Positions 1-64,000 of a stretch of 64,000 nt of DNA are shown here, piece by piece (positions within the stretch are counted from its first letter, which is position 1; each line of letters starts with the position of its first letter). The DNA is taken from assembly GCF_003946045.1 (NCBI RefSeq), contig NZ_RHNW01000002.1:1-64000 (forward strand). The letters run 5' to 3'. Source of the DNA: Levilactobacillus mulengensis (GTDB lineage Bacteria > Bacillota > Bacilli > Lactobacillales > Lactobacillaceae). Position numbers and translations under genes: made by a program. The notes beneath the pieces are model-generated. The model did not search any database, had not been told where the DNA came from, and was given only the letters and a program-made list of their open reading frames with translations.

Positions 1-90
1 GCATAAAATCTAATTTAAGTTGCTCCAGTTCAAGTATCCCAAGGGCTGAAGCCTATTTGAGTACTTTCAACCTTTAGATATTAAATGACT

Positions 91-140
91 AAGCGCTGAA
101 TCAATTGTCAGGCTTGGTTTGTCGGGCGCTTTATTTATTT
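91..140 (+). terminator. possible rho-independent terminator of an upstream gene
   Basis: AAGCGC and GCGCTT arms enclose an imperfect hairpin followed by a TTATTTATTTG tract. Bases 1-90 hold nothing I can name; they are probably the 3' side of a gene outside the window. Confidence 0.35.
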
Positions 141-173
141 GTTTATTACTGGTATACTATTTTTAAATAAATG

Positions 174-202
174 TTGACAGTTTTGGTAAACATCTGTACA
201 CT
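174..202 (+). promoter_or_regulatory. sigma-A type promoter of the DUF2087 operon
   Basis: TTGACA (174-179) and TACACT (197-202) are separated by 17 bp, 22 bp upstream of the ATG at 225. An alternative upstream -10-like TATACT lies near 153. Confidence 0.6.
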
Positions 203-224
203 AAGACCCATTGGAGGCATCATC

Positions 225-977
225 ATGAATTTACAAGACCTTTCCCTCACCGAAATTGAACAGGGATGGCACCAAACCACTACGGCTTACGTCTGCAACT
301 ACTGTCAGGCCAACTTTGCCACCGGCCAAGTCTTCCCGGTCGCGGACAAATTCTACCAGGCAGCCCAAATGATTCAACAGCACGTTGCCCAGGAGCACCC
401 GGATGCCGTCCACCTGTTGATCAACGACGCTAGTAAGTACAACACCCTAACCGCCAAGCAACGCGACCTTCTCGCTGCCTTTAGTACCGGGCAAAAGGAC
501 GCCGAGATTGCCACCGCGACTGGCGTGGCCGCCGCCACCATTCGCCACCAGAAGTTTACCTTCCGGGAGAAGGCCAAGCAGGCCAAGCTGTACCTCGCCA
601 TTTACGACCAGGTCTTTAACCAACCGGCTGTGGCCGACAGTCTGGTGCGCTTCCCGAACCAGGCGGGTACGGAGGACGACCGCTTTGCCATGACGACTAC
701 CGAGTACCAACAGCTCGTCGCCAAGTTCTTCCAGTCGACCGAGCCGTTGCAGCTGAAACGGTGGCCCAAGCACCAAAAGGCGATTCTGGCCGTGCTCAAA
801 CGCATTACCAGCACGATTTCCCCCGACCAACACTTCACCGAGGTAGGCTTCAACGACCTGCTTCGCCCAATTTATCCGGATTACCCGCTGATTCGCCGTT
901 ACCTGGTCGACTACGACTTCTTCGAACGCACCACCGACGGCAGCGACTACTGGCGGAATCCCAGTTACAAGGAGTAG
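225..977 (+). CDS. HTH/DUF2087 domain regulator with zinc-finger-like N terminus
   Basis: A 250-residue probable DNA-binding regulator. The start at 225 is chosen over an in-frame ATG at 171, which lies inside the promoter, because GGAGG sits 7 bases before 225. Order of parts: a CxxC (C24, C27) and H53/H58 pair that looks like a C2H2 zinc finger, a LuxR-type helix-turn-helix at about 72-125 (LTAKQRDLL...ATGVAAATIRHQ), and a C-terminal DUF2087 domain at about 170-245 ending in LVDYDFFER...YWRN. DUF2087 proteins are annotated as transcriptional regulators; the target is unknown. It leads a tight operon with the next two genes (3 and 10 bases apart), so self-regulation of the operon is a reasonable inference. 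Confidence 0.8.
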   Translation: MNLQDLSLTEIEQGWHQTTTAYVCNYCQANFATGQVFPVADKFYQAAQMIQQHVAQEHPDAVHLLINDASKYNTLTAKQRDLLAAFSTGQKDAEIATATGVAAATIRHQKFTFREKAKQAKLYLAIYDQVFNQPAVADSLVRFPNQAGTEDDRFAMTTTEYQQLVAKFFQSTEPLQLKRWPKHQKAILAVLKRITSTISPDQHFTEVGFNDLLRPIYPDYPLIRRYLVDYDFFERTTDGSDYWRNPSYKE

Positions 978-980
978 CTC

Positions 981-1310
981 ATGAACAAAAAAGACTTGAT
1001 CCAACAGTACAAAGCCACGCCCACCTTCTACGGCGTGATTCAAATTAAAAATGACCAGACCGGCCAAACCTTTATTGACGTCGCCCCCAACCTCCACAAC
1101 CGGTGGGGCTACTACCAAACGAACCTGAACGGCAACTTTTACCATGACACGCCGCTCCAAGAGGATTGGAACGCGCTAGGCGCCGACCAGTTCAGTTACA
1201 GCGTGCTCTGGAAAAAGGACGCCACCGACGTCGACCATCTTCGCCAAAAACTACGTGACCTCAAAGCCGAGTGGCTCGACAAGCTGCACCCGGCCTATAA
1301 CCAGCATTAA
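981..1310 (+). CDS. GIY-YIG nuclease-like small protein, degenerate motif
   Basis: A 109-residue protein resembling the Firmicute single-domain GIY-YIG family (FYGVIQIKN at the start, LQEDWNALG in the middle, AEWLDKLHP at the end). In the family the second strand carries YVG or YIG; here the equivalent stretch reads TFIDVAPNL, so the catalytic signature is degraded and nuclease activity is doubtful. In Firmicutes this small family often sits next to DUF2087 regulators, as it does here. The GGAG ribosome site overlaps the end of the preceding gene. Confidence 0.7.
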   Translation: MNKKDLIQQYKATPTFYGVIQIKNDQTGQTFIDVAPNLHNRWGYYQTNLNGNFYHDTPLQEDWNALGADQFSYSVLWKKDATDVDHLRQKLRDLKAEWLDKLHPAYNQH

Positions 1311-1320
1311 AGGAGCTTCC

Positions 1321-1989
1321 ATGAAAACATTAAACACCACAACTACCCCTATCGACCTAGCCACCTGGTCACGACGGGAATACTTTTACTATTTCACCAA
1401 AATGATGCCGACCGGCTTTACCGTGAGCGCCGACCTCGACGTGACGGCCACCAAGGATTGGCTCGCCGCTCGCGATTTAAAATTCAACCCGGCGTACCTC
1501 TACCTAGTCTCCCGGTTGATCACCGAGATGCCCGAGTTCCGGGTGAGTCGGACCGACGACGGCCAACTGGTGCACTACGAGGTGCTCCACCCGAGTTATT
1601 CCGTCATGCACACCGACCACACCATCTCGAGTCTCTGGACGGCCTACGACGCCAGCTTTACGCAGTTTTACCAAAACTATCTGGCGGACCAGGCCCAATA
1701 CGGCGACCTGCACACGCCAATGGCCAAGGCACCCCAGAGTGCTAACACCTACATGATTGGTAGCATCCCCTGGACGCACTTCACCAGCTACACGCCGCTC
1801 CCCTTCACGCCGCTGAACACGTTCTTCCCGGTCATTCAGGCTGGCAAGTTCGTCGACGAAAGTGACCACTGGCAAATGCCCCTCTCCGTGACCATCCACC
1901 ACGCGGTCGCGGACGGCTACCACGTGAGTCAGTTCTTCACAAAATTACAAAACGCGTTCGATCACCCAGAAACTTGGTTGGTCGACTAA
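1321..1989 (+). CDS. chloramphenicol acetyltransferase-like protein (CatA fold)
   Basis: 223 residues, against about 215-220 for classical CAT. The start at 1321 follows AAGGAGC; longer in-frame starts run into the previous gene. The catalytic HHAVADG motif is at 193-199 with the general-base His at 194, and MPEFR (70-74) and FTSY (154-157) match conserved CAT positions. Classical CATs acetylate chloramphenicol from acetyl-CoA as cytoplasmic trimers. Whether this chromosomal homologue gives resistance cannot be read from sequence; another acyl-acceptor is possible. Last gene of a three-gene operon ending at a terminator. Confidence 0.8.
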   Translation: MKTLNTTTTPIDLATWSRREYFYYFTKMMPTGFTVSADLDVTATKDWLAARDLKFNPAYLYLVSRLITEMPEFRVSRTDDGQLVHYEVLHPSYSVMHTDHTISSLWTAYDASFTQFYQNYLADQAQYGDLHTPMAKAPQSANTYMIGSIPWTHFTSYTPLPFTPLNTFFPVIQAGKFVDESDHWQMPLSVTIHHAVADGYHVSQFFTKLQNAFDHPETWLVD

Positions 1990-1992
1990 CGA

Positions 1993-2029
1993 AAAAGCGT
2001 CCCACGAGATTTCTCGTGAGGCGCCTTTT
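1993..2029. terminator. bidirectional terminator between convergent genes
   Basis: Stem built around CACGAGA/TCTCGTG with A-rich and T-rich flanks on both sides; it serves the CAT-like operon from the left and the HigA-like pair from the right. Confidence 0.8.
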
Positions 2030-2034
2030 GTGTA

Positions 2035-2298
2035 CTATTGTTCGGCTAAAGCCTGGTGATAGTTCCAATCGTACCGAAGCCAAAACGCAGCGGGCACACC
2101 GATGACTGACGTCAATGCGTTGGCAAATTCGGGTGTGATGCGGACTTTACCGGCCAACACCCGCTGGACATAAGCGACAGGGACAGAAGTCTTTTCAGCC
2201 AAGACCGCTGGTGTGATTTGTAGAAGGTCGATGGATTCTTGTAGGGTTTCCCCGGGAGCTATTGGCACGGGGACTTTGTAGTTTTCTCGGTTAGTCAT
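2035..2298 (-). CDS. HigA-like XRE antitoxin-type regulator, downstream copy
   Basis: 87 residues with a HigA-type helix-turn-helix (APGETLQESIDLLQITPAVLAEK...VLAGKVRITPEFANAL) and the typical C-terminal VPAAFWLRYDWNY. It overlaps the upstream paralogue by 8 bases and shares the same layout. HigA proteins normally neutralise a HigB toxin and repress the locus, but there is no toxin-sized gene on either side. It may be a solitary transcription factor. Translation is likely coupled to the upstream gene. Confidence 0.75.
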   Translation of the reverse strand: MTNRENYKVPVPIAPGETLQESIDLLQITPAVLAEKTSVPVAYVQRVLAGKVRITPEFANALTSVIGVPAAFWLRYDWNYHQALAEQ

Positions 2299-2575
2299 TG
2301 TCTGACACCCTTTCCTTCAGAGCTAGTTTCCGCTGATAAATGTCATCATACCGGAGCCAAAACGCAGCCGATACCCGCGTAATCGGTGATAATCGCTGCG
2401 CAAAAGCCGGAGTAAGTCTAGTCGTCCCAGCCAGCACAGCCGTCACGTACGAAAACGAGGTGTCCGTTCGCTGAGCTAACTGTTCTGGAGAGATACCCAA
2501 CAGATCAATGGCCCCTTGTAAGGAATCCCCTGGCGCGACCGGCTCGGTGGATTCATGTTGATATCGTTTAACCAT
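2291..2575 (-). CDS. HigA-like XRE antitoxin-type regulator, upstream copy
   Basis: 94 residues, paralogous to the following gene: APGDSLQGAIDLLGISPEQLAQR, then TTRLTPAFAQRL and VSAAFWLRYDDIY. First gene of a two-gene operon with no toxin partner. The pair looks like a tandem duplication; a 16-base match to this gene's 3' part survives upstream (2604-2619). Confidence 0.75.
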   Translation of the reverse strand: MVKRYQHESTEPVAPGDSLQGAIDLLGISPEQLAQRTDTSFSYVTAVLAGTTRLTPAFAQRLSPITRVSAAFWLRYDDIYQRKLALKERVSDND

Positions 2576-2603
2576 CTAATCGCTCATTTCCTGTAGCTGG
2601 CCC

Positions 2604-2619
2604 CATCATACCGGAGCCA
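2604..2619 (-). pseudogene. vestige of a third HigA-like copy
   Basis: CATCATACCGGAGCCA is identical to the stretch encoding WLRYDD in the neighbouring gene, but lies upstream of that gene's start with no open frame around it. Best explained as the tail of a deleted third tandem copy; chance is not excluded for so short a match. Confidence 0.4.
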
Positions 2620-2684
2620 CCGGTGAAAAGATAGCAAACGTCCCAACAACCAAATCACCCCAATACTAGTTGAACGGAAAAACA

Positions 2685-2717
2685 AAAACGCCATCCCATT
2701 GTTTAAGGATGACGTTT
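2685..2717 (-). terminator. terminator of the first carboxypeptidase gene
   Basis: Read leftward: AAACGTCATCC, loop, GGATGGCGTTT, then TTGTTTTTCC. It lies about 360 bases past the stop codon at 3075, with repeat element A1 in between. Confidence 0.7.
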
Positions 2718-2849
2718 AGTGGTTATTCAGTTCAAATGTAGCACAATCAATCCATCTGATCAGTCCGCCACACAAACGGGTGTCGCTTAATCGGGCTGCA
2801 TCCGTGTCAGCAACAGCTACCTCTACGAAGCTGAACAGCTCAATCCGAT

Positions 2850-3069
2850 GGGCTAAACCAGTGTGAGCCGCAGGGCTGGTGAAAATGGGCTCAGCCGTGG
2901 GAGTTGCCTTAGCGGGTTCCCCGCTTAGGCAACTGCTATCTTTGAGACTCGCTTCTCAGAGGCTCAAAGTAAGTCCGAAGACCGCTTCTCAGGCTTCGGG
3001 CGTGCGCCCACAGCGCCACGGCCCAGTTTTCACCAGCCCGGAGGCGCTGCACCAACACAAGTTTAACCC
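2850..3069 (+). repeat. structured repeat A1 (full copy)
   Basis: Ends are GGGCTAAAC and GTTTAACCC, which can pair. Inside are a long closing stem (GGGCTGGTGAAAA... with ...TTTTCACCAGCCC) and hairpins GTTGCC...GGCAAC, TTTGAG...CTCAAA and GTCCGAAG...CTTCGGGC. It lies 5 bases from the stop codon of the carboxypeptidase at 3075, before that gene's terminator. Confidence 0.85.
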
Positions 3070-3074
3070 CAGGA

Positions 3075-4247
3075 TTAAGCGTTCAAGCTGCTGTAGCTGT
3101 AGGCTTGCTTCATCAGGGATTGTGTTTCCGTGAACTCGTTAATATCATGCAGCACAACGGTAATCACCCGGTGTTTGCCAGCCTGTTGACCGGTCCCCAC
3201 GAAGCAGTACCCAGCCAGCGGCGTGTACCCGGTCTTCAACCCATCAACGTTCAATGAAGCCTTGTAATATTTCCGACCAGACAGCATGTTGTTATAGTTG
3301 TAGCAAAGTTGACCATCAACGTTCTTTGAGCCAACCGCACCATCGGTCAAGATTTGCGGGTAGTCCTGGATCAGGTGCCGCGCAATCAGCGCCACATCCT
3401 TAGCGGAAACCATGTTGGCATTGGCTGTCCCGTAGGCGTAACCAAAGGCCTTCAAGTCACTGTTTTCCAAGCCAGATGCCGACACGAAGCTAGCCTTGCC
3501 CAGGTTCCAGCTCTTAGCTTGCGCGTTCATCTGTTGAATAAATTTGGCATTGCTACCGGCAACCCATTCGCCCAGGGCAATCGCCGCGTTGTTGGAAGAA
3601 TCCAGCAGAGCCGCGTCATATAGCTCTCTGACGGTGTAAGTGTGCCCCGTTTGGAACACGAATCCGCCACAGGAAGAACTCTTGCTCATGGCAATCAGGC
3701 CCTTACTGCTGGTATCGACGACCTGGTTCCAAGTGGACGCGTTGCCATCAACCTTTTGCAGCACCAGGTACAGCGTCATCAACTTAGAAACGGAAGCGAT
3801 GGGCCGCGCCGTGTTGGCCTTCTTGGACCAGACGGCCTTCCCCGTCGTGTAGTCCATGGCAATGGCGTTCTTGGCGTATTTCAGGCTAAATGGCGCCTTC
3901 CCCTTAGTCAGGTAGCCGTGCCAGATCCAACCCTTCACGGAACCAGACTTGTTGGCCACATAATAGTAAATACCCTTAGAATTACCATGCTTCAAGGTCG
4001 CCTTCTGCGTGGCATACCAAGTCGTATTAGGGTAACTCTTCAGCGGAGCAATCTTGCGATTATGCGCCTGATTATAAATGGCCCCCGCCGTGCTCTGCTT
4101 GTGGTAGGCCGTCTGGGTCATGGTCCCCGTCGACACCGTAGAATAAACGGCCGCATCGGCAGTCACCTGCAAGCTCAGCCCGGCACCCAATGTCAGCACA
4201 AACACAAATGTCAGCACCAGCCACTTGGCTTTTCCTGATTTCATCAT
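3075..4247 (-). CDS. secreted D-alanyl-D-alanine carboxypeptidase (S11), neutral paralogue
   Basis: Trims the terminal D-Ala from peptidoglycan stem peptides outside the membrane. 390 residues from the ATG at 4247, which follows AGGAGAGG; the longer in-frame start lacks a ribosome site. Signal peptide (about 1-33, ending ADAA), then an N-terminal SH3/GW-like wall-binding domain (about 35-115, ending GWIWHGYL), then the S11 catalytic domain: SVSK at 152-155, SSN at 217-219, KTG at 338-340. There is no C-terminal amphipathic anchor, so attachment is probably through the N-terminal domain. Paralogue of the gene at 4816-5988, with its own promoter region and terminator. Confidence 0.9.
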   Translation of the reverse strand: MMKSGKAKWLVLTFVFVLTLGAGLSLQVTADAAVYSTVSTGTMTQTAYHKQSTAGAIYNQAHNRKIAPLKSYPNTTWYATQKATLKHGNSKGIYYYVANKSGSVKGWIWHGYLTKGKAPFSLKYAKNAIAMDYTTGKAVWSKKANTARPIASVSKLMTLYLVLQKVDGNASTWNQVVDTSSKGLIAMSKSSSCGGFVFQTGHTYTVRELYDAALLDSSNNAAIALGEWVAGSNAKFIQQMNAQAKSWNLGKASFVSASGLENSDLKAFGYAYGTANANMVSAKDVALIARHLIQDYPQILTDGAVGSKNVDGQLCYNYNNMLSGRKYYKASLNVDGLKTGYTPLAGYCFVGTGQQAGKHRVITVVLHDINEFTETQSLMKQAYSYSSLNA

Positions 4248-4440
4248 ATGTAGTCCTCTCCTCATTAAAATCATTATATGATTCACCCTAACACGATAAA
4301 CGCCGTTCCCACAAGGATTCCGGGATATCTGTAACTTACTTGTTGGGGACGTAACTTTACCGTAATCCACAAGTTGGTGGCTAAATAACTCGGCAGGTTA
4401 ACGATTAAGGATTGATCAGCAGATACCATCCAAGCCATGA

Positions 4441-4479
4441 AAAAGGTCCTACCAGGAAGAATTCTCGGTAGGACCTTTT
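4441..4479 (-). terminator. terminator of the second carboxypeptidase gene
   Basis: Perfect 13-bp stem AAAAGGTCCTACC/GGTAGGACCTTTT. It is about 340 bases beyond the stop at 4816, again with a repeat element (A2) between stop and terminator. Confidence 0.85.
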
Positions 4480-4591
4480 CAAAACCAATTTATCTATATT
4501 AAATGCAAACGAGAACCATGAATCTGACCAGCCACCACACAATCCCAGCAGCGGTCAGCCACCTCTCACGAAGCAAAACCACCAATCCTGC

Positions 4592-4806
4592 GGGCTAAAC
4601 CAGTGTCAGCCGCAGGGCTGGTGAAAATGGGCTCAGCCGTGGGAGTTGCCTTAGCGGTTTACCGCTTAGGCAACTGCTATCTTTGAGACGTGGTTTCCGG
4701 CTCAAAGTAAGTCTGGAGACCGCCTTTCGGCTCCAGACGTGCGCCCACAGCGCCACGGCCCATTTTCACCAGCCCGGAGGCGCTGACAACGACACAAATT
4801 TAACCC
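4592..4806 (+). repeat. structured repeat A2 (full copy)
   Basis: Same architecture as A1. The last hairpin is GTCTGGAG...CTCCAGAC, a paired change relative to GTCCGAAG...CTTCGGAC in other copies. Ends 10 bases from the carboxypeptidase stop codon at 4816. Confidence 0.85.
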
Positions 4807-4815
4807 AACCCAGGA

Positions 4816-5988
4816 TTAGTTGTTCATGCTGCTGAGGCGGTAGGCGTGATCCATCAAGGACTTCGTCTCCGTGAACTCGTTCTCATCATGCAACACAACG
4901 GTAATCACGCGTTGCTTGCCACGCTTCTGACCAGTACCCACGAAGCAGTACCCAGCCAGCGGCGTGTACCCGGTCTTCAATCCATCGACCTTCAGTGAGG
5001 CACGGTAGTACTTCCGCCCCTTCAACAGGTTGTTGTAGTTGTGGCAGACCTGACCGTTGACCTTCATCGAGCCAATCTTGCCGTCCTTTAAGATACGGGG
5101 GTAGCTGGTGATCAGGTGACGGGCGATGATGGCCACGTCCTTGGCGGAAACCTTGTTGGCGTTGGCCTTACCGTAGCCGTAACCGTACCGACGCAGGTCG
5201 CTGTTTTCCAAGCCGGAAGCTGAAACGAAGTGGGCCTTGCCCAATTTCCAGGACTTAGCTTGGGCGTTCATCTTCTTGATAAACTTGCCGTTGCTGCCGC
5301 TGACCCATTTGCCCAGCGCGATGGCGGAGTTGTTGGACGAATCCAAGAAGGCCGCGTAGTACAGTTGCTTGACGGTGTAGCTGTGATTTAATTTGAAATG
5401 GAAGCCACCACAGTCGGCACTCCGGCTCATGGAAACCAAGCCCCGGCTGGTAATCTTGACCTTGTGATTCCAGTTGCTGGTCTTGCCATCGACCTTCTTC
5501 AGGGCCAGATATAACGTCATTAATTTAGAAACGGACGCAATGGGCCGCGCGGTGTTGGCGTTCTTGGACCAAACGACCTTCCCCGTCTTGGCGTTCATGG
5601 CAACCGCTGCTCTGGCCTTGGTCAGAACGAATGGTGCCTTTCCCTTCTTCAGGTAGCCGTGCCAAACCCAACCCTTCACGCTGTTCTTGCTGTTCTTGAC
5701 GTAGAGATAAATGCCGGTCGACTTGCCATGTTTCAACGTCGCCCGCTTGGTGGCGTACCACGTCGTGTGGGGGTGCGCCGCTAGGTTGCTGACCTTATGG
5801 GTATGCGCCTTGTTATAAATGGCCCCTTTAGCATGTTTCTTGTGGTAGGCCGTCTTCTTAACGGTTTTCGTGCTGACCGTTTTGTAGGCTGAAGCCGCAT
5901 TGGCAGGCACGACAGCGCTGACAGTACCGCCGACCGTTAAGGCCACGGCAAATGCCATCAGACCGCGTTTGATATGTAAATTCCTCAT
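4816..5988 (-). CDS. secreted D-alanyl-D-alanine carboxypeptidase (S11), cationic paralogue
   Basis: Same length (390 residues) and domain order as its neighbour at 3075-4247: signal peptide ending PANAA, SH3/GW-like domain ending GWVWHGYL, then the catalytic SVSK, SSN and KTG motifs. It is strikingly richer in Lys and His (for example KKTAYHKKHAKGAIYNKAH where the neighbour has Q, S and T), giving a strongly basic protein. This suggests direct electrostatic binding to teichoic acids or use at a different pH; that is inference. ATG follows AGGAAGGG. Confidence 0.9.
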   Translation of the reverse strand: MRNLHIKRGLMAFAVALTVGGTVSAVVPANAASAYKTVSTKTVKKTAYHKKHAKGAIYNKAHTHKVSNLAAHPHTTWYATKRATLKHGKSTGIYLYVKNSKNSVKGWVWHGYLKKGKAPFVLTKARAAVAMNAKTGKVVWSKNANTARPIASVSKLMTLYLALKKVDGKTSNWNHKVKITSRGLVSMSRSADCGGFHFKLNHSYTVKQLYYAAFLDSSNNSAIALGKWVSGSNGKFIKKMNAQAKSWKLGKAHFVSASGLENSDLRRYGYGYGKANANKVSAKDVAIIARHLITSYPRILKDGKIGSMKVNGQVCHNYNNLLKGRKYYRASLKVDGLKTGYTPLAGYCFVGTGQKRGKQRVITVVLHDENEFTETKSLMDHAYRLSSMNN

Positions 5989-6171
5989 GAGTTAAACCCT
6001 TCCTATCGTATAATAATTAAGCTAACCAACTATTAGAATAGCACTCTTGCCCGACAACGGATAGCCCGATTAACCGCTTTAGACGTGAAAAGGACCCGTC
6101 GTAACGAAATTGTAAAAAACGTTTCCATCCTGAATAAATCAACGACTAGGCACGATTATTTTAGGCAATGG

Positions 6172-6200
6172 TTGCATTTACCCAACAAATTAGTTACGCT
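6172..6200 (+). promoter_or_regulatory. promoter of the thiamine-precursor operon
   Basis: TTGCAT (6172-6177) and TACGCT (6195-6200), 17-bp spacer, just upstream of the TPP aptamer. Confidence 0.5.
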
Positions 6201-6210
6201 AGAGTCAATC

Positions 6211-6341
6211 ACATACGACTGGGGTGCCTCACGGCTGAGATCAAACCCATTGAACCTGCTCTGGTTAATACCAGCGAAGGGATGCGTACTTTTATGCTGT
6301 CAATGAACCCCACTAAGCAATTTCTTAGTGGGGATTTTTTT
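6211..6341 (+). promoter_or_regulatory. TPP riboswitch (THI element) with terminator
   Basis: The conserved TPP aptamer parts are all present: GGGGTGCC (6221-6228), GGCTGAGA (6233-6240), CCCATTGAACCTG (about 6246-6258) and CTGGTTAATACCAGCGAAGGGA around 6261-6281, written here only to locate it. A terminator follows with CCCCACTAAG (6308-6317) and CTTAGTGGGG (6324-6333) and a T tract to 6341. High thiamine pyrophosphate should therefore stop transcription before ykoE. Confidence 0.95.
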
Positions 6342-6385
6342 CACAATGAACGCCCCTGTCAAACAATTCTAGGAGGTATCGGGTT

Positions 6386-6946
6386 ATGAAAGCTTGGCAC
6401 ATTAGAGATATTATTTTAGTCACAATTTTAGCAATTTTTATGGGCGTTATTTTCTGGGTCATCAATCCCGTCTACACATTACTGGCAGCGGCCCTCGCGC
6501 CATTTGGGCTCCAACCCCTGGCTAACGAAATTTTGCTGGGCGTCTGGGTCATGGCGGGTCCCCTGGCCGGCTTTATCATCCGGATTCCAGGGGCGGCAAC
6601 GCTGGGCGAATTTCTCGGCGCCGTCGTGGAAATGTTCCTGGGGGGCATCTGGGGCGCTAGCACGCTGATCTCCGGCGCTGTCCAAGGACTGGGTGCCGAA
6701 ATTGGCTTCGCGTCCATGCGCTACAAGAAATACAATTGGGTCACGCTGGTTCTGACCGCGCTGACCACCACGATTGTCACCTTCGCCTGGGACCTGGTCC
6801 GCAGCGGGTATTCCGCCTACCACTTTGGCTTCCTAATTCTCCTGTTCGCGGTCCGCTTCTGCTCGGTCTTCCTCTTTGGTGGCGTCTTAACCAAGCTGAT
6901 CACCAACCTGCTGGCTCGCGCCCACGTCTTACCAAACGTCAAATAA
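6386..6946 (+). CDS. ykoE: YkoE, substrate-binding S component of a thiamine-precursor ECF transporter
   Basis: 186-residue integral membrane protein with about five to six hydrophobic segments, matching the YkoE family (MAGPLAGFIIRIPGAATLGEF, GAEIGFA). With YkoD and YkoC it forms an energy-coupling-factor importer thought to bring in hydroxymethylpyrimidine or a related thiamine breakdown product. AGGAGG at 6371-6376 defines the start. First gene after the TPP riboswitch; an A-type repeat separates it from ykoD by an unusual 490 bases. Confidence 0.9.
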   Translation: MKAWHIRDIILVTILAIFMGVIFWVINPVYTLLAAALAPFGLQPLANEILLGVWVMAGPLAGFIIRIPGAATLGEFLGAVVEMFLGGIWGASTLISGAVQGLGAEIGFASMRYKKYNWVTLVLTALTTTIVTFAWDLVRSGYSAYHFGFLILLFAVRFCSVFLFGGVLTKLITNLLARAHVLPNVK

Positions 6947-7141
6947 CGGTTGATTTTCCCATGCGCCTTACCGGGAAAAGAAAATTGGCCGACATGGTTT
7001 TCAACCAAGTTATCAGTCGTTTAACATTTTTCTAACCTTATTATTTAACCAATCTCTGACCGCACCAAGGGTCAAAGATTACCCAACCGAACACAAGCTT
7101 AACAGCTTCGATACCAAATTAATCACAGCTAAACGACTCAC

Positions 7142-7171
7142 GACCACCCATCCAATAAAGTGAGGGTGGTC
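7142..7171. other. short inverted repeat
   Basis: GACCACCC (7142-7149) and GGGTGGTC (7164-7171) form a perfect 8-bp hairpin without a T tract; a second small hairpin (GTAACCA...TGGTTAC, 7181-7203) follows and runs into repeat A3. Role unknown; the rest of 6947-7197 shows no gene. Confidence 0.4.
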
Positions 7172-7197
7172 CCGGATCCAGTAACCACCAACGTTGC

Positions 7198-7404
7198 TGG
7201 TTACCGCCGTATCAGCCGTGAGGTCGGTGAAAATGGACTCAGCCGTGGGATTTTTCGAGTGACCTTCTCGGAAAATGGTGACTTTGAAACGCGTTTCTCA
7301 GCGGTTCAAAGCAAGCCTAAAGACCGCTTCTCAGGCTTTAGGCGTCCTCCCCACCGCGTTCCAGTCCATTTTCACCGACCGGTAAGGCGAGTAAAGAGCG
7401 TACC
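7198..7404 (+). repeat. structured repeat A3 (divergent subfamily A')
   Basis: Same layout as A1 but with a different sequence in every stem: closing stem GGTCGGTGAAAATGGAC/GTCCATTTTCACCGACC, first hairpin ATTTTTCGAG...CTCGGAAAAT, last hairpin GCCTAAAG...CTTTAGGC. Pairing is kept while bases change. It lies inside the ykoE-ykoD gap of the thiamine operon. Confidence 0.8.
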
Positions 7405-7438
7405 CTAGCAACATCATTGTAGAATTGGAGGAATCATT

Positions 7439-8848
7439 GTGGCCACCGTAACGGTTCATTCACTGACATTTACCTATCCCAAACGTTCCCGGCCCGTCCT
7501 CGATGGTCTGAACGTCACCTTTCCCAGTGGCAAGTTTTCCCTATTGACCGGGGTCTCCGGTGGCGGCAAGTCGACGCTGCTCAAACTGATTGCGGGGCTC
7601 ACCCCACTGCCAACCGCCGGCAGCATCACCTTTAACGACCAGCCGCTGGCCGACATTGCCCCGACCAAGCGGGCAGCCACCGTCGCCATGCTCTTCCAGG
7701 AACCCAGCACGCAATTCACCATGGATACGGTGAACAACGAGTTGCGGTTCGCCCTGGAAAACCAGTGCGTTGACACGGCCGTCATCCCCGCCAAAATCAC
7801 CGCCGCTCTCGACTTCATCGGCATTGCCGATCTGCAAGACCGACTACTGATGCAGCTGTCCGGTGGCGAACAACAGAAGGTGGCCCTCGCCATCATCGTG
7901 GCCATGGACAGCGACGTCATTTTGCTGGACGAACCCTTTGCCAGCATCGACCCGCCGACGCGACTGGCCCTGCTCGAAAAGCTGGTCGCCCTGTGTACCA
8001 AGCGTGGCAAGACCATCATTTTAGCCGACCACGACCTCAGCAATTACGACCGTTGGGTGGACCATCTGGCCGTGCTGGATATGGGGAAGCTGACCCTGTT
8101 GTCGCCGGCAGATACGCAGGCGCGCTTTGCGGCGTTTACCCCCGACAAGCTCCAGCTGACTCACGTTGGCTTACCGAGTGATCAGCCCGTCAGTCTGCAG
8201 GGCACGCAACTGCGCCTCGGTCACGGTGAGCGCGAATTATTGGCATCACAAGACCTTGCCTTATTTGCCCATCAAGCGACCCTGATCACCGGCCCCAATG
8301 GGAGTGGGAAATCCACCCTGTTCCGGGCACTGGTCCGCCTCGGCAAGTACCAGGGGCGCCTGACCTACGACGGGACCGACATCCAAAAGCTCCCTCGCAA
8401 GCAGTACGCCCGGTCCGTGGGCCTCATGTTCCAGGCGGCCAGCTCACAATTTCTCAATGTAACCGTGGCCGAGGAACTCGCCCTTTCCCGCAAGTTTGGC
8501 AACCGCGACTATTTCACGGCCGAACGGGTTCAAGACCTCTTAACGCAACTCAACCTGGCCGAGCACACCGAGCAGATCATCTACTCGCTCAGTAGCGGCC
8601 AGCAAAAGAAACTGCAATTACTCTGCATGCTGATCATGGCGCCGGCGGTTCTCCTCCTCGATGAACCGCTAAAGGGCCTAGACTTCGCGTCGATTCAAGT
8701 GGTCATGCACATTCTCACGACCGTTCAGCGCGACCTGCACCTGACTTTAATCATGATCAGCCACCAACTCAGCGGCCTGGACGACCTCATCACGCTGCAC
8801 CTCGCCCTGGCCGACCACCATCTCACCTATAAGGGGGCCCCAGCATGA
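7439..8848 (+). CDS. ykoD: YkoD, double ATPase of the ECF transporter
   Basis: 469 residues with two fused ABC ATPase domains that power the YkoEDC importer on the cytoplasmic side. Domain 1: Walker A GVSGGGKST at 38-46, signature LSGGE, Walker B ILLDEP. Domain 2: Walker A GPNGSGKST at 285-293, signature LSSGQ, Walker B LLLDEP. GTG start at 7439 after TTGGAGGA. The stop overlaps ykoC by 4 bases (ATGA), so the two are translationally coupled. Confidence 0.92.
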   Translation: MATVTVHSLTFTYPKRSRPVLDGLNVTFPSGKFSLLTGVSGGGKSTLLKLIAGLTPLPTAGSITFNDQPLADIAPTKRAATVAMLFQEPSTQFTMDTVNNELRFALENQCVDTAVIPAKITAALDFIGIADLQDRLLMQLSGGEQQKVALAIIVAMDSDVILLDEPFASIDPPTRLALLEKLVALCTKRGKTIILADHDLSNYDRWVDHLAVLDMGKLTLLSPADTQARFAAFTPDKLQLTHVGLPSDQPVSLQGTQLRLGHGERELLASQDLALFAHQATLITGPNGSGKSTLFRALVRLGKYQGRLTYDGTDIQKLPRKQYARSVGLMFQAASSQFLNVTVAEELALSRKFGNRDYFTAERVQDLLTQLNLAEHTEQIIYSLSSGQQKKLQLLCMLIMAPAVLLLDEPLKGLDFASIQVVMHILTTVQRDLHLTLIMISHQLSGLDDLITLHLALADHHLTYKGAPA

Positions 8849-9498
8849 ATCCGAGTTTAAAATTAGCGCTCGTCATCCTGATTGCCCTCGAGGTGTCCTT
8901 CACCCAGGTGTGGACGGTCAACGTCGCCTTGATCATCATTAGTTTAATTCTGATGTTTGTGGGCCACGTGAAATGGAAACGCCTCCTGTGGCTAACGGCC
9001 GTGCCACTCTTCTTCGCCAGCGCCTTAGTCTGGTCATTAGCGCTCCAGGGAACGACCACCCACCACTTTCTCATCGTCATCTTCACGCGGATGTTCGTCT
9101 ACGTCTACATGGGCGGGCTCTTTACCCAGACGACGGACCCGTTGACGCTGACCCGGTCGCTGGAACAAAACGCGAAGCTGCCGTCAAAATTTGCATATGG
9201 CTTTCTGGCCGCCTTCAACCTGATGCCAAAGATTCAGGCGGAGGTCGCCACCATTAAGGCCGCGGCGTTGATGCGGGGACAAGTCCTCCACGTTTGGTCG
9301 CCTCAGTTGTATTTCAAAGTGATTCTGGCCGCTATGAACTGGTCGGACCAGCTCGCCGCCGCCATGACCTCCCACGGATTCGTGGAAGGCGCACCCCGGA
9401 CACACGCCGTCACGATAGCGTTGCGGGCCCGTGACTGGTGGGTCTTCGGCATCAGTCTGATGCTGGTTCAAGTCGGTCTCTTCATCGGTTTACCCTAA
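8845..9498 (+). CDS. ykoC: YkoC, EcfT-type transmembrane coupling protein
   Basis: 217 residues, several membrane helices, EcfT-like coupling segment (AAALMRGQVL and the following cytoplasmic helix). It connects the YkoE substrate binder to the YkoD ATPases. Overlaps ykoD by 4 bases and is followed 21 bases later by tenA. Confidence 0.88.
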   Translation: MNPSLKLALVILIALEVSFTQVWTVNVALIIISLILMFVGHVKWKRLLWLTAVPLFFASALVWSLALQGTTTHHFLIVIFTRMFVYVYMGGLFTQTTDPLTLTRSLEQNAKLPSKFAYGFLAAFNLMPKIQAEVATIKAAALMRGQVLHVWSPQLYFKVILAAMNWSDQLAAAMTSHGFVEGAPRTHAVTIALRARDWWVFGISLMLVQVGLFIGLP

Positions 9499-9519
9499 TT
9501 TAGCAAAGGAGTTCCTGTC

Positions 9520-10206
9520 ATGTTTACTGATTTAGCACACGCGGCCACCCAGGCTAGCTGGGACGCCTCCAAACGCCATCCCTTCATCCAACAACTGCAG
9601 GCCGGCACCTTACCCGGCGACACGTTCCGTTACTACCTCATTCAAGACCATTACTACCTCCACGAATTTGGGAAACTCCATGATTTAGCCGCCGAACAAA
9701 GCCAGGACCCCCGCGTTATTAAACAGCTACGCGCCGGGGCAGAAAGCCTCCGTCAGGGTGAAATTGCGGTGCGGCAAACCTTCTTTGACCGGTTAAATAT
9801 CACGCCGGAGGAAGTCACCAATACCGCCGTCGCCCCCACGGGTTACGCCTATACCAGTCACCTCTACCGCTCATTGATGACGGCGGGTCCAGCCGGTGCG
9901 GTGGTGGGCTTGCTCCCCTGTTACTGGCTGTACGCGGAGATCGGTCAGGCGTTGGCTGGTACCGGGTCGCCGGTTCCCATTTACCAAGCCTGGATCGACA
10001 CCTACAACGCGGACGACTATACCGGTTCCATGAAGGATCAACTCGCCCTCGCCAACTATGTTGCCACCCCAGAAAATACGCACCAGCTCTTAGACATTTT
10101 TGAAAAGAGTAGCTGGTACGAACTAAACTTCTGGCAAATGGCGCTAGACCACGAGGACTGGTCGTTGACGCCTAGTAAGAAATCATCGTCACTATCAACG
10201 AATTAA
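9520..10206 (+). CDS. tenA: TenA-family aminopyrimidine aminohydrolase (thiaminase II)
   Basis: 228 residues. TenA converts aminopyrimidines from degraded thiamine to HMP for reuse. The nucleophile is C134 (LLPCYWLY) and the acid is E201 (SSWYELNFW); D43 in QDHYYL fits the substrate-binding position. Last gene of the riboswitch-controlled operon: imported pyrimidine is processed by this enzyme. Start follows AAAGGAG; a terminator follows at once. Confidence 0.93.
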   Translation: MFTDLAHAATQASWDASKRHPFIQQLQAGTLPGDTFRYYLIQDHYYLHEFGKLHDLAAEQSQDPRVIKQLRAGAESLRQGEIAVRQTFFDRLNITPEEVTNTAVAPTGYAYTSHLYRSLMTAGPAGAVVGLLPCYWLYAEIGQALAGTGSPVPIYQAWIDTYNADDYTGSMKDQLALANYVATPENTHQLLDIFEKSSWYELNFWQMALDHEDWSLTPSKKSSSLSTN

Positions 10207-10212
10207 CAATTG

Positions 10213-10240
10213 AAGGACCGGCCACCGGGTCGGTCCTTTT
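10213..10240 (+). terminator. terminator of the thiamine operon
   Basis: AAGGACCG...CGGTCCTT followed by TTT, directly after tenA. Confidence 0.85.
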
Positions 10241-10369
10241 TGCATGGTTGTGAAATTGGTGCAGCTTGTGTATCCCAGATGAGTGTCAAAATTTCACTGT
10301 AAGTTAAGTGACCGACGAAACGCTTTAGACGTTAATGAGTCAGCGAATCATCGGTAAATACAGGTTTAT

Positions 10370-10680
10370 GGGCTAAACCTGTATCAGCCGCAGAGCTGGT
10401 GAAGAAGATAGGCCGCACTGGTCGATGTCAGTGACCAGAGGCGGGCCAAAGTGACCAGCTGTGTCGATGGTCTTAGTAGAGCGCTTCTTCTCTACTTAGA
10501 GCATGGGGCAATCTTTGAGACCGTCCTTTGGCTCAAAGTTGAGGTGGAAGCCCGCTTCTCAGGCTGGAACCGACCCCACAGCAGGGCGCTTTGAGCCCGC
10601 CGCCGGGAACGAAATACCACGCCACAGCGTCCCGGCCTATTTTCACCAGCCCGGAGGCGCGTAAACCAACCGTTTAACCC
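10370..10680 (+). repeat. structured repeat B1 (full copy)
   Basis: About 311 nt with end arms GGGCTAAAC and GTTTAACCC shared with family A, but a different core. Long-range helix GGCGGGCCAAAG with CTTTGAGCCCGCC; hairpins TAGTAGAG...CTCTACTT and TTTGAG...CTCAAA; conserved strings CAGCTGTGTCGATGGTCTT and CCCCACAGCAGGG. Lies between the tenA terminator and the promoter at 10717. Confidence 0.8.
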
Positions 10681-10694
10681 ATAAGCAACTGTAT

Positions 10695-10722
10695 TTTCAA
10701 CCCAGTGAACCTGCGTTATAAT
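10695..10722 (+). promoter_or_regulatory. promoter of the small membrane protein gene
   Basis: TATAAT at 10717-10722 with a weak -35 TTTCAA at 10695, 16-bp spacer, beginning 14 bases after the end of repeat B1. Confidence 0.5.
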
Positions 10723-10754
10723 GGATACACGCATTAGAGAAAGCAGGTGTCGTC

Positions 10755-11111
10755 ATGAAACGACTGACATTCTTGGAGTTTTTTGGCTACCTGGCACTGA
10801 TTTTGGGCGTCGCGATTGAAATTTACGCGTTGCTCAAGGATCCAGGTAGTAAGCTAAGCGGTGACAACATGTTCGGTGGCGCTGTCATTTTGGGGTTAGC
10901 AGTAGCGTTTATCCATAGTAAACACCTGCCTTTCAACCTGGTACTAATCGGGTTAAGCACGTTGGGGTTTGCTTACTTTACCTTTATTCATACGCAAAAT
11001 TGGTTCTGGACCATCATTTTAGGCATTGCCGTAGCGGCATTCTTGGTTTACTTCTTTGGGATTCGCAAGGACGTGCGCCGGAATCAAAGCGACTGGTTCC
11101 ACTTCGACTGA
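10755..11111 (+). CDS. small integral membrane protein, function unknown
   Basis: 118 residues with about four hydrophobic helices (roughly 8-26, 40-56, 60-80, 84-103) and a charged C-terminal tail (RKDVRRNQSDWFHFD). I do not recognise the family. Own promoter, AGGTG ribosome site, ends before a strong terminator. Role cannot be inferred from neighbours. Confidence 0.7.
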   Translation: MKRLTFLEFFGYLALILGVAIEIYALLKDPGSKLSGDNMFGGAVILGLAVAFIHSKHLPFNLVLIGLSTLGFAYFTFIHTQNWFWTIILGIAVAAFLVYFFGIRKDVRRNQSDWFHFD

Positions 11112-11119
11112 TTGCGCTC

Positions 11120-11175
11120 TGTTGTTCGTTCCCGACGGTGGGCTCAAAGTGGTCTGCTGTGGTCACTAACATTGG
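11120..11175 (-). repeat. B-family remnant
   Basis: GTTCGTTCCCGACGGTGGGC... followed directly by the GGTCACTAACATTGGC end: the two edges of a B core with the middle deleted. Confidence 0.6.
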
Positions 11176-11182
11176 CTAACTT

Positions 11183-11238
11183 AAAAACGCAGTCGCTATC
11201 ATCTGAGTTAGGTCTCAGGTTATAGCGACTGCGTTTTT
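11183..11238. terminator. strong bidirectional terminator
   Basis: Perfect 17-bp stem AAAAACGCAGTCGCTAT / ATAGCGACTGCGTTTTT, with an inner CTGAG/CTCAG pair. Confidence 0.9.
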
Positions 11239-11277
11239 GATTTTGATTAATTTCTTTGTTATGGGATTTGCCTTACA

Positions 11278-11370
11278 CGGAACAATCCCGATACTGGCGG
11301 CCTCCGAAACGTGCTCCGCGAGCCAGGTCCCTGCGCTTAACGTCGTTGGTTCAGGTCTGGGACCTGACAT
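11278..11370 (+). repeat. structured repeat C1 (partial)
   Basis: Starts CACGGAACAATCCCG, then GGCGGCCTCCGAAACGTGC and GCGCTTAAC as in C2, but the 3' half is replaced by a short AGGTCTGGGACCT palindrome. Degenerate copy of the adjacent C2. Confidence 0.6.
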
Positions 11371-11407
11371 TGATTTTATACTTTCTTAAATCGTTGGACT
11401 AGTTCTC

Positions 11408-11556
11408 CACGGAACAATCCCGGTCCTGGCGGCCTCTGAAACGTGCTACGCAGGGCAACTGGTTCCGCTTAACACCGTAACGGAAACGACCCAGACCCCG
11501 GGTCATTTCCGTTACGCCGCTAATGCTCGCCAGTTAGTCGCCCTGCTCCGCACTCT
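11408..11556 (+). repeat. structured repeat C2 (full copy)
   Basis: CACGGAACAATCCCG, GGCGGCCTCTGAAACGTGC, then an outer helix GCAGGGC/GCCCTGC, AACTGG/CCAGTT, the paired-loop strings TTCCGCTTAA and CTAATGCTCG, and a long inner hairpin GTAACGGAAA...TTTCCGTTAC. See C3 at 42360 for compensating changes. Confidence 0.7.
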
Positions 11557-11564
11557 TTTCTATA

Positions 11565-11600
11565 GAAAAACAGGCCCGCCCGAAGGCCGACCTGTTTTCC
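11565..11600 (-). terminator. terminator of the 57-residue secreted/membrane protein gene
   Basis: Leftward stem AAAACAGGTCGGCC, TTCG loop, GGCGGGCCTGTTTT, then T-rich. Confidence 0.8.
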
Positions 11601-11704
11601 CGCTTGATAAACTACAAGTGACTGTAGTCTTGTAATCACAATGATTACCAAAGTTTTAAGTTGTAACAGCCGGATGATCCGGCCCCGGGGCGGGATTAAC
11701 CGCG

Positions 11705-11878
11705 TTATTTGACAGCCACGCGAAATGCACGCGTCTGCGGGGTGCTGATGACCCCCACTGGACTCGAACTCTGATGAGTCGTGGTTCGTTTGCCCATGGT
11801 GTACCAGGACATGCCGCTGACCACAGCCAATAAAACGACCGCCGTTAGCAGGCTTCCGATTACGTGTTTCAAATTCAT
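11705..11878 (-). CDS. 57-residue single-pass membrane or secreted peptide
   Basis: Short frame too small for routine calling: begins MNLKHVIGSLLTAVVLLAV and ends RAFRVAVK, with one hydrophobic segment at about 5-26 and a polar Ser/Thr/Gln tail. A GGGTGGCAGG stretch precedes the ATG and a good terminator lies downstream, which supports a real gene. The other minus-strand frame over the same bases (to 11891) is Gly/His/Arg-rich and looks like a shadow. No family recognised. Between 11601 and 11704 is an untranslated stretch with small palindromes. Confidence 0.6.
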   Translation of the reverse strand: MNLKHVIGSLLTAVVLLAVVSGMSWYTMGKRTTTHQSSSPVGVISTPQTRAFRVAVK

Positions 11879-12121
11879 CCTGCCACCCCACTAGTTATGT
11901 GTCTTAATTAATTCTAATAACTAGCTTAATGGGTTTATGTTGCAAAACCATGACAGGCTAGCGAAAAGTAAGTAACAATTCCGCCACATCGGGTTACAGG
12001 CCCGACTCTGCCAATTGTCATATTGGGTATTAGTTTACGCAATTTTTCCTCTCGGGGCAAGCATTATTGAAAAAAACTTTCAGATATTGGGACTTATTCC
12101 GCCGATTTTTGAAAACTTTAG

Positions 12122-12127
12122 TATAAT
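12122..12127 (+). promoter_or_regulatory. -10 element upstream of the 64-residue protein
   Basis: TATAAT at 12122-12127, no convincing -35. The 290 bases before the gene hold nothing else I can identify. Confidence 0.4.
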
Positions 12128-12169
12128 GAACTTAAGCAGTCATTAGGATTATCATTTGGAGGGATATCT

Positions 12170-12364
12170 ATGAGTCAAGAATTAAACGATTTGGCCGAAG
12201 CAATCATCGCCTACCAAAAGAAATACGATAAGACAGACGGAGAGATGGCCTTTGGCTCCCGCATTTCAGTTGAGAAGTTTCACGGCATCAAGACTGGCGA
12301 ACTGCAACCAACTACTGAAGAACAGAGCTCGTTGAAGGGCTTAATTGCTTCGAAGCCGCACTAA
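12170..12364 (+). CDS. small conserved lactobacillar protein (LBP_cg2779-like)
   Basis: 64 residues, soluble, helical. The pattern (LNDLAEAIIAYQKKY...MAFGSRISVEKFHGIKTGE) fits my recollection of the LBP_cg2779 family of small Lactobacillus proteins, whose function is unknown; the layout resembles a minimal helix-turn-helix. Strong GGAGGG ribosome site, own -10 box, own terminator: a monocistronic gene. Confidence 0.65.
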   Translation: MSQELNDLAEAIIAYQKKYDKTDGEMAFGSRISVEKFHGIKTGELQPTTEEQSSLKGLIASKPH

Positions 12365-12395
12365 TAACCAGCACATTCTATTTAAGATCAAAAAC

Positions 12396-12455
12396 AGCCG
12401 TTTCAGAAAAGTTTCGCCAGTCACCTGGCCACCTTTCTGAAACGGCTATTTGTTT
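12396..12455. terminator. bidirectional terminator
   Basis: AGCCGTTTCAGAAA...TTTCTGAAACGGCT with T-rich flank to the right and TTTTT to the left; shared by the small protein gene and the convergent macrodomain operon. Confidence 0.88.
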
Positions 12456-12466
12456 ATTTCTGAGAT

Positions 12467-12982
12467 TTAATCGGCCAAGCGATTCCAAGCCGTCCGGTAC
12501 GCGGTGGCCGTGGCATCATCAAACGCCACCAGCCGCACGTGAGTCAGGCCGGAACTGTGGGCCAATTCATCGCCAATCGTTTGGGTCGCGACGGCCGCCG
12601 CCTCTTCCAGCGGAAAGCCGTACACACCCGTACTGATCGATGGAAAATCAACCGTGTGACAGTCGTGGGCGACCGCAACGCGTAAACTGTTGCGATAACA
12701 GCTCGCCAGCAATTCCGCCTCACCCTGTTGACCACCCTGCCAAACGGGACCGGGCGTGTGAATCACCCAGGTCGCTGGCAATTTAAAACCGGGTGTAATC
12801 TTGGCCTCACCCGTTTCACAACCGTTCAACGGCACGCAGGCCGCAAACAACTCGGGACCCGCGGCCCGGTGAATCGCGCCGTCGACCCCGCCGCCACCCA
12901 ACAACGTGGTATTGGCGGCGTTCACAATCGCATCAACTTTACTCTGGGTGATGTCGCCCCGAATTACCGTAAAATCAGCCAT
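12467..12982 (-). CDS. macrodomain protein, O-acetyl-ADP-ribose deacetylase type
   Basis: 171 residues from the ATG at 12982 (AAAGGAG upstream; the longer frame has no ribosome site). Single macrodomain of the YmdB/MacroD type: [26 protein letters not shown] (residues about 20-40) and [10 protein letters not shown]. Family members hydrolyse O-acetyl-ADP-ribose or remove ADP-ribose from proteins. Last gene of a three-gene operon with a zinc-ribbon protein (4 bases upstream) and a membrane protein. Confidence 0.88.
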
Positions 12983-12986
12983 CCAC

Positions 12987-13241
12987 TCACTCCTTTGACC
13001 ACGGCCAGTGCCAGTGATGCTTCGGCTTGGCCGCCTGGTCATCCCGGTCCTTCAACCGCTTCATCCCCTCGCGGTACGGGTTGGCGTACAACGAGGACAA
13101 GTTCAATTTCTGACTAGCCGGCTTGGCTGGCGCTTCTGACTGCCGGTAGGGCCGGAGATCCGTTTGACACTGCGGGCAAACGTCATCGTCTGCCGTCACA
13201 GCCGCACCGCAATGCGGACAAAATTTCAACGCTGTTGCCAA
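12987..13241 (-). CDS. zinc-ribbon protein
   Basis: 84 residues; N-terminal zinc ribbon with C8xxC11 and C22xxC25 (FCPHCG...VCPQCQ), then a polar linker and a His/Trp-rich end ([13 protein letters not shown]). Probably a small metal-stabilised adaptor; no function known. Middle gene of the macrodomain operon. Confidence 0.7.
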
Positions 13242-13252
13242 GAGTGTGCCTC

Positions 13253-13600
13253 CTATTCGTGGTGCCGTTGTTGCTGGTGAGCCTGGTTCCGCGCCAGATT
13301 TTTCTCGCGCGTTTCGGCAGCGGTCTTGGCCGCTTCGACCTGCCGCTTTTCCCGGTCGATGGCCCGTTGCTTAGCTGCGGCCTGCTTCTGTTCTTCGGCG
13401 AGTTTGCGTTTTTGTTGGCTCCGATAGCTAAAGTAGCTCCAAACCCCGACGGCTAGTAACGCCACGACGATTTGAATCGGAACCAGCACCCAATTGACGT
13501 TCTTCGCAAAGAAAGCGTCATAGATGATCAACAACACCGCCATCGCGCCAACCACAGAGAGGGTATCGCGAATCCAGCGCGGTAAATTTTGCCATTTCAT
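13253..13600 (-). CDS. membrane protein with cytoplasmic coiled-coil tail
   Basis: 115 residues from the ATG at 13600, which follows AAGGAG. Two membrane helices (about 12-30 and 38-57) and then a long charged Ala/Gln/Glu/Arg helix (about 60-110) likely to form a coiled coil, ending HQQQRHHE. Family not recognised. First gene of the zinc-ribbon/macrodomain operon, 11 bases before the next gene, so the three may act together. Confidence 0.6.
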   Translation of the reverse strand: MKWQNLPRWIRDTLSVVGAMAVLLIIYDAFFAKNVNWVLVPIQIVVALLAVGVWSYFSYRSQQKRKLAEEQKQAAAKQRAIDREKRQVEAAKTAAETREKNLARNQAHQQQRHHE

Positions 13601-13667
13601 GTAAAAAAACTCCTTATGTACGGCAGCGCCATTCCGCGCCACCAAATTTCATTGTTTAGTTTTAGGT

Positions 13668-13957
13668 TTAAACCAATGTTGCCCGCGCCTCCGGGATGGT
13701 GAAAATAGGCGCGGCACAGCCGTTCCCGCCGGCGGGCTCAAACGGCCCTGCTGTGGGGCCCGGCTCCAGCCTGAAAAGCGGTCTTCCGCCTCGACTTGAA
13801 ACCTCACCAAAACCGTGAGTTTCCAAGGTCGACCCATGCTCTAAACTGAGAAAACCACTCAGTTAAGACCATCGACACAGCTGGTCGGTTTGGCCCGCCT
13901 CTGGTCACTAACAGCGACCACGCATTTTCACCATCCCTGCTGCTAACATTGGTTTAA
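13668..13957 (-). repeat. structured repeat B2 (full copy)
   Basis: Full-length copy in reverse orientation. Its perfect 13-base ends TTAAACCAATGTT and AACATTGGTTTAA differ from those of other copies but still pair. Long-range helix GGCGGGCTCAAACGG with CGGTTTGGCCCGCC. Confidence 0.8.
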
Positions 13958-14053
13958 TCCGTAACTAAACGCTTTGTCACCGACATGAGTTATTCTCATG
14001 CCTTAGCTATTTTTATGACTTGGAAACATCTAAAACCTTACACCAAACCCGTT

Positions 14054-15217
14054 TTACAAGTCACCTTCGACTCGCAACTGGTGCTCCGTGAGGTAGGCGT
14101 CGAGGTAGCCGAATGACAGCTCCTCCACGTCGGCGATGCGGTAGGCCTTGCCGACCTGGTCGATTTCATCTTCCGCGACCTCGTGGAAAATGAAGCGTTC
14201 GCCGCCGACCTGACTTGGGTAACCGGTCTGACTGTCGTCGCCCTTGAGTTTCACGTGAATAATCGTCCGGAACGTTGCGGCTTGACTCAGCCGTTCGCGG
14301 AACTGGTCCACCGTGGCATCAAAGAGCCGCTCGTCGTTTAGTACCGGTTGTAAGGGTTGTTGGCGTGCCCGGTTCAGTAACGAGAAGAGCCGCATCGTTT
14401 GCAGGTAATCGGATTCGACCACGATGGCGTTCAAATCACTCAGCCGCATCAGGGTGTAGCCCCCGAATTGCCCCGACATGTCGAGCAGGTTCATGATGAC
14501 TGAATCGTCCGTCAACACGTTGATCTGCCCCACGAAGAAGAGGTCCTTGTTGTGCTTGGGAATCAGCGCTACCAAGGGATCTTTCCCCGCCAGCTGTTGC
14601 AAGGTATCCCGGAATTGCGTCGGGTCCTCGACCGCCACCTGCTCCACGTGTGAGAGCTTTTGCAAATGAGGTGCCGCGATGCCCTGTAGCGTTAACTCCT
14701 TGCCTTGAAACTCAATGACTTCAATGTCTGCGGGATTCAGGATCATGGCCGGTTGGTCAGAATAATCAAATTTATTGATCAACTGCACGCCGACCTCTTC
14801 ACTCGCCACGCTGGTCACTAAGCCTTCATAAAAATGTTCATCATTTTTTAAAACCAACATGATCACCAGGTGATCGACCCACGCGTGGCTCAAAACCTGC
14901 CGCCGCAAATCGCGTTGGTTGTCGAATTTCATGGTCAGCCCGCCGGCTTGAATGAAGCGCTCTTCTTGCGCCGTCTTCATCCGAAAGGACATGTTATCCA
15001 GATCATCACTAGAAAATTCGACCTCATCGATCACGTTCAGCGCCAGAAAGACTGCCCCGTCCGGCAACCCAAAATCATCGTAGGTTGCGAGGATGATGCC
15101 CGTCTCACCGACCGTCGTCACGTAACCGGTATAGACGACCTCCTGGTTCGTTTGGTAAACGTTGACCAGTAAGCGTTGGGCCAGTGCCCGGTTTAAATCA
15201 TTCACAATTGAATTCAC
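14054..15217 (-). CDS. protein of four tandem Sm-like/beta-barrel repeats, function unknown
   Basis: 387 residues. GTG start at 15217 after AAGGGGG. Four segments (about 14-75, 115-175, 215-272 and 318-376) share one pattern: a hydrophobic strand, an exposed turn, Y/F-x-G, VTxV or equivalent, a GVxL-type strand, and a final L..I..IEF strand (for example VYTGYVTTVGETGIIL...VIDEVEF and FYEGLVTSVASEEVGVQL...DIEVIEF). This resembles LSm or other small RNA- or protein-binding barrels. No named family recognised. A monocistronic gene with TATAAT promoter near 15235. Confidence 0.6.
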   Translation of the reverse strand: MNSIVNDLNRALAQRLLVNVYQTNQEVVYTGYVTTVGETGIILATYDDFGLPDGAVFLALNVIDEVEFSSDDLDNMSFRMKTAQEERFIQAGGLTMKFDNQRDLRRQVLSHAWVDHLVIMLVLKNDEHFYEGLVTSVASEEVGVQLINKFDYSDQPAMILNPADIEVIEFQGKELTLQGIAAPHLQKLSHVEQVAVEDPTQFRDTLQQLAGKDPLVALIPKHNKDLFFVGQINVLTDDSVIMNLLDMSGQFGGYTLMRLSDLNAIVVESDYLQTMRLFSLLNRARQQPLQPVLNDERLFDATVDQFRERLSQAATFRTIIHVKLKGDDSQTGYPSQVGGERFIFHEVAEDEIDQVGKAYRIADVEELSFGYLDAYLTEHQLRVEGDL

Positions 15218-15325
15218 ATGACGACCCCCTTTTTATTATACGTTGTGCATGAATAGGTAAAACGTATTTATCTGAAAATCTTACCATATATTGACAGAAA
15301 TAGCCCGTCAGTAGTCGCGGCCCAT

Positions 15326-16300
15326 TTAGGAAACGGCGGTGCTCAAGAATTGTTTGAGCTCGGCGCCCTGTAACCCAGCGCTCAGGCCCACTAATAGCTT
15401 GATCCGTGCTTTCTGCCCGTTCAGCCCCTGACACAGCATCAGCCCCATCTTGCGCAGCTCAATGCCACCGCCCTCGTAGTCATAAATGTCCTCGGCGACG
15501 CCATTATAACACCGTGACACCAGAACTAAAGGAATCTGCCGGTCTAACAGCCGTTGCACGGAAGCTAGCGTTTTCGGCGGTAAATTCCCGGCACCCAGGC
15601 CTTCGATGACCACTCCGGCCGTCTCGTCGTTATCGAGAAAATCAAACAAGCTCCCGTCCATCCCGGCATAGGCCTTGATCAGGTAAACGTGGTCGATGAC
15701 GTGATCAATATTGCAGGTATCTTCCCGAATTAATTTCTGGAAATAAACCGCGTGGTCCTTGGCAACGATTCCAATCGGGCCAAACGTGGGCGTCCGGAAC
15801 GTGGCCACGTTAGTCGTATGGGTCTTGGTCACGTAGCGGGCCGTGTGAATCTCGTCGTTCATCACGACCATCACGCCATTTCCACGTGAGGCGTCGTCTG
15901 CGGCTACTTCAATGGCGGATTGAAAGTTGTACAGGCCATCGGAGCCAACCTCATTAGAGGAGCGCATAGCCCCCGTCACAACAACGGGGATCGTGCTGGG
16001 GAGGGTCAGGTCTAAGAAGTACGCCGTTTCTTCCAGCGTATCCGTCCCATGGGTGATGACTACGCCATCGATGCCATCCTGCTCGGCCTGGTCGATGCGC
16101 TCCTTGATCTGTAGCATTTCCACCGGCGTCATGTGTGGAGATGGTAAGTTAAACATTTCATCGGTAAACAATTCCACCCGGCCGGCCAAAATCGTTTCCT
16201 GTTGAGCAATCGGGTTCTGCGCGTTCGGCACAACCTCCCCCTGATTATTTTGCGACATGGAAATCGTTCCACCCGTATGAATGGCTAAAATTTTCTTCAC
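15326..16300 (-). CDS. ansA: type I L-asparaginase
   Basis: Hydrolyses asparagine to aspartate and ammonia in the cytoplasm. Asparaginase/glutaminase fold with the two Thr motifs: HTGGTISMS at the N terminus and THGTDTLEET near residue 85; 324 residues. The longest frame begins with TTG at 16309, but the AAAGAAG site abuts it; the GTG at 16300 (giving MKKILAIHTGG) is better spaced and matches the family start. Stands alone. Confidence 0.92.
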   Translation of the reverse strand: MKKILAIHTGGTISMSQNNQGEVVPNAQNPIAQQETILAGRVELFTDEMFNLPSPHMTPVEMLQIKERIDQAEQDGIDGVVITHGTDTLEETAYFLDLTLPSTIPVVVTGAMRSSNEVGSDGLYNFQSAIEVAADDASRGNGVMVVMNDEIHTARYVTKTHTTNVATFRTPTFGPIGIVAKDHAVYFQKLIREDTCNIDHVIDHVYLIKAYAGMDGSLFDFLDNDETAGVVIEGLGAGNLPPKTLASVQRLLDRQIPLVLVSRCYNGVAEDIYDYEGGGIELRKMGLMLCQGLNGQKARIKLLVGLSAGLQGAELKQFLSTAVS

Positions 16301-16564
16301 AGTTGTCAACTTCTTTCAGTATTAGTTAATTTCATTGAATATTTTGAATTTCATTGGTTATCCCCGGAGTAATGTTACGGTAAATTTGGTTCGGTCACGC
16401 TCATGGCAGCCATGACCAACCTTTCACAGTTTGGCCAAACGTGTCATAATAATCTACTCGCCAGATTTGACTGGATATTGGTCCAATCGGATTACTCCAG
16501 CACAACACCATCTACCGCCTACCGCAGCCACCAAACCGACGTGTGGCAGAACAATCCACTCGGC

Positions 16565-16860
16565 GGGCTAAACCAGTATGAGCCGCAGGTCTGGGAAAAC
16601 TGGGCTGGTCGTGGGAGTGACCAGAGGCGAGCCAAGGTGCCCGGCTGTGTCGATGGTCTTGGCTGGGGTTCTGTCCCAGCCTAGCTCCATGGGACAACCT
16701 TTGAGACCGCACTTCGGCTCAAAGTTGAGGTGGAAGCCCGCCCTTCGGCTGGAACCGACCCCACAGCAGGGCGCCTTGAGCTCGCCGTCGGGAACGGACG
16801 CGATCAGGCCCAGTTTTCACCAGCCCGGAGGCGCTGCCAAAGATCAAAAGGTTCGAACCA
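16565..16860 (+). repeat. structured repeat B3 (full copy)
   Basis: Full copy between divergent genes. Long-range helix GGCGAGCCAAGGTGCCC with GGGCGCCTTGAGCTCGCC, and hairpin GGCTGGGG...CCCAGCC. The bases between 16310 and 16564 show nothing else. Confidence 0.8.
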
Positions 16861-16940
16861 AGCCCACCAAGTAGATTCGTTATCCACATTGTACCGTATT
16901 TGCGATAGAATTAAGTTAGAATTCAGAGAGGATGTTAAAA

Positions 16941-17120
16941 ATGTCCAGAAGAGAAGACGAAGAAAAAGGTTACATCCCAGGCGTCCACGTCCACCCCAAA
17001 AAGTACAGCTCATCCGGGGGCATCGCCGACTGGGGCCCGCTCCTGACTTGGTTCAACGGTCTAGTCAAATCTTTGTGGAACTGGCTCAAAGGACTCTGGT
17101 CGAAACACAAGGCCTCCTAA
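16941..17120 (+). CDS. 59-residue Trp-rich small protein
   Basis: Start at the second ATG (16941), 9 bases after AGAGAGG; the first ATG (16932) touches that site. The N-terminal half is polar (MSRREDEEKGYIPGVHVHP); the second half is an amphipathic, Trp-rich helix with a basic end (WGPLLTWFNG, LVKSLWNWLKGLWSKHKAS). This could be a membrane-surface peptide. No leader GG motif or immunity gene is seen, so a bacteriocin call is not supported. Confidence 0.55.
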   Translation: MSRREDEEKGYIPGVHVHPKKYSSSGGIADWGPLLTWFNGLVKSLWNWLKGLWSKHKAS

Positions 17121-17185
17121 ATCGGTATTGTCATTTTTATTTTCTCGTGGTAAAGTAAGTGACATTCCATTAAAAAAATAAGTGA

Positions 17186-17340
17186 TTGCCTATATAATGC
17201 CAAGATAAGGTTGGCGAGTTTCTACCCAGAGCCGTAAACTCTGGACTATAAGCAAATTGAGGACGAAACTCTTTTTGCCGATGAAAAGAGTTCGTCGGCG
17301 AGTTTTCAGCAGCCCCCTTTTTGCAAAGGGAGCTTTTTTG
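17186..17340 (+). promoter_or_regulatory. purine riboswitch, guanine class, with terminator
   Basis: Aptamer at about 17186-17256: TATAATGCC, GGCGAGTTTCTACCCAG and AGCCGTAAACTCTGG, ending GACTATAAGC. The base at the specificity position (GACTAT) is C, which indicates guanine/hypoxanthine/xanthine rather than adenine. A terminator follows (GCCCCCTTT...AAAGGGAGC with TTTTTT, 17312-17339). Binding should switch off the downstream permease. Confidence 0.93.
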
Positions 17341-17393
17341 TTTTCAAAATTAGCTTGGCGGCGTATGGACATCACGAGAAGGAGGAAACATTC

Positions 17394-18767
17394 TTGCAGT
17401 CCACAAAGTCCGCATCATCCGTTTCGTCATCAGAAAAAGGGCCGTCATTACCCATGTGGCGGGCCGCCATTCTCGGTTTCCAGCATTTATTAGCCATGTA
17501 CTCTGGTGACGTCATCGTTCCCCTACTGATTGGGGGCGCGCTTCATTTCAACGCCATGCAAATGGCCTACTTAATCAGTGCGGATATCTTCATGTGTGGG
17601 GTTGCAACCCTGCTCCAACTCAAACGCACCCCGCTGACCGGGATCGGCCTACCCGTCGTCCTCGGCTGTGCGGTACAGGCCGTCACACCTCTGAGCGCCA
17701 TCGGAAATCAATACGGCGTCGGCGTCATGTACGGCGCCATCATCAGTGCCGGCATCTTCGTCTTTCTCAGCGCGGGCTGGTTTTCTAAAATTAAGAACTT
17801 CTTCCCACCCGTAGTGACCGGCTCCCTCATCACCATCATTGGCTTCACGCTGATTCCGGTCGGCTTCCAAGACCTGGGTGGCGGGGACGCCACGGCCAAG
17901 AGCTTCGGGGATCCCAAGATGTTACTGGTCGGCTTCCTCACGATGGGCATCATTTTAGGGCTAAACGCCTTTGCTAAAGGCTTTCTCAAGTCCTTGGCCA
18001 TTCTGGCGGGTATCCTGATTGGGACCTTCATCGCCGGCGCCATGGGCATGGTCTCGCTAAAGGCAGTCGGCCAAGCCAGTTGGTTCCACCTGCCCCAATT
18101 TTTCTACTTCGGCACGCCCAAGTTTGAGTGGTCATCCATCGTCACCATGATTCTGGTCTCCCTGACCACCATGGTTGAATCGACCGGCGTCTTCTTTGCC
18201 TTAGGCGATATCACCGGCAAGAAGATTGGCGAACAGGATTTGAAACGCGGCTACCGTGCGGAAGGCATCGCCGTCATTCTCGGTGGGCTCTTCAACACCT
18301 TCCCCTACTCAACCTTCTCCGAAAACGTTGGGGTCGTACAACTATCCGGTGTGAAAACGCGCAAGCCCCTATACTTCTCAGCCGCCTTCTTAATGCTGCT
18401 GGGCCTGTTGCCCAAGATTGGCGCACTGGCCACGGTCATCCCCGATGCCGTCCTGGGTGGCGCCATGATTGTCATGTTCGGGATGGTTGGGGTCCAAGGG
18501 ATTCGGATGCTCCAACAGGTTGATTTCCAAAATAACAACAACCTGTTGGTCTCCGCCATCTCGATTGGCCTGGGCTTAGGCGTCACCGTCTATCCCCAGA
18601 TTTTCCAAGCCCTGCCCCAATCCTTACAAATCGTGATGAACAACGGGGTCGTCATCGGGAGTTTCTCCGCCGTCCTCTTGAATATCATCTTCAACATGCG
18701 GCCAAAACGCGCCGTAACGACCGCCCAAGCGCAGGTCAACAGCGACGCCCAACCTCAAAATAAATAA
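17394..18767 (+). CDS. pbuX: xanthine/uracil permease family purine transporter
   Basis: 457 residues, NCS2 family, about 12-14 helices (GFQHLLAMYSGDVIVPLLIG at the start, ESTGVFFALGDITGKKIGEQD in the centre). Proton-coupled uptake of xanthine. The TTG at 17394 is the likely start because GGAGG lies at 17381-17385; an upstream TTG (17355) has no ribosome site. Controlled by the guanine-class riboswitch just upstream, which supports purine rather than uracil as substrate. No xpt gene follows, unlike the common xpt-pbuX arrangement. Confidence 0.9.
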   Translation: MQSTKSASSVSSSEKGPSLPMWRAAILGFQHLLAMYSGDVIVPLLIGGALHFNAMQMAYLISADIFMCGVATLLQLKRTPLTGIGLPVVLGCAVQAVTPLSAIGNQYGVGVMYGAIISAGIFVFLSAGWFSKIKNFFPPVVTGSLITIIGFTLIPVGFQDLGGGDATAKSFGDPKMLLVGFLTMGIILGLNAFAKGFLKSLAILAGILIGTFIAGAMGMVSLKAVGQASWFHLPQFFYFGTPKFEWSSIVTMILVSLTTMVESTGVFFALGDITGKKIGEQDLKRGYRAEGIAVILGGLFNTFPYSTFSENVGVVQLSGVKTRKPLYFSAAFLMLLGLLPKIGALATVIPDAVLGGAMIVMFGMVGVQGIRMLQQVDFQNNNNLLVSAISIGLGLGVTVYPQIFQALPQSLQIVMNNGVVIGSFSAVLLNIIFNMRPKRAVTTAQAQVNSDAQPQNK

Positions 18768-18777
18768 GTTGTTGCTC

Positions 18778-18820
18778 AAACGACCGACTGGGTTCCTTTG
18801 CCCGAGTCAGTCGTTTTTTT
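18778..18820 (+). terminator. terminator of the xanthine permease gene
   Basis: AAACGACCGACTG...CAGTCGTTTTTTT. Confidence 0.85.
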
Positions 18821-18967
18821 GCGGTTAAATATAATTAACATTATACTATATTCATATGTCAAATAACTTTCTTCCAATCGACATCCATGATAAGCTATTA
18901 GCACGTCTTATTTTTTCAGACAATGACCCACTGTGTGACAGGAACCTTACAAACGGTTAAGAGTCCT

Positions 18968-18996
18968 TTAGTTTTTCCCCTGCATCTGCGTATAAT
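18968..18996 (+). promoter_or_regulatory. promoter ahead of tandem repeats and the ABC exporter
   Basis: TATAAT at 18991-18996, weak -35 TTAGTT 17 bp upstream. A transcript from here would cross repeats B4 and A4 before reaching the ATPase gene at 19697. Bases 18821-18960 hold nothing evident. Confidence 0.5.
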
Positions 18997-19164
18997 ATAA
19001 GCATGTTCGAGATAGGATCAGTCAACAATCTCGTCATTTCAACTAGTAGTCAGCAGTTGGAAAAACTAGATTCAGCGAACCATATGCCGAATTCATTTGA
19101 AGCTAAGCCTCATAGTCTCTATGACAGCCTTTCAAGACTGGCACAACCAGTTACACATTGGCTG

Positions 19165-19412
19165 TGGCTAAACCAGTGTCAGCCACAGGGCTGGGAAAAC
19201 TGGACCGGTCGTGGGAGTGACCAGAGGCGGGCCAAACTGCCCAGCTGTGTCGATGGTCTTAATAGAGTGATTTTCTCTATTTAGAGCATGGGACAACCTT
19301 TGAGACCGGTTCTCAGGCTCAAAGTTGAGGTGAAAGCCCGCCTTTTGGCTGTAACCGGCCCCACAGCAGGGCAGTTTGAGCCCGCCGTCGGGAACGGACG
19401 CGACCAGGCCCA
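19165..19412 (+). repeat. structured repeat B4 (3' arm lost)
   Basis: GGCGGGCCAAACTGCCC pairs with GGGCAGTTTGAGCCCGCC; hairpin AATAGAG...CTCTATT. The 3' closing arm seen in full copies (TTTTCACCAGCCCGGAGGC) is missing. Followed after about 43 bases by repeat A4. Confidence 0.75.
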
Positions 19413-19454
19413 ATGTCACTCTGCTGCCCAAGTACAGAACGAACCACACGATTG

Positions 19455-19669
19455 GGGCTAAACCAGTGTTAGCCGCAGGGCTGGTGAAAATGGGCTCAGC
19501 CGTGGGAGTTGCCTTAGCGGGTTTCCCGCTTAGGTAACTGCTATCTTTGAGACTCGGTCCATGAGGCTCAAAGTAAGCCCGGAGACCGCCTTTCGGCTCC
19601 GGGCGTGCGCCCACAGCGCCACGGCCCATTTTCACCAGCCCGGAGGCGCTGACAAGAAGACATTTAACC
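19455..19669 (+). repeat. structured repeat A4 (full copy)
   Basis: Closing stem GGGCTGGTGAAAATGGGC/GCCCATTTTCACCAGCCC is perfect; last hairpin GCCCGGAG...CTCCGGGC. Ends 27 bases before the ATPase start codon and so probably lies in its leader. Confidence 0.85.
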
Positions 19670-19696
19670 GCAAAACAATTGATAGGAGAATTTGCC

Positions 19697-20593
19697 ATGC
19701 TAAGCATTCAACATATCAGCAAAGAATTCGGCCCAGTCAAAGCCCTGAACGACGTCAGCTTTGACGTTCCCGACGGCCAGATACTGGGTTTGATCGGCCA
19801 AAATGGGGCCGGCAAGTCGACCACCTTTCACAGTATCCTGAACTTTATCGACTACGGCGGCAGTATTCAGTGGCAAGGCCACACCCTGTCCGCCGAGGAT
19901 TTCGACCACATCGGCTACCTACCAGAAGAACGGAGCCTGATGACCAAGCTGACGATTGAACAACAAATCGTTTACCTGGCTCGACTCAAAGGTCAACCGG
20001 CTAAAGTTATTCGGCCCCAAATCGACGACTGGCTTCAACGGTTCGACGTCAAAGGAACCCGCAAGAGTAAGATCAACGACCTGTCCAAAGGGAATCAGCA
20101 AAAGGTCCAACTGATCTGTACGCTGATTCACCAGCCCGACCTGTTGATTCTGGACGAACCCTTTAGTGGGCTGGACCCGGTCAACGCCGACCTCCTGAAG
20201 CAAGCCATCGTGGCCGCCAAGGAACGTGGCGCGGCCATCATCTTTTCCAGCCACGACATGGAACACGTCACGGCCGTCTGTGACCGCCTCGTGATGCTCC
20301 GGAAAGGCAATGTCGTGTTGCGTGGGACCCTTGAGGACGTGCGTGAACAATTTGGCAAGACCGAGCTATTTGTCACGACCGATTGGTCCACCGAGCAGCT
20401 CGCAGCCTTGACCGGCGTCGCCAGCGTGACCCACCGGCACGGCAACCGCTACGTCCTGCATTTGACGGACGCCGCGGCCGGTCCCGCCATTTTCGACGCG
20501 CTGACACAGGGCCATTACATTGAAGAATTTAGCCAACAGCCACCGACCCTTGATGAAATCTTCCGTTTGAAAGTGGGTGAGGAACATGTCTAA
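19697..20593 (+). CDS. ABC transporter ATPase, NatA/YhaQ type
   Basis: 298 residues; start at 19697 after AGGAG. Walker A GQNGAGKST at about 36-44, signature LSKGNQQKVQ, Walker B LLILDEPFSGLDP, H-loop SSHDMEH, and a C-terminal extension typical of the YhaQ/NatA subgroup. It drives the permease encoded by the overlapping next gene. Known relatives export sodium or unknown compounds; the substrate here is unknown. Confidence 0.85.
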   Translation: MLSIQHISKEFGPVKALNDVSFDVPDGQILGLIGQNGAGKSTTFHSILNFIDYGGSIQWQGHTLSAEDFDHIGYLPEERSLMTKLTIEQQIVYLARLKGQPAKVIRPQIDDWLQRFDVKGTRKSKINDLSKGNQQKVQLICTLIHQPDLLILDEPFSGLDPVNADLLKQAIVAAKERGAAIIFSSHDMEHVTAVCDRLVMLRKGNVVLRGTLEDVREQFGKTELFVTTDWSTEQLAALTGVASVTHRHGNRYVLHLTDAAAGPAIFDALTQGHYIEEFSQQPPTLDEIFRLKVGEEHV

Positions 20594-21803
20594 GACCTGG
20601 GTCGTTACGTTTGAAACCTACCTGCGCCAGATTAAATCCTGGAGCTTTCTGTTCATGATTCTGGGTCCATTTGTCATGATTGCCCTGACCGTCGGCATTA
20701 GCTACGTCAGCGCCAATAGCAGTCGCAGCAGTCAACAGGTCGCCATCATTAGCGACTCGAAGGTGCTTCGCCAAAGCTACCTGCAACAGCATCAGGACGG
20801 CATCAATACCAAAATCACTACGACCGCCGCGGCCAAGAAGGCCCTGAAAGCCAACCACCTGGCCGGATACCTAACGTTAAGCACCAGCGGCGAACACCTG
20901 CGCGGGGACTATCACGGGAACAAAGCCATGGGCAACGGGCTGAAGGCGCAGGTCCAAAACTTCCTGACGCAAAATCAGACCGTGCAAAATTACCAGACCG
21001 CTAAGCTGAGTCCCAAGCAGAAACAGGCCCTCACCCAGACGCCGGTGCTTAAGCAGCACGTGGCCACCAAGGACGGCGCCACCAACCTGGCGAAGATTAT
21101 CTCCTTCTGGATTCTAATCACCATGATCTACATTATCCTGATTACCTACTCTTCCATCACGGCCCAAGAAATTGCGTCGGATAAGGGCACGAAAATCATG
21201 GAAATTATCTTCTCAAGCACCACGGCGACGAGCTACTTTGTCGGTAAGATTCTGGGAATCTTATTGGTCATCGTCACGCAGATTGCCATCTACCTCCTCG
21301 GGGGCTGGGCCGGCTACGGATTGGCCATGCACAACGCGGGGATTAAACGCCTAGTCAGTGCGAACCAATCGCTGGTCGACAGCGTCATTCACAACATCGT
21401 CAACTTGAATCTCCTGTACGTCTTGCTGGGGGTCATCATCTACACGATTCTGGCCGCCTACAGTGGCGCGCTGGTCTCCAAGGCCGAGGATGCTTCCAAA
21501 GCGGCACAACCCGTAGTAATGCTGGGAATGCTGGGCTTCTTTGCCGCCTTCCCGTTCCAAAATAATTTGGACGCGTTGGCCGTAAAGATTCTGTCCTACG
21601 TGCCCTTCTTCTCCTCATACTTCATGCCGATGCGGGTCATCAACGGCACCGTCAGCCTGACAGAACAGCTGGCCTCGCTGGTCGTCTTGCTGATTACGAT
21701 TGGCCTGTTCGCCCTGTACATTGGCCGCCAGTATCAACGGTTGATGTTGCAGACCGACAGCGAAAACATGTGGCAGCACCTAATTCACAGCTTTAAGCAC
21801 TAA
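20586..21803 (+). CDS. ABC-2 type permease, NatB/YhaP type
   Basis: 405 residues. ATG at 20586 follows GGTGAGG and overlaps the ATPase gene by 8 bases. One N-terminal helix (about 18-40), a large extracellular domain (about 45-170) and a cluster of about five helices at the C-terminal half (starting SFWILITMIYIILITYSSI). Forms the exporter with the preceding ATPase. Confidence 0.83.
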   Translation: MSKTWVVTFETYLRQIKSWSFLFMILGPFVMIALTVGISYVSANSSRSSQQVAIISDSKVLRQSYLQQHQDGINTKITTTAAAKKALKANHLAGYLTLSTSGEHLRGDYHGNKAMGNGLKAQVQNFLTQNQTVQNYQTAKLSPKQKQALTQTPVLKQHVATKDGATNLAKIISFWILITMIYIILITYSSITAQEIASDKGTKIMEIIFSSTTATSYFVGKILGILLVIVTQIAIYLLGGWAGYGLAMHNAGIKRLVSANQSLVDSVIHNIVNLNLLYVLLGVIIYTILAAYSGALVSKAEDASKAAQPVVMLGMLGFFAAFPFQNNLDALAVKILSYVPFFSSYFMPMRVINGTVSLTEQLASLVVLLITIGLFALYIGRQYQRLMLQTDSENMWQHLIHSFKH

Positions 21804-21823
21804 ATGCAATAGCCATTTAGCCA

Positions 21824-21851
21824 TTAACATTTTACGGCAACGTGCTATAAT
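21824..21851 (+). promoter_or_regulatory. tRNA-Ala promoter
   Basis: TTAACA (21824-21829) and TATAAT (21846-21851), 16-bp spacer, 18 bases before the tRNA. Confidence 0.7.
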
Positions 21852-21869
21852 TAATGGCGTAAGTGGTAT

Positions 21870-21942
21870 GGGCCTTTAGCTCAGTTGGGAGAGCGCCTGC
21901 TTCGCATGCAGGAGGTCGTCGGTTCAAATCCGGTAAGGTCCA
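21870..21942 (+). tRNA. tRNA-Ala (anticodon CGC)
   Basis: Full cloverleaf: acceptor GGGCCTT/AAGGTCC, D arm TAGCTCAGTTGGGAGAGC, anticodon stem CCTGC/GCAGG with loop TTCGCAT (CGC), T arm GTCGG-TTCAAAT-CCGGT with two wobble pairs. The CCA end is not encoded. It reads GCG codons, which are common in this GC-rich window. Confidence 0.93.
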
Positions 21943-21977
21943 TTGAATGGGTTTCATTTGGATAGCATTTAAATTAA

Positions 21978-22012
21978 TAGAGGGTGAGCTGAAAAATCAG
22001 CTCACCCTCTAT
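21978..22012. terminator. bidirectional terminator after tRNA-Ala
   Basis: ATAGAGGGTGAGCTGA, short loop, TCAGCTCACCCTCTAT; also serves the convergent oxidoreductase gene. Confidence 0.88.
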
Positions 22013-22041
22013 TTCTATTAGACGTTACCGCCAATCGTTTT

Positions 22042-23043
22042 TTAAAAGCGAATAACCACTTTTCCCTTCGGATGGCCGTTTGCCAAATAATCTAACGCTT
22101 TATTGATATCCGTCAGCTTAAATTCAGTTGGGTCAACCGCCGGCACAGTCTGGTTGTCTTCAACAAGTTTGGTAATTTTCTTCAATTGTTCGCCATCACT
22201 TCTCACGAAAATAAACCGATAGTCAGCGCCTGCTCGTTTGGCCTTCCAATCAATCCCGCTACCGGCAATCCCGATTAAAGCCGTTTTCCAAAATGGCATC
22301 TGATGATCTTTAGCAAACTGGCGATTAGGCGTCATGATCAAGGATAATAGTCGTCCACCCGGTTTCAACACCTGAAGTTCATGATTAAGCTCTGTCTTCC
22401 CGACCGTATCAATCACGTAATCAACGGGTTTGAGATGCTCCCAATAATTCTGTTCACGATAATCAAAGTACTGTTCGACACCCATATCCATTACGGATTG
22501 TTTTGCGCGCGCATTTCCACTAACCATGACTCTCAAGCCCAGTTCCTTAGCAATTGGAATGGCCATCTGTCCAAACGACCCAGAGCCACCTGGAATCATC
22601 ACGCTTTGTCCGGGTTGCGCGCCTAGTTCTTCGGTCAAGCCCTGATACGCGGTCAAGCCGGTTAAGGGCACTGCCGCACTGTGTACAAAATCTAAGCCAG
22701 TTGGTTTCAGCGCGACGGCATGATAATCAATCACAGCATATTCCGCAAAGGCCCCAATCTTTTCTAAGGGCAACCGTGAGTAGATTTCATCACCAATTTT
22801 GAAGTCTTTCACATTTTTACCGACTGCTTCAACAACGCCCGACAATTCGTTTCCCGTCGTCACTGGCAAGTCATAGTTCTGCAGCAACTTCAGATAGCCG
22901 ATGCCAATTAACTTTTCCAAGGGATTGACGGCCGCTGCCTTTACTTTAACTAAGACTTCATCCTCAGTCGGCGTTGGTACGGGGATGTCCTTCACAACTA
23001 GTTTAAAATTCTTGTCATATTTCAGTAATTGGGCAGCTTGCAT
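22042..23043 (-). CDS. NADPH-dependent quinone oxidoreductase-like MDR protein
   Basis: 333 residues, medium-chain dehydrogenase/reductase fold without zinc ligands. Catalytic half begins MQAAQLLKY with DEVLVKVKAAAVNP; cofactor half has GGSGSFGQMA at about 152-161. Family members reduce quinones or enones with NADPH. ATG follows AAGGAG. Promoter to the right at 23103-23131. The gene sits between the tRNA and the remnant of a surface protein gene, which suggests that this spot has been rearranged. Confidence 0.85.
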   Translation of the reverse strand: MQAAQLLKYDKNFKLVVKDIPVPTPTEDEVLVKVKAAAVNPLEKLIGIGYLKLLQNYDLPVTTGNELSGVVEAVGKNVKDFKIGDEIYSRLPLEKIGAFAEYAVIDYHAVALKPTGLDFVHSAAVPLTGLTAYQGLTEELGAQPGQSVMIPGGSGSFGQMAIPIAKELGLRVMVSGNARAKQSVMDMGVEQYFDYREQNYWEHLKPVDYVIDTVGKTELNHELQVLKPGGRLLSLIMTPNRQFAKDHQMPFWKTALIGIAGSGIDWKAKRAGADYRFIFVRSDGEQLKKITKLVEDNQTVPAVDPTEFKLTDINKALDYLANGHPKGKVVIRF

Positions 23044-23102
23044 CTTATCAATTCTCCTTTTTATTAGCGAGTAATATCGTTCTGTCTTTTTTAGTTGAAA
23101 AC

Positions 23103-23131
23103 ATCTTATAATAATTAGTTACAATAGTCAA
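23103..23131 (-). promoter_or_regulatory. promoter of the oxidoreductase gene
   Basis: Read leftward: TTGACT (23131-23126), 17-bp spacer, TAAGAT (23108-23103). Confidence 0.6.
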
Positions 23132-23148
23132 ATAAAGTTACTTTTATA

Positions 23149-23286
23149 AAGACGAATGCCATCTTCACCGTTACCGGTTGGGCCTACTCCAACGCCAACA
23201 ACTTCCGTAAGGGCGACACCCTGCGGTATAAGGTCACCGGTGGCTACATCACCGGTAATTCCCGCTTTATCAAAGTAACTAAATAG
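23149..23286 (+). pseudogene. 3' remnant of a DUF5776 surface protein gene
   Basis: In frame this stretch encodes the last ~45 residues of the same protein type as the gene at 23542-25371: FTVTGWAYSNANNFRKGD and GGYITGNSRF, against FTVKGWAYSNANNFRKGD and GGYITGNKQF in the intact gene. A stop codon (23284) and a good terminator follow, but there is no start or upstream coding part. A paralogue that has lost its 5' portion. Confidence 0.88.
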
Positions 23287-23297
23287 TCCATCATTAG

Positions 23298-23338
23298 GCC
23301 TCCAAGACTGGTTCGATTTACCAGTTTGGGGGCTTTTT
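23298..23338 (+). terminator. orphan terminator of the surface protein remnant
   Basis: GCCTCCAAGACTGGT...ACCAGTTTGGGGGC then TTTTT, kept directly after the truncated coding stretch. Confidence 0.85.
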
Positions 23339-23541
23339 GAGCGAGTCAAAAAGTTCTAAGCTTCCCAAACGCTTCCAGTCCAGTCTATATATCTAGCCAT
23401 ACCGTACTAGCTGTGAGTGTCCGTTTATCATTCATTTTCCGCACAATATCACTGTTTTTTACTAAAAAGCGTTTGCAAAGCGAATTGATTAAGTGATAAA
23501 CTAATACTGTCAGTATATAAACGATTATTGGAGGGACCATT

Positions 23542-25371
23542 ATGCACCACACACTACGGACTGTTTCCATCGCCAGCTTGTCATTAATCCTGTTCACCGG
23601 ATTAACCGTGCCAACAATCGGTGAAGCAGCCACAACAACACAAACCACCTCAACCAAGGCCACCAACGGCACAGTCGCCATCGATGCCGTCAATCTTCCC
23701 TATAACGTCATCATTAACCAACAAGGTGAGTTACAGAAGGTTCCTTGGTATCCCAGTGAAAGCTCTCAGAACTTGAGTGCCACGACCATAAATGGCAGCG
23801 GCTTCAGCAGCACCTTTCAGACCGACAACAAGGCTGATTCCGTGGCCCAATTAGTCCCAGGATTCTTGACCGACCTCACCCGTTCACCCATGGCCCTCAC
23901 CGACAACGAGACTTTCGGCCAATACCTATTAGCTTCTGGGAAGTACGATAAGCATCCTTCCGAAGACCAGCTCATTGCTGGTCTCCAAGGAGAATATGCC
24001 TTCTTCTCTTGGCTATTTAAGGTGACCGCACAATACGACCAAGGAACGAAGATTTTCTCAGAAATCCAATCGGAATACAATGACAGTGCCCGAGACAACC
24101 TGGCTAAGGCAGCTGAATTGAGCAGTGATAACTCACTATCGACCTATGATGGCTTTTTTAAGAATGAAGAAAACTTTAAGCGCAGTGAGAATTCAATTGC
24201 CAGTCAACTATCTATCTACCACATGACTCAATACTCTTCTGAAGAACTAACTAAGCTGGTCCCTGATGGCGCCGCACAAGCTATCGCCACTGCACTGAAG
24301 ACCCCCATGGCAGATATGATTACCAATACCGATGCCGGTAATACGACGATTAACGGTCTGGTTCCAGCCTCCCAAGCCTTCATGGGGTTCTTTGCCTTCA
24401 GCGAACCTAAATCCACAACGACCACGATCCCCTCGACTTCGAATACAGCGACCACTAGTGCTAGTGCGCCGGTGACCGTTCACTACGTCGACCGGGCTGG
24501 CAACCAACTCAAGCCCACCAAAACACTGACTGGCACTCTCGGCAAAGATTATCAATCTGAGGCGCTTACCATCCCCGGCTATACGTTGACCAAGACGCCA
24601 ACAAATGCCGCCGGAACGTTTAGCACCACGGCGCAGTCGGTCACCTACGTTTATGACACTGATTCTGCCAACACCGCCGCAGATAAACTGGCCGCTAAGA
24701 AGACCGTCGTCTATGGTATTAAGAAGATTGGCTTGTACAGCAAACCAACCTTCAGCACTAAGACGCGTCAAACCTGGTACGCTAAGAAGGGGCGGATAAA
24801 TCGGCCCATGTTTAAAGTCATCGGTTACACCACTTCCAAGAACGGCATAAACCGCTACAAGGTGAAAGACTTGAATCATCAAGGGACCACCGGTTATATC
24901 ACAACCAAGGCGGCTTACGTGTTGCCCGTCTACTACGCAACCAAACACAACACCATGACGGTGATCAATCCCAAGGGGGTCAATGCTTACAGCCGGAAGA
25001 ATCTGACTGGCAAGGTGAATCATTATAAGCAAGGAAAAGTGCTCAAGGTGACTAATATTGTTCACCACAATCTCACCACCCGCTTTGTCCTCAGCAATGG
25101 CACCTACATCTCCGCCAACAAGAAACTGGTTATCGCTGGTAAATACACGATGCCTAAACGGGTTCAAGCCAAGACGGCCGTCAACCGTTATGGCACAGCC
25201 AACTTGACGAACCGCAATCGGCATTATCCTAAAAAGGCGCATGCCACCTTCACCGTTAAAGGCTGGGCCTACTCCAACGCCAACAACTTCCGTAAGGGCG
25301 ACACCCTACGCTACAAGGTTGCCGGTGGCTACATCACCGGGAACAAACAGTTTGTGCGCGTCATTCACTAA
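23542..25371 (+). CDS. secreted MucBP/DUF5776 surface protein
   Basis: 609 residues. Signal peptide (cleavage near GEAA, residue about 30), a unique Ser/Thr-rich helical region (about 30-300), one MucBP domain (about 311-375: VTVHYVDRAGNQL...QSVTYVYD), then DUF5776-type SH3-like repeats from about 385 to the end (KIGLYSKPTF...RQTWYAKKGRINRPMFKVIGY, then a second and third unit). There is no LPXTG, so wall binding is probably non-covalent through the basic C-terminal repeats. Such proteins are linked to mucus or host-surface adhesion in lactobacilli. GGAGGG ribosome site. Confidence 0.88.
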   Translation: MHHTLRTVSIASLSLILFTGLTVPTIGEAATTTQTTSTKATNGTVAIDAVNLPYNVIINQQGELQKVPWYPSESSQNLSATTINGSGFSSTFQTDNKADSVAQLVPGFLTDLTRSPMALTDNETFGQYLLASGKYDKHPSEDQLIAGLQGEYAFFSWLFKVTAQYDQGTKIFSEIQSEYNDSARDNLAKAAELSSDNSLSTYDGFFKNEENFKRSENSIASQLSIYHMTQYSSEELTKLVPDGAAQAIATALKTPMADMITNTDAGNTTINGLVPASQAFMGFFAFSEPKSTTTTIPSTSNTATTSASAPVTVHYVDRAGNQLKPTKTLTGTLGKDYQSEALTIPGYTLTKTPTNAAGTFSTTAQSVTYVYDTDSANTAADKLAAKKTVVYGIKKIGLYSKPTFSTKTRQTWYAKKGRINRPMFKVIGYTTSKNGINRYKVKDLNHQGTTGYITTKAAYVLPVYYATKHNTMTVINPKGVNAYSRKNLTGKVNHYKQGKVLKVTNIVHHNLTTRFVLSNGTYISANKKLVIAGKYTMPKRVQAKTAVNRYGTANLTNRNRHYPKKAHATFTVKGWAYSNANNFRKGDTLRYKVAGGYITGNKQFVRVIH

Positions 25372-25386
25372 CATCAGACCAACCCT

Positions 25387-25427
25387 AATAGGGCGCGAGC
25401 TAAGAAATCAGCTCACGCCCTATTTTG
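25387..25427. terminator. bidirectional terminator
   Basis: AATAGGGCGCGAGCT...AGCTCACGCCCTATTTT, between the surface protein gene and the convergent YbaK-type gene. Confidence 0.85.
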
Positions 25428-25446
25428 TCATCTTAATTGAGATGCC

Positions 25447-25971
25447 CTAGTCCTCTAATTCAAGAATCTGGTAATCGTATCCTAAGTTTTTAACGAACTG
25501 CAGGACGTCATCACTATCTACAAAAATCGTGCTGGTGCTGGTGTTGATGTTGGGGTGGAAACTCATGCGCTTCTCACTCAAGATAGCCTTGTCAAAGTAA
25601 ACCTTCACGTCATGATCTTTATTGTTCAGCAGCCCAAAGATGGAGACGATACCGGGTTCCAAGCCCAACTTCTCAAACAGCAAATCATCATGGCCCATCT
25701 TGGCCCGTTTAGCACCGGTCAGCTCCTCAAATTGATGGAAGTCGAGCCGCTTGGCATCGTCCATGACTAGCAAATAACATTCGGTTTTCTTCTTGTTCGT
25801 CAAAAACATGGTCTTCGTCCGGACACCTTCAATGCCCTCGATGAATTTGTCGGCTTCTTCAGTGGTATGGGCAACCGCGTGATGAACGATTTGGTACTGA
25901 ATGTTCATCTTTTCTAAGGCTTCTTCGACTTGTTTGGCAGGTTCCACAACACTCATCCCTTCGAATTCCAC
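25447..25971 (-). CDS. YbaK/ProX-type aminoacyl-tRNA deacylase
   Basis: 174 residues of the YbaK editing-domain family, probably of the free-standing Ala-tRNAPro deacylase (ProX/PrdX) group: VHHAVAHTTEEADKF, GVRTKTMFLTNKK, ECYLLVMDDAKRLD, VSIFGLLNN. It clears misacylated tRNA in the cytoplasm. The start is uncertain: GTG at 25971 or ATG at 25956, neither with a clean ribosome site. Confidence 0.85.
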   Translation of the reverse strand: MEFEGMSVVEPAKQVEEALEKMNIQYQIVHHAVAHTTEEADKFIEGIEGVRTKTMFLTNKKKTECYLLVMDDAKRLDFHQFEELTGAKRAKMGHDDLLFEKLGLEPGIVSIFGLLNNKDHDVKVYFDKAILSEKRMSFHPNINTSTSTIFVDSDDVLQFVKNLGYDYQILELED

Positions 25972-26114
25972 ATTTTGTGACAGCGGTTACATTTTAACCT
26001 ATCATTCATTTTAGCATTAACCTTTAGCGTTGAACACACATCGCGGCCATTTAATTTCAGCAATGATGCCTAGGTCACAATAGACTAACACGCAAATTAA
26101 CCCTTACAAAACTA

Positions 26115-26132
26115 TACAGTGTGCTGTACACT
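26115..26132 (+). promoter_or_regulatory. palindromic operator upstream of marR
   Basis: TACAG-TGTG-CTGTA (26115-26128) overlapping AGTGT...ACACT (26118-26132), 20 bases upstream of the MarR start codon. Likely an autoregulatory site. Confidence 0.55.
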
Positions 26133-26151
26133 TTAATCATGAGGTGATGAA

Positions 26152-26577
26152 ATGATTGATGATGGTATGGTTGCGCGCCAGTTGTTACAGCTGGCCCGTC
26201 GAATCAAGCAACGGCGAAATCGACACATTCAAGATTTAGATTTAACGACCGGACAGGGGGATGCCCTAAAGTACTTCGCAGAAAATCCTAACCAGACAAT
26301 TGCGACGTTCAAAGACTACCAGGGCATCACCCATCAGACGGCCCGAGTCATCGTCCAGCACATGGTGGCCTTAGGAGTGGTCACCTTAACAGCCAATCCG
26401 CAAGATGGCCGGTCAAAATTAGTGGTGGTCACGCCGCTGGGTTTATCCAAATATGCCCAGTTAACGAAGCATGGCTGGCAAACGAGCGAAGAACTCTTCG
26501 CTGGCTTTACCGCTGCAGAGCAACAACAATTTTTAGCATTGGCTCAACGCGCTAACGCAAACTTAGAAGGGAAATGA
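26152..26577 (+). CDS. MarR-family transcriptional regulator
   Basis: 141 residues, winged helix with DNA-reading helix about 58-75 (ITHQTARVIVQHMVALGVV) and wing NPQDGRSKLVVVT. GAGGTG ribosome site. Six bases upstream of an MFS transporter gene: the classical arrangement of a ligand-responsive repressor and the efflux pump it controls, with a palindrome in the promoter. Confidence 0.88.
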   Translation: MIDDGMVARQLLQLARRIKQRRNRHIQDLDLTTGQGDALKYFAENPNQTIATFKDYQGITHQTARVIVQHMVALGVVTLTANPQDGRSKLVVVTPLGLSKYAQLTKHGWQTSEELFAGFTAAEQQQFLALAQRANANLEGK

Positions 26578-26583
26578 TTTGGC

Positions 26584-27741
26584 GTGCACACGCGCTTATA
26601 TAGTAAAGATGTTTTATTAGTTTTAGTAGCGAGTTTCTTTTATTTAATGAGTCCCATGTTGATCAATCCGGTCATCGCGGGCTTTTCAGCAAATAGTGGG
26701 GCCAGCGGTATTTTAGCCGGAGTGATTGCCGGGGCCATGAACCTGACCGCCCTCGTGTTACGGCCACTGTCGGGTAACTTAACCGATCAGATGTCAAAAT
26801 ACAGCCTCACCCTCATTGGCGGTATCTCCCTTTTGGTGGCCAGTCTAGGCTATACGTTCACCACGAATGTCGCTTTAATTTTGCTTTTTCGTGTGATTAG
26901 TGGTCTAGGTTATACCCTGTGTTCCGTTTGCATGGCGACCTGGATAGCCGATCTCTTACCTGCCGACCGAATTGGTTCCGGCATGGGGATTTACGGCCTA
27001 TCGAGTGCCCTCGGCATGGCTGTGGGCCCAGCATTCAGTGTCTACTTATACCAACAGTACAACTACCAAAGTGTCTTTTGGGTCGCCTCCTTCTTTAGCG
27101 TTTTAATGTTGATCGTCATTCAATTCGTCAACAATCGGGGACTTCCTAGTCAGCCCCACACAACACAGGCAACGGCAGCTAAAAAGTTTCAACTAGTTCA
27201 GCCTAAGGTCGTCCCTTTGGCAATCATCTTACTCTTATTCTCCTTACCCTATTTCGCTACGGAAACCTACATCGTGAGCTATATTGCCCATTGTCACTTT
27301 GCCGTCCCGGCAGGCGCCTTCTTTCCCGCTTACGCCATTATCTTGTTAGTAATGCGCCTGCTGCTACGCGATGCCTTTGACCACATCCCGTTTAAAAAAT
27401 TCTTCTGGTTATGCTTAGGCTTTAACCTATTGGGCATCATTGGTCTCACCGATTTAAATAATTGGTTGATGTTGTTCCTGGGCGCGTTTGGCTTTGCGGC
27501 TGGTTATGGCCTAATGTTCTCAATTTGCCAGGCGAAGGCGCTGACACTAGTCCCCATGTCGGATCGCGGCTTAGCCAATAGCACCTTCTACATTGGTGTG
27601 GATATCGGGATGTCGGGTGGGCCGGTGCTAGCCGGAATCATCACGGCTGCCTTGCCCTGGACGTGGCTCTACCCGGTCATGGCACTGTCGTTACCCGTGA
27701 CGGTGGTCGTTTACCTGGCTAATCGACGACTATTAGCCTAA
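26584..27741 (+). CDS. MFS transporter, drug-efflux-like
   Basis: 385 residues, 12 predicted helices. MFS motif-A-like loop NLTDQMSKYSLTL after helix 2 and a GMAVGPAFSVYLYQQ segment typical of proton antiporters in helix 5. GTG start. Cotranscribed with the MarR repressor, so induction by the exported compound is likely. Substrate unknown. Confidence 0.85.
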   Translation: MHTRLYSKDVLLVLVASFFYLMSPMLINPVIAGFSANSGASGILAGVIAGAMNLTALVLRPLSGNLTDQMSKYSLTLIGGISLLVASLGYTFTTNVALILLFRVISGLGYTLCSVCMATWIADLLPADRIGSGMGIYGLSSALGMAVGPAFSVYLYQQYNYQSVFWVASFFSVLMLIVIQFVNNRGLPSQPHTTQATAAKKFQLVQPKVVPLAIILLLFSLPYFATETYIVSYIAHCHFAVPAGAFFPAYAIILLVMRLLLRDAFDHIPFKKFFWLCLGFNLLGIIGLTDLNNWLMLFLGAFGFAAGYGLMFSICQAKALTLVPMSDRGLANSTFYIGVDIGMSGGPVLAGIITAALPWTWLYPVMALSLPVTVVVYLANRRLLA

Positions 27742-27777
27742 CTGTGCACATGAATCCTTAACATAATAATTTTGGCG

Positions 27778-27783
27778 TATAAT
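27778..27783 (+). promoter_or_regulatory. -10 element upstream of the GNAT gene
   Basis: TATAAT at 27778-27783; the nearest -35-like TTAACA is only 14 bp away, so the promoter is uncertain. Confidence 0.4.
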
Positions 27784-27849
27784 AACGCTTAAGATAAACT
27801 ATCTTGTGGTTGCTTAACCGCGAATATTAGGCACTGAGGGGGTATTCAG

Positions 27850-27894
27850 ATGGTCAAACGCTGGTCCTGGCGACTCACTCCAAATTTCATTTAA
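27850..27894 (+). CDS. putative 14-residue leader peptide with two Trp codons
   Basis: MVKRWSWRLTPNFI, with a strong GAGGGGG site 7 bases before the ATG, ending 15 bases before the acetyltransferase start. A well-placed ribosome site on so short a frame suggests a translated leader that may control the next gene; peptide function is unproven. Confidence 0.4.
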   Translation: MVKRWSWRLTPNFI

Positions 27895-27909
27895 TTTAAG
27901 GAGAACGTC

Positions 27910-28329
27910 ATGATAACCTATAGTCTTACCCGCACCACATCAATCACTGATCAAGAAATCTTAGACCTGTACCGCAGCGTTGGCTGGTCGGCCTACCTGC
28001 AACAACCCCAGAACACCCTGGACGCGCTTGCCAACTCCGCGGTTTTCTGGGCCACGACAGACGACCACCTCATCGGCTTGATTCGTGGTGTCACGGATGG
28101 CCACACCATTTTGTACATCCAAGATCTGCTAGTGGACCCAGCCTATCAGCAACAACACGTCGGGACCACGCTCATGAAAAAGATGCTGGACCACTACCAA
28201 AACATTGGCCAGACGGTCCTCATCACTGATCCCGAGGAACGAACCCGTAAATTCTATGAATCCCTAGATTTTCTAGAAATCGTTCCCCAAACCTATGGCC
28301 GTGCCTTTGTTCTGGAACGGCGATTCTAA
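27910..28329 (+). CDS. GNAT-family N-acetyltransferase
   Basis: 139 residues; acetyl-CoA fold with LYIQDLLVDPAYQQQHVGTTLM (motif A, QQxxVG loop) at about 78-99 and FYESLDFLEI toward the end. Substrate unknown. AAGGAG site, terminator directly after. Confidence 0.87.
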   Translation: MITYSLTRTTSITDQEILDLYRSVGWSAYLQQPQNTLDALANSAVFWATTDDHLIGLIRGVTDGHTILYIQDLLVDPAYQQQHVGTTLMKKMLDHYQNIGQTVLITDPEERTRKFYESLDFLEIVPQTYGRAFVLERRF

Positions 28330-28340
28330 CGACTTATTTG

Positions 28341-28371
28341 ACCACCGATTCTTTAAGCGTCGGTGGTTTTT
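28341..28371 (+). terminator. terminator of the GNAT gene
   Basis: ACCACCGA...TCGGTGGTTTTT. Confidence 0.85.
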
Positions 28372-28557
28372 CGTTGTCAGAAATGTAAAGTCTTAATCAT
28401 TTCCAACTTTTATCAATATAAATTGAAACTTATCGTGAAAGCGGCCCGCGATAGGCGTATGATAGGAATACTGCTATTTTTCAACGTCCCACCAGTGGTC
28501 GGTGGGCGGTGAATTGGCAGTCAGCTATCTTATACTTATGTGGAGTTGAAATTATTT

Positions 28558-29280
28558 ATGCATGATTCATTATTCATTCGGTGCATTGCCGAATTTATTG
28601 GGACGGCCATCATGGTTGCCCTGGGTAACGGTTCCGTTGCCAACGTTGAGCTCAAGGGTACCAAAGGCTATCACGGCAGTTGGCTGTTGATTGGCTGGGG
28701 GTATGGGATTGGGGTCATGATTCCCGCTCTCATGTTTGGGACCATCTCTGGTGCCCAGATCAACCCAGCCATGACGATTGCCTCGGCCGTCGTCGGCAAC
28801 TTCCCGTGGCAAGAAGTGCTGCCCTACGTGGTGGCCCAATTGCTGGGCGCCATCATCGGTCAGCTGGCCGTGGTGCTCGCCTACAAGCCCTACTACGAGA
28901 AAACAACGGACACGGAAGCCATCCTGGGAACCTTTTCCACGATTGACGCCGCCAACAGTAAGCTGAACGGCTTCATCAACGAATTTCTCGGGACCTTCCT
29001 GTTGGTGCTGGGGGCCGTTGCCATGACCGCTGACAAATTGGACCCCCGCGCCGACTTCATTGGCCTGGGCTTCCTGGTCATGTGTCTGGTCGTTTCCCTG
29101 GGTGGTCCCACCGGTCCGGCGTTGAACCCGGCTCGTGACTTGGGTCCCCGCCTGCTCCACGCCATCTGGCCCTTCCCGCACAAAGGGAGCTCGCAGTTTG
29201 AATACAGCTGGGTGCCAGTCATCGCGCCAATCGCCGGGGCCATCTGTGCCACGGTTCTCTGGCAAACGGTTTTTAACTAA
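28558..29280 (+). CDS. glycerol facilitator/aquaporin family channel
   Basis: 240 residues from the ATG at 28558. Six helices plus two half-helices with the signature NPA boxes: INPAMT at about 70 and LNPARD at about 197. The Asp after the second box is typical of glycerol-conducting members. Stands alone, without glpK or glpD, so it may also pass water, lactate or dihydroxyacetone. The ribosome site (TGGAG) is rather far, about 12 bases. Confidence 0.9.
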   Translation: MHDSLFIRCIAEFIGTAIMVALGNGSVANVELKGTKGYHGSWLLIGWGYGIGVMIPALMFGTISGAQINPAMTIASAVVGNFPWQEVLPYVVAQLLGAIIGQLAVVLAYKPYYEKTTDTEAILGTFSTIDAANSKLNGFINEFLGTFLLVLGAVAMTADKLDPRADFIGLGFLVMCLVVSLGGPTGPALNPARDLGPRLLHAIWPFPHKGSSQFEYSWVPVIAPIAGAICATVLWQTVFN

Positions 29281-29289
29281 GGGATACTC

Positions 29290-29323
29290 AAAAGGTCATG
29301 TTCGCGTTAAACATGACCTTTTT
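29290..29323 (+). terminator. terminator of the aquaporin gene
   Basis: AAAGGTCATGTT...AACATGACCTTTTT. Confidence 0.85.
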
Positions 29324-29364
29324 CGCCCCTAATTTTTCAAGCAGCCGGATAACTACGCCGCCAC

Positions 29365-30354
29365 CTAAAACTGACTCTTCAAACTCCCAATATTCTTAAT
29401 CACCACCGAAGTACTGCCATCCGGATTCGTTTCAAACGCAATCGCATCCCGGTTCTTCAACAAACTAATCGGCACGTTGATTTCAATCCCATTATCTAGC
29501 TTGATCTTTTGGCGCTCATATTTCTTTTCAAAATAATCCGCGTTGGGGACGGTAACGACTGGTTCAATCGCCTTTTTGGCCAGTTGGTCTTTGAATTCTG
29601 CTTTAGCTTCTTCTTTCTGGTCAAACACCACGTCGGCGATATAATCATTATCGATGACACCATCCGTCTCGATACTGTCGTGAATCGCCTGTTGCGTCTT
29701 GGACGTGATGGTGAAGTCATCCCCGTCATCGTACTGTTCCGAAATTTTTTGAATTGATTTTTTAATCTGCTTAACGTTGTTCGAAACTTTGACGGGAACC
29801 GCCGCAACGTTAAGAAAATCCCGCGACATCAGCCACTTACCACTGGCACCCGTGTACTGCTGTTCACGTAACTGAACTTTATCGCCATCAATCAGGAGCA
29901 TGTTCTTGACCCCCTGACTAGGCGATGGCAGGATACTATTGTTTTGAACGATGTTATTAACCAAAGCATCCTCGTCATACTCAACGTTATGGATATAGCG
30001 CTGGGTGTAATCCAACTTGGCAATCCCAATCATTTGGCTCAAGTCCTCTAGTTCGACGTTAAAGAATAACAAGTCGCCACCGGGAATTTTTTCATTGAGC
30101 TTGATACTGTCAAAATAATCCAACGCAAATTTTTCCGTCAGTTTTTGAAAATCGTCACGCCCATTCCAGAACTGTTCGAGCATCGGAATCCGTGATAGCG
30201 CCAACTCTACATATTCACTTTTTTCAAATTTATCAATCACTTTTTCAACGTACTTGGAAATTTCAAGGTTATCCTTAGCAATCTCTTTTTGCGACAAAAT
30301 AACGTTGCCGGAGTCCTTATCCAAGATATGGTCAATCACATTTAGAATTCGCAT
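29365..30354 (-). CDS. nucleoid-associated protein, NdpA/YejK-like
   Basis: 329 residues resembling the 37-kDa nucleoid-associated protein family: long N-terminal domain, SPSQGVKNMLLIDGDKVQLR in the centre and a C-terminal INVPISLLKNRDAIAFETN segment. Family members bind DNA; the role in lactobacilli is unclear. Codon use and base content are more AT-rich than the neighbours, which may indicate separate ancestry. Stands alone. Confidence 0.75.
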   Translation of the reverse strand: MRILNVIDHILDKDSGNVILSQKEIAKDNLEISKYVEKVIDKFEKSEYVELALSRIPMLEQFWNGRDDFQKLTEKFALDYFDSIKLNEKIPGGDLLFFNVELEDLSQMIGIAKLDYTQRYIHNVEYDEDALVNNIVQNNSILPSPSQGVKNMLLIDGDKVQLREQQYTGASGKWLMSRDFLNVAAVPVKVSNNVKQIKKSIQKISEQYDDGDDFTITSKTQQAIHDSIETDGVIDNDYIADVVFDQKEEAKAEFKDQLAKKAIEPVVTVPNADYFEKKYERQKIKLDNGIEINVPISLLKNRDAIAFETNPDGSTSVVIKNIGSLKSQF

Positions 30355-30608
30355 TACTTTTCCTCACTATGCATACCGGTATTGAAATACGGTTTAGTTG
30401 CTGGTAAAAACCATCTAATATCATTATATCAGTGTTGACTACGAAAGCTATCGTCACCAGCCACCCCTGAGGATTTGGCAGCTATGAAATCTGAACTGAA
30501 CACTGCGCTCGAGACAGTCATTATAATTACAATTAAAAAAGTTTCGCAAAATGAAGCATTTCCGACTATCCTAGAGAGGTAAGCAGGATGAAAATGGAGG
30601 TCTTCAAG

Positions 30609-31355
30609 ATGGAATTTAACGTCACGCGTGATGGATTAACTTTAGCAGGCATTTACGAACCGGCGCCGCAGCCCAACGGCACGGTTGCCATTCTCATGCA
30701 CGGCTTCACGGGCGACCGCGGCTACACGCCCACGGCCTTGCTGGTTCAGCTGGCCCAACGTTTGCGCACAATTGGTGTGGGCACGGTGCGCTTTGACTTT
30801 AACGGCCACGGCCACAGCGATGGCGACTTCGCCAACATGACCGTTCTCAACGAGATTGCGGATGCCCAGGCCGTGTTGACCGCCGTGCAGACACGACTCA
30901 AGCCACAGCGGATCGACTTGCTGGGTCACTCCCAGGGTGGCGTGGTTGCCAGCATGCTCGCTGGTTACTACCCCGATGTGATTCACAAATTAGCGCTGAT
31001 GGCACCCGCCGCTACGCTGAAAGACGATGCCATTGCCGGGCACACCCGCGGCTTGGTTTACGACCCGCACCACATCCCCGCCCAACAACCCATGGACAAC
31101 GGTATGACACTGGGCGGCTTTTACCTCCGCACGGCCCAACTGCTGCCCATCTACGAAACTGCGCAGGCCTTCACCGGTCCCGTCTGCCTGATTCACGGGG
31201 ACGCCGACCAGATTGTCGCCCACCGCGCTTCCGAACGGTACGATGCCGTTTATCAAGCCAGCACCCTGCACCTCATCCCCGGCGCCAGTCATCGGCTAGA
31301 CGGTGACGCCCGCGAGGCGGTCCTGCAGCTAGCCACCAACTTCATTCAAGAGTAA
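30609..31355 (+). CDS. cinnamoyl/feruloyl esterase-like alpha/beta hydrolase
   Basis: 248 residues. Start at 30609 after GGAGG, not the in-frame ATG at 30588 that precedes it. Nucleophile S108 in GHSQGG, probable acid D200 (HGDADQIV), base H228 (GASHRLDG). Sequence runs such as RFDFNGHG.SDG.FANMTVLNE and LGGFYLR are very close to the Lactobacillus johnsonii LJ0536 cinnamoyl esterase, which cleaves hydroxycinnamate esters of plant cell walls. Suggests a plant-associated or food niche. Monocistronic. Confidence 0.9.
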   Translation: MEFNVTRDGLTLAGIYEPAPQPNGTVAILMHGFTGDRGYTPTALLVQLAQRLRTIGVGTVRFDFNGHGHSDGDFANMTVLNEIADAQAVLTAVQTRLKPQRIDLLGHSQGGVVASMLAGYYPDVIHKLALMAPAATLKDDAIAGHTRGLVYDPHHIPAQQPMDNGMTLGGFYLRTAQLLPIYETAQAFTGPVCLIHGDADQIVAHRASERYDAVYQASTLHLIPGASHRLDGDAREAVLQLATNFIQE

Positions 31356-31361
31356 TTATCG

Positions 31362-31394
31362 AACGCGCGCAGTCAACAACTGGACGCGTTTTTT
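31362..31394 (+). terminator. terminator of the esterase gene
   Basis: AACGCG...CGCGTT followed by TTTT. Confidence 0.65.
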
Positions 31395-31502
31395 AGTGGC
31401 CATTTTTGGGGGTAGTCATCACCCAGCTGGTCGTTGATTACCTCCCCTAATTATCATGACCAACCTGTTTCTTTTTTCGTTCCCTTTTCCCGAAAAACCC
31501 GC

Positions 31503-31508
31503 TATAAT
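31503..31508 (+). promoter_or_regulatory. -10 box of the potABCD operon
   Basis: TATAAT at 31503-31508, 57 bases before the potA start; -35 is weak. Confidence 0.5.
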
Positions 31509-31565
31509 CAGTTAGGTTACACCAGATTTCGTTTAAAAAATTCTAAGCATAGAGGAGGTAGCCTG

Positions 31566-32675
31566 ATGACGCAACCGATTATTACCTTGCGCAATGTCAC
31601 CAAACGTTACGGGACCCATACCATTCTAAAAAATATCAATTTGACACTGGAGTCCGGGAAATTCTATACCCTGCTTGGCCCGTCAGGCTGCGGTAAAACC
31701 ACGATTCTCCGGACGATTGCTGGCTTTACCGATGCCACTGACGGCGACGTCTTATTCGCGGGTGACCGCATCAACGACGTTCCCGCCAACAAACGCAACG
31801 TCAACACGGTCTTCCAAGACTACGCGCTCTTCCCCCACATGACCGTGGCGGAAAACGTGGCCTTCGGGTTGACCCTAAAAAAACGCCCCAAACCAGAAAT
31901 TGCCGAACGCGTCGCCCAAGCCCTGAAGCTGGTCCAGCTGGCCGATTACGGCGACCGGGAGATCAGCGCGCTCTCCGGTGGACAACAACAACGAATCGCC
32001 ATTGCCCGTGCCATCGTGATGGAGCCACAAGTCCTGTTGCTGGACGAACCGCTGTCCGCTCTGGACGCCAAGCTCCGGCGACAAATGCAATACGAACTGC
32101 GCGACCTGCAGCAACGATTGGGCATCACCTTTTTATTCGTGACTCACGACCAGGAAGAAGCCCTCGCCATGAGCGATGAGATCTTCGTCATGAGTCAGGG
32201 GGAGGTCCTGCAGAGTGGCTCCCCCGTCGACATTTATGACGAGCCCATCAACCATTTTGTCGCCGACTTCATTGGGGAAAGCAATATCTTACCCGGTAAA
32301 ATGATTGCCGACTTCCAGGTGGCCTTCGGGGGGCATCAATTTGAATGTGCCGACGCCGGTATCCCGGTCAACGAGGCCGTGGAAATTGTGATTCGCCCCG
32401 AGGACCTCACGCTGACCGACCCGGCCAACGCCAAGCTGACCGTGACCATCGACACCCAGCTGTTCCGGGGCGACTACTACGAAATCGCCGCCACCGACAG
32501 CCTGGGCAACGACTGGCTGATTCACTCCGTCAATCCCGCTGAAGATGGCGAGAGTGTCGGCATCACCTTCCGGCCGCAGGACCTCCACGTCATGCGGTTC
32601 GGGGAAAAGGAAGCCGAATTCGACGCGCGCCTCGAGACCTACGAAACGGAGGATGAGTCCCATGACGAACCGTAA
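31566..32675 (+). CDS. potA: spermidine/putrescine ABC transporter ATPase
   Basis: 369 residues; start at 31566 after GAGGAGG, 44 codons into the longest frame. Walker [10 protein letters not shown] at about 40-48, signature LSGGQQQR, Walker [12 protein letters not shown], and a C-terminal TOBE-like regulatory domain. Powers polyamine uptake with PotBCD. All four genes overlap their neighbours, a tight operon. The 3' end overlaps potB by 14 bases. Confidence 0.95.
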
Positions 32676-33477
32676 AACGTGGCTGTACTTCATCCCCTAC
32701 GGCCTGTGGCTCGCGCTCTTCGTGATTGCCCCGGTCGGCCTGATCATTTATCAATCCTTCTTTGACCTCGGTCACCACTTCACGGTGGCCAACTACAGCA
32801 CTTATTTTCAGTCGGCCACCTATCTCAAGATGACCCTCAACTCCGTCTGGTACGCCTTCTTGATCACGCTGTTCACGGTGCTCATCAGTTACCCCACGGC
32901 TTATTTTCTCCATCAATTAAAACACCGCCAGTTCTGGCTCCTGCTGGTGATTCTACCGACCTGGATCAACATCCTGCTCAAGGCCTACGCCTTCATCGGC
33001 ATCTTCAGTCAGGCCGGTCTCGCCAATCAGTTCCTAACGTTCATTGGCATTGGCCCGCAACAGATTCTGTTTACCAACGCCAGCTTCATTTTCGTGGCGA
33101 CCTACATTCAGATTCCGTTTATGATTCTGCCGATTTTTAACGCCCTCGACGACCTCAATCCGGCGTTTATTAACGCCAGTAAGGACCTGGGGGCCAGCGC
33201 CTGGCAGACCTTTCACCGGGTGATCTTCCCGTTAACGCTGCCGGGTGTGAAGGCCGGCGTCCAGGCCGTGTTCATCCCCTCGCTCTCCCTCTTCATGTTG
33301 ACGCGCCTGATTGGCGGCAACAAGGTCATCACGCTGGGGACCGCGATCGAAGAACACTTCCTGACGACCATGAACTGGGGCATGGGTTCCACTATTGGCG
33401 TCGTCTTAATCGTCGCCATGATCATCGTCATGACCCTGACCGGCGACCAGAAGCCGAAGGGAGGGACGCCACGATGA
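32662..33477 (+). CDS. potB: spermidine/putrescine ABC permease PotB
   Basis: 271 residues, six helices, with the EAA-like loop [26 protein letters not shown] contacting PotA. The start at 32662 is inside the potA end and follows GGAGGATG. Confidence 0.94.
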
Positions 33478-34277
33478 AACGCCATTTAGCCAACACCTAC
33501 TTAGTTCTGGTCTTCCTTATTTTATACGCGCCTATCCTGTTTCTCATCGTCTACTCCTTCAGCCAGGGCGATACCATGACCAACTACCACGGCTTCACCT
33601 GGCGCCACTACCAAACGCTGTTCAGTGACGCGCGCATGCTGGCCATCGTGGCCAACACGCTGCTGGTGGCCCTGCTGTCCTCGCTGATTGCCACATTGAT
33701 TGGCACCCTGGGCGCACTCAGCATTAACCGCACGACCAAACGTGTGACCCGTGAATCGCTACTGACCCTAAACAACGTCTTGATGGTCTCGCCCGATGTC
33801 ATCATTGGGGCCAGTTTCCTGATTTTCTTCACGATGCTCAAGATTCCCTTGGGCTTCGGCTCCGTACTGATGAGCCACATCGCCTTTGAAATTCCCATCG
33901 TGGTCCTGATGGTGCTACCCCGGTTGCGCGAAATGTCCACCTCCATGCTGGACGCCGCCCAAGACCTCGGCGCCACGACCCGGCAGCTCCTGTCGCGGGT
34001 CATCATTCCTTTCATCTCACCGGGAATCTTCGCTGGCTTCTTCATGGCGCTCACCTACTCGCTGGACGACTTTGCCGTGACCTTCTTCGTCACCGGTAAC
34101 GGCTTCTCGACGCTGTCCGTGGAAATTTATTCACGAGCTCGCCAAGGCATCAACCTGGAAATCAACGCGCTGTCCGGCGTCATGTTCCTCTTTTCTCTGT
34201 TGCTGGTTGGCGGCTACTACTGGATTCAACAGGCCAGCCAGAAACGCAAACACCGTAAGCGGGAGGTGGTCTCATGA
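33474..34277 (+). CDS. potC: spermidine/putrescine ABC permease PotC
   Basis: 267 residues, six helices, EAA-like loop DAAQDLGATTRQLLSRVIIP. Overlaps potB and potD by 4 bases each (ATGA), so translation is coupled. Confidence 0.94.
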   Translation: MKRHLANTYLVLVFLILYAPILFLIVYSFSQGDTMTNYHGFTWRHYQTLFSDARMLAIVANTLLVALLSSLIATLIGTLGALSINRTTKRVTRESLLTLNNVLMVSPDVIIGASFLIFFTMLKIPLGFGSVLMSHIAFEIPIVVLMVLPRLREMSTSMLDAAQDLGATTRQLLSRVIIPFISPGIFAGFFMALTYSLDDFAVTFFVTGNGFSTLSVEIYSRARQGINLEINALSGVMFLFSLLLVGGYYWIQQASQKRKHRKREVVS

Positions 34278-35344
34278 AACGCTTAGTGACCATGGTCGTG
34301 GGTCTGCTCGCCATTTGCGGCCTGCTGGGCTACACCAGCAATCGCCTGGAACGGTCCAGTGGAAGCACCGGCGACAAAGTCCTGAATCTGTACAATTGGG
34401 GCGATTATATTGACCCGAGCCTACTGACCAAATTTCAAAAGGAAACCGGCTACCACGTAAACGTCGAGACCTTCGACAGCAACGAGGCCATGTACACCAA
34501 AATCAATCAGGGGGGCACCCACTACGACCTGGCCGTGCCAAGTGAATACATGGTCGCCAAGATGAAGCGCGCCCACCTCTTGAAGCCGTTGGACCGAAGT
34601 CGGCTGACCGGTTGGCAGAATTACGATTCACAGTTCCTCAACCAGCCGTTTGACCGCGGCAATCGGTACTCCATGCCCTACTTCTGGGGCACGCTGGGCA
34701 TCATTTACAATGATAAATTCGTCAAGGCCAGTCAGGTCCAGCACTGGCAAGACTTGTGGTCCCCGAAGTTTCGCGACAAGATCATGCTGATTGATTCGGC
34801 CCGCGACATCATGGGGATGTCCCTCGTGACACTACACAAGTCGATGAATACCACGGACCCGGCAACGCTGCTGGCGGCCGAGCACAAGCTCAATCAGTTG
34901 GCGCCCAACGTGAAGGCCATCGTGGCCGATGAAATCAAAATGTACATGACGCAAAATGAGGCGCCACTGGCCGTCGACTGGTCCGGGGAGGCGGCGGAAA
35001 TGCTGGCCAACAATCAGCACCTCCACTACGTCGTGCCGAGCGAGGGCAGTAATCTGTGGTTTGACAACTTAGTCATCCCCAAGACGGCCCAGCATACCAA
35101 TGCCATCTACGCCTTCCTCAACTTCATGAGTCAGCCGAAAAACGCGGCGCAGAACGCGGAATACATCGGCTATGCGACGCCGAACCGCAAAGCCAAGGCA
35201 CTTCTGCCCAAGTCGGTGCGTGATGACCGCCAGTTCTACCCCACGCAAGCCACCATCGACCATCTGCAGGTCTACCGCGACTTGTCGCCAACCAAGGTCG
35301 AGCTTTACAACGACCGTTATCTAGAATTTAAGATGCACCACTAG
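34274..35344 (+). CDS. potD: spermidine/putrescine-binding protein PotD
   Basis: 356 residues, extracytoplasmic solute-binding protein. LNLYNWGDYIDPSLL after the N-terminal hydrophobic segment and YDLAVPSEYMV are hallmark PotD/PotF stretches. The N-terminal segment contains LLAICGLLG, but Ile before the Cys does not fit a good lipobox, so it may be anchored by an uncleaved helix rather than lipid. Confidence 0.93.
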   Translation: MKRLVTMVVGLLAICGLLGYTSNRLERSSGSTGDKVLNLYNWGDYIDPSLLTKFQKETGYHVNVETFDSNEAMYTKINQGGTHYDLAVPSEYMVAKMKRAHLLKPLDRSRLTGWQNYDSQFLNQPFDRGNRYSMPYFWGTLGIIYNDKFVKASQVQHWQDLWSPKFRDKIMLIDSARDIMGMSLVTLHKSMNTTDPATLLAAEHKLNQLAPNVKAIVADEIKMYMTQNEAPLAVDWSGEAAEMLANNQHLHYVVPSEGSNLWFDNLVIPKTAQHTNAIYAFLNFMSQPKNAAQNAEYIGYATPNRKAKALLPKSVRDDRQFYPTQATIDHLQVYRDLSPTKVELYNDRYLEFKMHH

Positions 35345-35414
35345 GTTGTCCTATCAGCGGGTATCGTCACCGACTGACAACTTACTAGCTGATACTAGCT
35401 TTGCTAATGATTCG

Positions 35415-35460
35415 AAAAAACTACGATTATCTGTACGCTTACAGATAGTCGTAGTTTTTT
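35415..35460. terminator. terminator of potABCD
   Basis: AAAAAACTACGA...TCGTAGTTTTTT, bidirectional; it may also serve the convergent gene ending at 35488. Confidence 0.9.
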
Positions 35461-35487
35461 GATGCAACTTATATATGCGTCACTATT

Positions 35488-36315
35488 TTATCCTGGGTAA
35501 ACCGTTGATTCGCTTAAGAAGTATTGGGTCTTGCCGACCTTGTACCCCGCAGCGATTTCGACCGAGTTCAGAACGTTCTTAGACTTGGCGTTGTAGAACA
35601 TCGTGCCGTAGAACTGGTTGAGGCGCTTAATTGTTACCTTGTAGCGGTAATTGCCCTTCTTGCTGACCTTGCTCCCGATGGCCTTAGGCACGGCGCCCTT
35701 GGTGTAAAGGGTCAGCGTGCTTTTAGACTTCGACGTCTTGGTAATCTTCACGGAAGTCGTAGGCTTTTTATCCACGCCGTTCACCCGGAAAGGACTGCTC
35801 TTGTAGTATTCCAGGTAGCCATTCGGCGTCACGTGGACCCGCGCCATTTTGGCCTTGGTATCGTTCTTAGGGTATTTCGTGCCCTTGTACAGGTTGCCGT
35901 CGGCCTTGTAGTTCCGTAAAGCCCCGTCCGGATAGGTCTTCTGGGTGGCGTAGAAACCTAAGTACTTCGGCACTGACACGTGTTTAAAATTCTTGGTTGT
36001 CGCCGGAATTGATTCCGTCATGGTTGGCGATAGTTTGTAAGACTTACGAATGTTATAGCTCAATTGATTGATGTCGAGGCCAACCCAGGTCTTGCCATTG
36101 CTAGCACTGATGGCTTGAATCTGAACGACGGTGCCCTTAGGAATCGTCAGGGTCCCCTTCTTCACCGAATTCTTGGTCACAATCTTTCGTTGCGTCTTTA
36201 GAAATTTATGCGTGGTGACACCTAGATACTGCGTACTGGCCTGCGCCGGTAAGGTACTGACCCCACAAATACCGGCGGCGATTAACCCCGCCACGATCCA
36301 TTTACCTTTAATCAA
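35488..36315 (-). CDS. secreted lysine-rich protein, function unknown
   Basis: About 275 residues. The obvious ATG (36324) touches the GGGAGG site with no spacing; the TTG three codons later (36315) is 9 bases from it and is the likelier start. Signal peptide ending PAQAS, then a basic beta-rich protein with TTHKFLKTQRKIVTKNS and YLGFYATQKTYPDG, resembling SH3-like wall-binding repeats of the DUF5776 kind but not clearly assignable. No catalytic motif seen. Lies convergent to potABCD and downstream of pstB. Confidence 0.65.
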   Translation of the reverse strand: MIKGKWIVAGLIAAGICGVSTLPAQASTQYLGVTTHKFLKTQRKIVTKNSVKKGTLTIPKGTVVQIQAISASNGKTWVGLDINQLSYNIRKSYKLSPTMTESIPATTKNFKHVSVPKYLGFYATQKTYPDGALRNYKADGNLYKGTKYPKNDTKAKMARVHVTPNGYLEYYKSSPFRVNGVDKKPTTSVKITKTSKSKSTLTLYTKGAVPKAIGSKVSKKGNYRYKVTIKRLNQFYGTMFYNAKSKNVLNSVEIAAGYKVGKTQYFLSESTVYPG

Positions 36316-36380
36316 CTTGTCCATCCTCCCAAAATAAGGTTTGCACTTATTATACGTCAACCAGGGAAAAGACGGCACTA

Positions 36381-36424
36381 AAAAAAGCTCGTGAATGGGC
36401 GTCTCCGCACCCACTCACGAACTT
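36381..36424 (-). terminator. terminator of the pst operon
   Basis: Leftward TTCGTGAGTGGG, loop, CCCATTCACGA, then GCTTTTTTT; directly after the pstB stop. Confidence 0.85.
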
Positions 36425-36426
36425 CT

Positions 36427-37230
36427 TTAACCGAAACTTCCAGCAATATAATCTTGGGTCACTGGAATTTGCGGATTGCTAAACATGGTCCCGGTCGGCG
36501 TGTACTCCATCACGTGACCGAGGTGGAAAAAGGCACATTGGCTGCTGACCCGCGCGGCCTGTTGCATGTTATGGGTCACAATGATGATGGAATACTTCTT
36601 TTGTAATTCCAACAGCGTTTCTTCCACCTTCACCGTCGAGATGGGATCCAGCGCGCTACAAGGTTCATCGAGCAGGAGCACGTCGGGTTCCATGGCAATC
36701 GAACGGGCAATGCATAACCGTTGCTGTTGCCCACCGGAGAGGGACAGGGCACTCTTATCCAAGCTATCCTTGACCTCGTCCCAGAGTGCGGCACCCCGCA
36801 AGCTCTTCTCCACCCGTTCTTCCAATTCTGCCTTATTCTTCAGGCCATTGGCCCGCAACGCGTACACAATGTTTTCCCGAATCGACTTGGCAAAGGGGTT
36901 AGGCCGTTGGAAGACCATCCCGATGTGCCGGCGAATCTCGTAAATGTTTACGGTCGGTTCATTGATATCCACATTGTGGTACCAGATCTTCCCCGTCACC
37001 GTGGCAATCCCATCGTTCATGCGGTTCAGCGACCGCAGATACGTGGACTTCCCGGAACCAGAAGCCCCAATCAACGCGGTGATCTGGTTCTTTGGAAAGG
37101 CCAGATCGGCGTCATGCATGGCGTGGTTGGCGCCATAGAAAACTTGCAGGTTCTCGGTCTTCATGGCTAGCGATGTCTTATCATCAAAGGTTTGCACCGC
37201 TGTTTCTTCAAATGAATATTGTTTTAACAT
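36427..37230 (-). CDS. pstB: phosphate ABC transporter ATPase
   Basis: 267 residues. Walker A GASGSGKST, signature LSGGQQQR, Walker B LLLDEPCSALDP; the PstB-typical RRHIGMVFQRPNPF is present. The N terminus has a short extension of about 20 residues compared with many PstB. GGGGGGAG ribosome site. Last gene of pstSCAB. Confidence 0.95.
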   Translation of the reverse strand: MLKQYSFEETAVQTFDDKTSLAMKTENLQVFYGANHAMHDADLAFPKNQITALIGASGSGKSTYLRSLNRMNDGIATVTGKIWYHNVDINEPTVNIYEIRRHIGMVFQRPNPFAKSIRENIVYALRANGLKNKAELEERVEKSLRGAALWDEVKDSLDKSALSLSGGQQQRLCIARSIAMEPDVLLLDEPCSALDPISTVKVEETLLELQKKYSIIIVTHNMQQAARVSSQCAFFHLGHVMEYTPTGTMFSNPQIPVTQDYIAGSFG

Positions 37231-37242
37231 GGCTGCTCCCCC

Positions 37243-38130
37243 CTATTTGCTAGCCGTGACGCGCCGGTACAGGAAGTTCCCCAGTAACCGGGCACCCAGG
37301 TTGAATAACAGAACGGCAATGATCAACACAGCTGAGGCGGCGGCGGACAGTTGAGCCGCGTTGTTGGCCAGCCCTTCCGTGTTAACCTTCCAGATGTGGA
37401 CCGCCAACGTTTCCGCTGGCCGGAAAGGATTCAACGGACTGGCTGGATCCATGGGATTCCAGTCGCCGAAGTTGGTCACAGGGGCACTTTGACCGGCCGT
37501 GTAAATCAAGGCAGCGGCTTCCCCGAAGACCCGCCCAGCACTCAACACAATCCCAGTCACGATTCCTGGTAAGGCCACTGGCAAGATGATGCCAATTTCC
37601 GTTTTCCATTTGGATAAGCCCAATGACAGGCCCGCTTCCCGTTGACTCCGGGAGACGGCGCTCAAGGACTCTTCAATGTTCCGCGTTAATAACGGGAGGT
37701 TGAAGAACGTCAGCGCGATGGCCCCAGAGATAACGGAGAAGCCAATTTTAAATTTCACTACGAACAGCAAGAAGCCGAACAGCCCTACAACCACGGAAGG
37801 CAGTGAGCTCAGAACTTCAATCGCCGAACGAATTAAACTCGTCCGCCAGTTGTCCTTAGCGTATTCTGCCAAGTAAATCCCGGCACCCAAGGAAATGGGC
37901 ACGGAAATCAACATGGTCAGGATCAACAGATAGAAGGAGTTAAACAGCTGAACACCAATTCCGCCAGCACCACTAAAGGCATCCGTCGTCCCCGTCAGGA
38001 ATGACCAGCTCACGTGCGGCAGTCCTGAAATCAGGATGTAAGCCAGTAAGAAGACCAAGATACCCACGACCGTCGCCACGATTAAATTAATCACGACCGT
38101 CGCCAAAAAATCAGTTCGTTTAGCGTTCAT
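37243..38130 (-). CDS. pstA: phosphate ABC permease PstA
   Basis: 295 residues, six helices, with REAGLSLGLSKWKTEIGIILP as the ATPase-contact loop. Overlaps pstC by 11 bases; GAGGGGGC ribosome site. Confidence 0.94.
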   Translation of the reverse strand: MNAKRTDFLATVVINLIVATVVGILVFLLAYILISGLPHVSWSFLTGTTDAFSGAGGIGVQLFNSFYLLILTMLISVPISLGAGIYLAEYAKDNWRTSLIRSAIEVLSSLPSVVVGLFGFLLFVVKFKIGFSVISGAIALTFFNLPLLTRNIEESLSAVSRSQREAGLSLGLSKWKTEIGIILPVALPGIVTGIVLSAGRVFGEAAALIYTAGQSAPVTNFGDWNPMDPASPLNPFRPAETLAVHIWKVNTEGLANNAAQLSAAASAVLIIAVLLFNLGARLLGNFLYRRVTASK

Positions 38131-39073
38131 GTTTCAGTTGCCCCCTCTTAGCAATGACCCGCACGAGTGCGTTGAAGAATAATGACATCAGTAACAGGAT
38201 CAAAGCCAAGGACCATAAGGCGTTGTTTGGCAGCGTCCCATCAATCGTATCCCCGATACCAGTGGTTAATTGACTGGTTAATGTTGAAGCGGGTGAAATT
38301 AAGTTTTTAGGCATAATCGCAGCGTTCCCGATAACCATTTGTACGGCTAAGGCTTCCCCGAAAGCCCGGGCCATCCCAAAGATCACGGCGGTCAAAATTC
38401 CCGGCGTTGCTGAACGCAGGATGACCCGCGAAACAGTTTGCCAACGCGTTGCACCCAATGCCAAGGAAGCTTCCTTGAAGTGCCGAGGCACTGCCCGTAA
38501 ACTATCGACCGTCATGGACATAATTGTTGGTAAGACCATGACAAACAGCACGAAGGTGGCGGAGATGATCCCGAACCCGGAACCACCGACCACGTGGCGC
38601 ATGAATGGCACCACCACGGCCAGGCCAATGAACCCGTACACAACGGAAGGAATCCCAACCAGTAATTCAATCACGGGTTGTAAGAGTTTCCGGCCCTTGT
38701 TTGGTGAGATTTCGGTCATGAAGATGGCCGTCCCAACGGCAAAGGGTGTGGCCACAATCGCAGCGGCAAAGGTCACCGCGAAGGACCCGACAATCATAGG
38801 TAAGGCCCCAATATGGCCCTGATCAGGCGCCCAGTTAGTCCCAAACAAGAACTTGGTCAGGCTGACGTGGTTCTGGGTAAACGTGGCGACCCCTTTAGAC
38901 GTGATGAACCACAGCATTGACGCCACCACCAAGATGATGACCCCAATACAGAGGTAACTGATACCCTTACCCATCCAGTCCTCACGTGTGGCCCGCGTGG
39001 CGTGATGCAAGCGCGCTGACCAGTCGTTGGACTGCGATTTCTGTTTCTTAAGTTGAAAATTTGTTTGCTCCAT
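38120..39073 (-). CDS. pstC: phosphate ABC permease PstC
   Basis: 317 residues from the ATG at 39073 (GGGGGAG upstream). Cytoplasmic N-terminal tail of about 45 residues, then six helices; contact loop KEASLALGATRWQTVSRVIL. Confidence 0.94.
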   Translation of the reverse strand: MEQTNFQLKKQKSQSNDWSARLHHATRATREDWMGKGISYLCIGVIILVVASMLWFITSKGVATFTQNHVSLTKFLFGTNWAPDQGHIGALPMIVGSFAVTFAAAIVATPFAVGTAIFMTEISPNKGRKLLQPVIELLVGIPSVVYGFIGLAVVVPFMRHVVGGSGFGIISATFVLFVMVLPTIMSMTVDSLRAVPRHFKEASLALGATRWQTVSRVILRSATPGILTAVIFGMARAFGEALAVQMVIGNAAIMPKNLISPASTLTSQLTTGIGDTIDGTLPNNALWSLALILLLMSLFFNALVRVIAKRGQLKHER

Positions 39074-39154
39074 CTGTTGACTCCCCCTTAAAAAAAGTGA
39101 AGGTGCTACGACCGCACCTCCACCCATGTGACTACGACAATTTGTTCGCGGCGC

Positions 39155-40048
39155 TTAGTTCTGGGTCACAGTCCCCTTAGCGTCCTTAGTAACTTTCATA
39201 TCATGGATACTGATGTAGCCCATGTCTTTAACCAAACTGTCTTGAACAGTCTTGGAATCCATGTACTTCAGGAAAGCAGCAACGGCCTTGTCAGGCGTGC
39301 CCTTCGTGTACATGTGTTCGTAGGACCAGATCTTCCACTTGTTGTTTTCTACGTTGTTGTCCGTTGGCGTAACGTTGTCAATGGAAACAGCTTGTAACTT
39401 GTTCGTGAAGTATGAGAAGGCCAAGTAGCTAATGGCACCAGGCGTCGTGGCAACAATCTTTTGAACGGCACCGTTAGAGTCTTGTTCTTGTGACTTCACA
39501 GCGGTTGCGCCCTTGAGAACAGCATTTTCAAAGGTTGCTCGCGTCCCACTACCTTGCGCACGGTTGATGATGACGATCTTTTGGTCTTTACCGCCAACTT
39601 CTTTCCAGTTGGTAATCTTACCCGTAAAGATTTGTTTTACTTGCGCCATCTTTAAGTTCTTGATGCCGGCATCCTTGTTCACAACGGGTGCCATCCCAAC
39701 AACGGCAACCTTGTGGTCAGTCAATTTGTCTGCCTTGATACCTGCTTTTTCTTCAGCGAAGATATCTGAGTTCCCAATTGAAACGGCCCCAGCTTGCACT
39801 TGGCTTAACCCAGTTCCGGAACCCCCACCTTGAACAGTCAAGTTAACCTTGCTGTTCTTAGCTTGGAAGTTGGCGCCGGCCTTGGCAGCCAATGGTTGTA
39901 AGGCGGTTGACCCCACAGCCGTGACCTTGCCAGAAAGTGCTTCACTACTGCTACTCTTGCTGCTAGTCGAACTGGTTGCCTTACCACAGCCCACTAATAG
40001 TAAACTGATTGTTGCAATCCCCATCGCTAACTTTGTTCCCTTATTCAT
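39155..40048 (-). CDS. pstS: phosphate-binding lipoprotein PstS
   Basis: 297 residues. Start at 40048 after GGAGTG. Lipobox LLVGC with the lipidated Cys at 21, Ser-rich linker, then the phosphate-binding fold: VGSTALQPLA, GGGSGTGLSQV and NRAQGSGTRATFE, whose Ser/Thr/Arg bind phosphate. First gene of pstSCAB; an upstream PhoP-box-like repeat suggests induction in low phosphate. Confidence 0.95.
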   Translation of the reverse strand: MNKGTKLAMGIATISLLLVGCGKATSSTSSKSSSSEALSGKVTAVGSTALQPLAAKAGANFQAKNSKVNLTVQGGGSGTGLSQVQAGAVSIGNSDIFAEEKAGIKADKLTDHKVAVVGMAPVVNKDAGIKNLKMAQVKQIFTGKITNWKEVGGKDQKIVIINRAQGSGTRATFENAVLKGATAVKSQEQDSNGAVQKIVATTPGAISYLAFSYFTNKLQAVSIDNVTPTDNNVENNKWKIWSYEHMYTKGTPDKAVAAFLKYMDSKTVQDSLVKDMGYISIHDMKVTKDAKGTVTQN

Positions 40049-40183
40049 CTCTGTCACTCCATGTCTTTTTAAGATATAGTAGAACCACCACAACGTAAGC
40101 TAAGTCGCAAATGTTTCGTGGTGCCTCCCCTTAACTTACAAGGCCAATTCTACGTGGTGAATTTATGTTTTTCGTCGCAATCG

Positions 40184-40200
40184 TGTAAATTTTCGGTAAA
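40184..40200 (-). promoter_or_regulatory. PhoP-box-like direct repeat of the pst operon
   Basis: Read leftward: TTTACC-GAAAA-TTTACA, two TTTACA-like hexamers with a 5-base spacer, as in PhoP binding sites of Bacillus. It lies about 140 bases upstream of pstS. No phoP gene is in the window. Confidence 0.5.
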
Positions 40201-40334
40201 TATTGCCAAATCTTCTATAAATCCATTTATATTGAGATGCTTAACCCCCAAACACGATTAATCAACTAATTACGGGTGATTAATTGCGTAATATCAAGAG
40301 AATGGCTAGAATTAAAGGTAAGAGGTGACCAGAA

Positions 40335-40685
40335 GTGGCAAATAAAAATGCAAAAGCCGCACGGCACGCCATCATCGTTGATATGAACGACTTTTTGATG
40401 GACTACGCTGCCAACAAGTTAGGGAAACAACCCGACTTGGCTGAAAAGGTAGCAGCTGCCGCAAAGAATGATCTTTCAGAATTAGACAACCTATTTAAAG
40501 ACAACGGTGTCGGTCGACGGACCAAGTACCTGGACCTCGCTGCGGGCTTTCTCCGCGACGAAGCCGATGCTGACGATGAAGACACCAGTCACGACTTTAC
40601 CGCTGCTAGCGACGCCTTGGCTAAAGAAGCGATGGCTTACCTTAGCAGTCACACCAACGAGTTCGACCGCTGGGAAGAAGAATAA
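40335..40685 (+). CDS. small acidic protein, function unknown
   Basis: 116 residues, GTG start after AGAGGTGA. All-helical and acidic toward the end (DEADADDEDTSHDF, FDRWEEE). No family recognised; the ADKVAAAAKNDLSELDNLFKDNG-like middle suggests a helical bundle. It is divergent from pst and ends at a shared terminator. Confidence 0.65.
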   Translation: MANKNAKAARHAIIVDMNDFLMDYAANKLGKQPDLAEKVAAAAKNDLSELDNLFKDNGVGRRTKYLDLAAGFLRDEADADDEDTSHDFTAASDALAKEAMAYLSSHTNEFDRWEEE

Positions 40686-40704
40686 GATTTTGACTGAAAC
40701 ACAA

Positions 40705-40738
40705 AACACCCCACGAAAAAAATTCGTGAGGTGTTTTT
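40705..40738. terminator. bidirectional terminator
   Basis: AACACCCCACGA...TTCGTGAGGTGTTTTT between convergent small genes. Confidence 0.88.
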
Positions 40739-40748
40739 ATTTTACATT

Positions 40749-40952
40749 TTACTTCCACTGCCAGAGGTCAGCCTTCATGTTGGTCGCAATGATTTTGGCC
40801 AGTAGATCAACAAACTGATCGGGCATGTAGGCGGTCGTATCCAGTGTCGTTGCCTGGCCGTTGACCTTGGTGATGGTCAGGCCTTGATGTTCCAACGTCA
40901 GCCCGTACTTGGGGGCAATCTGGCAGAGCCGTTCGACTTGTTCTTCGTTCAC
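40749..40952 (-). CDS. 67-residue protein, function unknown
   Basis: GTG start 7 bases after AAGGAGG. Mixed alpha/beta sequence (MNEEQVERLCQIAPKYGLTL...KADLWQWK). No family recognised. Repeat B5 lies upstream, 59 bases from the start. Confidence 0.6.
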   Translation of the reverse strand: MNEEQVERLCQIAPKYGLTLEHQGLTITKVNGQATTLDTTAYMPDQFVDLLAKIIATNMKADLWQWK

Positions 40953-41010
40953 GGGGGATCCTCCTTGTCTGGTGTCTTTAACACGAGCTTAGCCAATCCT
41001 CCTGGCCACG

Positions 41011-41320
41011 TCAAGTTGGTTTTCGCTGGTCTTTGCTGTCGCCTCCGGGATGGTAAAAACTGACGGTGCCTTTCGTTCCCGACGGTGGGCTCAAACTGCC
41101 CTGCTGTGGGGAACGGCTCCAGCCTGAGGAACGGTCTGGGGCCTCGCCTTGAAACCTCGCTATGGTTCGCGAGTTTCCAAGGTCGTCCCGTGCTCTAGGC
41201 TGAAGATCCCTCAGCCAAGACCACCGACACAGCTGAGCAGTTTGGCCCACCTCTGGTCACTAACACTGGTCAATAATTTTTACCATCCCCGCGGCTGACA
41301 CTCACCCAGCCCCAACTTGA
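41011..41320 (-). repeat. structured repeat B5 (full copy)
   Basis: Full reverse copy whose end arms are GTCAAGTTGG and CCAACTTGAC: sequence unlike the GGGTTAAAC ends of other copies, but perfectly complementary to each other. Inner CGTTCCC...GGGGAACG hairpin and GGTGGGCTCAAACTG/CAGTTTGGCCCACC helix kept. Confidence 0.8.
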
Positions 41321-41386
41321 CTGACGATGACCGGTCCTTATCATTTGTCTTCTTAACTATCTTCCACCCCAATCGCTAACAAATAA

Positions 41387-41416
41387 GCCCCATGGCTACC
41401 GAATAAGTCATGAGGC
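41387..41416 (-). terminator. terminator of the HPr-like gene
   Basis: Leftward GCCTCATG...CATGGGGC, then TTATTTG. It is about 500 bases beyond the stop at 41917, with repeats A5 and B6 in between. Confidence 0.55.
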
Positions 41417-41477
41417 AAAAAGTTTAATTTTAAATACCAATCATTGTCAGCTACTAGGCATAGAAATGAACTCGCCA

Positions 41478-41660
41478 ATGTAAGTGACCAGAGGCGAGCC
41501 AAGAGTCCCAGCTGTGTCGATGGTCTTAAAGTTTAGAGCATGGGACGCCCTTTTAGACTGGTGTTCTTCCAGGCTCAAAGGCGAGCTGGAAGACCGCCCC
41601 TCAGGCTGGAAGCGGGCCCCACAACAGGGACTCTTGCCCCCCTCGTCGGGAACGAACCTA
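41478..41660 (+). repeat. structured repeat B6 (core only)
   Basis: B core without the end arms. Long-range helix GGCGAGCCAAGAGTCCC with GGGACTCTTG, a paired change from the usual AAACTGCCC/GGGCAGTTT. Followed after 40 bases by A5. Confidence 0.75.
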
Positions 41661-41700
41661 ACACCTGGTGCAAAACAATTGGCAACACAACTCCTTCTCA

Positions 41701-41912
41701 CAACCACCGTGTAAGCCGTGAGGGCGGCGAAAATAACTTCAGCCGTGGGAATGCCCTTAGTAGCGTTCTTGGCTGCTTAGGGCATTGGCGTCTTTGAGAC
41801 GTGTCCTTGCGGCTCAAAGCGAGGGCGAAGACCGCTCTTTGGCTTCGGCCGTCCGCCCCAGCGTTTCGAGTTATTTTCGCCGCCCGGTAAGGCACTGACA
41901 AAGACTAACTTA
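41701..41912 (+). repeat. structured repeat A5 (subfamily A')
   Basis: Closing stem GGGCGGCGAAAATAACT/AGTTATTTTCGCCGCCC, first hairpin ATGCCCTTAGTAGC...GCTGCTTAGGGCAT, TTTGAG...CTCAAA; every stem has its own paired sequence. Ends 4 bases from the HPr-like stop codon. Confidence 0.82.
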
Positions 41913-41916
41913 ACGT

Positions 41917-42180
41917 TTAATAACAATACTTGTCTTTGGCCAATTGCTGATGAATGGCGGCGGCTAATTGGGCCTCGTCCGGACCATCCGTCACCACCTG
42001 GACAAAGTCACCCCCATGCTTCGAAAGCTCCGCGACCTCCTGGGCCAGCTTGGGATTCAGGTCCGTGTTGCGCACCCGAATCGTAGCCGTTCCTGTGTAG
42101 CGCTGACAAATTTTCTGGAGCGCGGCACTTTCGTCTGTTGCAGGCATTTCTTGATATAATGGGAATCCGATTGTTTTCAT
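41917..42180 (-). CDS. degenerate HPr-like protein lacking the phosphorylation sites
   Basis: 87 residues, the length of HPr. The C-terminal half aligns well (HGGDFVQVVTDGPDEAQLAAAIHQQL against QGSDVTITVDGADEAEGMAAI in HPr), as do PAT and the strand TATIRVRN. The active-site HARPAT is replaced by EMPAT, so there is no His15 equivalent, and the Ser46 region reads LNPKLAQEV. It therefore cannot act as a normal phosphocarrier and may be a regulatory decoy. GAGGTG ribosome site; a perfect cre overlaps the promoter. Confidence 0.6.
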   Translation of the reverse strand: MKTIGFPLYQEMPATDESAALQKICQRYTGTATIRVRNTDLNPKLAQEVAELSKHGGDFVQVVTDGPDEAQLAAAIHQQLAKDKYCY

Positions 42181-42200
42181 CTGTAATCACCTCTGAATTA

Positions 42201-42229
42201 ATTGTAAGCGATTACATTGGCTTTGCCAA
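42201..42229 (-). promoter_or_regulatory. promoter of the HPr-like gene with perfect cre site
   Basis: Read leftward: TTGGCA (42229-42224), 17 bp, TACAAT (42206-42201). TGTAAGCGATTACA at 42203-42216 matches the CcpA consensus TGWAANCGNTNWCA at every position and covers the -10 box, the place for repression. Confidence 0.85.
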
Positions 42230-42329
42230 TACCTTTTACCATTTTTCACAAAGTCACTGACCGAACCCTTCTCGTAGCCGTCGCTCTAGGAAAAATCACA
42301 TGGCACTTTGACCCATGACTTGGAGCTGG

Positions 42330-42487
42330 GGATAAAATCCTAGACTTTTCGCACCCGTTTATCTGGCCGAAACGTGCGACAAAAGGCAGCCGGTTCCGCT
42401 TAAAACTGCTAACCAAACAATCCAAAACCAGGATTATTCGGTTAGCAGCCTTAATGCTCGCCGGCTAACCACCTTTTGTCTCACTCT
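42330..42487 (+). repeat. structured repeat C3
   Basis: GGCCGAAACGTGC, then outer helix GACAAAAGG/CCTTTTGTC, CCGG/CCGG, loop strings TTCCGCTTAA and TTAATGCTCG, and inner hairpin GCTAACC...GGTTAGC. Compared with C2 both helices have changed on both strands while the loop strings stay the same. Confidence 0.7.
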
Positions 42488-42564
42488 CCATGACTTTCCG
42501 AACACGCGTTCAAACCTGGGTTAAAGTGTGGTATGATATTGCCAGAAATGGAGGCGATGGCGGC

Positions 42565-44928
42565 ATGACCACCAAACTTGGCGTCCGGGAATTAGTGGAG
42601 TTCACGCTCCGTACCGGCGACCTCAGTGCCACTTCCGGCAGCCAAAACACGGCCTTACTGGGCGCACAGATCCACCGTCGTCTACAGAAACAACGCGGTG
42701 AAAATTATCAAAAGGAATATTATCTCGATAAAGAACTGACCCTAAACGGCGACGACTACCTGCTTCACGGCCGAGCCGACGGGGTCACCCTGACCGAAGA
42801 CGCCACCAGCATCGAGGAAATCAAGACGTCCGAAACCGTCTTTGAGCAGCTGAGCGACAACACCCTGACCCTCTACTGGGCCCAGGTAAAGATTTATGCT
42901 TACCTTTTAATGGAAAAGGAATCTGATTTAGATCAAGTCACGTTGACCCTGACCTACTTTCAAACTAACACGGAAACCACGACCCAAACGGACCAAACCA
43001 TTACCCGTGAGGAGGCTGCGGCCTTCTTTGATAAGGTCATCACGGAGTACATTACCTGGCTCAAATTCCGGTCGGACCTGCGCGAGCGGCGAGACCCCAC
43101 CATTCAAGCGCTGACCTTCCCCTTTGGTCAGTACCGACCGGGCCAACGCGAGCTCGCCGTGGCCGTCTACAAGACCATTCTGACGAGTAAACGCCTCTTC
43201 GCCGAGGCCCCAACTGGGACCGGGAAGACCATTTCCACGCTGTTTCCGACCATCAAGGCGATTGGTGAGGGTGTGATTCAACGCATCTTCTACCTCACCG
43301 CCAAGCAGAGCACGCGCCGGGTGGCCGAGGAAGCCGTCGACCTGATGGCCAGTCAGGGACTGAAGCTCAAGAGCATCACCCTGACGGCGAAGGATAAGAT
43401 CAAGTTTCCCGAGGAAGCCGACCTCCAACCCGACGAGAATCCCTACATGTTGGGCTATTACGACCGATTAAAGCCGGCTCTGTTGGACCTCATTCAACAC
43501 AATGACCAGCTCACCCGCCCGGTCATCGAAAAATACGCGCGCAAACACACGCTGGATCCGTTTGAATTTCAGCTGGATGCGAGCCTCTTTTGTGATATCA
43601 TCATCGGCGATTACAACTACCTCTTCGACCCGCAAGTCCACCTTCAGCGCTTCTTTGCGACCGAGGACCCCGATAACTTTTTCCTGATTGACGAAGCCCA
43701 CAACCTGGTCAGTCGGTCCCGCGATATGTACTCGGCGGAAATCAATAGCCAGCCGCTGGACCGCTTAATCGAAACCAGTCGGGACCTGGCACAAGCCACG
43801 CCCAAGCTGCGACGGCGGCTCCAAGACCTGCGCGCCACCTTTAGTGACATTGCCCAGCCATTGATCGACGACGGCCAGACCGACAGTACCTTTTTGATGC
43901 CACCGGAAAACTTCGACCACGACCTCAGCCGGTTGGTGGAAGCCATTCACGACTGGCTGGTCGACCAGCCACAGACGCCCTTCACCCAGGCGATACTCGA
44001 CTACTACTTCGCCGCCATCAGCTACCAACGCATCGGCGAGTACTATGACGACACCTACCGCATGCGTCTCGAGTTGGACAACGGCAACATCATGCTGAAG
44101 GAATTGTGCCTGGACCCCAGCGCCTTTCTCGCCGACAGCCTCGCACTGGGCCACGGCGCCGTGCTCTTCTCAGCCACCCTGTCGCCCATGGACTACTACC
44201 AAAACGTGTTGGGCGGCGACCAGGACAGTCTGGCGTACCAGCTCGACTCCCCGTTTGAACCCGCGCACCAAGAAATTCTAGTCACGACCTACATTCAAAC
44301 GACTTACAAGCAGCGCAACGCCAATCTCGCCAACATCTTACTGGCAATTAAAAACTTGATTGACGGCAAAACCGGCAACTATCTGATTTTTTTGCCTTCC
44401 TATAGTTACCTGCTCGACGTCAGCCAGGCCTTTCATCTGGCCTACCCGCACGTCAAAACCGTCTGTCAGGAATCGCAAATGGCTGAGGCCAACCGGACGG
44501 CCTTTCTTGCCAGCTTCACGGCCAATCCCAGTGAGACGCTGGTTGGCTTCGCCCTGCTCGGCGGGATTTTCTCCGAAGGCATCGACTTGAAGGCCGACCG
44601 GTTGATTGGCGTCGGCATCGTCAGCGTCGGTCTGCCCGGACTCAATCCGGAGACCAACCTGTTGCGCGACTACTTTGACGAACGTTCCCACCGCGGCTTC
44701 GCTTACGCCTACCAGCTCCCCGGCCTGAACAATGTGTTCCAGGCGGCCGGTCGTCTGATTCGCGGGTCCAAAGACGTGGGCATTATTTTGCTGATGGATC
44801 AGCGATTCGCCAGCCCCCGCTACACCAACCTGTATCCACGCCACTGGCAACATTTCCGCCGAATTTATCGGCCCGAACAGCTCAGTCCCGCGATTGAAAA
44901 TTTCTGGCATCAGGAGGTGCCCCAATGA
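42565..44928 (+). CDS. Rad3/DinG-type helicase with N-terminal PD-(D/E)XK nuclease domain
   Basis: 787 residues from the ATG at 42565 (GGAGG 10 bases upstream). N-terminal Cas4-like nuclease domain: GRADGV (D72), IEEIK (E85, K87) and QVKIYAYLL (Q107). Superfamily-2 XPD/DinG helicase from about 190: Walker A APTGTGKT at 215-222, DEAH at 376-379, VLFSATLSP, LGGIFSEGIDL and QAAGRLIRG near the end. The four iron-sulphur cysteines of XPD/DinG are absent. Acts on DNA; repair or defence are both possible. Overlaps the next gene by 4 bases, heading a three-gene operon. Confidence 0.88.
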   Translation: MTTKLGVRELVEFTLRTGDLSATSGSQNTALLGAQIHRRLQKQRGENYQKEYYLDKELTLNGDDYLLHGRADGVTLTEDATSIEEIKTSETVFEQLSDNTLTLYWAQVKIYAYLLMEKESDLDQVTLTLTYFQTNTETTTQTDQTITREEAAAFFDKVITEYITWLKFRSDLRERRDPTIQALTFPFGQYRPGQRELAVAVYKTILTSKRLFAEAPTGTGKTISTLFPTIKAIGEGVIQRIFYLTAKQSTRRVAEEAVDLMASQGLKLKSITLTAKDKIKFPEEADLQPDENPYMLGYYDRLKPALLDLIQHNDQLTRPVIEKYARKHTLDPFEFQLDASLFCDIIIGDYNYLFDPQVHLQRFFATEDPDNFFLIDEAHNLVSRSRDMYSAEINSQPLDRLIETSRDLAQATPKLRRRLQDLRATFSDIAQPLIDDGQTDSTFLMPPENFDHDLSRLVEAIHDWLVDQPQTPFTQAILDYYFAAISYQRIGEYYDDTYRMRLELDNGNIMLKELCLDPSAFLADSLALGHGAVLFSATLSPMDYYQNVLGGDQDSLAYQLDSPFEPAHQEILVTTYIQTTYKQRNANLANILLAIKNLIDGKTGNYLIFLPSYSYLLDVSQAFHLAYPHVKTVCQESQMAEANRTAFLASFTANPSETLVGFALLGGIFSEGIDLKADRLIGVGIVSVGLPGLNPETNLLRDYFDERSHRGFAYAYQLPGLNNVFQAAGRLIRGSKDVGIILLMDQRFASPRYTNLYPRHWQHFRRIYRPEQLSPAIENFWHQEVPQ

Positions 44929-45617
44929 AAACCAAACTCACTTTAGAAATGGAAGCGACCCTCTACGCGTACTGCCGAGAAGCCGGCGCGTTTGCGGTCG
45001 AAGAGGTCACCATGCCCGACGACGCTGGTATCGTGGACACCCTGAGCTACCAGGAACTGCCCGACAAGTCCATCGAGTGGCGCTGCTACGAGCTGAAGGT
45101 CACCAAGAGTGATTTTCACTCGAAGGCCAAGCTCTCCTTCGTCGGCCACTACAACTACTTCGTCCTGCCGCTCAAGCTCTACCAAACGGTTCAGGACGAG
45201 ATCCCCCCCCGCATCGGCGTCCTGATCTACCGGCCCTTCGATGCGGAAATGTTGGCGACCGCGACCGAAGCGCCCAGCACCCCGGGCTACCTGACCGTTG
45301 CCCGGCCACCTCGTCATCAGGACCTCCAAGTTCCCGCTTCGGAGCTGACGACCCGCTTCATTGCCTCACAGGCACGGGAGGTCGGCAAGGCCAAGCAGAT
45401 GGCAACCGGTCTCAAACAATATTCCACCGACCGGCTCTACCAGGAATTGAAGAAACGCCATCAACACTATGATATCTACGATCCGGATGCTAACTTCTAT
45501 GACCAGTTCATCGAGGACACCCAGTCGACGGCGGTCACGGCCCTTCAGAGCGAAATCGATGCGCTGAACCTGGAACGCCACGACCTCCAGCAACAGTTAA
45601 AGGAGCAGCGGTCATGA
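44925..45617 (+). CDS. PD-(D/E)XK nuclease-like protein (MmcB-like) with coiled coil
   Basis: 230 residues. N-terminal restriction-fold signature GIVDTL (D38) followed by CYELKVTKSDF (E56, K58) and KLSFVGHYNYFVLP, resembling MmcB-type DNA-repair nucleases. The C terminus (about 195-230) is a charged coiled coil. Translationally coupled to both neighbours (ATGA overlaps). It may supply a second nuclease to the helicase complex, or be related to the sce7726 proteins usually paired with sce7725. Confidence 0.7.
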   Translation: MKTKLTLEMEATLYAYCREAGAFAVEEVTMPDDAGIVDTLSYQELPDKSIEWRCYELKVTKSDFHSKAKLSFVGHYNYFVLPLKLYQTVQDEIPPRIGVLIYRPFDAEMLATATEAPSTPGYLTVARPPRHQDLQVPASELTTRFIASQAREVGKAKQMATGLKQYSTDRLYQELKKRHQHYDIYDPDANFYDQFIEDTQSTAVTALQSEIDALNLERHDLQQQLKEQRS

Positions 45618-46528
45618 TCTACTTTCCTTACTTTCGGGGCCGGCAGTACGATCTCCTGGCTCTAAAAAACATTGCCCAACAACACATTCTGCCTCCGAAC
45701 ATTATTCCGATTATCGAACCCGTCCGGGACATCCGGGCCCTGCCGCAAACCGTAGCCGCCTTCGTCGAGCACGACCAACCACTGGTAGTGATTGCCAACC
45801 CGACCGTCAGTGACTACGCCTTGACCCAACAAAAGCTCCACGATTGGCGACCCTACGCGGATAATCCCCAGTTAATCGTCGGCCATATTCTGACGCCCAC
45901 CATCATCCCCGCGAATCTTCAACCAGCCGCGGAGCACCGGACGTTGCTGGTCGGTCGCCAATACGATGAACTGGTTGCCGCCCAACATGCTGGCTGGCTC
46001 AACGACCCGAGCTACCTGTTGGTGCCGCCTGAAGCACGCATTCGCCAGCTCATCACTCGGCCCACCATCAGCCTCTTTGACCACGCCTGGCTACCGGAGC
46101 ACGAGCGCAGTTACGCCGACATTACCGATGGCTTCTTCAGTGACGACTGGGTGCTCGCCACCCTCAACGGTTATCACGGTGTCAGTGACTACACGATTGG
46201 TGGCGCCCACTACAGCGAGCACGGCTACCCGGCCCGTGCCGTCACCCTGCACCTGACCTACTTTCAGGGTGACCAGTTGCGCATCCACCGCTTCGTTTCC
46301 GATGACCGCGAAGACTTCCGCCATCCCAAGGAGAAATTTTTCCAGGCCGTCGCCAAGTTGGCCGCCTGGTTACCAGACCACCCGGACGTCCAAACGCCGG
46401 CGGCTCTGGCTCTGGCGAATTACCATACCACGCAACATTTCCCGGGACTGGGCGTGGTGAAGCGGCTCAGCCTGGAGCACCATCTACAGACCATGGCCGC
46501 TTACTTCAAACTACATTATCCAGAATGA
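45614..46528 (+). CDS. sce7725-family protein
   Basis: 304 residues, starting YFPYFRGRQYDLLALKNIA and NIIPIIEPVRD, the characteristic opening of the sce7725 family, which is found beside nuclease genes in mobile or phage-linked loci. The fold looks like a TIM-barrel-type beta/alpha protein (repeated strand-helix units, LFDHAWL, DDWVLATLNGYHG). Molecular function unknown. Last gene of the operon; overlaps its predecessor by 4 bases; AAGGAG site. Confidence 0.7.
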   Translation: MIYFPYFRGRQYDLLALKNIAQQHILPPNIIPIIEPVRDIRALPQTVAAFVEHDQPLVVIANPTVSDYALTQQKLHDWRPYADNPQLIVGHILTPTIIPANLQPAAEHRTLLVGRQYDELVAAQHAGWLNDPSYLLVPPEARIRQLITRPTISLFDHAWLPEHERSYADITDGFFSDDWVLATLNGYHGVSDYTIGGAHYSEHGYPARAVTLHLTYFQGDQLRIHRFVSDDREDFRHPKEKFFQAVAKLAAWLPDHPDVQTPAALALANYHTTQHFPGLGVVKRLSLEHHLQTMAAYFKLHYPE

Positions 46529-46544
46529 GGTCTTGTTCATGGAT

Positions 46545-46750
46545 TGCCGTTCCCGGCGGCGGATTCAACCTGACCTGCTGTGGGGAACGGTTCCGGCCTG
46601 TGGGACGGTCCTACGCCTCGCCTGAAAGCCTGGAAAACCACCAGTCTCCCAGGTCGTCCCGTGCTCTAAACTGAGAAAACCACTCAGTTAAGACCACCGA
46701 CACAGCTGTCCAGGTTGATCCGCCTCTGGTCACTCACACTGTCCAACTCT
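46545..46750 (-). repeat. structured repeat B7 (core only)
   Basis: Core copy starting 17 bases after the sce7725 stop codon. Helix GGCGGATTCAACCTG with CAGGTTGATCCGCC, a compensated variant; CCGTTCCC...GGGAACGG hairpin kept. Confidence 0.78.
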
Positions 46751-46857
46751 TTCTTGATTTGCGAAATCAGACCACATCACGACTGGTTAACGTCACTATC
46801 TGTTGGATAAATTTTCTCACAATGCGTCACTAAATTTCTTGGAGCAACCGCTTTAGC

Positions 46858-46904
46858 CGCCAGACCGGTGAAAATCAGCCACACTGCTCAATGTCAGTGA
46901 CCAC
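46858..46904 (+). repeat. B-family fragment
   Basis: GACCGGTGAAAATCAGCC...CAATGTCAGTGACCA matches the 5' arm of B1. A duplicated TTGATTTGCGA-like string lies on either side (46764 and 46914). The rest of 46751-47021 shows no gene. Confidence 0.5.
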
Positions 46905-47021
46905 TTCATTCCTGATTTGCGACGTATGACCCGTCTACCAATCGTTAAAGCACGTTTCCACATAATGTAGAAAAATTCATACCACAGTAGAACATTGCCA
47001 ACGAATCGCTTAGTTGCACGG

Positions 47022-47305
47022 AAAAACACGTCAGCCGCAGGACTGGTGAAAATGAACCCGCGAGGACAGTGTTAGTGACCAGAGGCAGATCAACTTTCCC
47101 AGCTGTGTCGGTGGTCTTGGCTGGGGAGATTTTTCCCAGCCTAGCCCACGGGGCAACCTTTGAGACCGCTTTTCAGGCTCAAAGTTGAGGTGGAAGCCCG
47201 CTCCCCAGGCTGTAACCGACCCCATAGCAGGGAAGGTTGAATCTGCCGCCGGGAACGACACTTTCGGCCACCGCGTTCCGGCTCATTTTCACCAGTTCAA
47301 AGGCA
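47022..47305 (+). repeat. structured repeat B8 (full copy)
   Basis: Both arms present (GCAGGACTGGTGAAAATG and CATTTTCACCAG). Long-range helix CAGATCAACTTTCCC with GGGAAGGTTGAATCTG, a compensated variant. Confidence 0.78.
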
Positions 47306-47310
47306 TAAAA

Positions 47311-47343
47311 AATAGCGCCTGGGAAAAATTCCCAAGCGCTATT
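47311..47343 (-). terminator. terminator of the lactonase gene
   Basis: Leftward AATAGCGCTTGGGAA...TTCCCAGGCGCTATT, then TTTTATG. Confidence 0.88.
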
Positions 47344-47354
47344 CGTTTAATTAT

Positions 47355-48401
47355 TTAGAATTTAGCTGGTAAGACGCTGACACCTTCTGGGACCATGAAG
47401 TCCTTTTGGGCCAACGTTAACTTCCCGCTCTCGGCGTCGCGACTGAACAACGAAGCGTTGTCGGAGTTTTGGTTAACGACCAGCAGTAAGCTTTGGTCTG
47501 ACGTCCAGTTGAAGTCCCGTGGGAAGTCACCTTCCGTGGAGATCCGTTGAACCAGCGTCAACGTGCCATCATCAGCGGTGGCAAAGACGGCCAGGGAGTT
47601 GTTCCCCCGGTTGGAGACGTAAATGAACCGCCCGTCCTTGCTCATGCGAATGGCTGCGGCACCGTTGTGCGTCGTCCAGTCGGCTGGAATCGTGGAGATG
47701 ATACTCTTCACAGCCAGCTTGCCGGTTGCGGCGTCGTAGCTTAACGTGGCCACGTTACTGCTCAGTTCACCAACGAGGTAAGCGACACCCTTTTGATCAT
47801 CGAAGACGATGTGCCGTGGGCCGTAGCCGGCTGGCATGTCGAGTTGACTGACGGGAGACAATTTACCATCATCAGAAACGTCATAGACGTAAACCTTGTC
47901 GGACCCTAAGTCACAAACGACTAAACGGTTGTCCGGCGTCAGGTCGGCGAAGTGTGGGTGGGGACCGTCAGCTTGTTCGGGCGCTGGGCCAACGGGGTCC
48001 TGGTCAACGACCTTATCCGTTTCCTTCAACGTCCCATCAGCGGCGATAGCGTAAACCGTCACAGCGGCCGTGTGGTAATTGGCCGTGTAGACCAACTGCC
48101 GAGCTTCATCAACCGACACGTAGGCTGGTGAGGCACCCAATTCCAAGACCTGTTGAATGGCCCGTGGCTTTTCTTCAGATACATCATAGATGATCAACCC
48201 ACCGTGGGTCGTGCCATCCGTTTCTTTTTTGTTGATGACGTACAGGCGCTTAGCCGCAGCCTTTGCGATGTAAGTCGGGCTCCCAGCTGATGCTAACCAT
48301 TCGCAGTCCATTAACTTAGGCGCTGCGGTGTCTACGGTTACCCGGTAAATCCCACGACTAATGCGCTTGGTATAAGTTCCAATGTAAAAATCTTCCGTCA
48401 T
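47355..48401 (-). CDS. lactonase-family beta-propeller protein (6-phosphogluconolactonase type)
   Basis: 348 residues, start at 48401 after AAAGGGG. Seven-bladed propeller of the YbhE/Pgl type: FYIGTYTKRISRGIY at the start, ADGPHPHFADLTPD, YGPRHIVF, GDFPRDFNW, VNQNSDNASLF. Family members hydrolyse 6-phosphogluconolactone in the oxidative pentose phosphate pathway, which is central in heterofermentative lactobacilli. Stands alone. Confidence 0.85.
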   Translation of the reverse strand: MTEDFYIGTYTKRISRGIYRVTVDTAAPKLMDCEWLASAGSPTYIAKAAAKRLYVINKKETDGTTHGGLIIYDVSEEKPRAIQQVLELGASPAYVSVDEARQLVYTANYHTAAVTVYAIAADGTLKETDKVVDQDPVGPAPEQADGPHPHFADLTPDNRLVVCDLGSDKVYVYDVSDDGKLSPVSQLDMPAGYGPRHIVFDDQKGVAYLVGELSSNVATLSYDAATGKLAVKSIISTIPADWTTHNGAAAIRMSKDGRFIYVSNRGNNSLAVFATADDGTLTLVQRISTEGDFPRDFNWTSDQSLLLVVNQNSDNASLFSRDAESGKLTLAQKDFMVPEGVSVLPAKF

Positions 48402-48666
48402 GTGTGCTGCCCCTTTCAACTTGCCAATATCACTCTTAAGTATAGCACAGCTGGCTAGTAAAGGCCGGTGAAGTCATTTAACCCCGGGAGTTGGCAAATA
48501 TCTCCGAAACTTAGTTGCAACCGACCGCCGACATTAGTATGATGTAATGTAACCACCCGCTTAAAGAATAAGTCGTTTGACGGTTGGCTCACCCTGACTG
48601 GGACCGCTTATCTCTAAGCCAACGTACGTACCTACAGAATGACTGCCAAGAAAGGACTCACCGCAC

Positions 48667-49116
48667 ATGTCTAGTTTCGAAGGGTATCATCCCCTTTTGA
48701 CACCGCAATTTCGTTTCGACTGGCTCACCCAATTTAAGTTAAAAAATGTGGCGGATCTCACCGCTAACGACCTGGGGGCCACTGCCGACTGGGTCAACGC
48801 CACCATGCACGACACCATGGACCGTTCCGCCCTCACCTGGGGCATCGAACGGCGCCGGACCCACAAACTCATTGCCTGGGGCGGCTTCAGTGACCTCGAC
48901 CTGACCGCCCACACCGGTAAAATCGGCTTCAACGGTAAGCGGGTCCCCGCCACCGAACAACAGGAAATCGTCGACCGACTGGTTCATTTCGGCCACGAAG
49001 AACTCCAACTGACGGACATGACCCTGACCAGCGCCGGCAAATTAGACGACGCCGTGCTGGCCGCTGCTGGCTTCGTGCAAACAGACGGCCAGTGGCGTTG
49101 GACGTCCCGCCACTAA
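48667..49116 (+). CDS. GNAT-like acetyltransferase domain protein
   Basis: 149 residues resembling RimL-type GNAT proteins (WLTQFKLKNVADL, WGIERRRTHKLIAWGGFSDLD, a C-terminal LAAAGFVQTDGQWRW). The acetyl-CoA loop is not obvious, so activity is uncertain. Upstream 265 bases hold no recognisable element. Confidence 0.6.
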   Translation: MSSFEGYHPLLTPQFRFDWLTQFKLKNVADLTANDLGATADWVNATMHDTMDRSALTWGIERRRTHKLIAWGGFSDLDLTAHTGKIGFNGKRVPATEQQEIVDRLVHFGHEELQLTDMTLTSAGKLDDAVLAAAGFVQTDGQWRWTSRH

Positions 49117-49130
49117 AAATAAGTGTAAAC

Positions 49131-49164
49131 AAAAGCCCATTTCTACGCGAAATGGGCTTTTTTC
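49131..49164. terminator. bidirectional terminator
   Basis: AAAAGCCCATTT...AAATGGGCTTTTTT between convergent genes. Confidence 0.88.
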
Positions 49165-49968
49165 TTATTTCGAGGCAAAAACTAATAATCCTGTGCCACC
49201 AGTAGTACCAGTTGGCGTGCCAATCTTACCGGCAATCTGCCACCGTTGCAGGTCCTTTTGCTGTTGAGCAGTCAACTGTCCATCCACCGCCTGCTTGACC
49301 GCGGCCGCGTTGGTCGGGTCACTCACATGAAACCGCACCAGGTAAAAGGCACTGTAGCTGGCGTTGTTAGCGGTCAACAGCTGATCAAAATCACCGTTGG
49401 CGCCATCAATCTGTTCCGTTAAAATGGGCTGGTTGTCCGTTGAGGCAAAGACCTGATTAACCGCGGCCATCAGGTCACTGTCGTAGGCCGCGTGCGGGAA
49501 CAACTTCATTAGGCTGATATCGGCTGGTTGTAGTCCGGCCGTCTTGGTGGCCGTGGCCCAGTTCATCGTCGAAGTCGTTGCCGCGGCGGGCGTACTGGCT
49601 GCGGACTTCAAGTAGCCGCGCCAGATCCACCCACCGTGCTGACCATCGGCGCTGTTTACGTGATAGTAAATTAAGTATTTCCCGGTAGCCACGTCGTACA
49701 GCTTTTCATGGGCATTCGTGTACCACGTCACATCCGGCAAACTGCTGTTGTACCCATACCAGGTGCCCAAGTGTTTGGAGTAACGACTCCCCTTAACGGC
49801 GGTCAGCGCGTACCGCTTCATGCTAGCACGCCAAACTAACCGAACGGACTTGGACCGACTGGCGGAATATTGAGACTTGGCCGAAGCCGTAACCGTCCCG
49901 AAACCGCCGACCAAACTGACACCAACACCTAACGCAATGATTCCCTTAACAAATTGTTTCACGTTCAA
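49165..49968 (-). CDS. secreted protein with SH3/GW-like wall-binding domain
   Basis: 267 residues. Signal peptide ending TASAK, then a domain ending HGGWIWRGYL that matches the N-terminal domain of the two carboxypeptidases in this window (TWY...LKHG...YYV...GWIWHGYL). The C-terminal part (about 130-267) is a helical domain of unknown function ending GTTGGTGLLVFASK. Probably exported and wall-attached. Confidence 0.7.
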   Translation of the reverse strand: MNVKQFVKGIIALGVGVSLVGGFGTVTASAKSQYSASRSKSVRLVWRASMKRYALTAVKGSRYSKHLGTWYGYNSSLPDVTWYTNAHEKLYDVATGKYLIYYHVNSADGQHGGWIWRGYLKSAASTPAAATTSTMNWATATKTAGLQPADISLMKLFPHAAYDSDLMAAVNQVFASTDNQPILTEQIDGANGDFDQLLTANNASYSAFYLVRFHVSDPTNAAAVKQAVDGQLTAQQQKDLQRWQIAGKIGTPTGTTGGTGLLVFASK

Positions 49969-50203
49969 ACCTCCCCGATTCTTCTTTTAGTTTAGGCAGG
50001 AAATGATTTAAAGTCCACTACCTTTTTCAATCGTTGTGCAAAATTAAGTAATCACTGTATGGAAATAGGTGACTACCAGGTTCCCCGGAAGCCATCTTGT
50101 TAAATAGCCCTAAAATTGACAAAATTTTCAAAAATAAAAGAGCCCTACCTATTGGCAAGACTCCGTTCAGTCATTCTTAGATTTACAAGCTGAGGATTGG
50201 AAA

Positions 50204-50491
50204 TTAAATACCTAAAGACTTGAAAAGGTCTTCCTCGTTGTGAGTGGTTGCTAATTTTGTAGTTCCATTAACAACGTCATCAATTTCCTTTTGGATTTCA
50301 GGGCGTACATCAGACTGTAATCGCGTGAGTGTAGAGTGGTCATCCATTTGTTTCTGTTCTCTAGTAACAAACAACAATCTAGCAGAAGCTATTCGATTTC
50401 GATCCAGTGTTTTTAATACTCCGAATACTTTTACAGTTTTAGCTTTCTGTGAGACATGTAATACCATAATTGATTTCATTTTTGGCTTCAT
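50204..50491 (-). CDS. 95-residue protein of unknown function in an AT-rich pocket
   Basis: Begins MKPKMKSIMVLHVSQKAKTV, predicted as strand-rich N-terminal half and helical C-terminal half (PEIQKEIDDVV). GAAGGAG site 5 bases before the ATG. The gene and its flanks (about 49980-50520) are visibly more AT-rich than the rest of the window, suggesting separate acquisition. No family recognised. Confidence 0.6.
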   Translation of the reverse strand: MKPKMKSIMVLHVSQKAKTVKVFGVLKTLDRNRIASARLLFVTREQKQMDDHSTLTRLQSDVRPEIQKEIDDVVNGTTKLATTHNEEDLFKSLGI

Positions 50492-50555
50492 GAGTACTCC
50501 TTCTCACATAGGTTCAGTCTAACCTCCAAGCAGATCAATGGACATGCAAGTCACC

Positions 50556-50768
50556 GGGTTAAACCCATGTCAGCCGCAGGACTGGTGAAAATGGGCTCAG
50601 CCGTGGGAGTTGCCTTAGCGGTTTACCGCTTAGGCAACTCCTATCTTTGAGACGTGGTTTTCGGCTCAAAGTAAGTCCGAAGACCGCTTCTCAGGCTTCG
50701 GACGCGCGCCCACAGCGCCACGGCCCATTTTCACCAGTCCGGAGGCGATGGTAAGACGTTTCGTTTAA
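50556..50768 (+). repeat. structured repeat A6 (full copy)
   Basis: Ends GGGTTAAACCC and GTTTAATCC; the right end includes the TAA stop codon of the permease gene. Last hairpin GTCCGAAG...CTTCGGAC. Confidence 0.83.
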
Positions 50769-52354
50769 TCCTCAGTGACGCGCTGGTTTAGCTCTTCTGC
50801 GATGCTAAACGACTCGCTGTAATAAGCGTCGTGCACGCCCAGGTAGTAACACCCCAGGCTCCCCAGCGCCACCACCACAAAGTCCAACGGATATGGCAAC
50901 CAGCCAACACCGCCAAACTCATGGCTACCAACCAGCGACATCATCGTCAGCCAAATCATTTCGGCCAACAACCAGCGGCTCCCTTTGAGACTCGCCCGTA
51001 ACGCGCGCCAGCCAGCCGGTTGCCGCACCTCGTAGTACACGTAGAACACCAGACCCAGCGCAATCACGCCAAAGACCTCAATCGTCGTGGGCCACTTGGC
51101 CCAGTAGATCGCCAGACTGGCTAAAATGTAAGCCAGCGGTGCCCACCAATGCAGGCCGCGCAACCGAAACGGCCGGACAAACTTCCTGCCTTGATGCCGC
51201 AGCGCTGCCACCGTGACCGGTCCCGTCAGATAAGCAATCAACGTGGACGTGGAAATCACATTTGACAAAGCACTCCAGTTCCGAAAACCCGCGACCAGCA
51301 CGACACCCAGGAACATGTCGACAATCATCGCTCGCCGTGGCGTTTGATATTTCCGATTGATTTCACCCAAGCGCGTCGGCATGTGCTTGGTCCCCGTCAT
51401 CGCGGCCAGCGCCCGACTCGTGGTGGCCACGAACGAGACCCCGGTCCCAAATGGTGAGACGAAGGCGTCCAGGTACAGCAGCGTCGACAGCCAGCCCAGA
51501 TTCAAAAGAATCGCCAGGTCTGCGAACGGTGACTGGAAGTTGACCCCCTGCCACCCGTGCGCCAGGTTGCCAGCGGGAACGGCGCCGATGAAGGCCACCT
51601 GTAGCATCGTGTAGATGACGGTGCTAATCCCAAAGGCAATCACAATGCCCCAGAGAATGTTGCGCTCTGGGTGTTCGATTTCATTGCCCATATTAATGGT
51701 CGTTTGAAAGGCATTGTAGGAGAAAATAATTCCCGCAGCGGTCGTGGCCGAGAAGATCGACGCACTGCCGCCTGGCATGAAGCCCGCCGCCTGGCTGAAA
51801 TCGTGGGGATCAAACCCGGTCCAAATCAACACGATAATCGTCAGCGTGGGAATCAGTAATTTAAAGATTGAAATAAAACTGGTAAAACGTGTCAGTAATT
51901 TAACCGACCAAAAGTTTAGCAACGTAAAGGCTAGGATAAATAGAAAGACAATGACTAACCCTTCGTTGGTAATATTGCCATTTTTCAAGAATCCCCGGGT
52001 CCAGTTGGCCCATGACCACGGCCAGGACGCCATGTACTGCACGGCCGCAACGGCCTCAATCGGGATAATGGTTAAGAGTGACAACCAGTTAGCCCATCCG
52101 GCAACGAACCCCAACAAGGGCCCGTGGGAGAAGGCCGCGTACTGGCTCATCCCCCCGCTGGTCGGAAACATGGTCCCCAACTCGATATAATTCAGGGCAA
52201 TCAGGCCAATGACCATGGCCCCTAAAATCCATGATAAAACTGCGGCCGGACCGGCAATCTGGGCGGCCATCCCCGCGCCAAACAGCCAACCCGAGCCAAT
52301 GATGGCACTCAGCGTTAACATGACTAGCGAAAACAAACTCATCTTGCGCTTCAA
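50765..52354 (-). CDS. APC-family amino acid permease
   Basis: 529 residues, 12-14 helices. Begins with a TTG at 52354, 7 bases after GTGAGGA. The consensus IIGSGWLFG in helix 1 and SYNAFQTTINMGNEIEHPERN in helix 6 place it in the APC superfamily, close to aspartate:proton symporters of the YveA type. Substrate not provable from sequence. The 3' end runs into repeat A6. Confidence 0.83.
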   Translation of the reverse strand: MKRKMSLFSLVMLTLSAIIGSGWLFGAGMAAQIAGPAAVLSWILGAMVIGLIALNYIELGTMFPTSGGMSQYAAFSHGPLLGFVAGWANWLSLLTIIPIEAVAAVQYMASWPWSWANWTRGFLKNGNITNEGLVIVFLFILAFTLLNFWSVKLLTRFTSFISIFKLLIPTLTIIVLIWTGFDPHDFSQAAGFMPGGSASIFSATTAAGIIFSYNAFQTTINMGNEIEHPERNILWGIVIAFGISTVIYTMLQVAFIGAVPAGNLAHGWQGVNFQSPFADLAILLNLGWLSTLLYLDAFVSPFGTGVSFVATTSRALAAMTGTKHMPTRLGEINRKYQTPRRAMIVDMFLGVVLVAGFRNWSALSNVISTSTLIAYLTGPVTVAALRHQGRKFVRPFRLRGLHWWAPLAYILASLAIYWAKWPTTIEVFGVIALGLVFYVYYEVRQPAGWRALRASLKGSRWLLAEMIWLTMMSLVGSHEFGGVGWLPYPLDFVVVALGSLGCYYLGVHDAYYSESFSIAEELNQRVTED

Positions 52355-52544
52355 GCCAAATTCCTCACTTTCAAAAAATAATCACTCAAAACAGCGCAAG
52401 GCAGCTGGCCAGACTGACCAACCCCCAAAACTAATTTTGATATGTTCGACTAATTTTACACTTGCTATCTGGCAATGCAATAAGAAAGTGCAAAGTCTTT
52501 GCTTAGAAGGCGCTGACGCCTGTCTCATTGGCAAACAAAACAAA

Positions 52545-52587
52545 ACAGGCAGCGGACATATCGCCAATGGATAGTCGCACTGCCTGT
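52545..52587 (-). terminator. terminator of the VIT transporter operon
   Basis: Leftward ACAGGCAG...CTGCCTGT, then TTTGTTTTG. It is about 370 bases after the stop at 52960, with repeat A7 in between. Confidence 0.7.
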
Positions 52588-52739
52588 CGTTAAGTTATCA
52601 GTAAATAGCTGTCTAATAAACCTAGGTAAATCGCAAATAACAATTCTTCAGTCAACTACTTGATCTACCCAACTAGTAGGACTGACCAAACGTTTATCTA
52701 CTATATCAGCCATCGCCATCACGCGACCAATAAGCTAAC

Positions 52740-52957
52740 GGGTTAAACCCGTGTCAGCCGCAGGGCTGGTGAAAATGGGCTCAGCCGTGGGAGTTGCCTT
52801 AGCGGGTTTCCCGCTTAGGCAACTGCTATCTTTGAGACTCGGTCTATGAGGCTCAAAGTAAGTCCGAAGACCGCACCTCAGGCTTCGGACGTGCGCCCAC
52901 AGCGTCACGGCCCATTTTTCACCAGCCCGGAGGCGCCAACAACGGCAAGTTCAACCC
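52740..52957 (+). repeat. structured repeat A7 (full copy)
   Basis: Ends GGGTTAAACCC and GTTCAACCC; last hairpin GTCCGAAG...CTTCGGAC. Two bases from the stop codon at 52960. Confidence 0.85.
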
Positions 52958-52959
52958 AT

Positions 52960-53667
52960 TTAGAAGAATTGGCCGACGTAGTAGTGGATAAACATCGTGA
53001 TGATCCCCACGATTAAATTCCGAATAATAGCCGTCTTAACCAGCCCATGCCCCAGCTTAGCGCTAAGAAACCCGGTCAACGTCACCGAGATCAACACGGC
53101 CACGATGGTAGCGGGCCACTGCGTCGCTGCTGGAAACAGGGTCATGGCCGCCAAGGGGAAGATGCCCCCCAGACTAGCCGCAAACAATGAGGAGAACGCG
53201 GCGTCCCACGGGTTCATGTAATGGCCCAGTTGGATATCATCCTTCACGTTGACCACCGTCTTCAGCGCATCCTTGGCCATTAAGTCTTGGGCAATCGCCA
53301 GCGACGTTTCAGTGGACACGCCGCGGTCTTCGTAAAACTGTTGCACGGCCGCCTGCTGATCGTTGTAGTTGGATTTTAACAGCGCCGCTTCCTTGGCGAC
53401 AGCGGCCTTTTCCGTGTCCTTTTGCGTGCTGACCGAGGCGTATTCTCCGGACGCCATCGAAAACGCACAGGCTAACAGGTCCGACAGCCCGGCGATGAAA
53501 ATGGTAAATTGGTTCGTCGTCGCGGCCGCCACACTGAACAGCACCCCAACGACGGTCAGGATCCCATCGTTTGAGCCCAAGACGCCGGCCCGTAAAGTGT
53601 TTAATTTTTCTTCCATGGTCTGCTGTTTCTTTTGCTTTTTCACTTTTAATTCTTGATTCGCAACCAT
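52960..53667 (-). CDS. VIT1/CCC1-family iron/manganese transporter, copy 2
   Basis: 235 residues with five helices: NTLRAGVLGSNDGILTVVGVLFSVA opening, ASGEYASVSTQKDTEKA metal-binding loop, GHYMNPWDAAFSSLFAASLGG. The family exports or sequesters Fe2+/Mn2+. Paralogue of the gene upstream, 28 bases apart, GGGAGG site. Divergent from a PerR-type regulator, which fits metal or peroxide control. Confidence 0.9.
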   Translation of the reverse strand: MVANQELKVKKQKKQQTMEEKLNTLRAGVLGSNDGILTVVGVLFSVAAATTNQFTIFIAGLSDLLACAFSMASGEYASVSTQKDTEKAAVAKEAALLKSNYNDQQAAVQQFYEDRGVSTETSLAIAQDLMAKDALKTVVNVKDDIQLGHYMNPWDAAFSSLFAASLGGIFPLAAMTLFPAATQWPATIVAVLISVTLTGFLSAKLGHGLVKTAIIRNLIVGIITMFIHYYVGQFF

Positions 53668-53695
53668 TGTGTGTAACCTCCCTTATGCCTGACGC

Positions 53696-54385
53696 TTACG
53701 CAAATAACCGACCGATGCCGTACGTGACTAACATGGTTAAGATCCCCGCAATCACGTTTCGAGCGGTCCCGTTACGCCGGTTGGCATTCCCCAAAACCGC
53801 CGCCACGTAACCGGTAATCGACAACGCCACCACTACGGCCAGGAAGGTCCCGATGATCCGCCAATTCTTGGGTAATAAGCTGATGGAGACTAACGGTAGA
53901 ATCGACCCGGTTGGAAATGAAATCATCGACGCAATCGCCGCGGAAAATGGATTGGTATACTCCCCCACGTTAAAGCCAAACCGTTCCCGCACGGTCGTCT
54001 TCAAAGCATCTTCTGTCATCATTTCCTTGGTCGCCTGTTCGGCTAATTCCGGTTGAATACCGCTGGCCAGGTATTTATCCCGGACAAAGCCGTACTCGCC
54101 TTCATAATCTTCGTCCAAGGCCACCGTTTGCGTTTCAATTGCCTTGCGTTGCGCATCCTTTTGCGTGTTGACCGAGACATACTCGCCCATGGCCATCGAC
54201 ACCGTCCCGGCAATCATGCCGGCAATCCCTGAAATAAAGATGGCGTAACTGCTGGTCGCCGCGCCGGCCACCCCCACAACGATCCCGGCTACTGACAGGA
54301 TGCCATCGTTGGCGCCCATGACGCTCGCCCGTAACACGTTGATTCGCTGCGCCAAGGTTGCTGGCTTCTTTGCTTTCTTCATCAT
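53696..54385 (-). CDS. VIT1/CCC1-family iron/manganese transporter, copy 1
   Basis: 229 residues from ATG at 54385 (GGGGGCGG just upstream; an in-frame GTG at 54415 has no ribosome site). Same layout as the next gene: INVLRASVMGANDGILSVAGIVVGVAG, MGEYVSVNTQKDAQRKA, EYTNPFSAAIASMISFPTG. The two paralogues form an operon and may form a heterodimer. Confidence 0.9.
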   Translation of the reverse strand: MMKKAKKPATLAQRINVLRASVMGANDGILSVAGIVVGVAGAATSSYAIFISGIAGMIAGTVSMAMGEYVSVNTQKDAQRKAIETQTVALDEDYEGEYGFVRDKYLASGIQPELAEQATKEMMTEDALKTTVRERFGFNVGEYTNPFSAAIASMISFPTGSILPLVSISLLPKNWRIIGTFLAVVVALSITGYVAAVLGNANRRNGTARNVIAGILTMLVTYGIGRLFA

Positions 54386-54649
54386 ATCCGCCCCCAGATA
54401 GTTTTTAACACTCACGTTTCATTTTAACACTAACAGAAATAAAAGTTTGGGATAGCTAACACTTTCTGATAGATTAGAATCGTTATTAACTGTAACCAAA
54501 ATCCATTGTACTCACCTCATTAGGAAATGTAAACTTAAATTAGCCATTTTCTTAAAATAAACGCGATTCATTCTAAATAAGTCTTTTTACTGGAACTCCT
54601 GGCTAAATGTGGTTTAATAGAGTCAAACTAGATTGATTCCAAAAAAGGA

Positions 54650-54679
54650 TTTACTGTTTCTATGGAAGATGGTTATAAT
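54650..54679 (+). promoter_or_regulatory. promoter of the PerR-type gene
   Basis: TTTACT (54650-54655), 18 bp, TATAAT (54674-54679), 80 bases before the start. An imperfect TTAGAAT-CG-TTATTAA dyad near 54472-54490, between the divergent starts, could be a Fur/PerR-type operator. Confidence 0.5.
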
Positions 54680-54758
54680 GGTCAGGTCGAGTTTTTTCCC
54701 GGGTGAATACGCCCCCGACCTGCCTAACTGGCTTATCACATATAAGGAGGGACTACCC

Positions 54759-55247
54759 TTGGCTGGTCAGCAACAGCTTTTAACGCACGCATTACAAACT
54801 TTAAAAGAACACCACGTCCGGGTCACCCCGCAGCGGCAGGTCATCTTGACCTACCTCGTGACCCATCACAATCACCCGTCCGTCGACACGATTTTCAGTG
54901 CCCTGGCGACCGAGCTACCGAACCTCAGCATGGCGACCGTCTACAACACCTTAAACCTATTGGTGGACCTGGGCATCGTCATTGAATTGCCAAATGACAA
55001 CGGCGGGATTCGCTATGACTTCTACGGACGGCCGCACTACCACGTCATCTGTGAAAATTGCGGTAAGATCACCGACGTCTTCACGCCCGACTTTTCTAAA
55101 ATTGAAAATGAACTGAACCAACAGGCCAGTGAGCAGACCGGCTACCTTGTGACGAGCAATCACGTGGAGGTTTACGGGTTGTGCCCTGAGTGCCAGCAGA
55201 AGCTCCACATCGATCCGCAACGCCAGACCTGGGCGCAACAGAAATAA
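54759..55247 (+). CDS. perR: PerR-type Fur-family metalloregulator
   Basis: 162 residues from the TTG at 54759, 7 bases after AAGGAGGG; longer frames lack a ribosome site. Winged helix (VRVTPQRQVILTYL, NLSMATVYNTLNLL). Sensor-site ligands H39, D87, H93, H95 and D106 all match Bacillus PerR, including Asp rather than Glu at the last position. Structural zinc C98/C101 and C142/C145. PerR responds to peroxide through iron-catalysed His oxidation. Divergent from two iron/manganese transporter genes, its likely targets. Confidence 0.85.
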   Translation: MAGQQQLLTHALQTLKEHHVRVTPQRQVILTYLVTHHNHPSVDTIFSALATELPNLSMATVYNTLNLLVDLGIVIELPNDNGGIRYDFYGRPHYHVICENCGKITDVFTPDFSKIENELNQQASEQTGYLVTSNHVEVYGLCPECQQKLHIDPQRQTWAQQK

Positions 55248-55267
55248 CCTTTCCTTGTGTCTTTAGG

Positions 55268-55472
55268 GTTCGTTCCCGGCGGTGGGCTCAAACTGCCCTG
55301 CTGTGGGGAACGACTGCGGCCTGAGGAGCGGTCCTCCGTCTCGCCTGGAAACCTCGCTGAGTTTCGCGAGTTTCCCAGGTCGTCCCGTGGTCTAAGCTGA
55401 GAAAATCACTCAGCCAAGGCCACCGACACAGCTGGTCAGTTTGGCCCACCTCTGGTCACTGACACTGGCCAG
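55268..55472 (-). repeat. structured repeat B9 (core only)
   Basis: Begins 20 bases after the perR stop codon. GTTCCC...GGGGAAC hairpin and GGTGGGCTCAAACTG/CAGTTTGGCCCACC helix. Arms are absent. From 55473 to 55874 I see no gene or named element. Confidence 0.78.
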
Positions 55473-55874
55473 GCTATTTCTATTGGGCCCGGTGTCGTGT
55501 GATTCTGTTCTATTAGAATGGATTCCATTCCATTCTATACAAGATTACATCAACTTATACAAACTACTGACGACCACTTGGCCCGGGCGACATTGCCTAG
55601 GCTTTTTCTTTGGCCGGTCGCTTTGATTGCGTGCTACGGCGCCTAGGGTTACCGGATTCTGGGGACGCACCTTTAGCTTGTTAGCCCTTTCAACCGTTGA
55701 CTTTGCTAACTTTCACAATCATTTTCATAGAAAGTGCCCGCAGGCCCGGCGTGGCAATGTTACAGCCACATTACAGGTGACGCTAAGTTTTAATCTATTT
55801 GCAAACACCCCGAACAAACGCCGCCACCGTCGATATAAGCCGCGTAATATTACGCATAAAGCCCCGTCTGACGG

Positions 55875-55903
55875 TTGTCGTGGCTGCTGATAATGTATAT
55901 AGT
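55875..55903 (+). promoter_or_regulatory. promoter of the amidase gene
   Basis: TTGTCG (55875-55880), 17 bp, TATAGT (55898-55903). A GTCGT...ACGAC hairpin lies in the leader. Confidence 0.45.
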
Positions 55904-55991
55904 TGATAACGAATATTAAGCAAGAACGACTGAGCAACTGGGAAACCGGTTGTCGTAAAAATAACGACGAAAGATTTGAGGGATGATCACG

Positions 55992-57080
55992 GTGAAAATG
56001 CATAAAATCGTTTTAACTGCACTGGCTACTCTGGGAGCCGCCGGCGTTTTAAGCTTGTCTACCACGACAGCATCTGCTAGTTCTAAGGTCAATAGTTACA
56101 TTAGTAATGAGAAAATTACACCAGCTAAGGTAACCAAGTCCATCTGGGGAGGTTTCCCAAAGAACAAGTACCGTCACGGCAAGGCTAAGCCTGAAGGGGT
56201 CGTGATTCACGAAACGGCCAACCCTTCTTCAACGATTTACAACGAAATTGCCTACATGAAGCGTAACTACAACAACGCCTTCGTTCACAGTTTCGTTGAT
56301 GGCTCCCGGATCATCAACATCGCCAACACCGACTACTTAGCTTGGGGGGTTGGGTTCCCTGGGAACGCCCGTTTCGTCCAATTTGAACAGGTCGAAGTTC
56401 ACAGTAAGTCCGCCTTTGCCCACGAGATTGCCAACGCCTCTTGGTACACGGCTTACCTGTTAAACGAATACGACTTGAAGCCAAACAACGCTGCCTATGA
56501 TGGCAAGGGAACGGTCTGGTCGCATGGTTCAGTTGCCAAACATCTTGGTGGCTCCACCCATACCGACCCGGTTGGCTACTACGCTAGCGCCGGAAGCAAG
56601 TACTTCGGTCAAAAGTACACCATGAGCATGTTCTACGACATGGTTCAGAAATACTATAACGCCATGAACGTTAAACACACCAAGTTGGTGAGCGCTAAAT
56701 ATACTTCAGTGAACAAACAAGCGAAGTTAAGCAGCAAGTACAAGAAGTTTAACCTCTACAATCACGTGAAGAACGTCAGCAAGAACGCCAAGCGTCAAAA
56801 GTGGTCCAAGATTTCTCCTAAGGTTGGGAAGACCTACTACATTGACATGCAGGCCAAGAAGAGTACCGGCCAAACTTGGTACCGTATCAGAACTTCCAAG
56901 AACGCCAAGACCCGTTACTGGGTTTACTCCGAAAATCTGACTGGCGTGAAGAACGTGCCAGCCAAGACGACGACCAGCTCAAGTTCCAGTGCCAGTTCCG
57001 AAAGCACTGTGCCAACTTCCGCTACCTCTAGTACCGGTGCCAGCACGACTGAAACTAGCAGTGTTAGCAGCAGTAACTAA
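55992..57080 (+). CDS. secreted N-acetylmuramoyl-L-alanine amidase with SH3-like wall-binding repeats
   Basis: 362 residues. GAGGG touches the ATG at 55983; the GTG at 55992 is 9 bases away and is preferred. Signal peptide ending ASAS, amidase_2 domain (about 40-215) with zinc-binding candidates in VVIHETAN, AFVHSFVDG and GSTHTDPVGYY, then SH3-like repeats (about 235-325) and a Ser/Thr-rich tail. Cleaves the bond between MurNAc and the stem peptide, for autolysis or wall turnover. Confidence 0.9.
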   Translation: MKMHKIVLTALATLGAAGVLSLSTTTASASSKVNSYISNEKITPAKVTKSIWGGFPKNKYRHGKAKPEGVVIHETANPSSTIYNEIAYMKRNYNNAFVHSFVDGSRIINIANTDYLAWGVGFPGNARFVQFEQVEVHSKSAFAHEIANASWYTAYLLNEYDLKPNNAAYDGKGTVWSHGSVAKHLGGSTHTDPVGYYASAGSKYFGQKYTMSMFYDMVQKYYNAMNVKHTKLVSAKYTSVNKQAKLSSKYKKFNLYNHVKNVSKNAKRQKWSKISPKVGKTYYIDMQAKKSTGQTWYRIRTSKNAKTRYWVYSENLTGVKNVPAKTTTSSSSSASSESTVPTSATSSTGASTTETSSVSSSN

Positions 57081-57098
57081 TTAAATGTGACATCCCTG

Positions 57099-57129
57099 AA
57101 CGGTCCCCCTTCATTGGCGGGACCGTTTT
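57099..57129 (+). terminator. terminator of the amidase gene
   Basis: AACGGTCCC...GGGACCGTTTTTT. Confidence 0.88.
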
Positions 57130-57146
57130 TTCGTGTGGTCTGGGTC

Positions 57147-57352
57147 TGTTCGTTCCCGGCGGTGGGCTCAAACTGCCCTGCTGTGGGGAACGACTGCGGC
57201 CTGAGGAGCGGTCCTCCGTCTCGCCTGGAAACCTCGCTAAGGTTCGCGAGTTTCCCAGGTCGTCCCGTGGGCTAGGCTGAGAAAGAACCTCAGCCAAGGC
57301 CACCGACACAGCTGAGCAGTTTGGCCCACCTCTGGTCACTGACATTGATCAC
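57147..57352 (-). repeat. structured repeat B10 (core only)
   Basis: Almost identical to B9 with the same truncation points, placed between two terminators facing each other. Confidence 0.78.
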
Positions 57353-57429
57353 GCAACTGAAACGTTCCTAACCCACTCCAACCATACAATTATGAAACGT
57401 TCGGGCATGGCGTCAATGGAATAGACATG

Positions 57430-57469
57430 AAAAGACCTGCACCGGATCAACGTCCAGTACAGGTCTTTT
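57430..57469 (-). terminator. terminator of the YibE/F operon
   Basis: AAAAGACCTG...CAGGTCTTTT. Confidence 0.85.
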
Positions 57470-57475
57470 GACTGT

Positions 57476-58255
57476 CTATTTAGAAGTATCCTTCGCCACC
57501 CGTTTCCGTTGACCGGCCACGGCACGAGTCATGACCCATGTCGTGATGGGCACGGTCAGAATCACGCTGACCATAGCAAAGAGAATCATCAAGATTTCAG
57601 AGACAAATATTTTATCGTTTAAGATTTCACCCACCGAGTAGTGAACCCCGGTGAACCAGATGAACAAGGCCAGGAAACCGCCGAAGAAACCAAAGAACAG
57701 CGTATTAAACGTGGTCCCAATGATTTGCTTACCCACGGCGATGCCATCTCCCAGCAAGGCCTTTAAAGCGACCTGCGGGTGTTGCTCAAGGATTTCACTG
57801 AGCCCGGCTGCGATGGCCATGGCTGCCTCGGCAATGGCCCCCAGCGTGCTGAGAATGGCTGTGGCGGTGGTTACCTGCACGAAGTTCACCCCAACTAAGA
57901 CGGAGAGGCCTTCCAGGTCCTCACTGTCCTCGGGACCGAATCCCTGGACCAGCGCCCAGTGTTCGACCGGCACAATCAAAATGATCAGCATGACCAGCAC
58001 CACGGCCGACGCGATGAAGGCCACCGTGCTGGAGAGGTCGTCGCCACTGCTCATGAAGATGGTCAGGGCCAGCACCAGCATCCCCACGACCAGCGTGACG
58101 ATCAACGGTGAAAATTGAAAGGCCACTAAAACAATGGCTAAATACAGCAGACCGAAGTTTAAAATCAACGCCAGAAACGACTGGGCCCCGGCCTTACCAC
58201 CGACGAGGACCATCAAAAGCAAGAGGACTAGCCCCAAAACGCTAATCGTACTCAT
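57476..58255 (-). CDS. YibE/F-family membrane protein, downstream partner
   Basis: 259 residues with about seven helices, lacking a large soluble part. Companion of the longer YibE/F protein upstream with a 4-base overlap. The family is widespread in lactic acid bacteria as such gene pairs; transport function is presumed but not known. Confidence 0.8.
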   Translation of the reverse strand: MSTISVLGLVLLLLMVLVGGKAGAQSFLALILNFGLLYLAIVLVAFQFSPLIVTLVVGMLVLALTIFMSSGDDLSSTVAFIASAVVLVMLIILIVPVEHWALVQGFGPEDSEDLEGLSVLVGVNFVQVTTATAILSTLGAIAEAAMAIAAGLSEILEQHPQVALKALLGDGIAVGKQIIGTTFNTLFFGFFGGFLALFIWFTGVHYSVGEILNDKIFVSEILMILFAMVSVILTVPITTWVMTRAVAGQRKRVAKDTSK

Positions 58256-59367
58256 GCCGTCACCTTCTTTGCCATGAACCGGCTAGCCAAGAAGCTCGCC
58301 AGTGGAACCGCCAAGACGATACCAATCCCACTGATCAGGCTTTGGACGACCCCCATCGACATGTTCATCGAGAAGGTGTAGCCCCAGCTGTTGCCGTTTT
58401 TCAGGTACAGCATCGCCATCGGGAAGGTATCGGCTACGAAGATGAAGAAGAGCACGTTGATCAGTGGCCCCATGATGGTACTGCCGATTTGCCGACCAGA
58501 TTTAAAGATCTGCGTGGCCGACAGCTCCGGGCGCTCCCGTTTCAACGCGAAGAGTGAAGAAATGATATCCGTCGACTCGTCCATCACGGCCCCCAGGGAC
58601 CCCAGCAAGGTCTCGGCCAGAAATAGTGGCCGCGGCAGTTGCGTCACGTACTGCATGGACTCGTAATACATGCCCTTCTCGTGGGTGAAATGGAAGACCA
58701 ACAACGCCGTCACCAGCGCCAAGGCCGTGCCCCCAAGCGTGGTGGCCAGGGTAATCAGCATTTGCCGGTTGGCCCCCAGCACCAGCCACAGGGTCAGCGT
58801 CGCAAAGACCACGGAGAGACTGCCGAAGATCCACAGCACCTGTGCCCCTTGCGTTGAGCCATTTAGCAGAATCGCCATCAGGAAGAGGACCCCATTCGCC
58901 GCCACACTCAGAAAGGCCATGAACCCGCTGAACTGCATAATTAATAGAAGTAATCCGACGACCAGCCAAATCATGAAGACTAACGGTGCGTCACGCTTCA
59001 CATCCTTGGCACTCGCCGTCAAGCGGGTCGCGCTGTGGGCGTGGACCACGACAAAGAGTTGGCTCCCGACGTGATAGCGCTGATCCATGGCGCCCGACTG
59101 GGAATACGTGTTAGTCACGGTCAGCCGCTGCCCTTTATAGGTGCCGTTTAAAATTTTACCGTGCAGCGTCTGCTTGGTCTGGCGGTCAACGTTGTGGAAA
59201 TCATCCGTCTCCTTGGTCGCCGCCCCGGTCTCAACGCTGGTCACCTGCATGATGGGGTCGCTGTAAATGGCCGCATCGTGTTGGGTGCCCCAGACCAGTA
59301 GGCCACCGACCAAAATGGCCAGGACCCAGGTCCACCAGCGTCCCTTTTTCGTTTTAAAAAATTGCAT
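58252..59367 (-). CDS. YibE/F-family membrane protein
   Basis: 371 residues: one N-terminal helix, an extracytoplasmic beta-rich domain (about 40-125, with GKILNGTYKGQRLTVTN), then about seven helices including LGSLGAVMDESTDI, typical for YibE/F. Coupled to the next gene by ATGA. Confidence 0.82.
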   Translation of the reverse strand: MQFFKTKKGRWWTWVLAILVGGLLVWGTQHDAAIYSDPIMQVTSVETGAATKETDDFHNVDRQTKQTLHGKILNGTYKGQRLTVTNTYSQSGAMDQRYHVGSQLFVVVHAHSATRLTASAKDVKRDAPLVFMIWLVVGLLLLIMQFSGFMAFLSVAANGVLFLMAILLNGSTQGAQVLWIFGSLSVVFATLTLWLVLGANRQMLITLATTLGGTALALVTALLVFHFTHEKGMYYESMQYVTQLPRPLFLAETLLGSLGAVMDESTDIISSLFALKRERPELSATQIFKSGRQIGSTIMGPLINVLFFIFVADTFPMAMLYLKNGNSWGYTFSMNMSMGVVQSLISGIGIVLAVPLASFLASRFMAKKVTA

Positions 59368-59526
59368 GTTGCCCGTCCCTTTCTCACCGCATTTGCCGCG
59401 TTGAACTCAATATACCACTTTCTGACAGGTTGAATTGGCTTCCCGGAAAATTTTAACAAAATCACAGTAACCCGCGTTCTGTCAAGGCTCCAGAGTGGTC
59501 GAACCCAGCTAAATCCCGTGAAAGCC

Positions 59527-59555
59527 TTGCATTTTCGAATAAAAACCAGTACACT
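59527..59555 (+). promoter_or_regulatory. promoter of the 38-residue basic protein gene
   Basis: TTGCAT (59527-59532), 17 bp, TACACT (59550-59555). Confidence 0.7.
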
Positions 59556-59595
59556 TACAGTCGATTGTTATTTTAATTAAGCGAGGGTTTTTACA

Positions 59596-59712
59596 ATGAG
59601 AAAAGCACATCCAAATGGCGTACAAGGCCGCCGCAAGGTTAACCGTAAAAAGGACCGTAAGCGCCGCGACGAAATTTCTGACTTACAACGTTGGTTAAAG
59701 AACAAAAAGTAA
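59596..59712 (+). CDS. 38-residue highly basic small protein
   Basis: Too short for routine calling. Starts MRKAHPNGVQGRRKVNRKK and ends LQRWLKNKK; almost half the residues are Lys or Arg. GCGAGGG site 8 bases before the ATG, a good promoter and its own terminator make it a convincing gene. The composition resembles a tiny ribosomal or nucleic-acid-binding protein. No family recognised. Confidence 0.78.
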   Translation: MRKAHPNGVQGRRKVNRKKDRKRRDEISDLQRWLKNKK

Positions 59713-59731
59713 GCTGGACGCCAATACCATA

Positions 59732-59775
59732 GAACGCACTGACAATTTATAATTGTTGGTGCGTTTTATTTTGCT
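59732..59775 (+). terminator. terminator of the small basic protein gene
   Basis: AACGCACT...ACAATT/AATTGT...GTGCGTT, then TTATTTTG. Confidence 0.8.
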
Positions 59776-59819
59776 TTCAGTTATTTTTCTCCCCTTTGAG
59801 ATAGAACAGCGACAAAAAT

Positions 59820-59848
59820 AAAAAAGTCTGGGATCAATTCCCAGACTT
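59820..59848 (-). terminator. terminator of the lipoprotein gene
   Basis: Leftward AAGTCTGGGA...TCCCAGACTT then TTTTTATTTTTG. It is about 490 bases beyond the stop at 60342, with repeats A8 and B11 in between. Confidence 0.85.
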
Positions 59849-59966
59849 CATGTTTGTCATTTAATTGATGTTATCTACTCTAGTTGACTAACTGCTCAAC
59901 CACTACAAGCCGTCGTCACTAACGAAGAATCCAAACTCACCAGTGACAATTACTCACTAAGTAAGC

Positions 59967-60057
59967 GGGCCGAACCAGTATCAGCCGCAGGGCTGGGAAA
60001 ACTGGGCCAGTCGTGGGAGTGACCAGAGGCGAGCCAAGGGGCCCGGCTGTGTCGATG
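59967..60057 (+). repeat. structured repeat B11 (5' fragment)
   Basis: 5' arm and first strand of a B element (GGGCCGAACCAGTATCAGC ... GGCGAGCCAAGG ... GGCTGTGTCGATG), cut off and followed 63 bases later by A8; both are preceded by AAGTAAGCGGGC. Confidence 0.7.
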
Positions 60058-60120
60058 ACTCAACAACACAGCCAACCACTTCACATCGACATCCCTATAA
60101 GCACAACCCGCCAAGTAAGC

Positions 60121-60320
60121 GGGCTGAACCAGTATGAGCCGCAGGGCTGGTGAAAATGGGCTCAGCCGTGGGAGTTGCCTTAGCGGGTCTCCCGCTTAGG
60201 CAACTGCTATCTTTGAGACTCGGTCCTTGAGGCTCAAAGTAAGCCCGGAGACCGCCCTTCGGCTCCGGGCGTGCGCCCACAGCGTCACGGCCCATTTTCA
60301 CCAGCCCAGAGGCGCTGCAA
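60121..60320 (+). repeat. structured repeat A8 (full core)
   Basis: GGGCTGGTGAAAATGGGC/GCCCATTTTCACCAGCCC and last hairpin GCCCGGAG...CTCCGGGC. Ends about 20 bases from the lipoprotein stop codon; the outermost arm on the right is degraded. Confidence 0.83.
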
Positions 60321-60341
60321 AAAACAAGAAGAAAAGCCAGG

Positions 60342-61226
60342 TTACTTGGTCATGTAGATGTAGAGGTGGTCCGTTGAGAAACCAGTGTTGAACCGCACGC
60401 CATTCGACCGAATCGTCTTAGTCGTCGTGGATGAGCTGTTCTTCTTAGCATCCTTCAGAACCTTTTCAAACTTATTGATGACATACTTTGGCTTAGCCTT
60501 CAGCGTCGTCCCCAACAAGGCAAACGTGGTCCCAAAGGTCTTCTGACCGTCCTTGGTCTTCATCTGCTTGGTTGGCACGATCAGCGCTAAGCCCATCAAC
60601 TTGCCATCCTGCACGTTGCCCCGCACCGTCACGTCCTTGGTGTCGATGAGGTTTTGCACGCCATCCTTGGCCGTGGTTGGTAACAGGTCGTCCTTGGCCT
60701 GCTTCTTAGCGGTGGCCATTTGTGCCTGTAATCGCTTGGCGGCAGCTTGTTGCTGTTTAGCAGCGGCTGTGGCGGCCATGGGGTCGGTCTTGGCTAAGGC
60801 TGTCAACTTTTTCTTAGTCGCGGCTTGGGTCTTTTGCGCCTGTTGTAATTGCTTTTGGACCTTCTTTGGCAAATGGGTCCCAATCACCATCTGGTTGTAA
60901 GTGGCCGCTAGCTTCTTGTAGTTGCCCAGGGCCGTGACCGACTTGACCGTCACCGTCTTCTTGGCGTTGCCCGCCGTCAGCTTGACCGTCTGTTGCTTGG
61001 CCGCTGCGGGTACTTGGAAGAAGTAGGTCCCGCCGTTCACTTTGACGCTGTGCTTGGCCCCACCATCGACCTGGTAGTTCACGGTCTTGGTCTTGGCGTC
61101 ACCCTTAATCACCGCGGTCAAAGCCGTTGGGTGGTAACTGGTCTTGTTCGTGGTCAGTGCGTTACTCGAGCAGCCGGCAAGGGTCAAGGCTAACAACCCC
61201 ACGGCGCCCAACAAAAACTTTTTCAT
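60342..61226 (-). CDS. lipoprotein with coiled-coil segment, function unknown
   Basis: 294 residues, start at 61226 after GAGGGATGG. Lipobox LTLAGC with Cys at 19. Beta-rich domain (about 25-100), then a long Ala/Gln/Lys helix (about 115-180) expected to form a coiled coil, then a further domain with NGVRFNTGFSTDHLYIYMTK at the end. No family recognised. Likely anchored outside the membrane. Confidence 0.7.
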   Translation of the reverse strand: MKKFLLGAVGLLALTLAGCSSNALTTNKTSYHPTALTAVIKGDAKTKTVNYQVDGGAKHSVKVNGGTYFFQVPAAAKQQTVKLTAGNAKKTVTVKSVTALGNYKKLAATYNQMVIGTHLPKKVQKQLQQAQKTQAATKKKLTALAKTDPMAATAAAKQQQAAAKRLQAQMATAKKQAKDDLLPTTAKDGVQNLIDTKDVTVRGNVQDGKLMGLALIVPTKQMKTKDGQKTFGTTFALLGTTLKAKPKYVINKFEKVLKDAKKNSSSTTTKTIRSNGVRFNTGFSTDHLYIYMTK

Positions 61227-61418
61227 ATTTTTCCATCCCTCAATGATTAATATCCGTTTACTGGCACCGGCCATCGGTTGCACCGCTACACATATACTTG
61301 GTTTATCTTACCACATTCTTTCACACTATGGGGCAAACTTTATGCGGGACATTTCCATTTAATGTCACACTAATTTTACGAGCCCAAAAGTCCCCTGGCA
61401 CCACTGATTTACCCCATC

Positions 61419-61455
61419 AAAAAAGTCCACCAACTCTGAAATGAGCCGTGGACTT
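61419..61455 (-). terminator. terminator of the universal stress protein gene
   Basis: Leftward AAGTCCAC...GTGGACTT then TTTTG. Confidence 0.8.
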
Positions 61456-61486
61456 CAATAATAGCAAGATGCAATTTTAAATTGAA

Positions 61487-61912
61487 TTAGTCGACAACCA
61501 AGACGCTCGTGTCTGAATTGTGAACGACATAGCTAGTGGTGGACCCCATGATGGCGCGCCCAAAGCCGTGAACCCCGGAACGGCCGATGACCGTCAGTGA
61601 GGTGTGTAATTCAGCCGGCAACGTCTTGGCAATCGTGGGTTTTGGCAGGCCTACCCGGAAAGAGGTTTCGACCGGCACGCCCTGTGCTTCCACTTCTTCA
61701 ACCGCACTCTCCAAGAATTTTGAAGCGGCATCCTTGAAATGGGTCACGATTTCACTACCGAATTCCGCGCCGTAGTGGGCATAGGTCTGATCGCTGGCGA
61801 CGGAAACGATGAACAATTTAGAACCCAGCTCCTTGGCTAATTTGGTGGCCTCAATCAGTGCGGCGTGCGCATTTTTGCTACCATCCATTGGTACTAAGAT
61901 CCGTTCATACAT
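61487..61912 (-). CDS. universal stress protein
   Basis: 141 residues from the ATG at 61912. UspA fold: RILVPMDGSKNA at the start, and the nucleotide loop VIGRSGVHGFGRAIMGSTTSYV with the GxxG...GS pattern of ATP-binding members. The leader (61913-62270) is long; TGGAAGCGTTTTAC near 61991 resembles a relaxed cre but has mismatches. No gene in that stretch. Confidence 0.9.
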   Translation of the reverse strand: MYERILVPMDGSKNAHAALIEATKLAKELGSKLFIVSVASDQTYAHYGAEFGSEIVTHFKDAASKFLESAVEEVEAQGVPVETSFRVGLPKPTIAKTLPAELHTSLTVIGRSGVHGFGRAIMGSTTSYVVHNSDTSVLVVD

Positions 61913-62273
61913 AATATCCCGTCCTTTCCATAGTAAACCATCCATGTGGTATCGTTTCTACACATTTATCATAACAATTAAACGGCTTACGTGGAAGCGT
62001 TTTACCCGTTTTTTCACGAGATTTTTAAGGTACGCGCTGAAATGTTAGGCAATTCTCATTTCCCGGCGAAATTCCACGCTTGCTCGCAAGAGTTACTTAC
62101 CTTTTGTCCTTAGAATACAAGCTGAATTATCTTAACTACCCTCCGCGAGCGCAATCATTTTCATCCCCACTCTTCAGGCCGCATAATAACGGTATGCTGA
62201 GTTAGTGAAGAAGAACCGTCATTGTGCGCGCCAACTTTGCTGAAGCAGCAATTCGTTTTTGGGGGAGGATTTT

Positions 62274-62870
62274 ATGATGAAAAACGAAGATAGAGTATTC
62301 GAGACGTTTCTACGGCAATATCGGTCAATCTTTCGGGTGTTGATCAATGCGGCCGAACAGATTACCAGTCAGTATTCAGTGAGTTTCGAACAATATTTAC
62401 TGTTGAAACAGATTCATGAACAACGCAACATTACGTTGAGTGAACTGGCGGATTCCACCCGGACCACCCGTTCCGCAGCGGCGCGGAAGTTACGGGCTTT
62501 ACTGTTAGATGGCTTCGTGGAACAAGAAGCCAAGATGGACGATCGGCGGGTCAAGTACCTGCGCCTGACCGCCAAGGGGGCTAACGTAGAGCATGACATC
62601 CGGCAAGCCTTTCTGCAGAGCGCTACGACCTGGGAAGAAATTCCTAGCAACTTGACCGGCGAAGACATTAACCAGTTCTTTACGCAGTATCAGCAGAACA
62701 TTGCGATTTGGGACCGGACGCGGCCTAAGTTCCGGCGCCCCGTTTTTACTTTGGTTGCACCTCAGCCAAGACCATCGACACAGCCGGACACCTTGGCGCG
62801 ACCCTGGTCACTCCCACGACTGGCCCATTTTCACCAGCCCTGCGGCTCACACTTGTTTAACCCGGGTTAG
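62274..62870 (+). CDS. MarR-family regulator with repeat-derived C terminus
   Basis: 199 residues; start at 62274 after GGGGGAGG. Winged helix (ITLSELADSTRTTRSAAARKL, wing KMDDRRVKYLRLT) in the first 145 residues, the normal length of the family. From about residue 158 (PVFTLVAPQPRPSTQPD on) the reading frame passes into a reverse B-family remnant and ends there with NPG. The tail of about 40 residues is Pro-rich and probably unstructured. No neighbouring target gene is evident. Confidence 0.82.
   Translation: MMKNEDRVFETFLRQYRSIFRVLINAAEQITSQYSVSFEQYLLLKQIHEQRNITLSELADSTRTTRSAAARKLRALLLDGFVEQEAKMDDRRVKYLRLTAKGANVEHDIRQAFLQSATTWEEIPSNLTGEDINQFFTQYQQNIAIWDRTRPKFRRPVFTLVAPQPRPSTQPDTLARPWSLPRLAHFHQPCGSHLFNPG
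62744..62870 (-). repeat. B-family remnant fused to the MarR gene
   Basis: Carries the 5' third of a B element in reverse: CAGCCAAGACCATCGACAC, GACTGGCCCATTTTCACC, AGCCCTGCGGCTCACAC and GTTTAACCC. It provides the 3' end of the MarR coding sequence. Confidence 0.75.
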
Positions 62871-62920
62871 TCGTTGGCATCAGCGATTGCTGGTTGTGTC
62901 TCTGCTTGGTTGATTGCCAT

Positions 62921-63069
62921 TTTCACTTTGGTTGCACCTTAGCCAAGACTACACACAGCTAAACATTCTGCCACAATTATGATTATTTTCATGACCGACC
63001 CAGTTTTTCCAGCCCTGCGGCTTACACTTGTTTAACCCGAGTTAGTCGTTGGCATCGCAGATTGTCGTT
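62921..63069 (-). repeat. degenerate duplicate of the fused remnant
   Basis: TTTTCACTTTGGTTGCACC..., AGCCCTGCGGCTTACAC, TTGTTTAACCCGAGTTAG and TCGTTGGCATC repeat the 62744-62891 segment in tandem, with a more diverged centre. The rest of 63070-63400 shows no gene. Confidence 0.65.
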
Positions 63070-63424
63070 TATGTTTCTGACTCGTGGTTTCTGGGGGCAA
63101 CTGAGATTCAACCCAAACCACCAGCCAAAGTCAACAATCGCCAGAACACTCGTTGGCATTGGTCATTTTCCACCTAGCCCTTTTCGGCTACTGACATTTT
63201 CACCGTAATTGTTTCAAGCTTCGACTATTTTCACCCACTGACGGTCTTCATCGTCGGTCCGTTTTACACCCAGTTTTACTTAAGTCTGGGAGACCTTTTA
63301 TCGCTCTCAGGCTTATTTTTATGGGTTTCTTAGCCATTATGAGAAATTCATGATAAAACAGTTTCCTTTTGTGCGTGAAAGGGTTAACCTGTTCATAACA
63401 AATAGTTTTAAGGAGGATTTCTGT

Positions 63425-64000
63425 ATGCGACTTGATAATTATTCGTCCAACCAAACCCTGCCAACCATGGCTAGTGGCTTCCCGGTGGATACTGCTAAAC
63501 TGACTGACGACCTGTACGACGCGGTCAACGGCAAGTGGGCCGAACAGGCGACCATTCCTGGGGACCACTCCTCGACTGGTGGCTTCATGGACCTGGTCGA
63601 CAACATTGAACACACCCTGATGAGCGACTTCGACGACCTGTTGGCTGGCAAGCTCACCCCGGCTAACCCTGAGATGGCTGAGTTCAAGAAGCTATACACC
63701 TTGGCCCTGGATGCCGACCGTCGCAACAAAGACGGCGTGACCCCGCTCAAGCCTTACCTGGCTAAGATCGAGGGTCTCAAGGACTTCGCTGACCTGAACG
63801 CCCACCTGGTTGAATGGTTCCAAACCGACCTGCCAACCCCCGTCGACATCAGCGTTGACGCCGACATGAAGGACACCAGCAACTACGCCCTTTATTTGGA
63901 CGCCCCAAGCCTGATTCTCCCTGATAAAACTTACTACGAAAAGGATAACCCCGCTGCTAAGCAATTGATGCCCGTCTTCACGACGACCGCCGTCAAGGTC
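63425..64000 (+). CDS. pepO: M13-family endopeptidase PepO, 5' part
   Basis: 192 residues visible; the frame is open at the window edge (the family is about 630-650 residues). ATG at 63425 after AAGGAGG. N-terminal M13 signature DLYDAVNGKWAEQATIPGD, then KKLYTLALDADRRNKDG and LYLDAPSLILPDKTYYEKD. The HExxH zinc motif lies beyond the window. A cytoplasmic metallopeptidase that cleaves oligopeptides from casein-like proteins. Confidence 0.92.
   Translation, partial: MRLDNYSSNQTLPTMASGFPVDTAKLTDDLYDAVNGKWAEQATIPGDHSSTGGFMDLVDNIEHTLMSDFDDLLAGKLTPANPEMAEFKKLYTLALDADRRNKDGVTPLKPYLAKIEGLKDFADLNAHLVEWFQTDLPTPVDISVDADMKDTSNYALYLDAPSLILPDKTYYEKDNPAAKQLMPVFTTTAVKV

Follow-up and report, generated by a model that had tools for sequence, protein, structure and literature searches.

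A three-gene nuclease-helicase operon with a putative LexA operator in Levilactobacillus: a candidate SOS-induced DNA-repair unit

The locus and its upstream region

The window analysed here, a stretch of 64,000 nucleotides from Levilactobacillus mulengensis (contig NZ_RHNW01000002.1), carries on its forward strand three genes designated g1 (42565..44928, 787 aa), g2 (44925..45617, 230 aa) and g3 (45614..46528, 304 aa). The first encodes an EndoDinG-like protein in which an N-terminal Cas4/RecB-like PD-(D/E)XK domain precedes an XPD/DinG-type SF2 helicase, the second an MmcB-like PD-(D/E)XK protein that ends in a helical tail, and the third a member of the sce7725 family with a predicted TIM-barrel fold. 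The ORF list gives a 4-base overlap at both junctions, g1/g2 and g2/g3, in agreement with the span and overlaps of the original prediction. The g1 residues named there are also all present, namely D72, E85, K87 and a Walker A motif at 215-222 (APTGTGKT), together with a DEAH box at 376. The mechanical g1 ORF opens further upstream, at 42490. However, the start codon is likely at 42565, since the operator and the −10-like element described below fall between these two positions, and a probable ribosome-binding site read from the sequence (GGAGG, 42550..42554, forward strand) supports this choice.

A putative LexA/SOS operator, CGAACACGCGTTCA, lies at 42499..42512 on the forward strand, over the predicted g1 promoter, with one mismatch to CGAACN4GTTCG. 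Just 3′ of it, a −10-like element (TATGAT in TGGTATGATATT, 42532..42537, forward strand) would serve as part of this promoter. The original prediction contained no such operator. It had described the operon as flanked by repeats, and these do exist, but they are scattered over the window: counting both strands, there are 14 merged match places, of which four are the queries and four are short. They were accordingly ruled out as borders of the operon.

Predicted proteins of the operon

In g1, the D72/E85/K87 set is intact in 52 of the 53 aligned rows, the last being a fragment without that region. The Pfam models Helicase_C_2 and DEAD_2 match above their cut-offs, and a Cas4 model matches residues 29-145 below its own. 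PDB entry 9kqh, for which no publication was found in the literature, matches residues 3-762 with an E-value of 2.8e-151, and XPD and DinG chains match as well. In PADLOC-DB 2.0.0, g1 is hit by the typeIV_DinG model (E 2e-113) and by Cas4 models; no cas gene was recognised by eye among the ORFs of 38000-52000, and the repeat list of 41000-48500 holds no array-like family. The alignment further reveals that the Fe-S region contains no cysteine in any of the 31 Lactobacillaceae rows (the window plus 30 loci, one of which is the window again), whereas elsewhere in the phylum three to four cysteines occur in all 21 rows having the region, one fragment aside. The protein is thus an XPD-like helicase devoid of the iron-sulphur cysteines that its family usually has. 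Among DinG-like relatives, many of the characterised ones act in SOS and repair and some in phage interference, according to PMC11981726.

The second gene had been predicted to encode another PD-(D/E)XK protein, and its D38, E56 and K58 residues prove invariant in 18 of 18 rows as well as in all 58 rows of a larger alignment. Its AlphaFold2 model (mean pLDDT of 82) includes the C-terminal helical tail, and its best structural match is 3dnx (Z 14.9 over 142 residues of the 146-residue chain), which we take to be a member of PF06319. This match was found solely by VIA comparison; Foldseek alone ranked PaqCI best (E 1.9e-3), a PDB profile search gave no meaningful match, and no solved structure was found by sequence for either g2 or g3. 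The PF06319 (MmcB-like) model itself does not match the window g2; it matches two of 18 homologues, a single one above the cut-off (22.7 versus 22 bits). On the basis of the structural match and this homologue, g2 looks MmcB-like. Its assignment as a plain sce7726 protein finds no support in the sequence (hhalign probability of 11%, no NF033832 match).

Regarding g3, its proposed membership of the sce7725 family is borne out by NF033831 (279 bits for a cut-off of 60, E 6.4e-83). Structure prediction gives a TIM barrel in which an R-E-N-D-D set, located at the ends of strands, is invariant. As its model resembles a wide variety of TIM barrels at comparable scores, no function can be read from them, and no functional paper on the family was among those listed by our literature search. 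Relatives of sce7725 elsewhere are found on plasmids and adjoining ICE genes, with sce7726 and RES; a perfect LexA core was seen at none of 12 sce7726 loci. For this uncharacterised family, the analysis offers a fold prediction, residues that are candidates for an active site and two different genomic partnerships, the latter open to genetic testing in harmless food bacteria.

Conservation of the operon and of its operator

Comparison of related genomes reveals that the three genes are linked across several genera and are jointly inherited. In Levilactobacillus, g2 is a core gene (34 of 35 genomes), the remaining genome having kept g1 with no remnant of g2-g3, and pst genes and a lactonase flank the operon in all seven loci whose gene order was compared, window included. 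Median pairwise dN/dS values against relatives of the Levilactobacillus clade are 0.052 for g1, 0.055 for g2 and 0.067 for g3 (25/28, 23/29 and 21/28 usable comparisons, respectively), and are rough because many dS exceed 1. The gene trees are congruent, with two of 45 supported g1 splits in conflict with the g2 tree, and the reading frames of g1 and g2 overlap in 68 of 75 loci. By coordinates, 30 of the 32 full g2 genes in the family sample stand behind g1, with a HAD gene in between in two of the 30; 43 of the 75 g1-bearing genomes of that sample are without a full g2. Three oddities were set aside as artefacts: an apparent g3 loss in G023 (present in the matching contig L254) and an apparent g2 loss in G054 (found by tblastn in L050), both due to antisense ORFs picked by greedy ORF choice, and a very long g1 ORF caused by N bases in one locus.

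Pairs of g2-g3 without g1 nearby also exist. Near-identical L340-L342 carry a perfect CGAACATATGTTTT at −48; L301, L306 and L063, the last on an Enterococcus faecium plasmid typed as conjugative, show one-mismatch forms of the operator, which are weak since such sites arise by chance at 3.4% even in a 41-position window; L052, L288 and L300 have no operator site upstream. In IMG/VR contigs, g2-g3 adjoin phage-like genes. Among phage records, 54 match g2, one of which is among the three that match g3, and the fetched flanks of 65 viral loci with g2-like genes contain g3 in four cases and g1 in none. Since g2-like phage genes without g3 exist, the g2-g3 pairing is a trait of the lactobacillus-like branch and not of all g2 relatives.

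The operator arms are identical in all 28 loci of the Levilactobacillus clade, with diverging flanks and, in three of them, at a position farther upstream behind an insertion; the −10-like element is largely conserved along with the operator in Levilactobacillus. On a wider scale, a perfect GAACN4GTTY core lies no more than 200 nt upstream of g1 in 60 of 75 usable loci from several genera (80 collected, five dropped); in two estimates of chance, 0.2% and 0.75% of random windows of that length contain one. The lexA gene is itself preceded by CGAACN4GTTTG in eight of eight genomes from seven genera. Further sites of the same pattern occur in the window's genome upstream of other genes, presumably parE, dnaE and a Y-family polymerase. 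Because the genome-wide count of CGAACN4GTTC is not enriched (14 rows versus 28 for a control pattern), the case for the operator rests on its position and conservation. In one sample, the perfect core is found in 11 of 24 trio loci versus four of 46 solo g1 loci (Fisher p 6e-4). However, an independent-pairs test (three pairs) was not significant, and strict co-evolution of the operator with g2-g3 is thus not claimed; our claim is that the operator is old at the g1 locus and often kept. Trios of Secundilactobacillus have a perfect core in none of 10 loci, although lexA there keeps its usual operator.

Proposed SOS-induced repair, its alternatives and known systems

The original prediction had left the choice between defence and repair; the evidence gathered here leans towards the latter. 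We consider that the locus is probably an SOS-induced DNA-processing and repair operon, and a DNA-repair unit is more likely than a phage-defence system because an apparent SOS switch lies upstream and the three genes were kept together through several genera. In the undamaged cell, LexA bound to the 42499-42512 operator would shut the promoter. Upon DNA damage, LexA cleavage would allow joint expression of the three overlapping genes. The g1 product could then open up and trim the DNA wherever a fork is blocked or a crosslink or bulky lesion is present, and g2 may provide incision beyond the reach of the g1 helicase-nuclease. As the regular partner of g2, possibly in a complex, g3 might be an enzyme acting on a damaged end or nucleotide, or a scaffold. 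If this holds true, one more conserved operon would join the SOS response of lactobacilli. Several observations run against SOS-induced repair: the wider family of g3 occurs on mobile elements beside RES, a setting more typical of conflict systems; the Secundilactobacillus trios are without a perfect core and three g2-g3 pairs without any site; one-mismatch sites are weak; the independent-pairs test was not significant; the window g2 has no PF06319 match; and the genome-wide site count is below that of the control pattern.

Phage defence coupled to SOS, in which g1 detects or unwinds the abnormal ends of (phage) DNA, the g1 and g2 nucleases degrade this DNA and possibly that of the host, as Hachiman-type helicase-nuclease pairs do, and g3 licenses the nuclease, seems unlikely to us. 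The gene set, with its two nucleases, its helicase and a further partner, would suit such a role, as would the typeIV_DinG match of g1, the company kept by sce7725 relatives on plasmids and near ICE genes, the phage-like neighbours in IMG/VR contigs and the g2-g3 pair on the E. faecium plasmid; in addition, PMC12278908 describes Hachiman as activated by DNA damage. However, nuclease plus helicase plus an unknown protein is by itself no signature of phage defence. The original prediction had held that placement at a single locus of the core genome would speak against defence, and this is the placement seen in the home genus. It had also looked to defence islands, and none was found at seven loci of seven genera, where at most two of 78 neighbour proteins match PADLOC (single models at E ≤ 1e-15, one model each). 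Given this neighbourhood, the core conservation, the joint inheritance with low dN/dS and the LexA operator, defence was set aside as the leading explanation. The prediction could name no described system with this gene set; PADLOC-DB 2.0.0, which covers systems described up to 2023, has no model matching g2 or g3.

More doubtful still is that g2-g3 form an autonomous accessory module, a nuclease with a TIM-barrel regulator or enzyme perhaps devoted to damage-triggered growth arrest or self-DNA cutting, that rides on the promoter of g1 as an unrelated repair gene. The pairs without g1 nearby, the many g1 genes without a full g2 and the one Levilactobacillus that lost g2-g3 without remnant would fit such independence, but the placement of nearly all full g2 genes of the family sample behind g1, the common overlap of the two frames and the near-absence of tree conflict speak against it. 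An SOS-coupled machine that processes incoming DNA during natural transformation or conjugation is highly improbable: nothing specific points to it beyond the fact that nucleases and a helicase are present, which is a generic feature, and no competence or transfer genes were recognised among the window ORFs of 38000-52000.

Beyond SOS-induced repair as such, we tentatively propose a broader view, possible but well short of probable, in which sce7725 proteins are TIM-barrel enzymes of a PD-(D/E)XK module with varied outputs, either a RES NAD-consuming protein on mobile elements or a LexA-controlled, Fe-S-free nuclease-helicase in lactobacilli. On that view, the operon would be the first of its kind: a new SOS-controlled nuclease-helicase-TIM-barrel machine, repairing DNA or, when damage is high, destroying it.

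Among known systems, EndoDinG shares with g1 the N-terminal PD-(D/E)XK domain and the DinG/XPD helicase core but is described with a conserved CCCC [4Fe-4S] motif (PMC11981726), which g1 and its aligned Lactobacillaceae relatives lack. Moreover, the EndoDinG section of Cheng 2025 names no partner genes (PMC11981726), whereas g1 has g2 and g3. MmcB is described in passages of PMC9578287 as an SOS-regulated PD-(D/E)XK endonuclease guarding Caulobacter against mitomycin C. It resembles g2 in being a PD-(D/E)XK protein, in the predicted SOS operator upstream and through the 3dnx structural match, but g2 is extended at its C-terminus by a helical tail and has g3 as a partner, and in the window it is without a PF06319 match. 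Hachiman (HamAB) likewise links a nuclease and a helicase to DNA damage; the operon differs by its three genes, its predicted SOS operator and its core locus, and no Hachiman-named model is among the PADLOC matches of g1, g2 and g3. Finally, compared with sce7726-sce7725(-RES) loci, the operon has no RES gene and g2 is not recognisably sce7726, but g3 is a full sce7725 member with a PD-(D/E)XK-like gene just before it.

Organization and inheritance of the three-gene operon

The genes for a nuclease-helicase (g1, 42565-44928), a PD-(D/E)XK protein (g2, 44925-45617) and an sce7725 protein (g3, 45614-46528), all on the forward strand, had been put forward as a candidate defence or repair operon. 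Their predicted coordinates agree with the open reading frames (ORFs) found in the window, and the motif residues of the original prediction proved correct on checking the sequence. Among the best 80 of 197 confirmed loci, counting those with both ORFs called, the g1 and g2 frames overlap in 68/75 (the remaining seven are separated by 2-20 nt) and the 4-nt overlap of g2 and g3 is found in 70/77. Within the Levilactobacillus clade, all three genes have low median values of pairwise dN/dS (g1 0.052, g2 0.055, g3 0.067), based on 25, 23 and 21 usable comparisons, respectively, many with dS >1. In one Lactobacillaceae genus (L145, L197), a Cof-type HAD hydrolase gene lies between g1 and g2. The 64-kb window also contains a dispersed intergenic repeat family (∼200-260 nt, both orientations) at 14 merged places: 10384-10644, 13686-13948, 16611-16833, 19177-19399, 41040-41300, 41440-41700, 46530-46760, 47020-47290, 55267-55483, 57148-57351 and four shorter matches.

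In Levilactobacillus, g2 was found in 34/35 genomes; the sole genome without it retains g1 at ∼110 nt from a lactonase gene, and no remnant of g2-g3 was found. In a family sample of 151 genomes, g2 matched in 34, 32 of them in full (the others are a 47-residue piece and a match at E 5.5e-4), and g3 was present in 33, including the same 32; in the remaining genome (G043), sce7725 is accompanied by RES and a gene resembling sce7726 in place of the trio. As a single full-length match, g1 occurs in 73 genomes, three with one internal stop, and it is broken or split in two more. It is present in all 32 full-g2 genomes (Fisher p 3e-12) and, by coordinates, lies just upstream of full g2 in 30, with the HAD gene intervening in two and the g1 frame interrupted in one (G037). 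Trio genomes are bigger (median 2.65 vs 2.0 Mb, n=30 vs 43). Among 249 genomes of the phylum, that of the window included, g1 relatives (E<=1e-60) occur in 23, one as a C-terminal fragment, and sce7725 in seven.

Levilactobacillus and Secundilactobacillus share a lactonase gene near g1, whether or not g2-g3 are present (in Secundilactobacillus, they are present at L135, L136 and L148 and absent at L149 and L150), and outside these genera the block is mostly found beside different neighbours. At least seven changes of the trio state are required by the g1 tree, on which the trio is seen in several early-branching lineages. This pattern fits a trio that was ancestral and was lost repeatedly, though the topology, from FastTree, carries long-branch warnings. 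Over 71 loci with all three genes, from the best 80 of 197 confirmed loci, the gene trees agree (21-26 supported splits in common, 1-4 conflicting) with distance correlations of 0.95-0.96; g3 has evolved at roughly double the rate. This agreement shows joint inheritance, either vertical or as a block.

A candidate LexA site upstream of g1

Allowing one mismatch to CGAACN4GTTCG, the LexA box given for B. subtilis and S. aureus (PMC9578287), we found a site at 42499-42512, which spans positions -66 to -53 relative to the start of g1. Since two such sites were observed in the window vs 2.5 expected, the search alone does not support an operator; the case for a candidate LexA site rests on conservation. 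Across Levilactobacillus, the operator and the following TGGTATGATA-like stretch are kept while the flanks diverge, and the operator is found in 28/28 clade loci having upstream sequence. In three of them (L238, L239 and L241, Levilactobacillus), a few-hundred-base insertion separates the putative SOS promoter from g1, which may be uncoupled or have a longer leader.

The perfect core GAACN4GTTY lies within 200 nt upstream of g1 in 60/75 loci, five of 80 having been dropped (four without g1, one too short). It is found in 23/26 loci of Levilactobacillus (further upstream in the other three), 4/4 filed as Lactobacillus or uncultured, 11/11 of Lactiplantibacillus, 19/19 of Companilactobacillus, 3/5 of Lacticaseibacillus and 0/10 of Secundilactobacillus; random 200-nt windows contain it at 0.2% or 0.75% (two estimates). 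CGAACN4GTTTG is present upstream of lexA in 8/8 genomes, two Secundilactobacillus among them. The core is rare at g1 loci without adjacent g2-g3 (3/45, L149-L193, or 4/46 in the revised table) vs 11/24 trio loci of the same sample. Genome-wide, the operator pattern showed no enrichment over the control (14 vs 28 rows). In the window's genome, palindromic LexA-type sites also lie at the start regions of two small proteins (L313, L316), which we read as SSB-like and as candidate SOS genes.

g2-g3 and sce7725 in other settings

At four IMG/VR loci (L339-L342), g2-g3 occur near a gene read as Zot-like with no g1 nearby. The three with upstream sequence, which are near-identical to one another, carry the perfect LexA-type site CGAACATATGTTTT at -48, continuing into TATAAT. 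One-mismatch sites precede g2-g3 in two Companilactobacillus (-50 or -51) and on an E. faecium plasmid (-25), the latter with a near-identical copy in a Listeria phage contig; no site was found before g2-g3 in L052, L288 and L300.

Elsewhere, an sce7726-sce7725-RES operon is conserved (L055-L059, L064-L068, L201, L202), its copies coming from the window's phylum, from Pseudomonadota and from a faecal phage contig, with sce7726 called by model in three cases, RES in four and the others by annotation or eye. Several copies are on plasmids or beside ICE genes, and the operon has the appearance of a mobile conflict system that has yet to be described. One genome (G054) has both this operon and the trio. 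The perfect core was absent from the 12 sce7726 loci searched.

Predicted activities and likely function

By its family model, g3 is a full sce7725 member, with no match in Pfam. Its predicted structure is confident (pLDDT 88.9, pTM 0.89) and its structural matches are TIM barrels, enzymes of which have their active sites at the C-terminal ends of the strands. R8, E35, N62, D156 and D192 do not vary among 22 diverse sce7725 proteins, and in the strand list of the model all five lie at or just past these ends. Because the invariant residues are placed where TIM-barrel active sites are, g3 is likely an enzyme. In full-text searches, sce7725/sce7726 turned up in genome or proteome studies, judged mostly by title, and no operon like that of the window is named in the titles or abstract starts of the matches listed.

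The N-terminal domain of g1 is Cas4-like, with weak model matches, and its helicase part is of XPD/DinG type (Pfam); PDB 9kqh aligned to residues 3-762 (E 2.8e-151). This architecture of nuclease domain and XPD/DinG helicase is shared with the EndoDinG described by Cheng 2025 (PMC11981726). Fe-S cysteines are missing from 31/31 Lactobacillaceae rows of the g1 alignment (the window counted twice) and found in 21/21 non-Lactobacillaceae rows of the phylum that include the region, a loss that has a parallel, since pseudo-FeS domains are described in ExoDinG of Bacillales and Lactobacillales (PMC11981726).

For g2, PHROG 2776 (E 3.5e-23) and, more weakly, a 'DNA repair protein' PHROG (E 1.8e-5) were matched. 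The top structural match of its model (mean pLDDT 82), at Z 14.9 over 142 aligned residues with rmsd 3.3 and 15% identity, is the functionally uncharacterized protein 3dnx, and one g2 homologue barely exceeds the Pfam MmcB-like cut-off.

The main rival to a repair function is a damage-triggered, DNA-degrading defence resembling Hachiman as presented in PMC12278908. A nuclease-helicase under putative SOS control, together with an MmcB-like nuclease, most resembles a system for repairing DNA that is blocked or crosslinked. The strongest functional hint is the putative link of g2 to MmcB, reported as an SOS-regulated PD-(D/E)XK endonuclease that protects from mitomycin C (PMC9578287).
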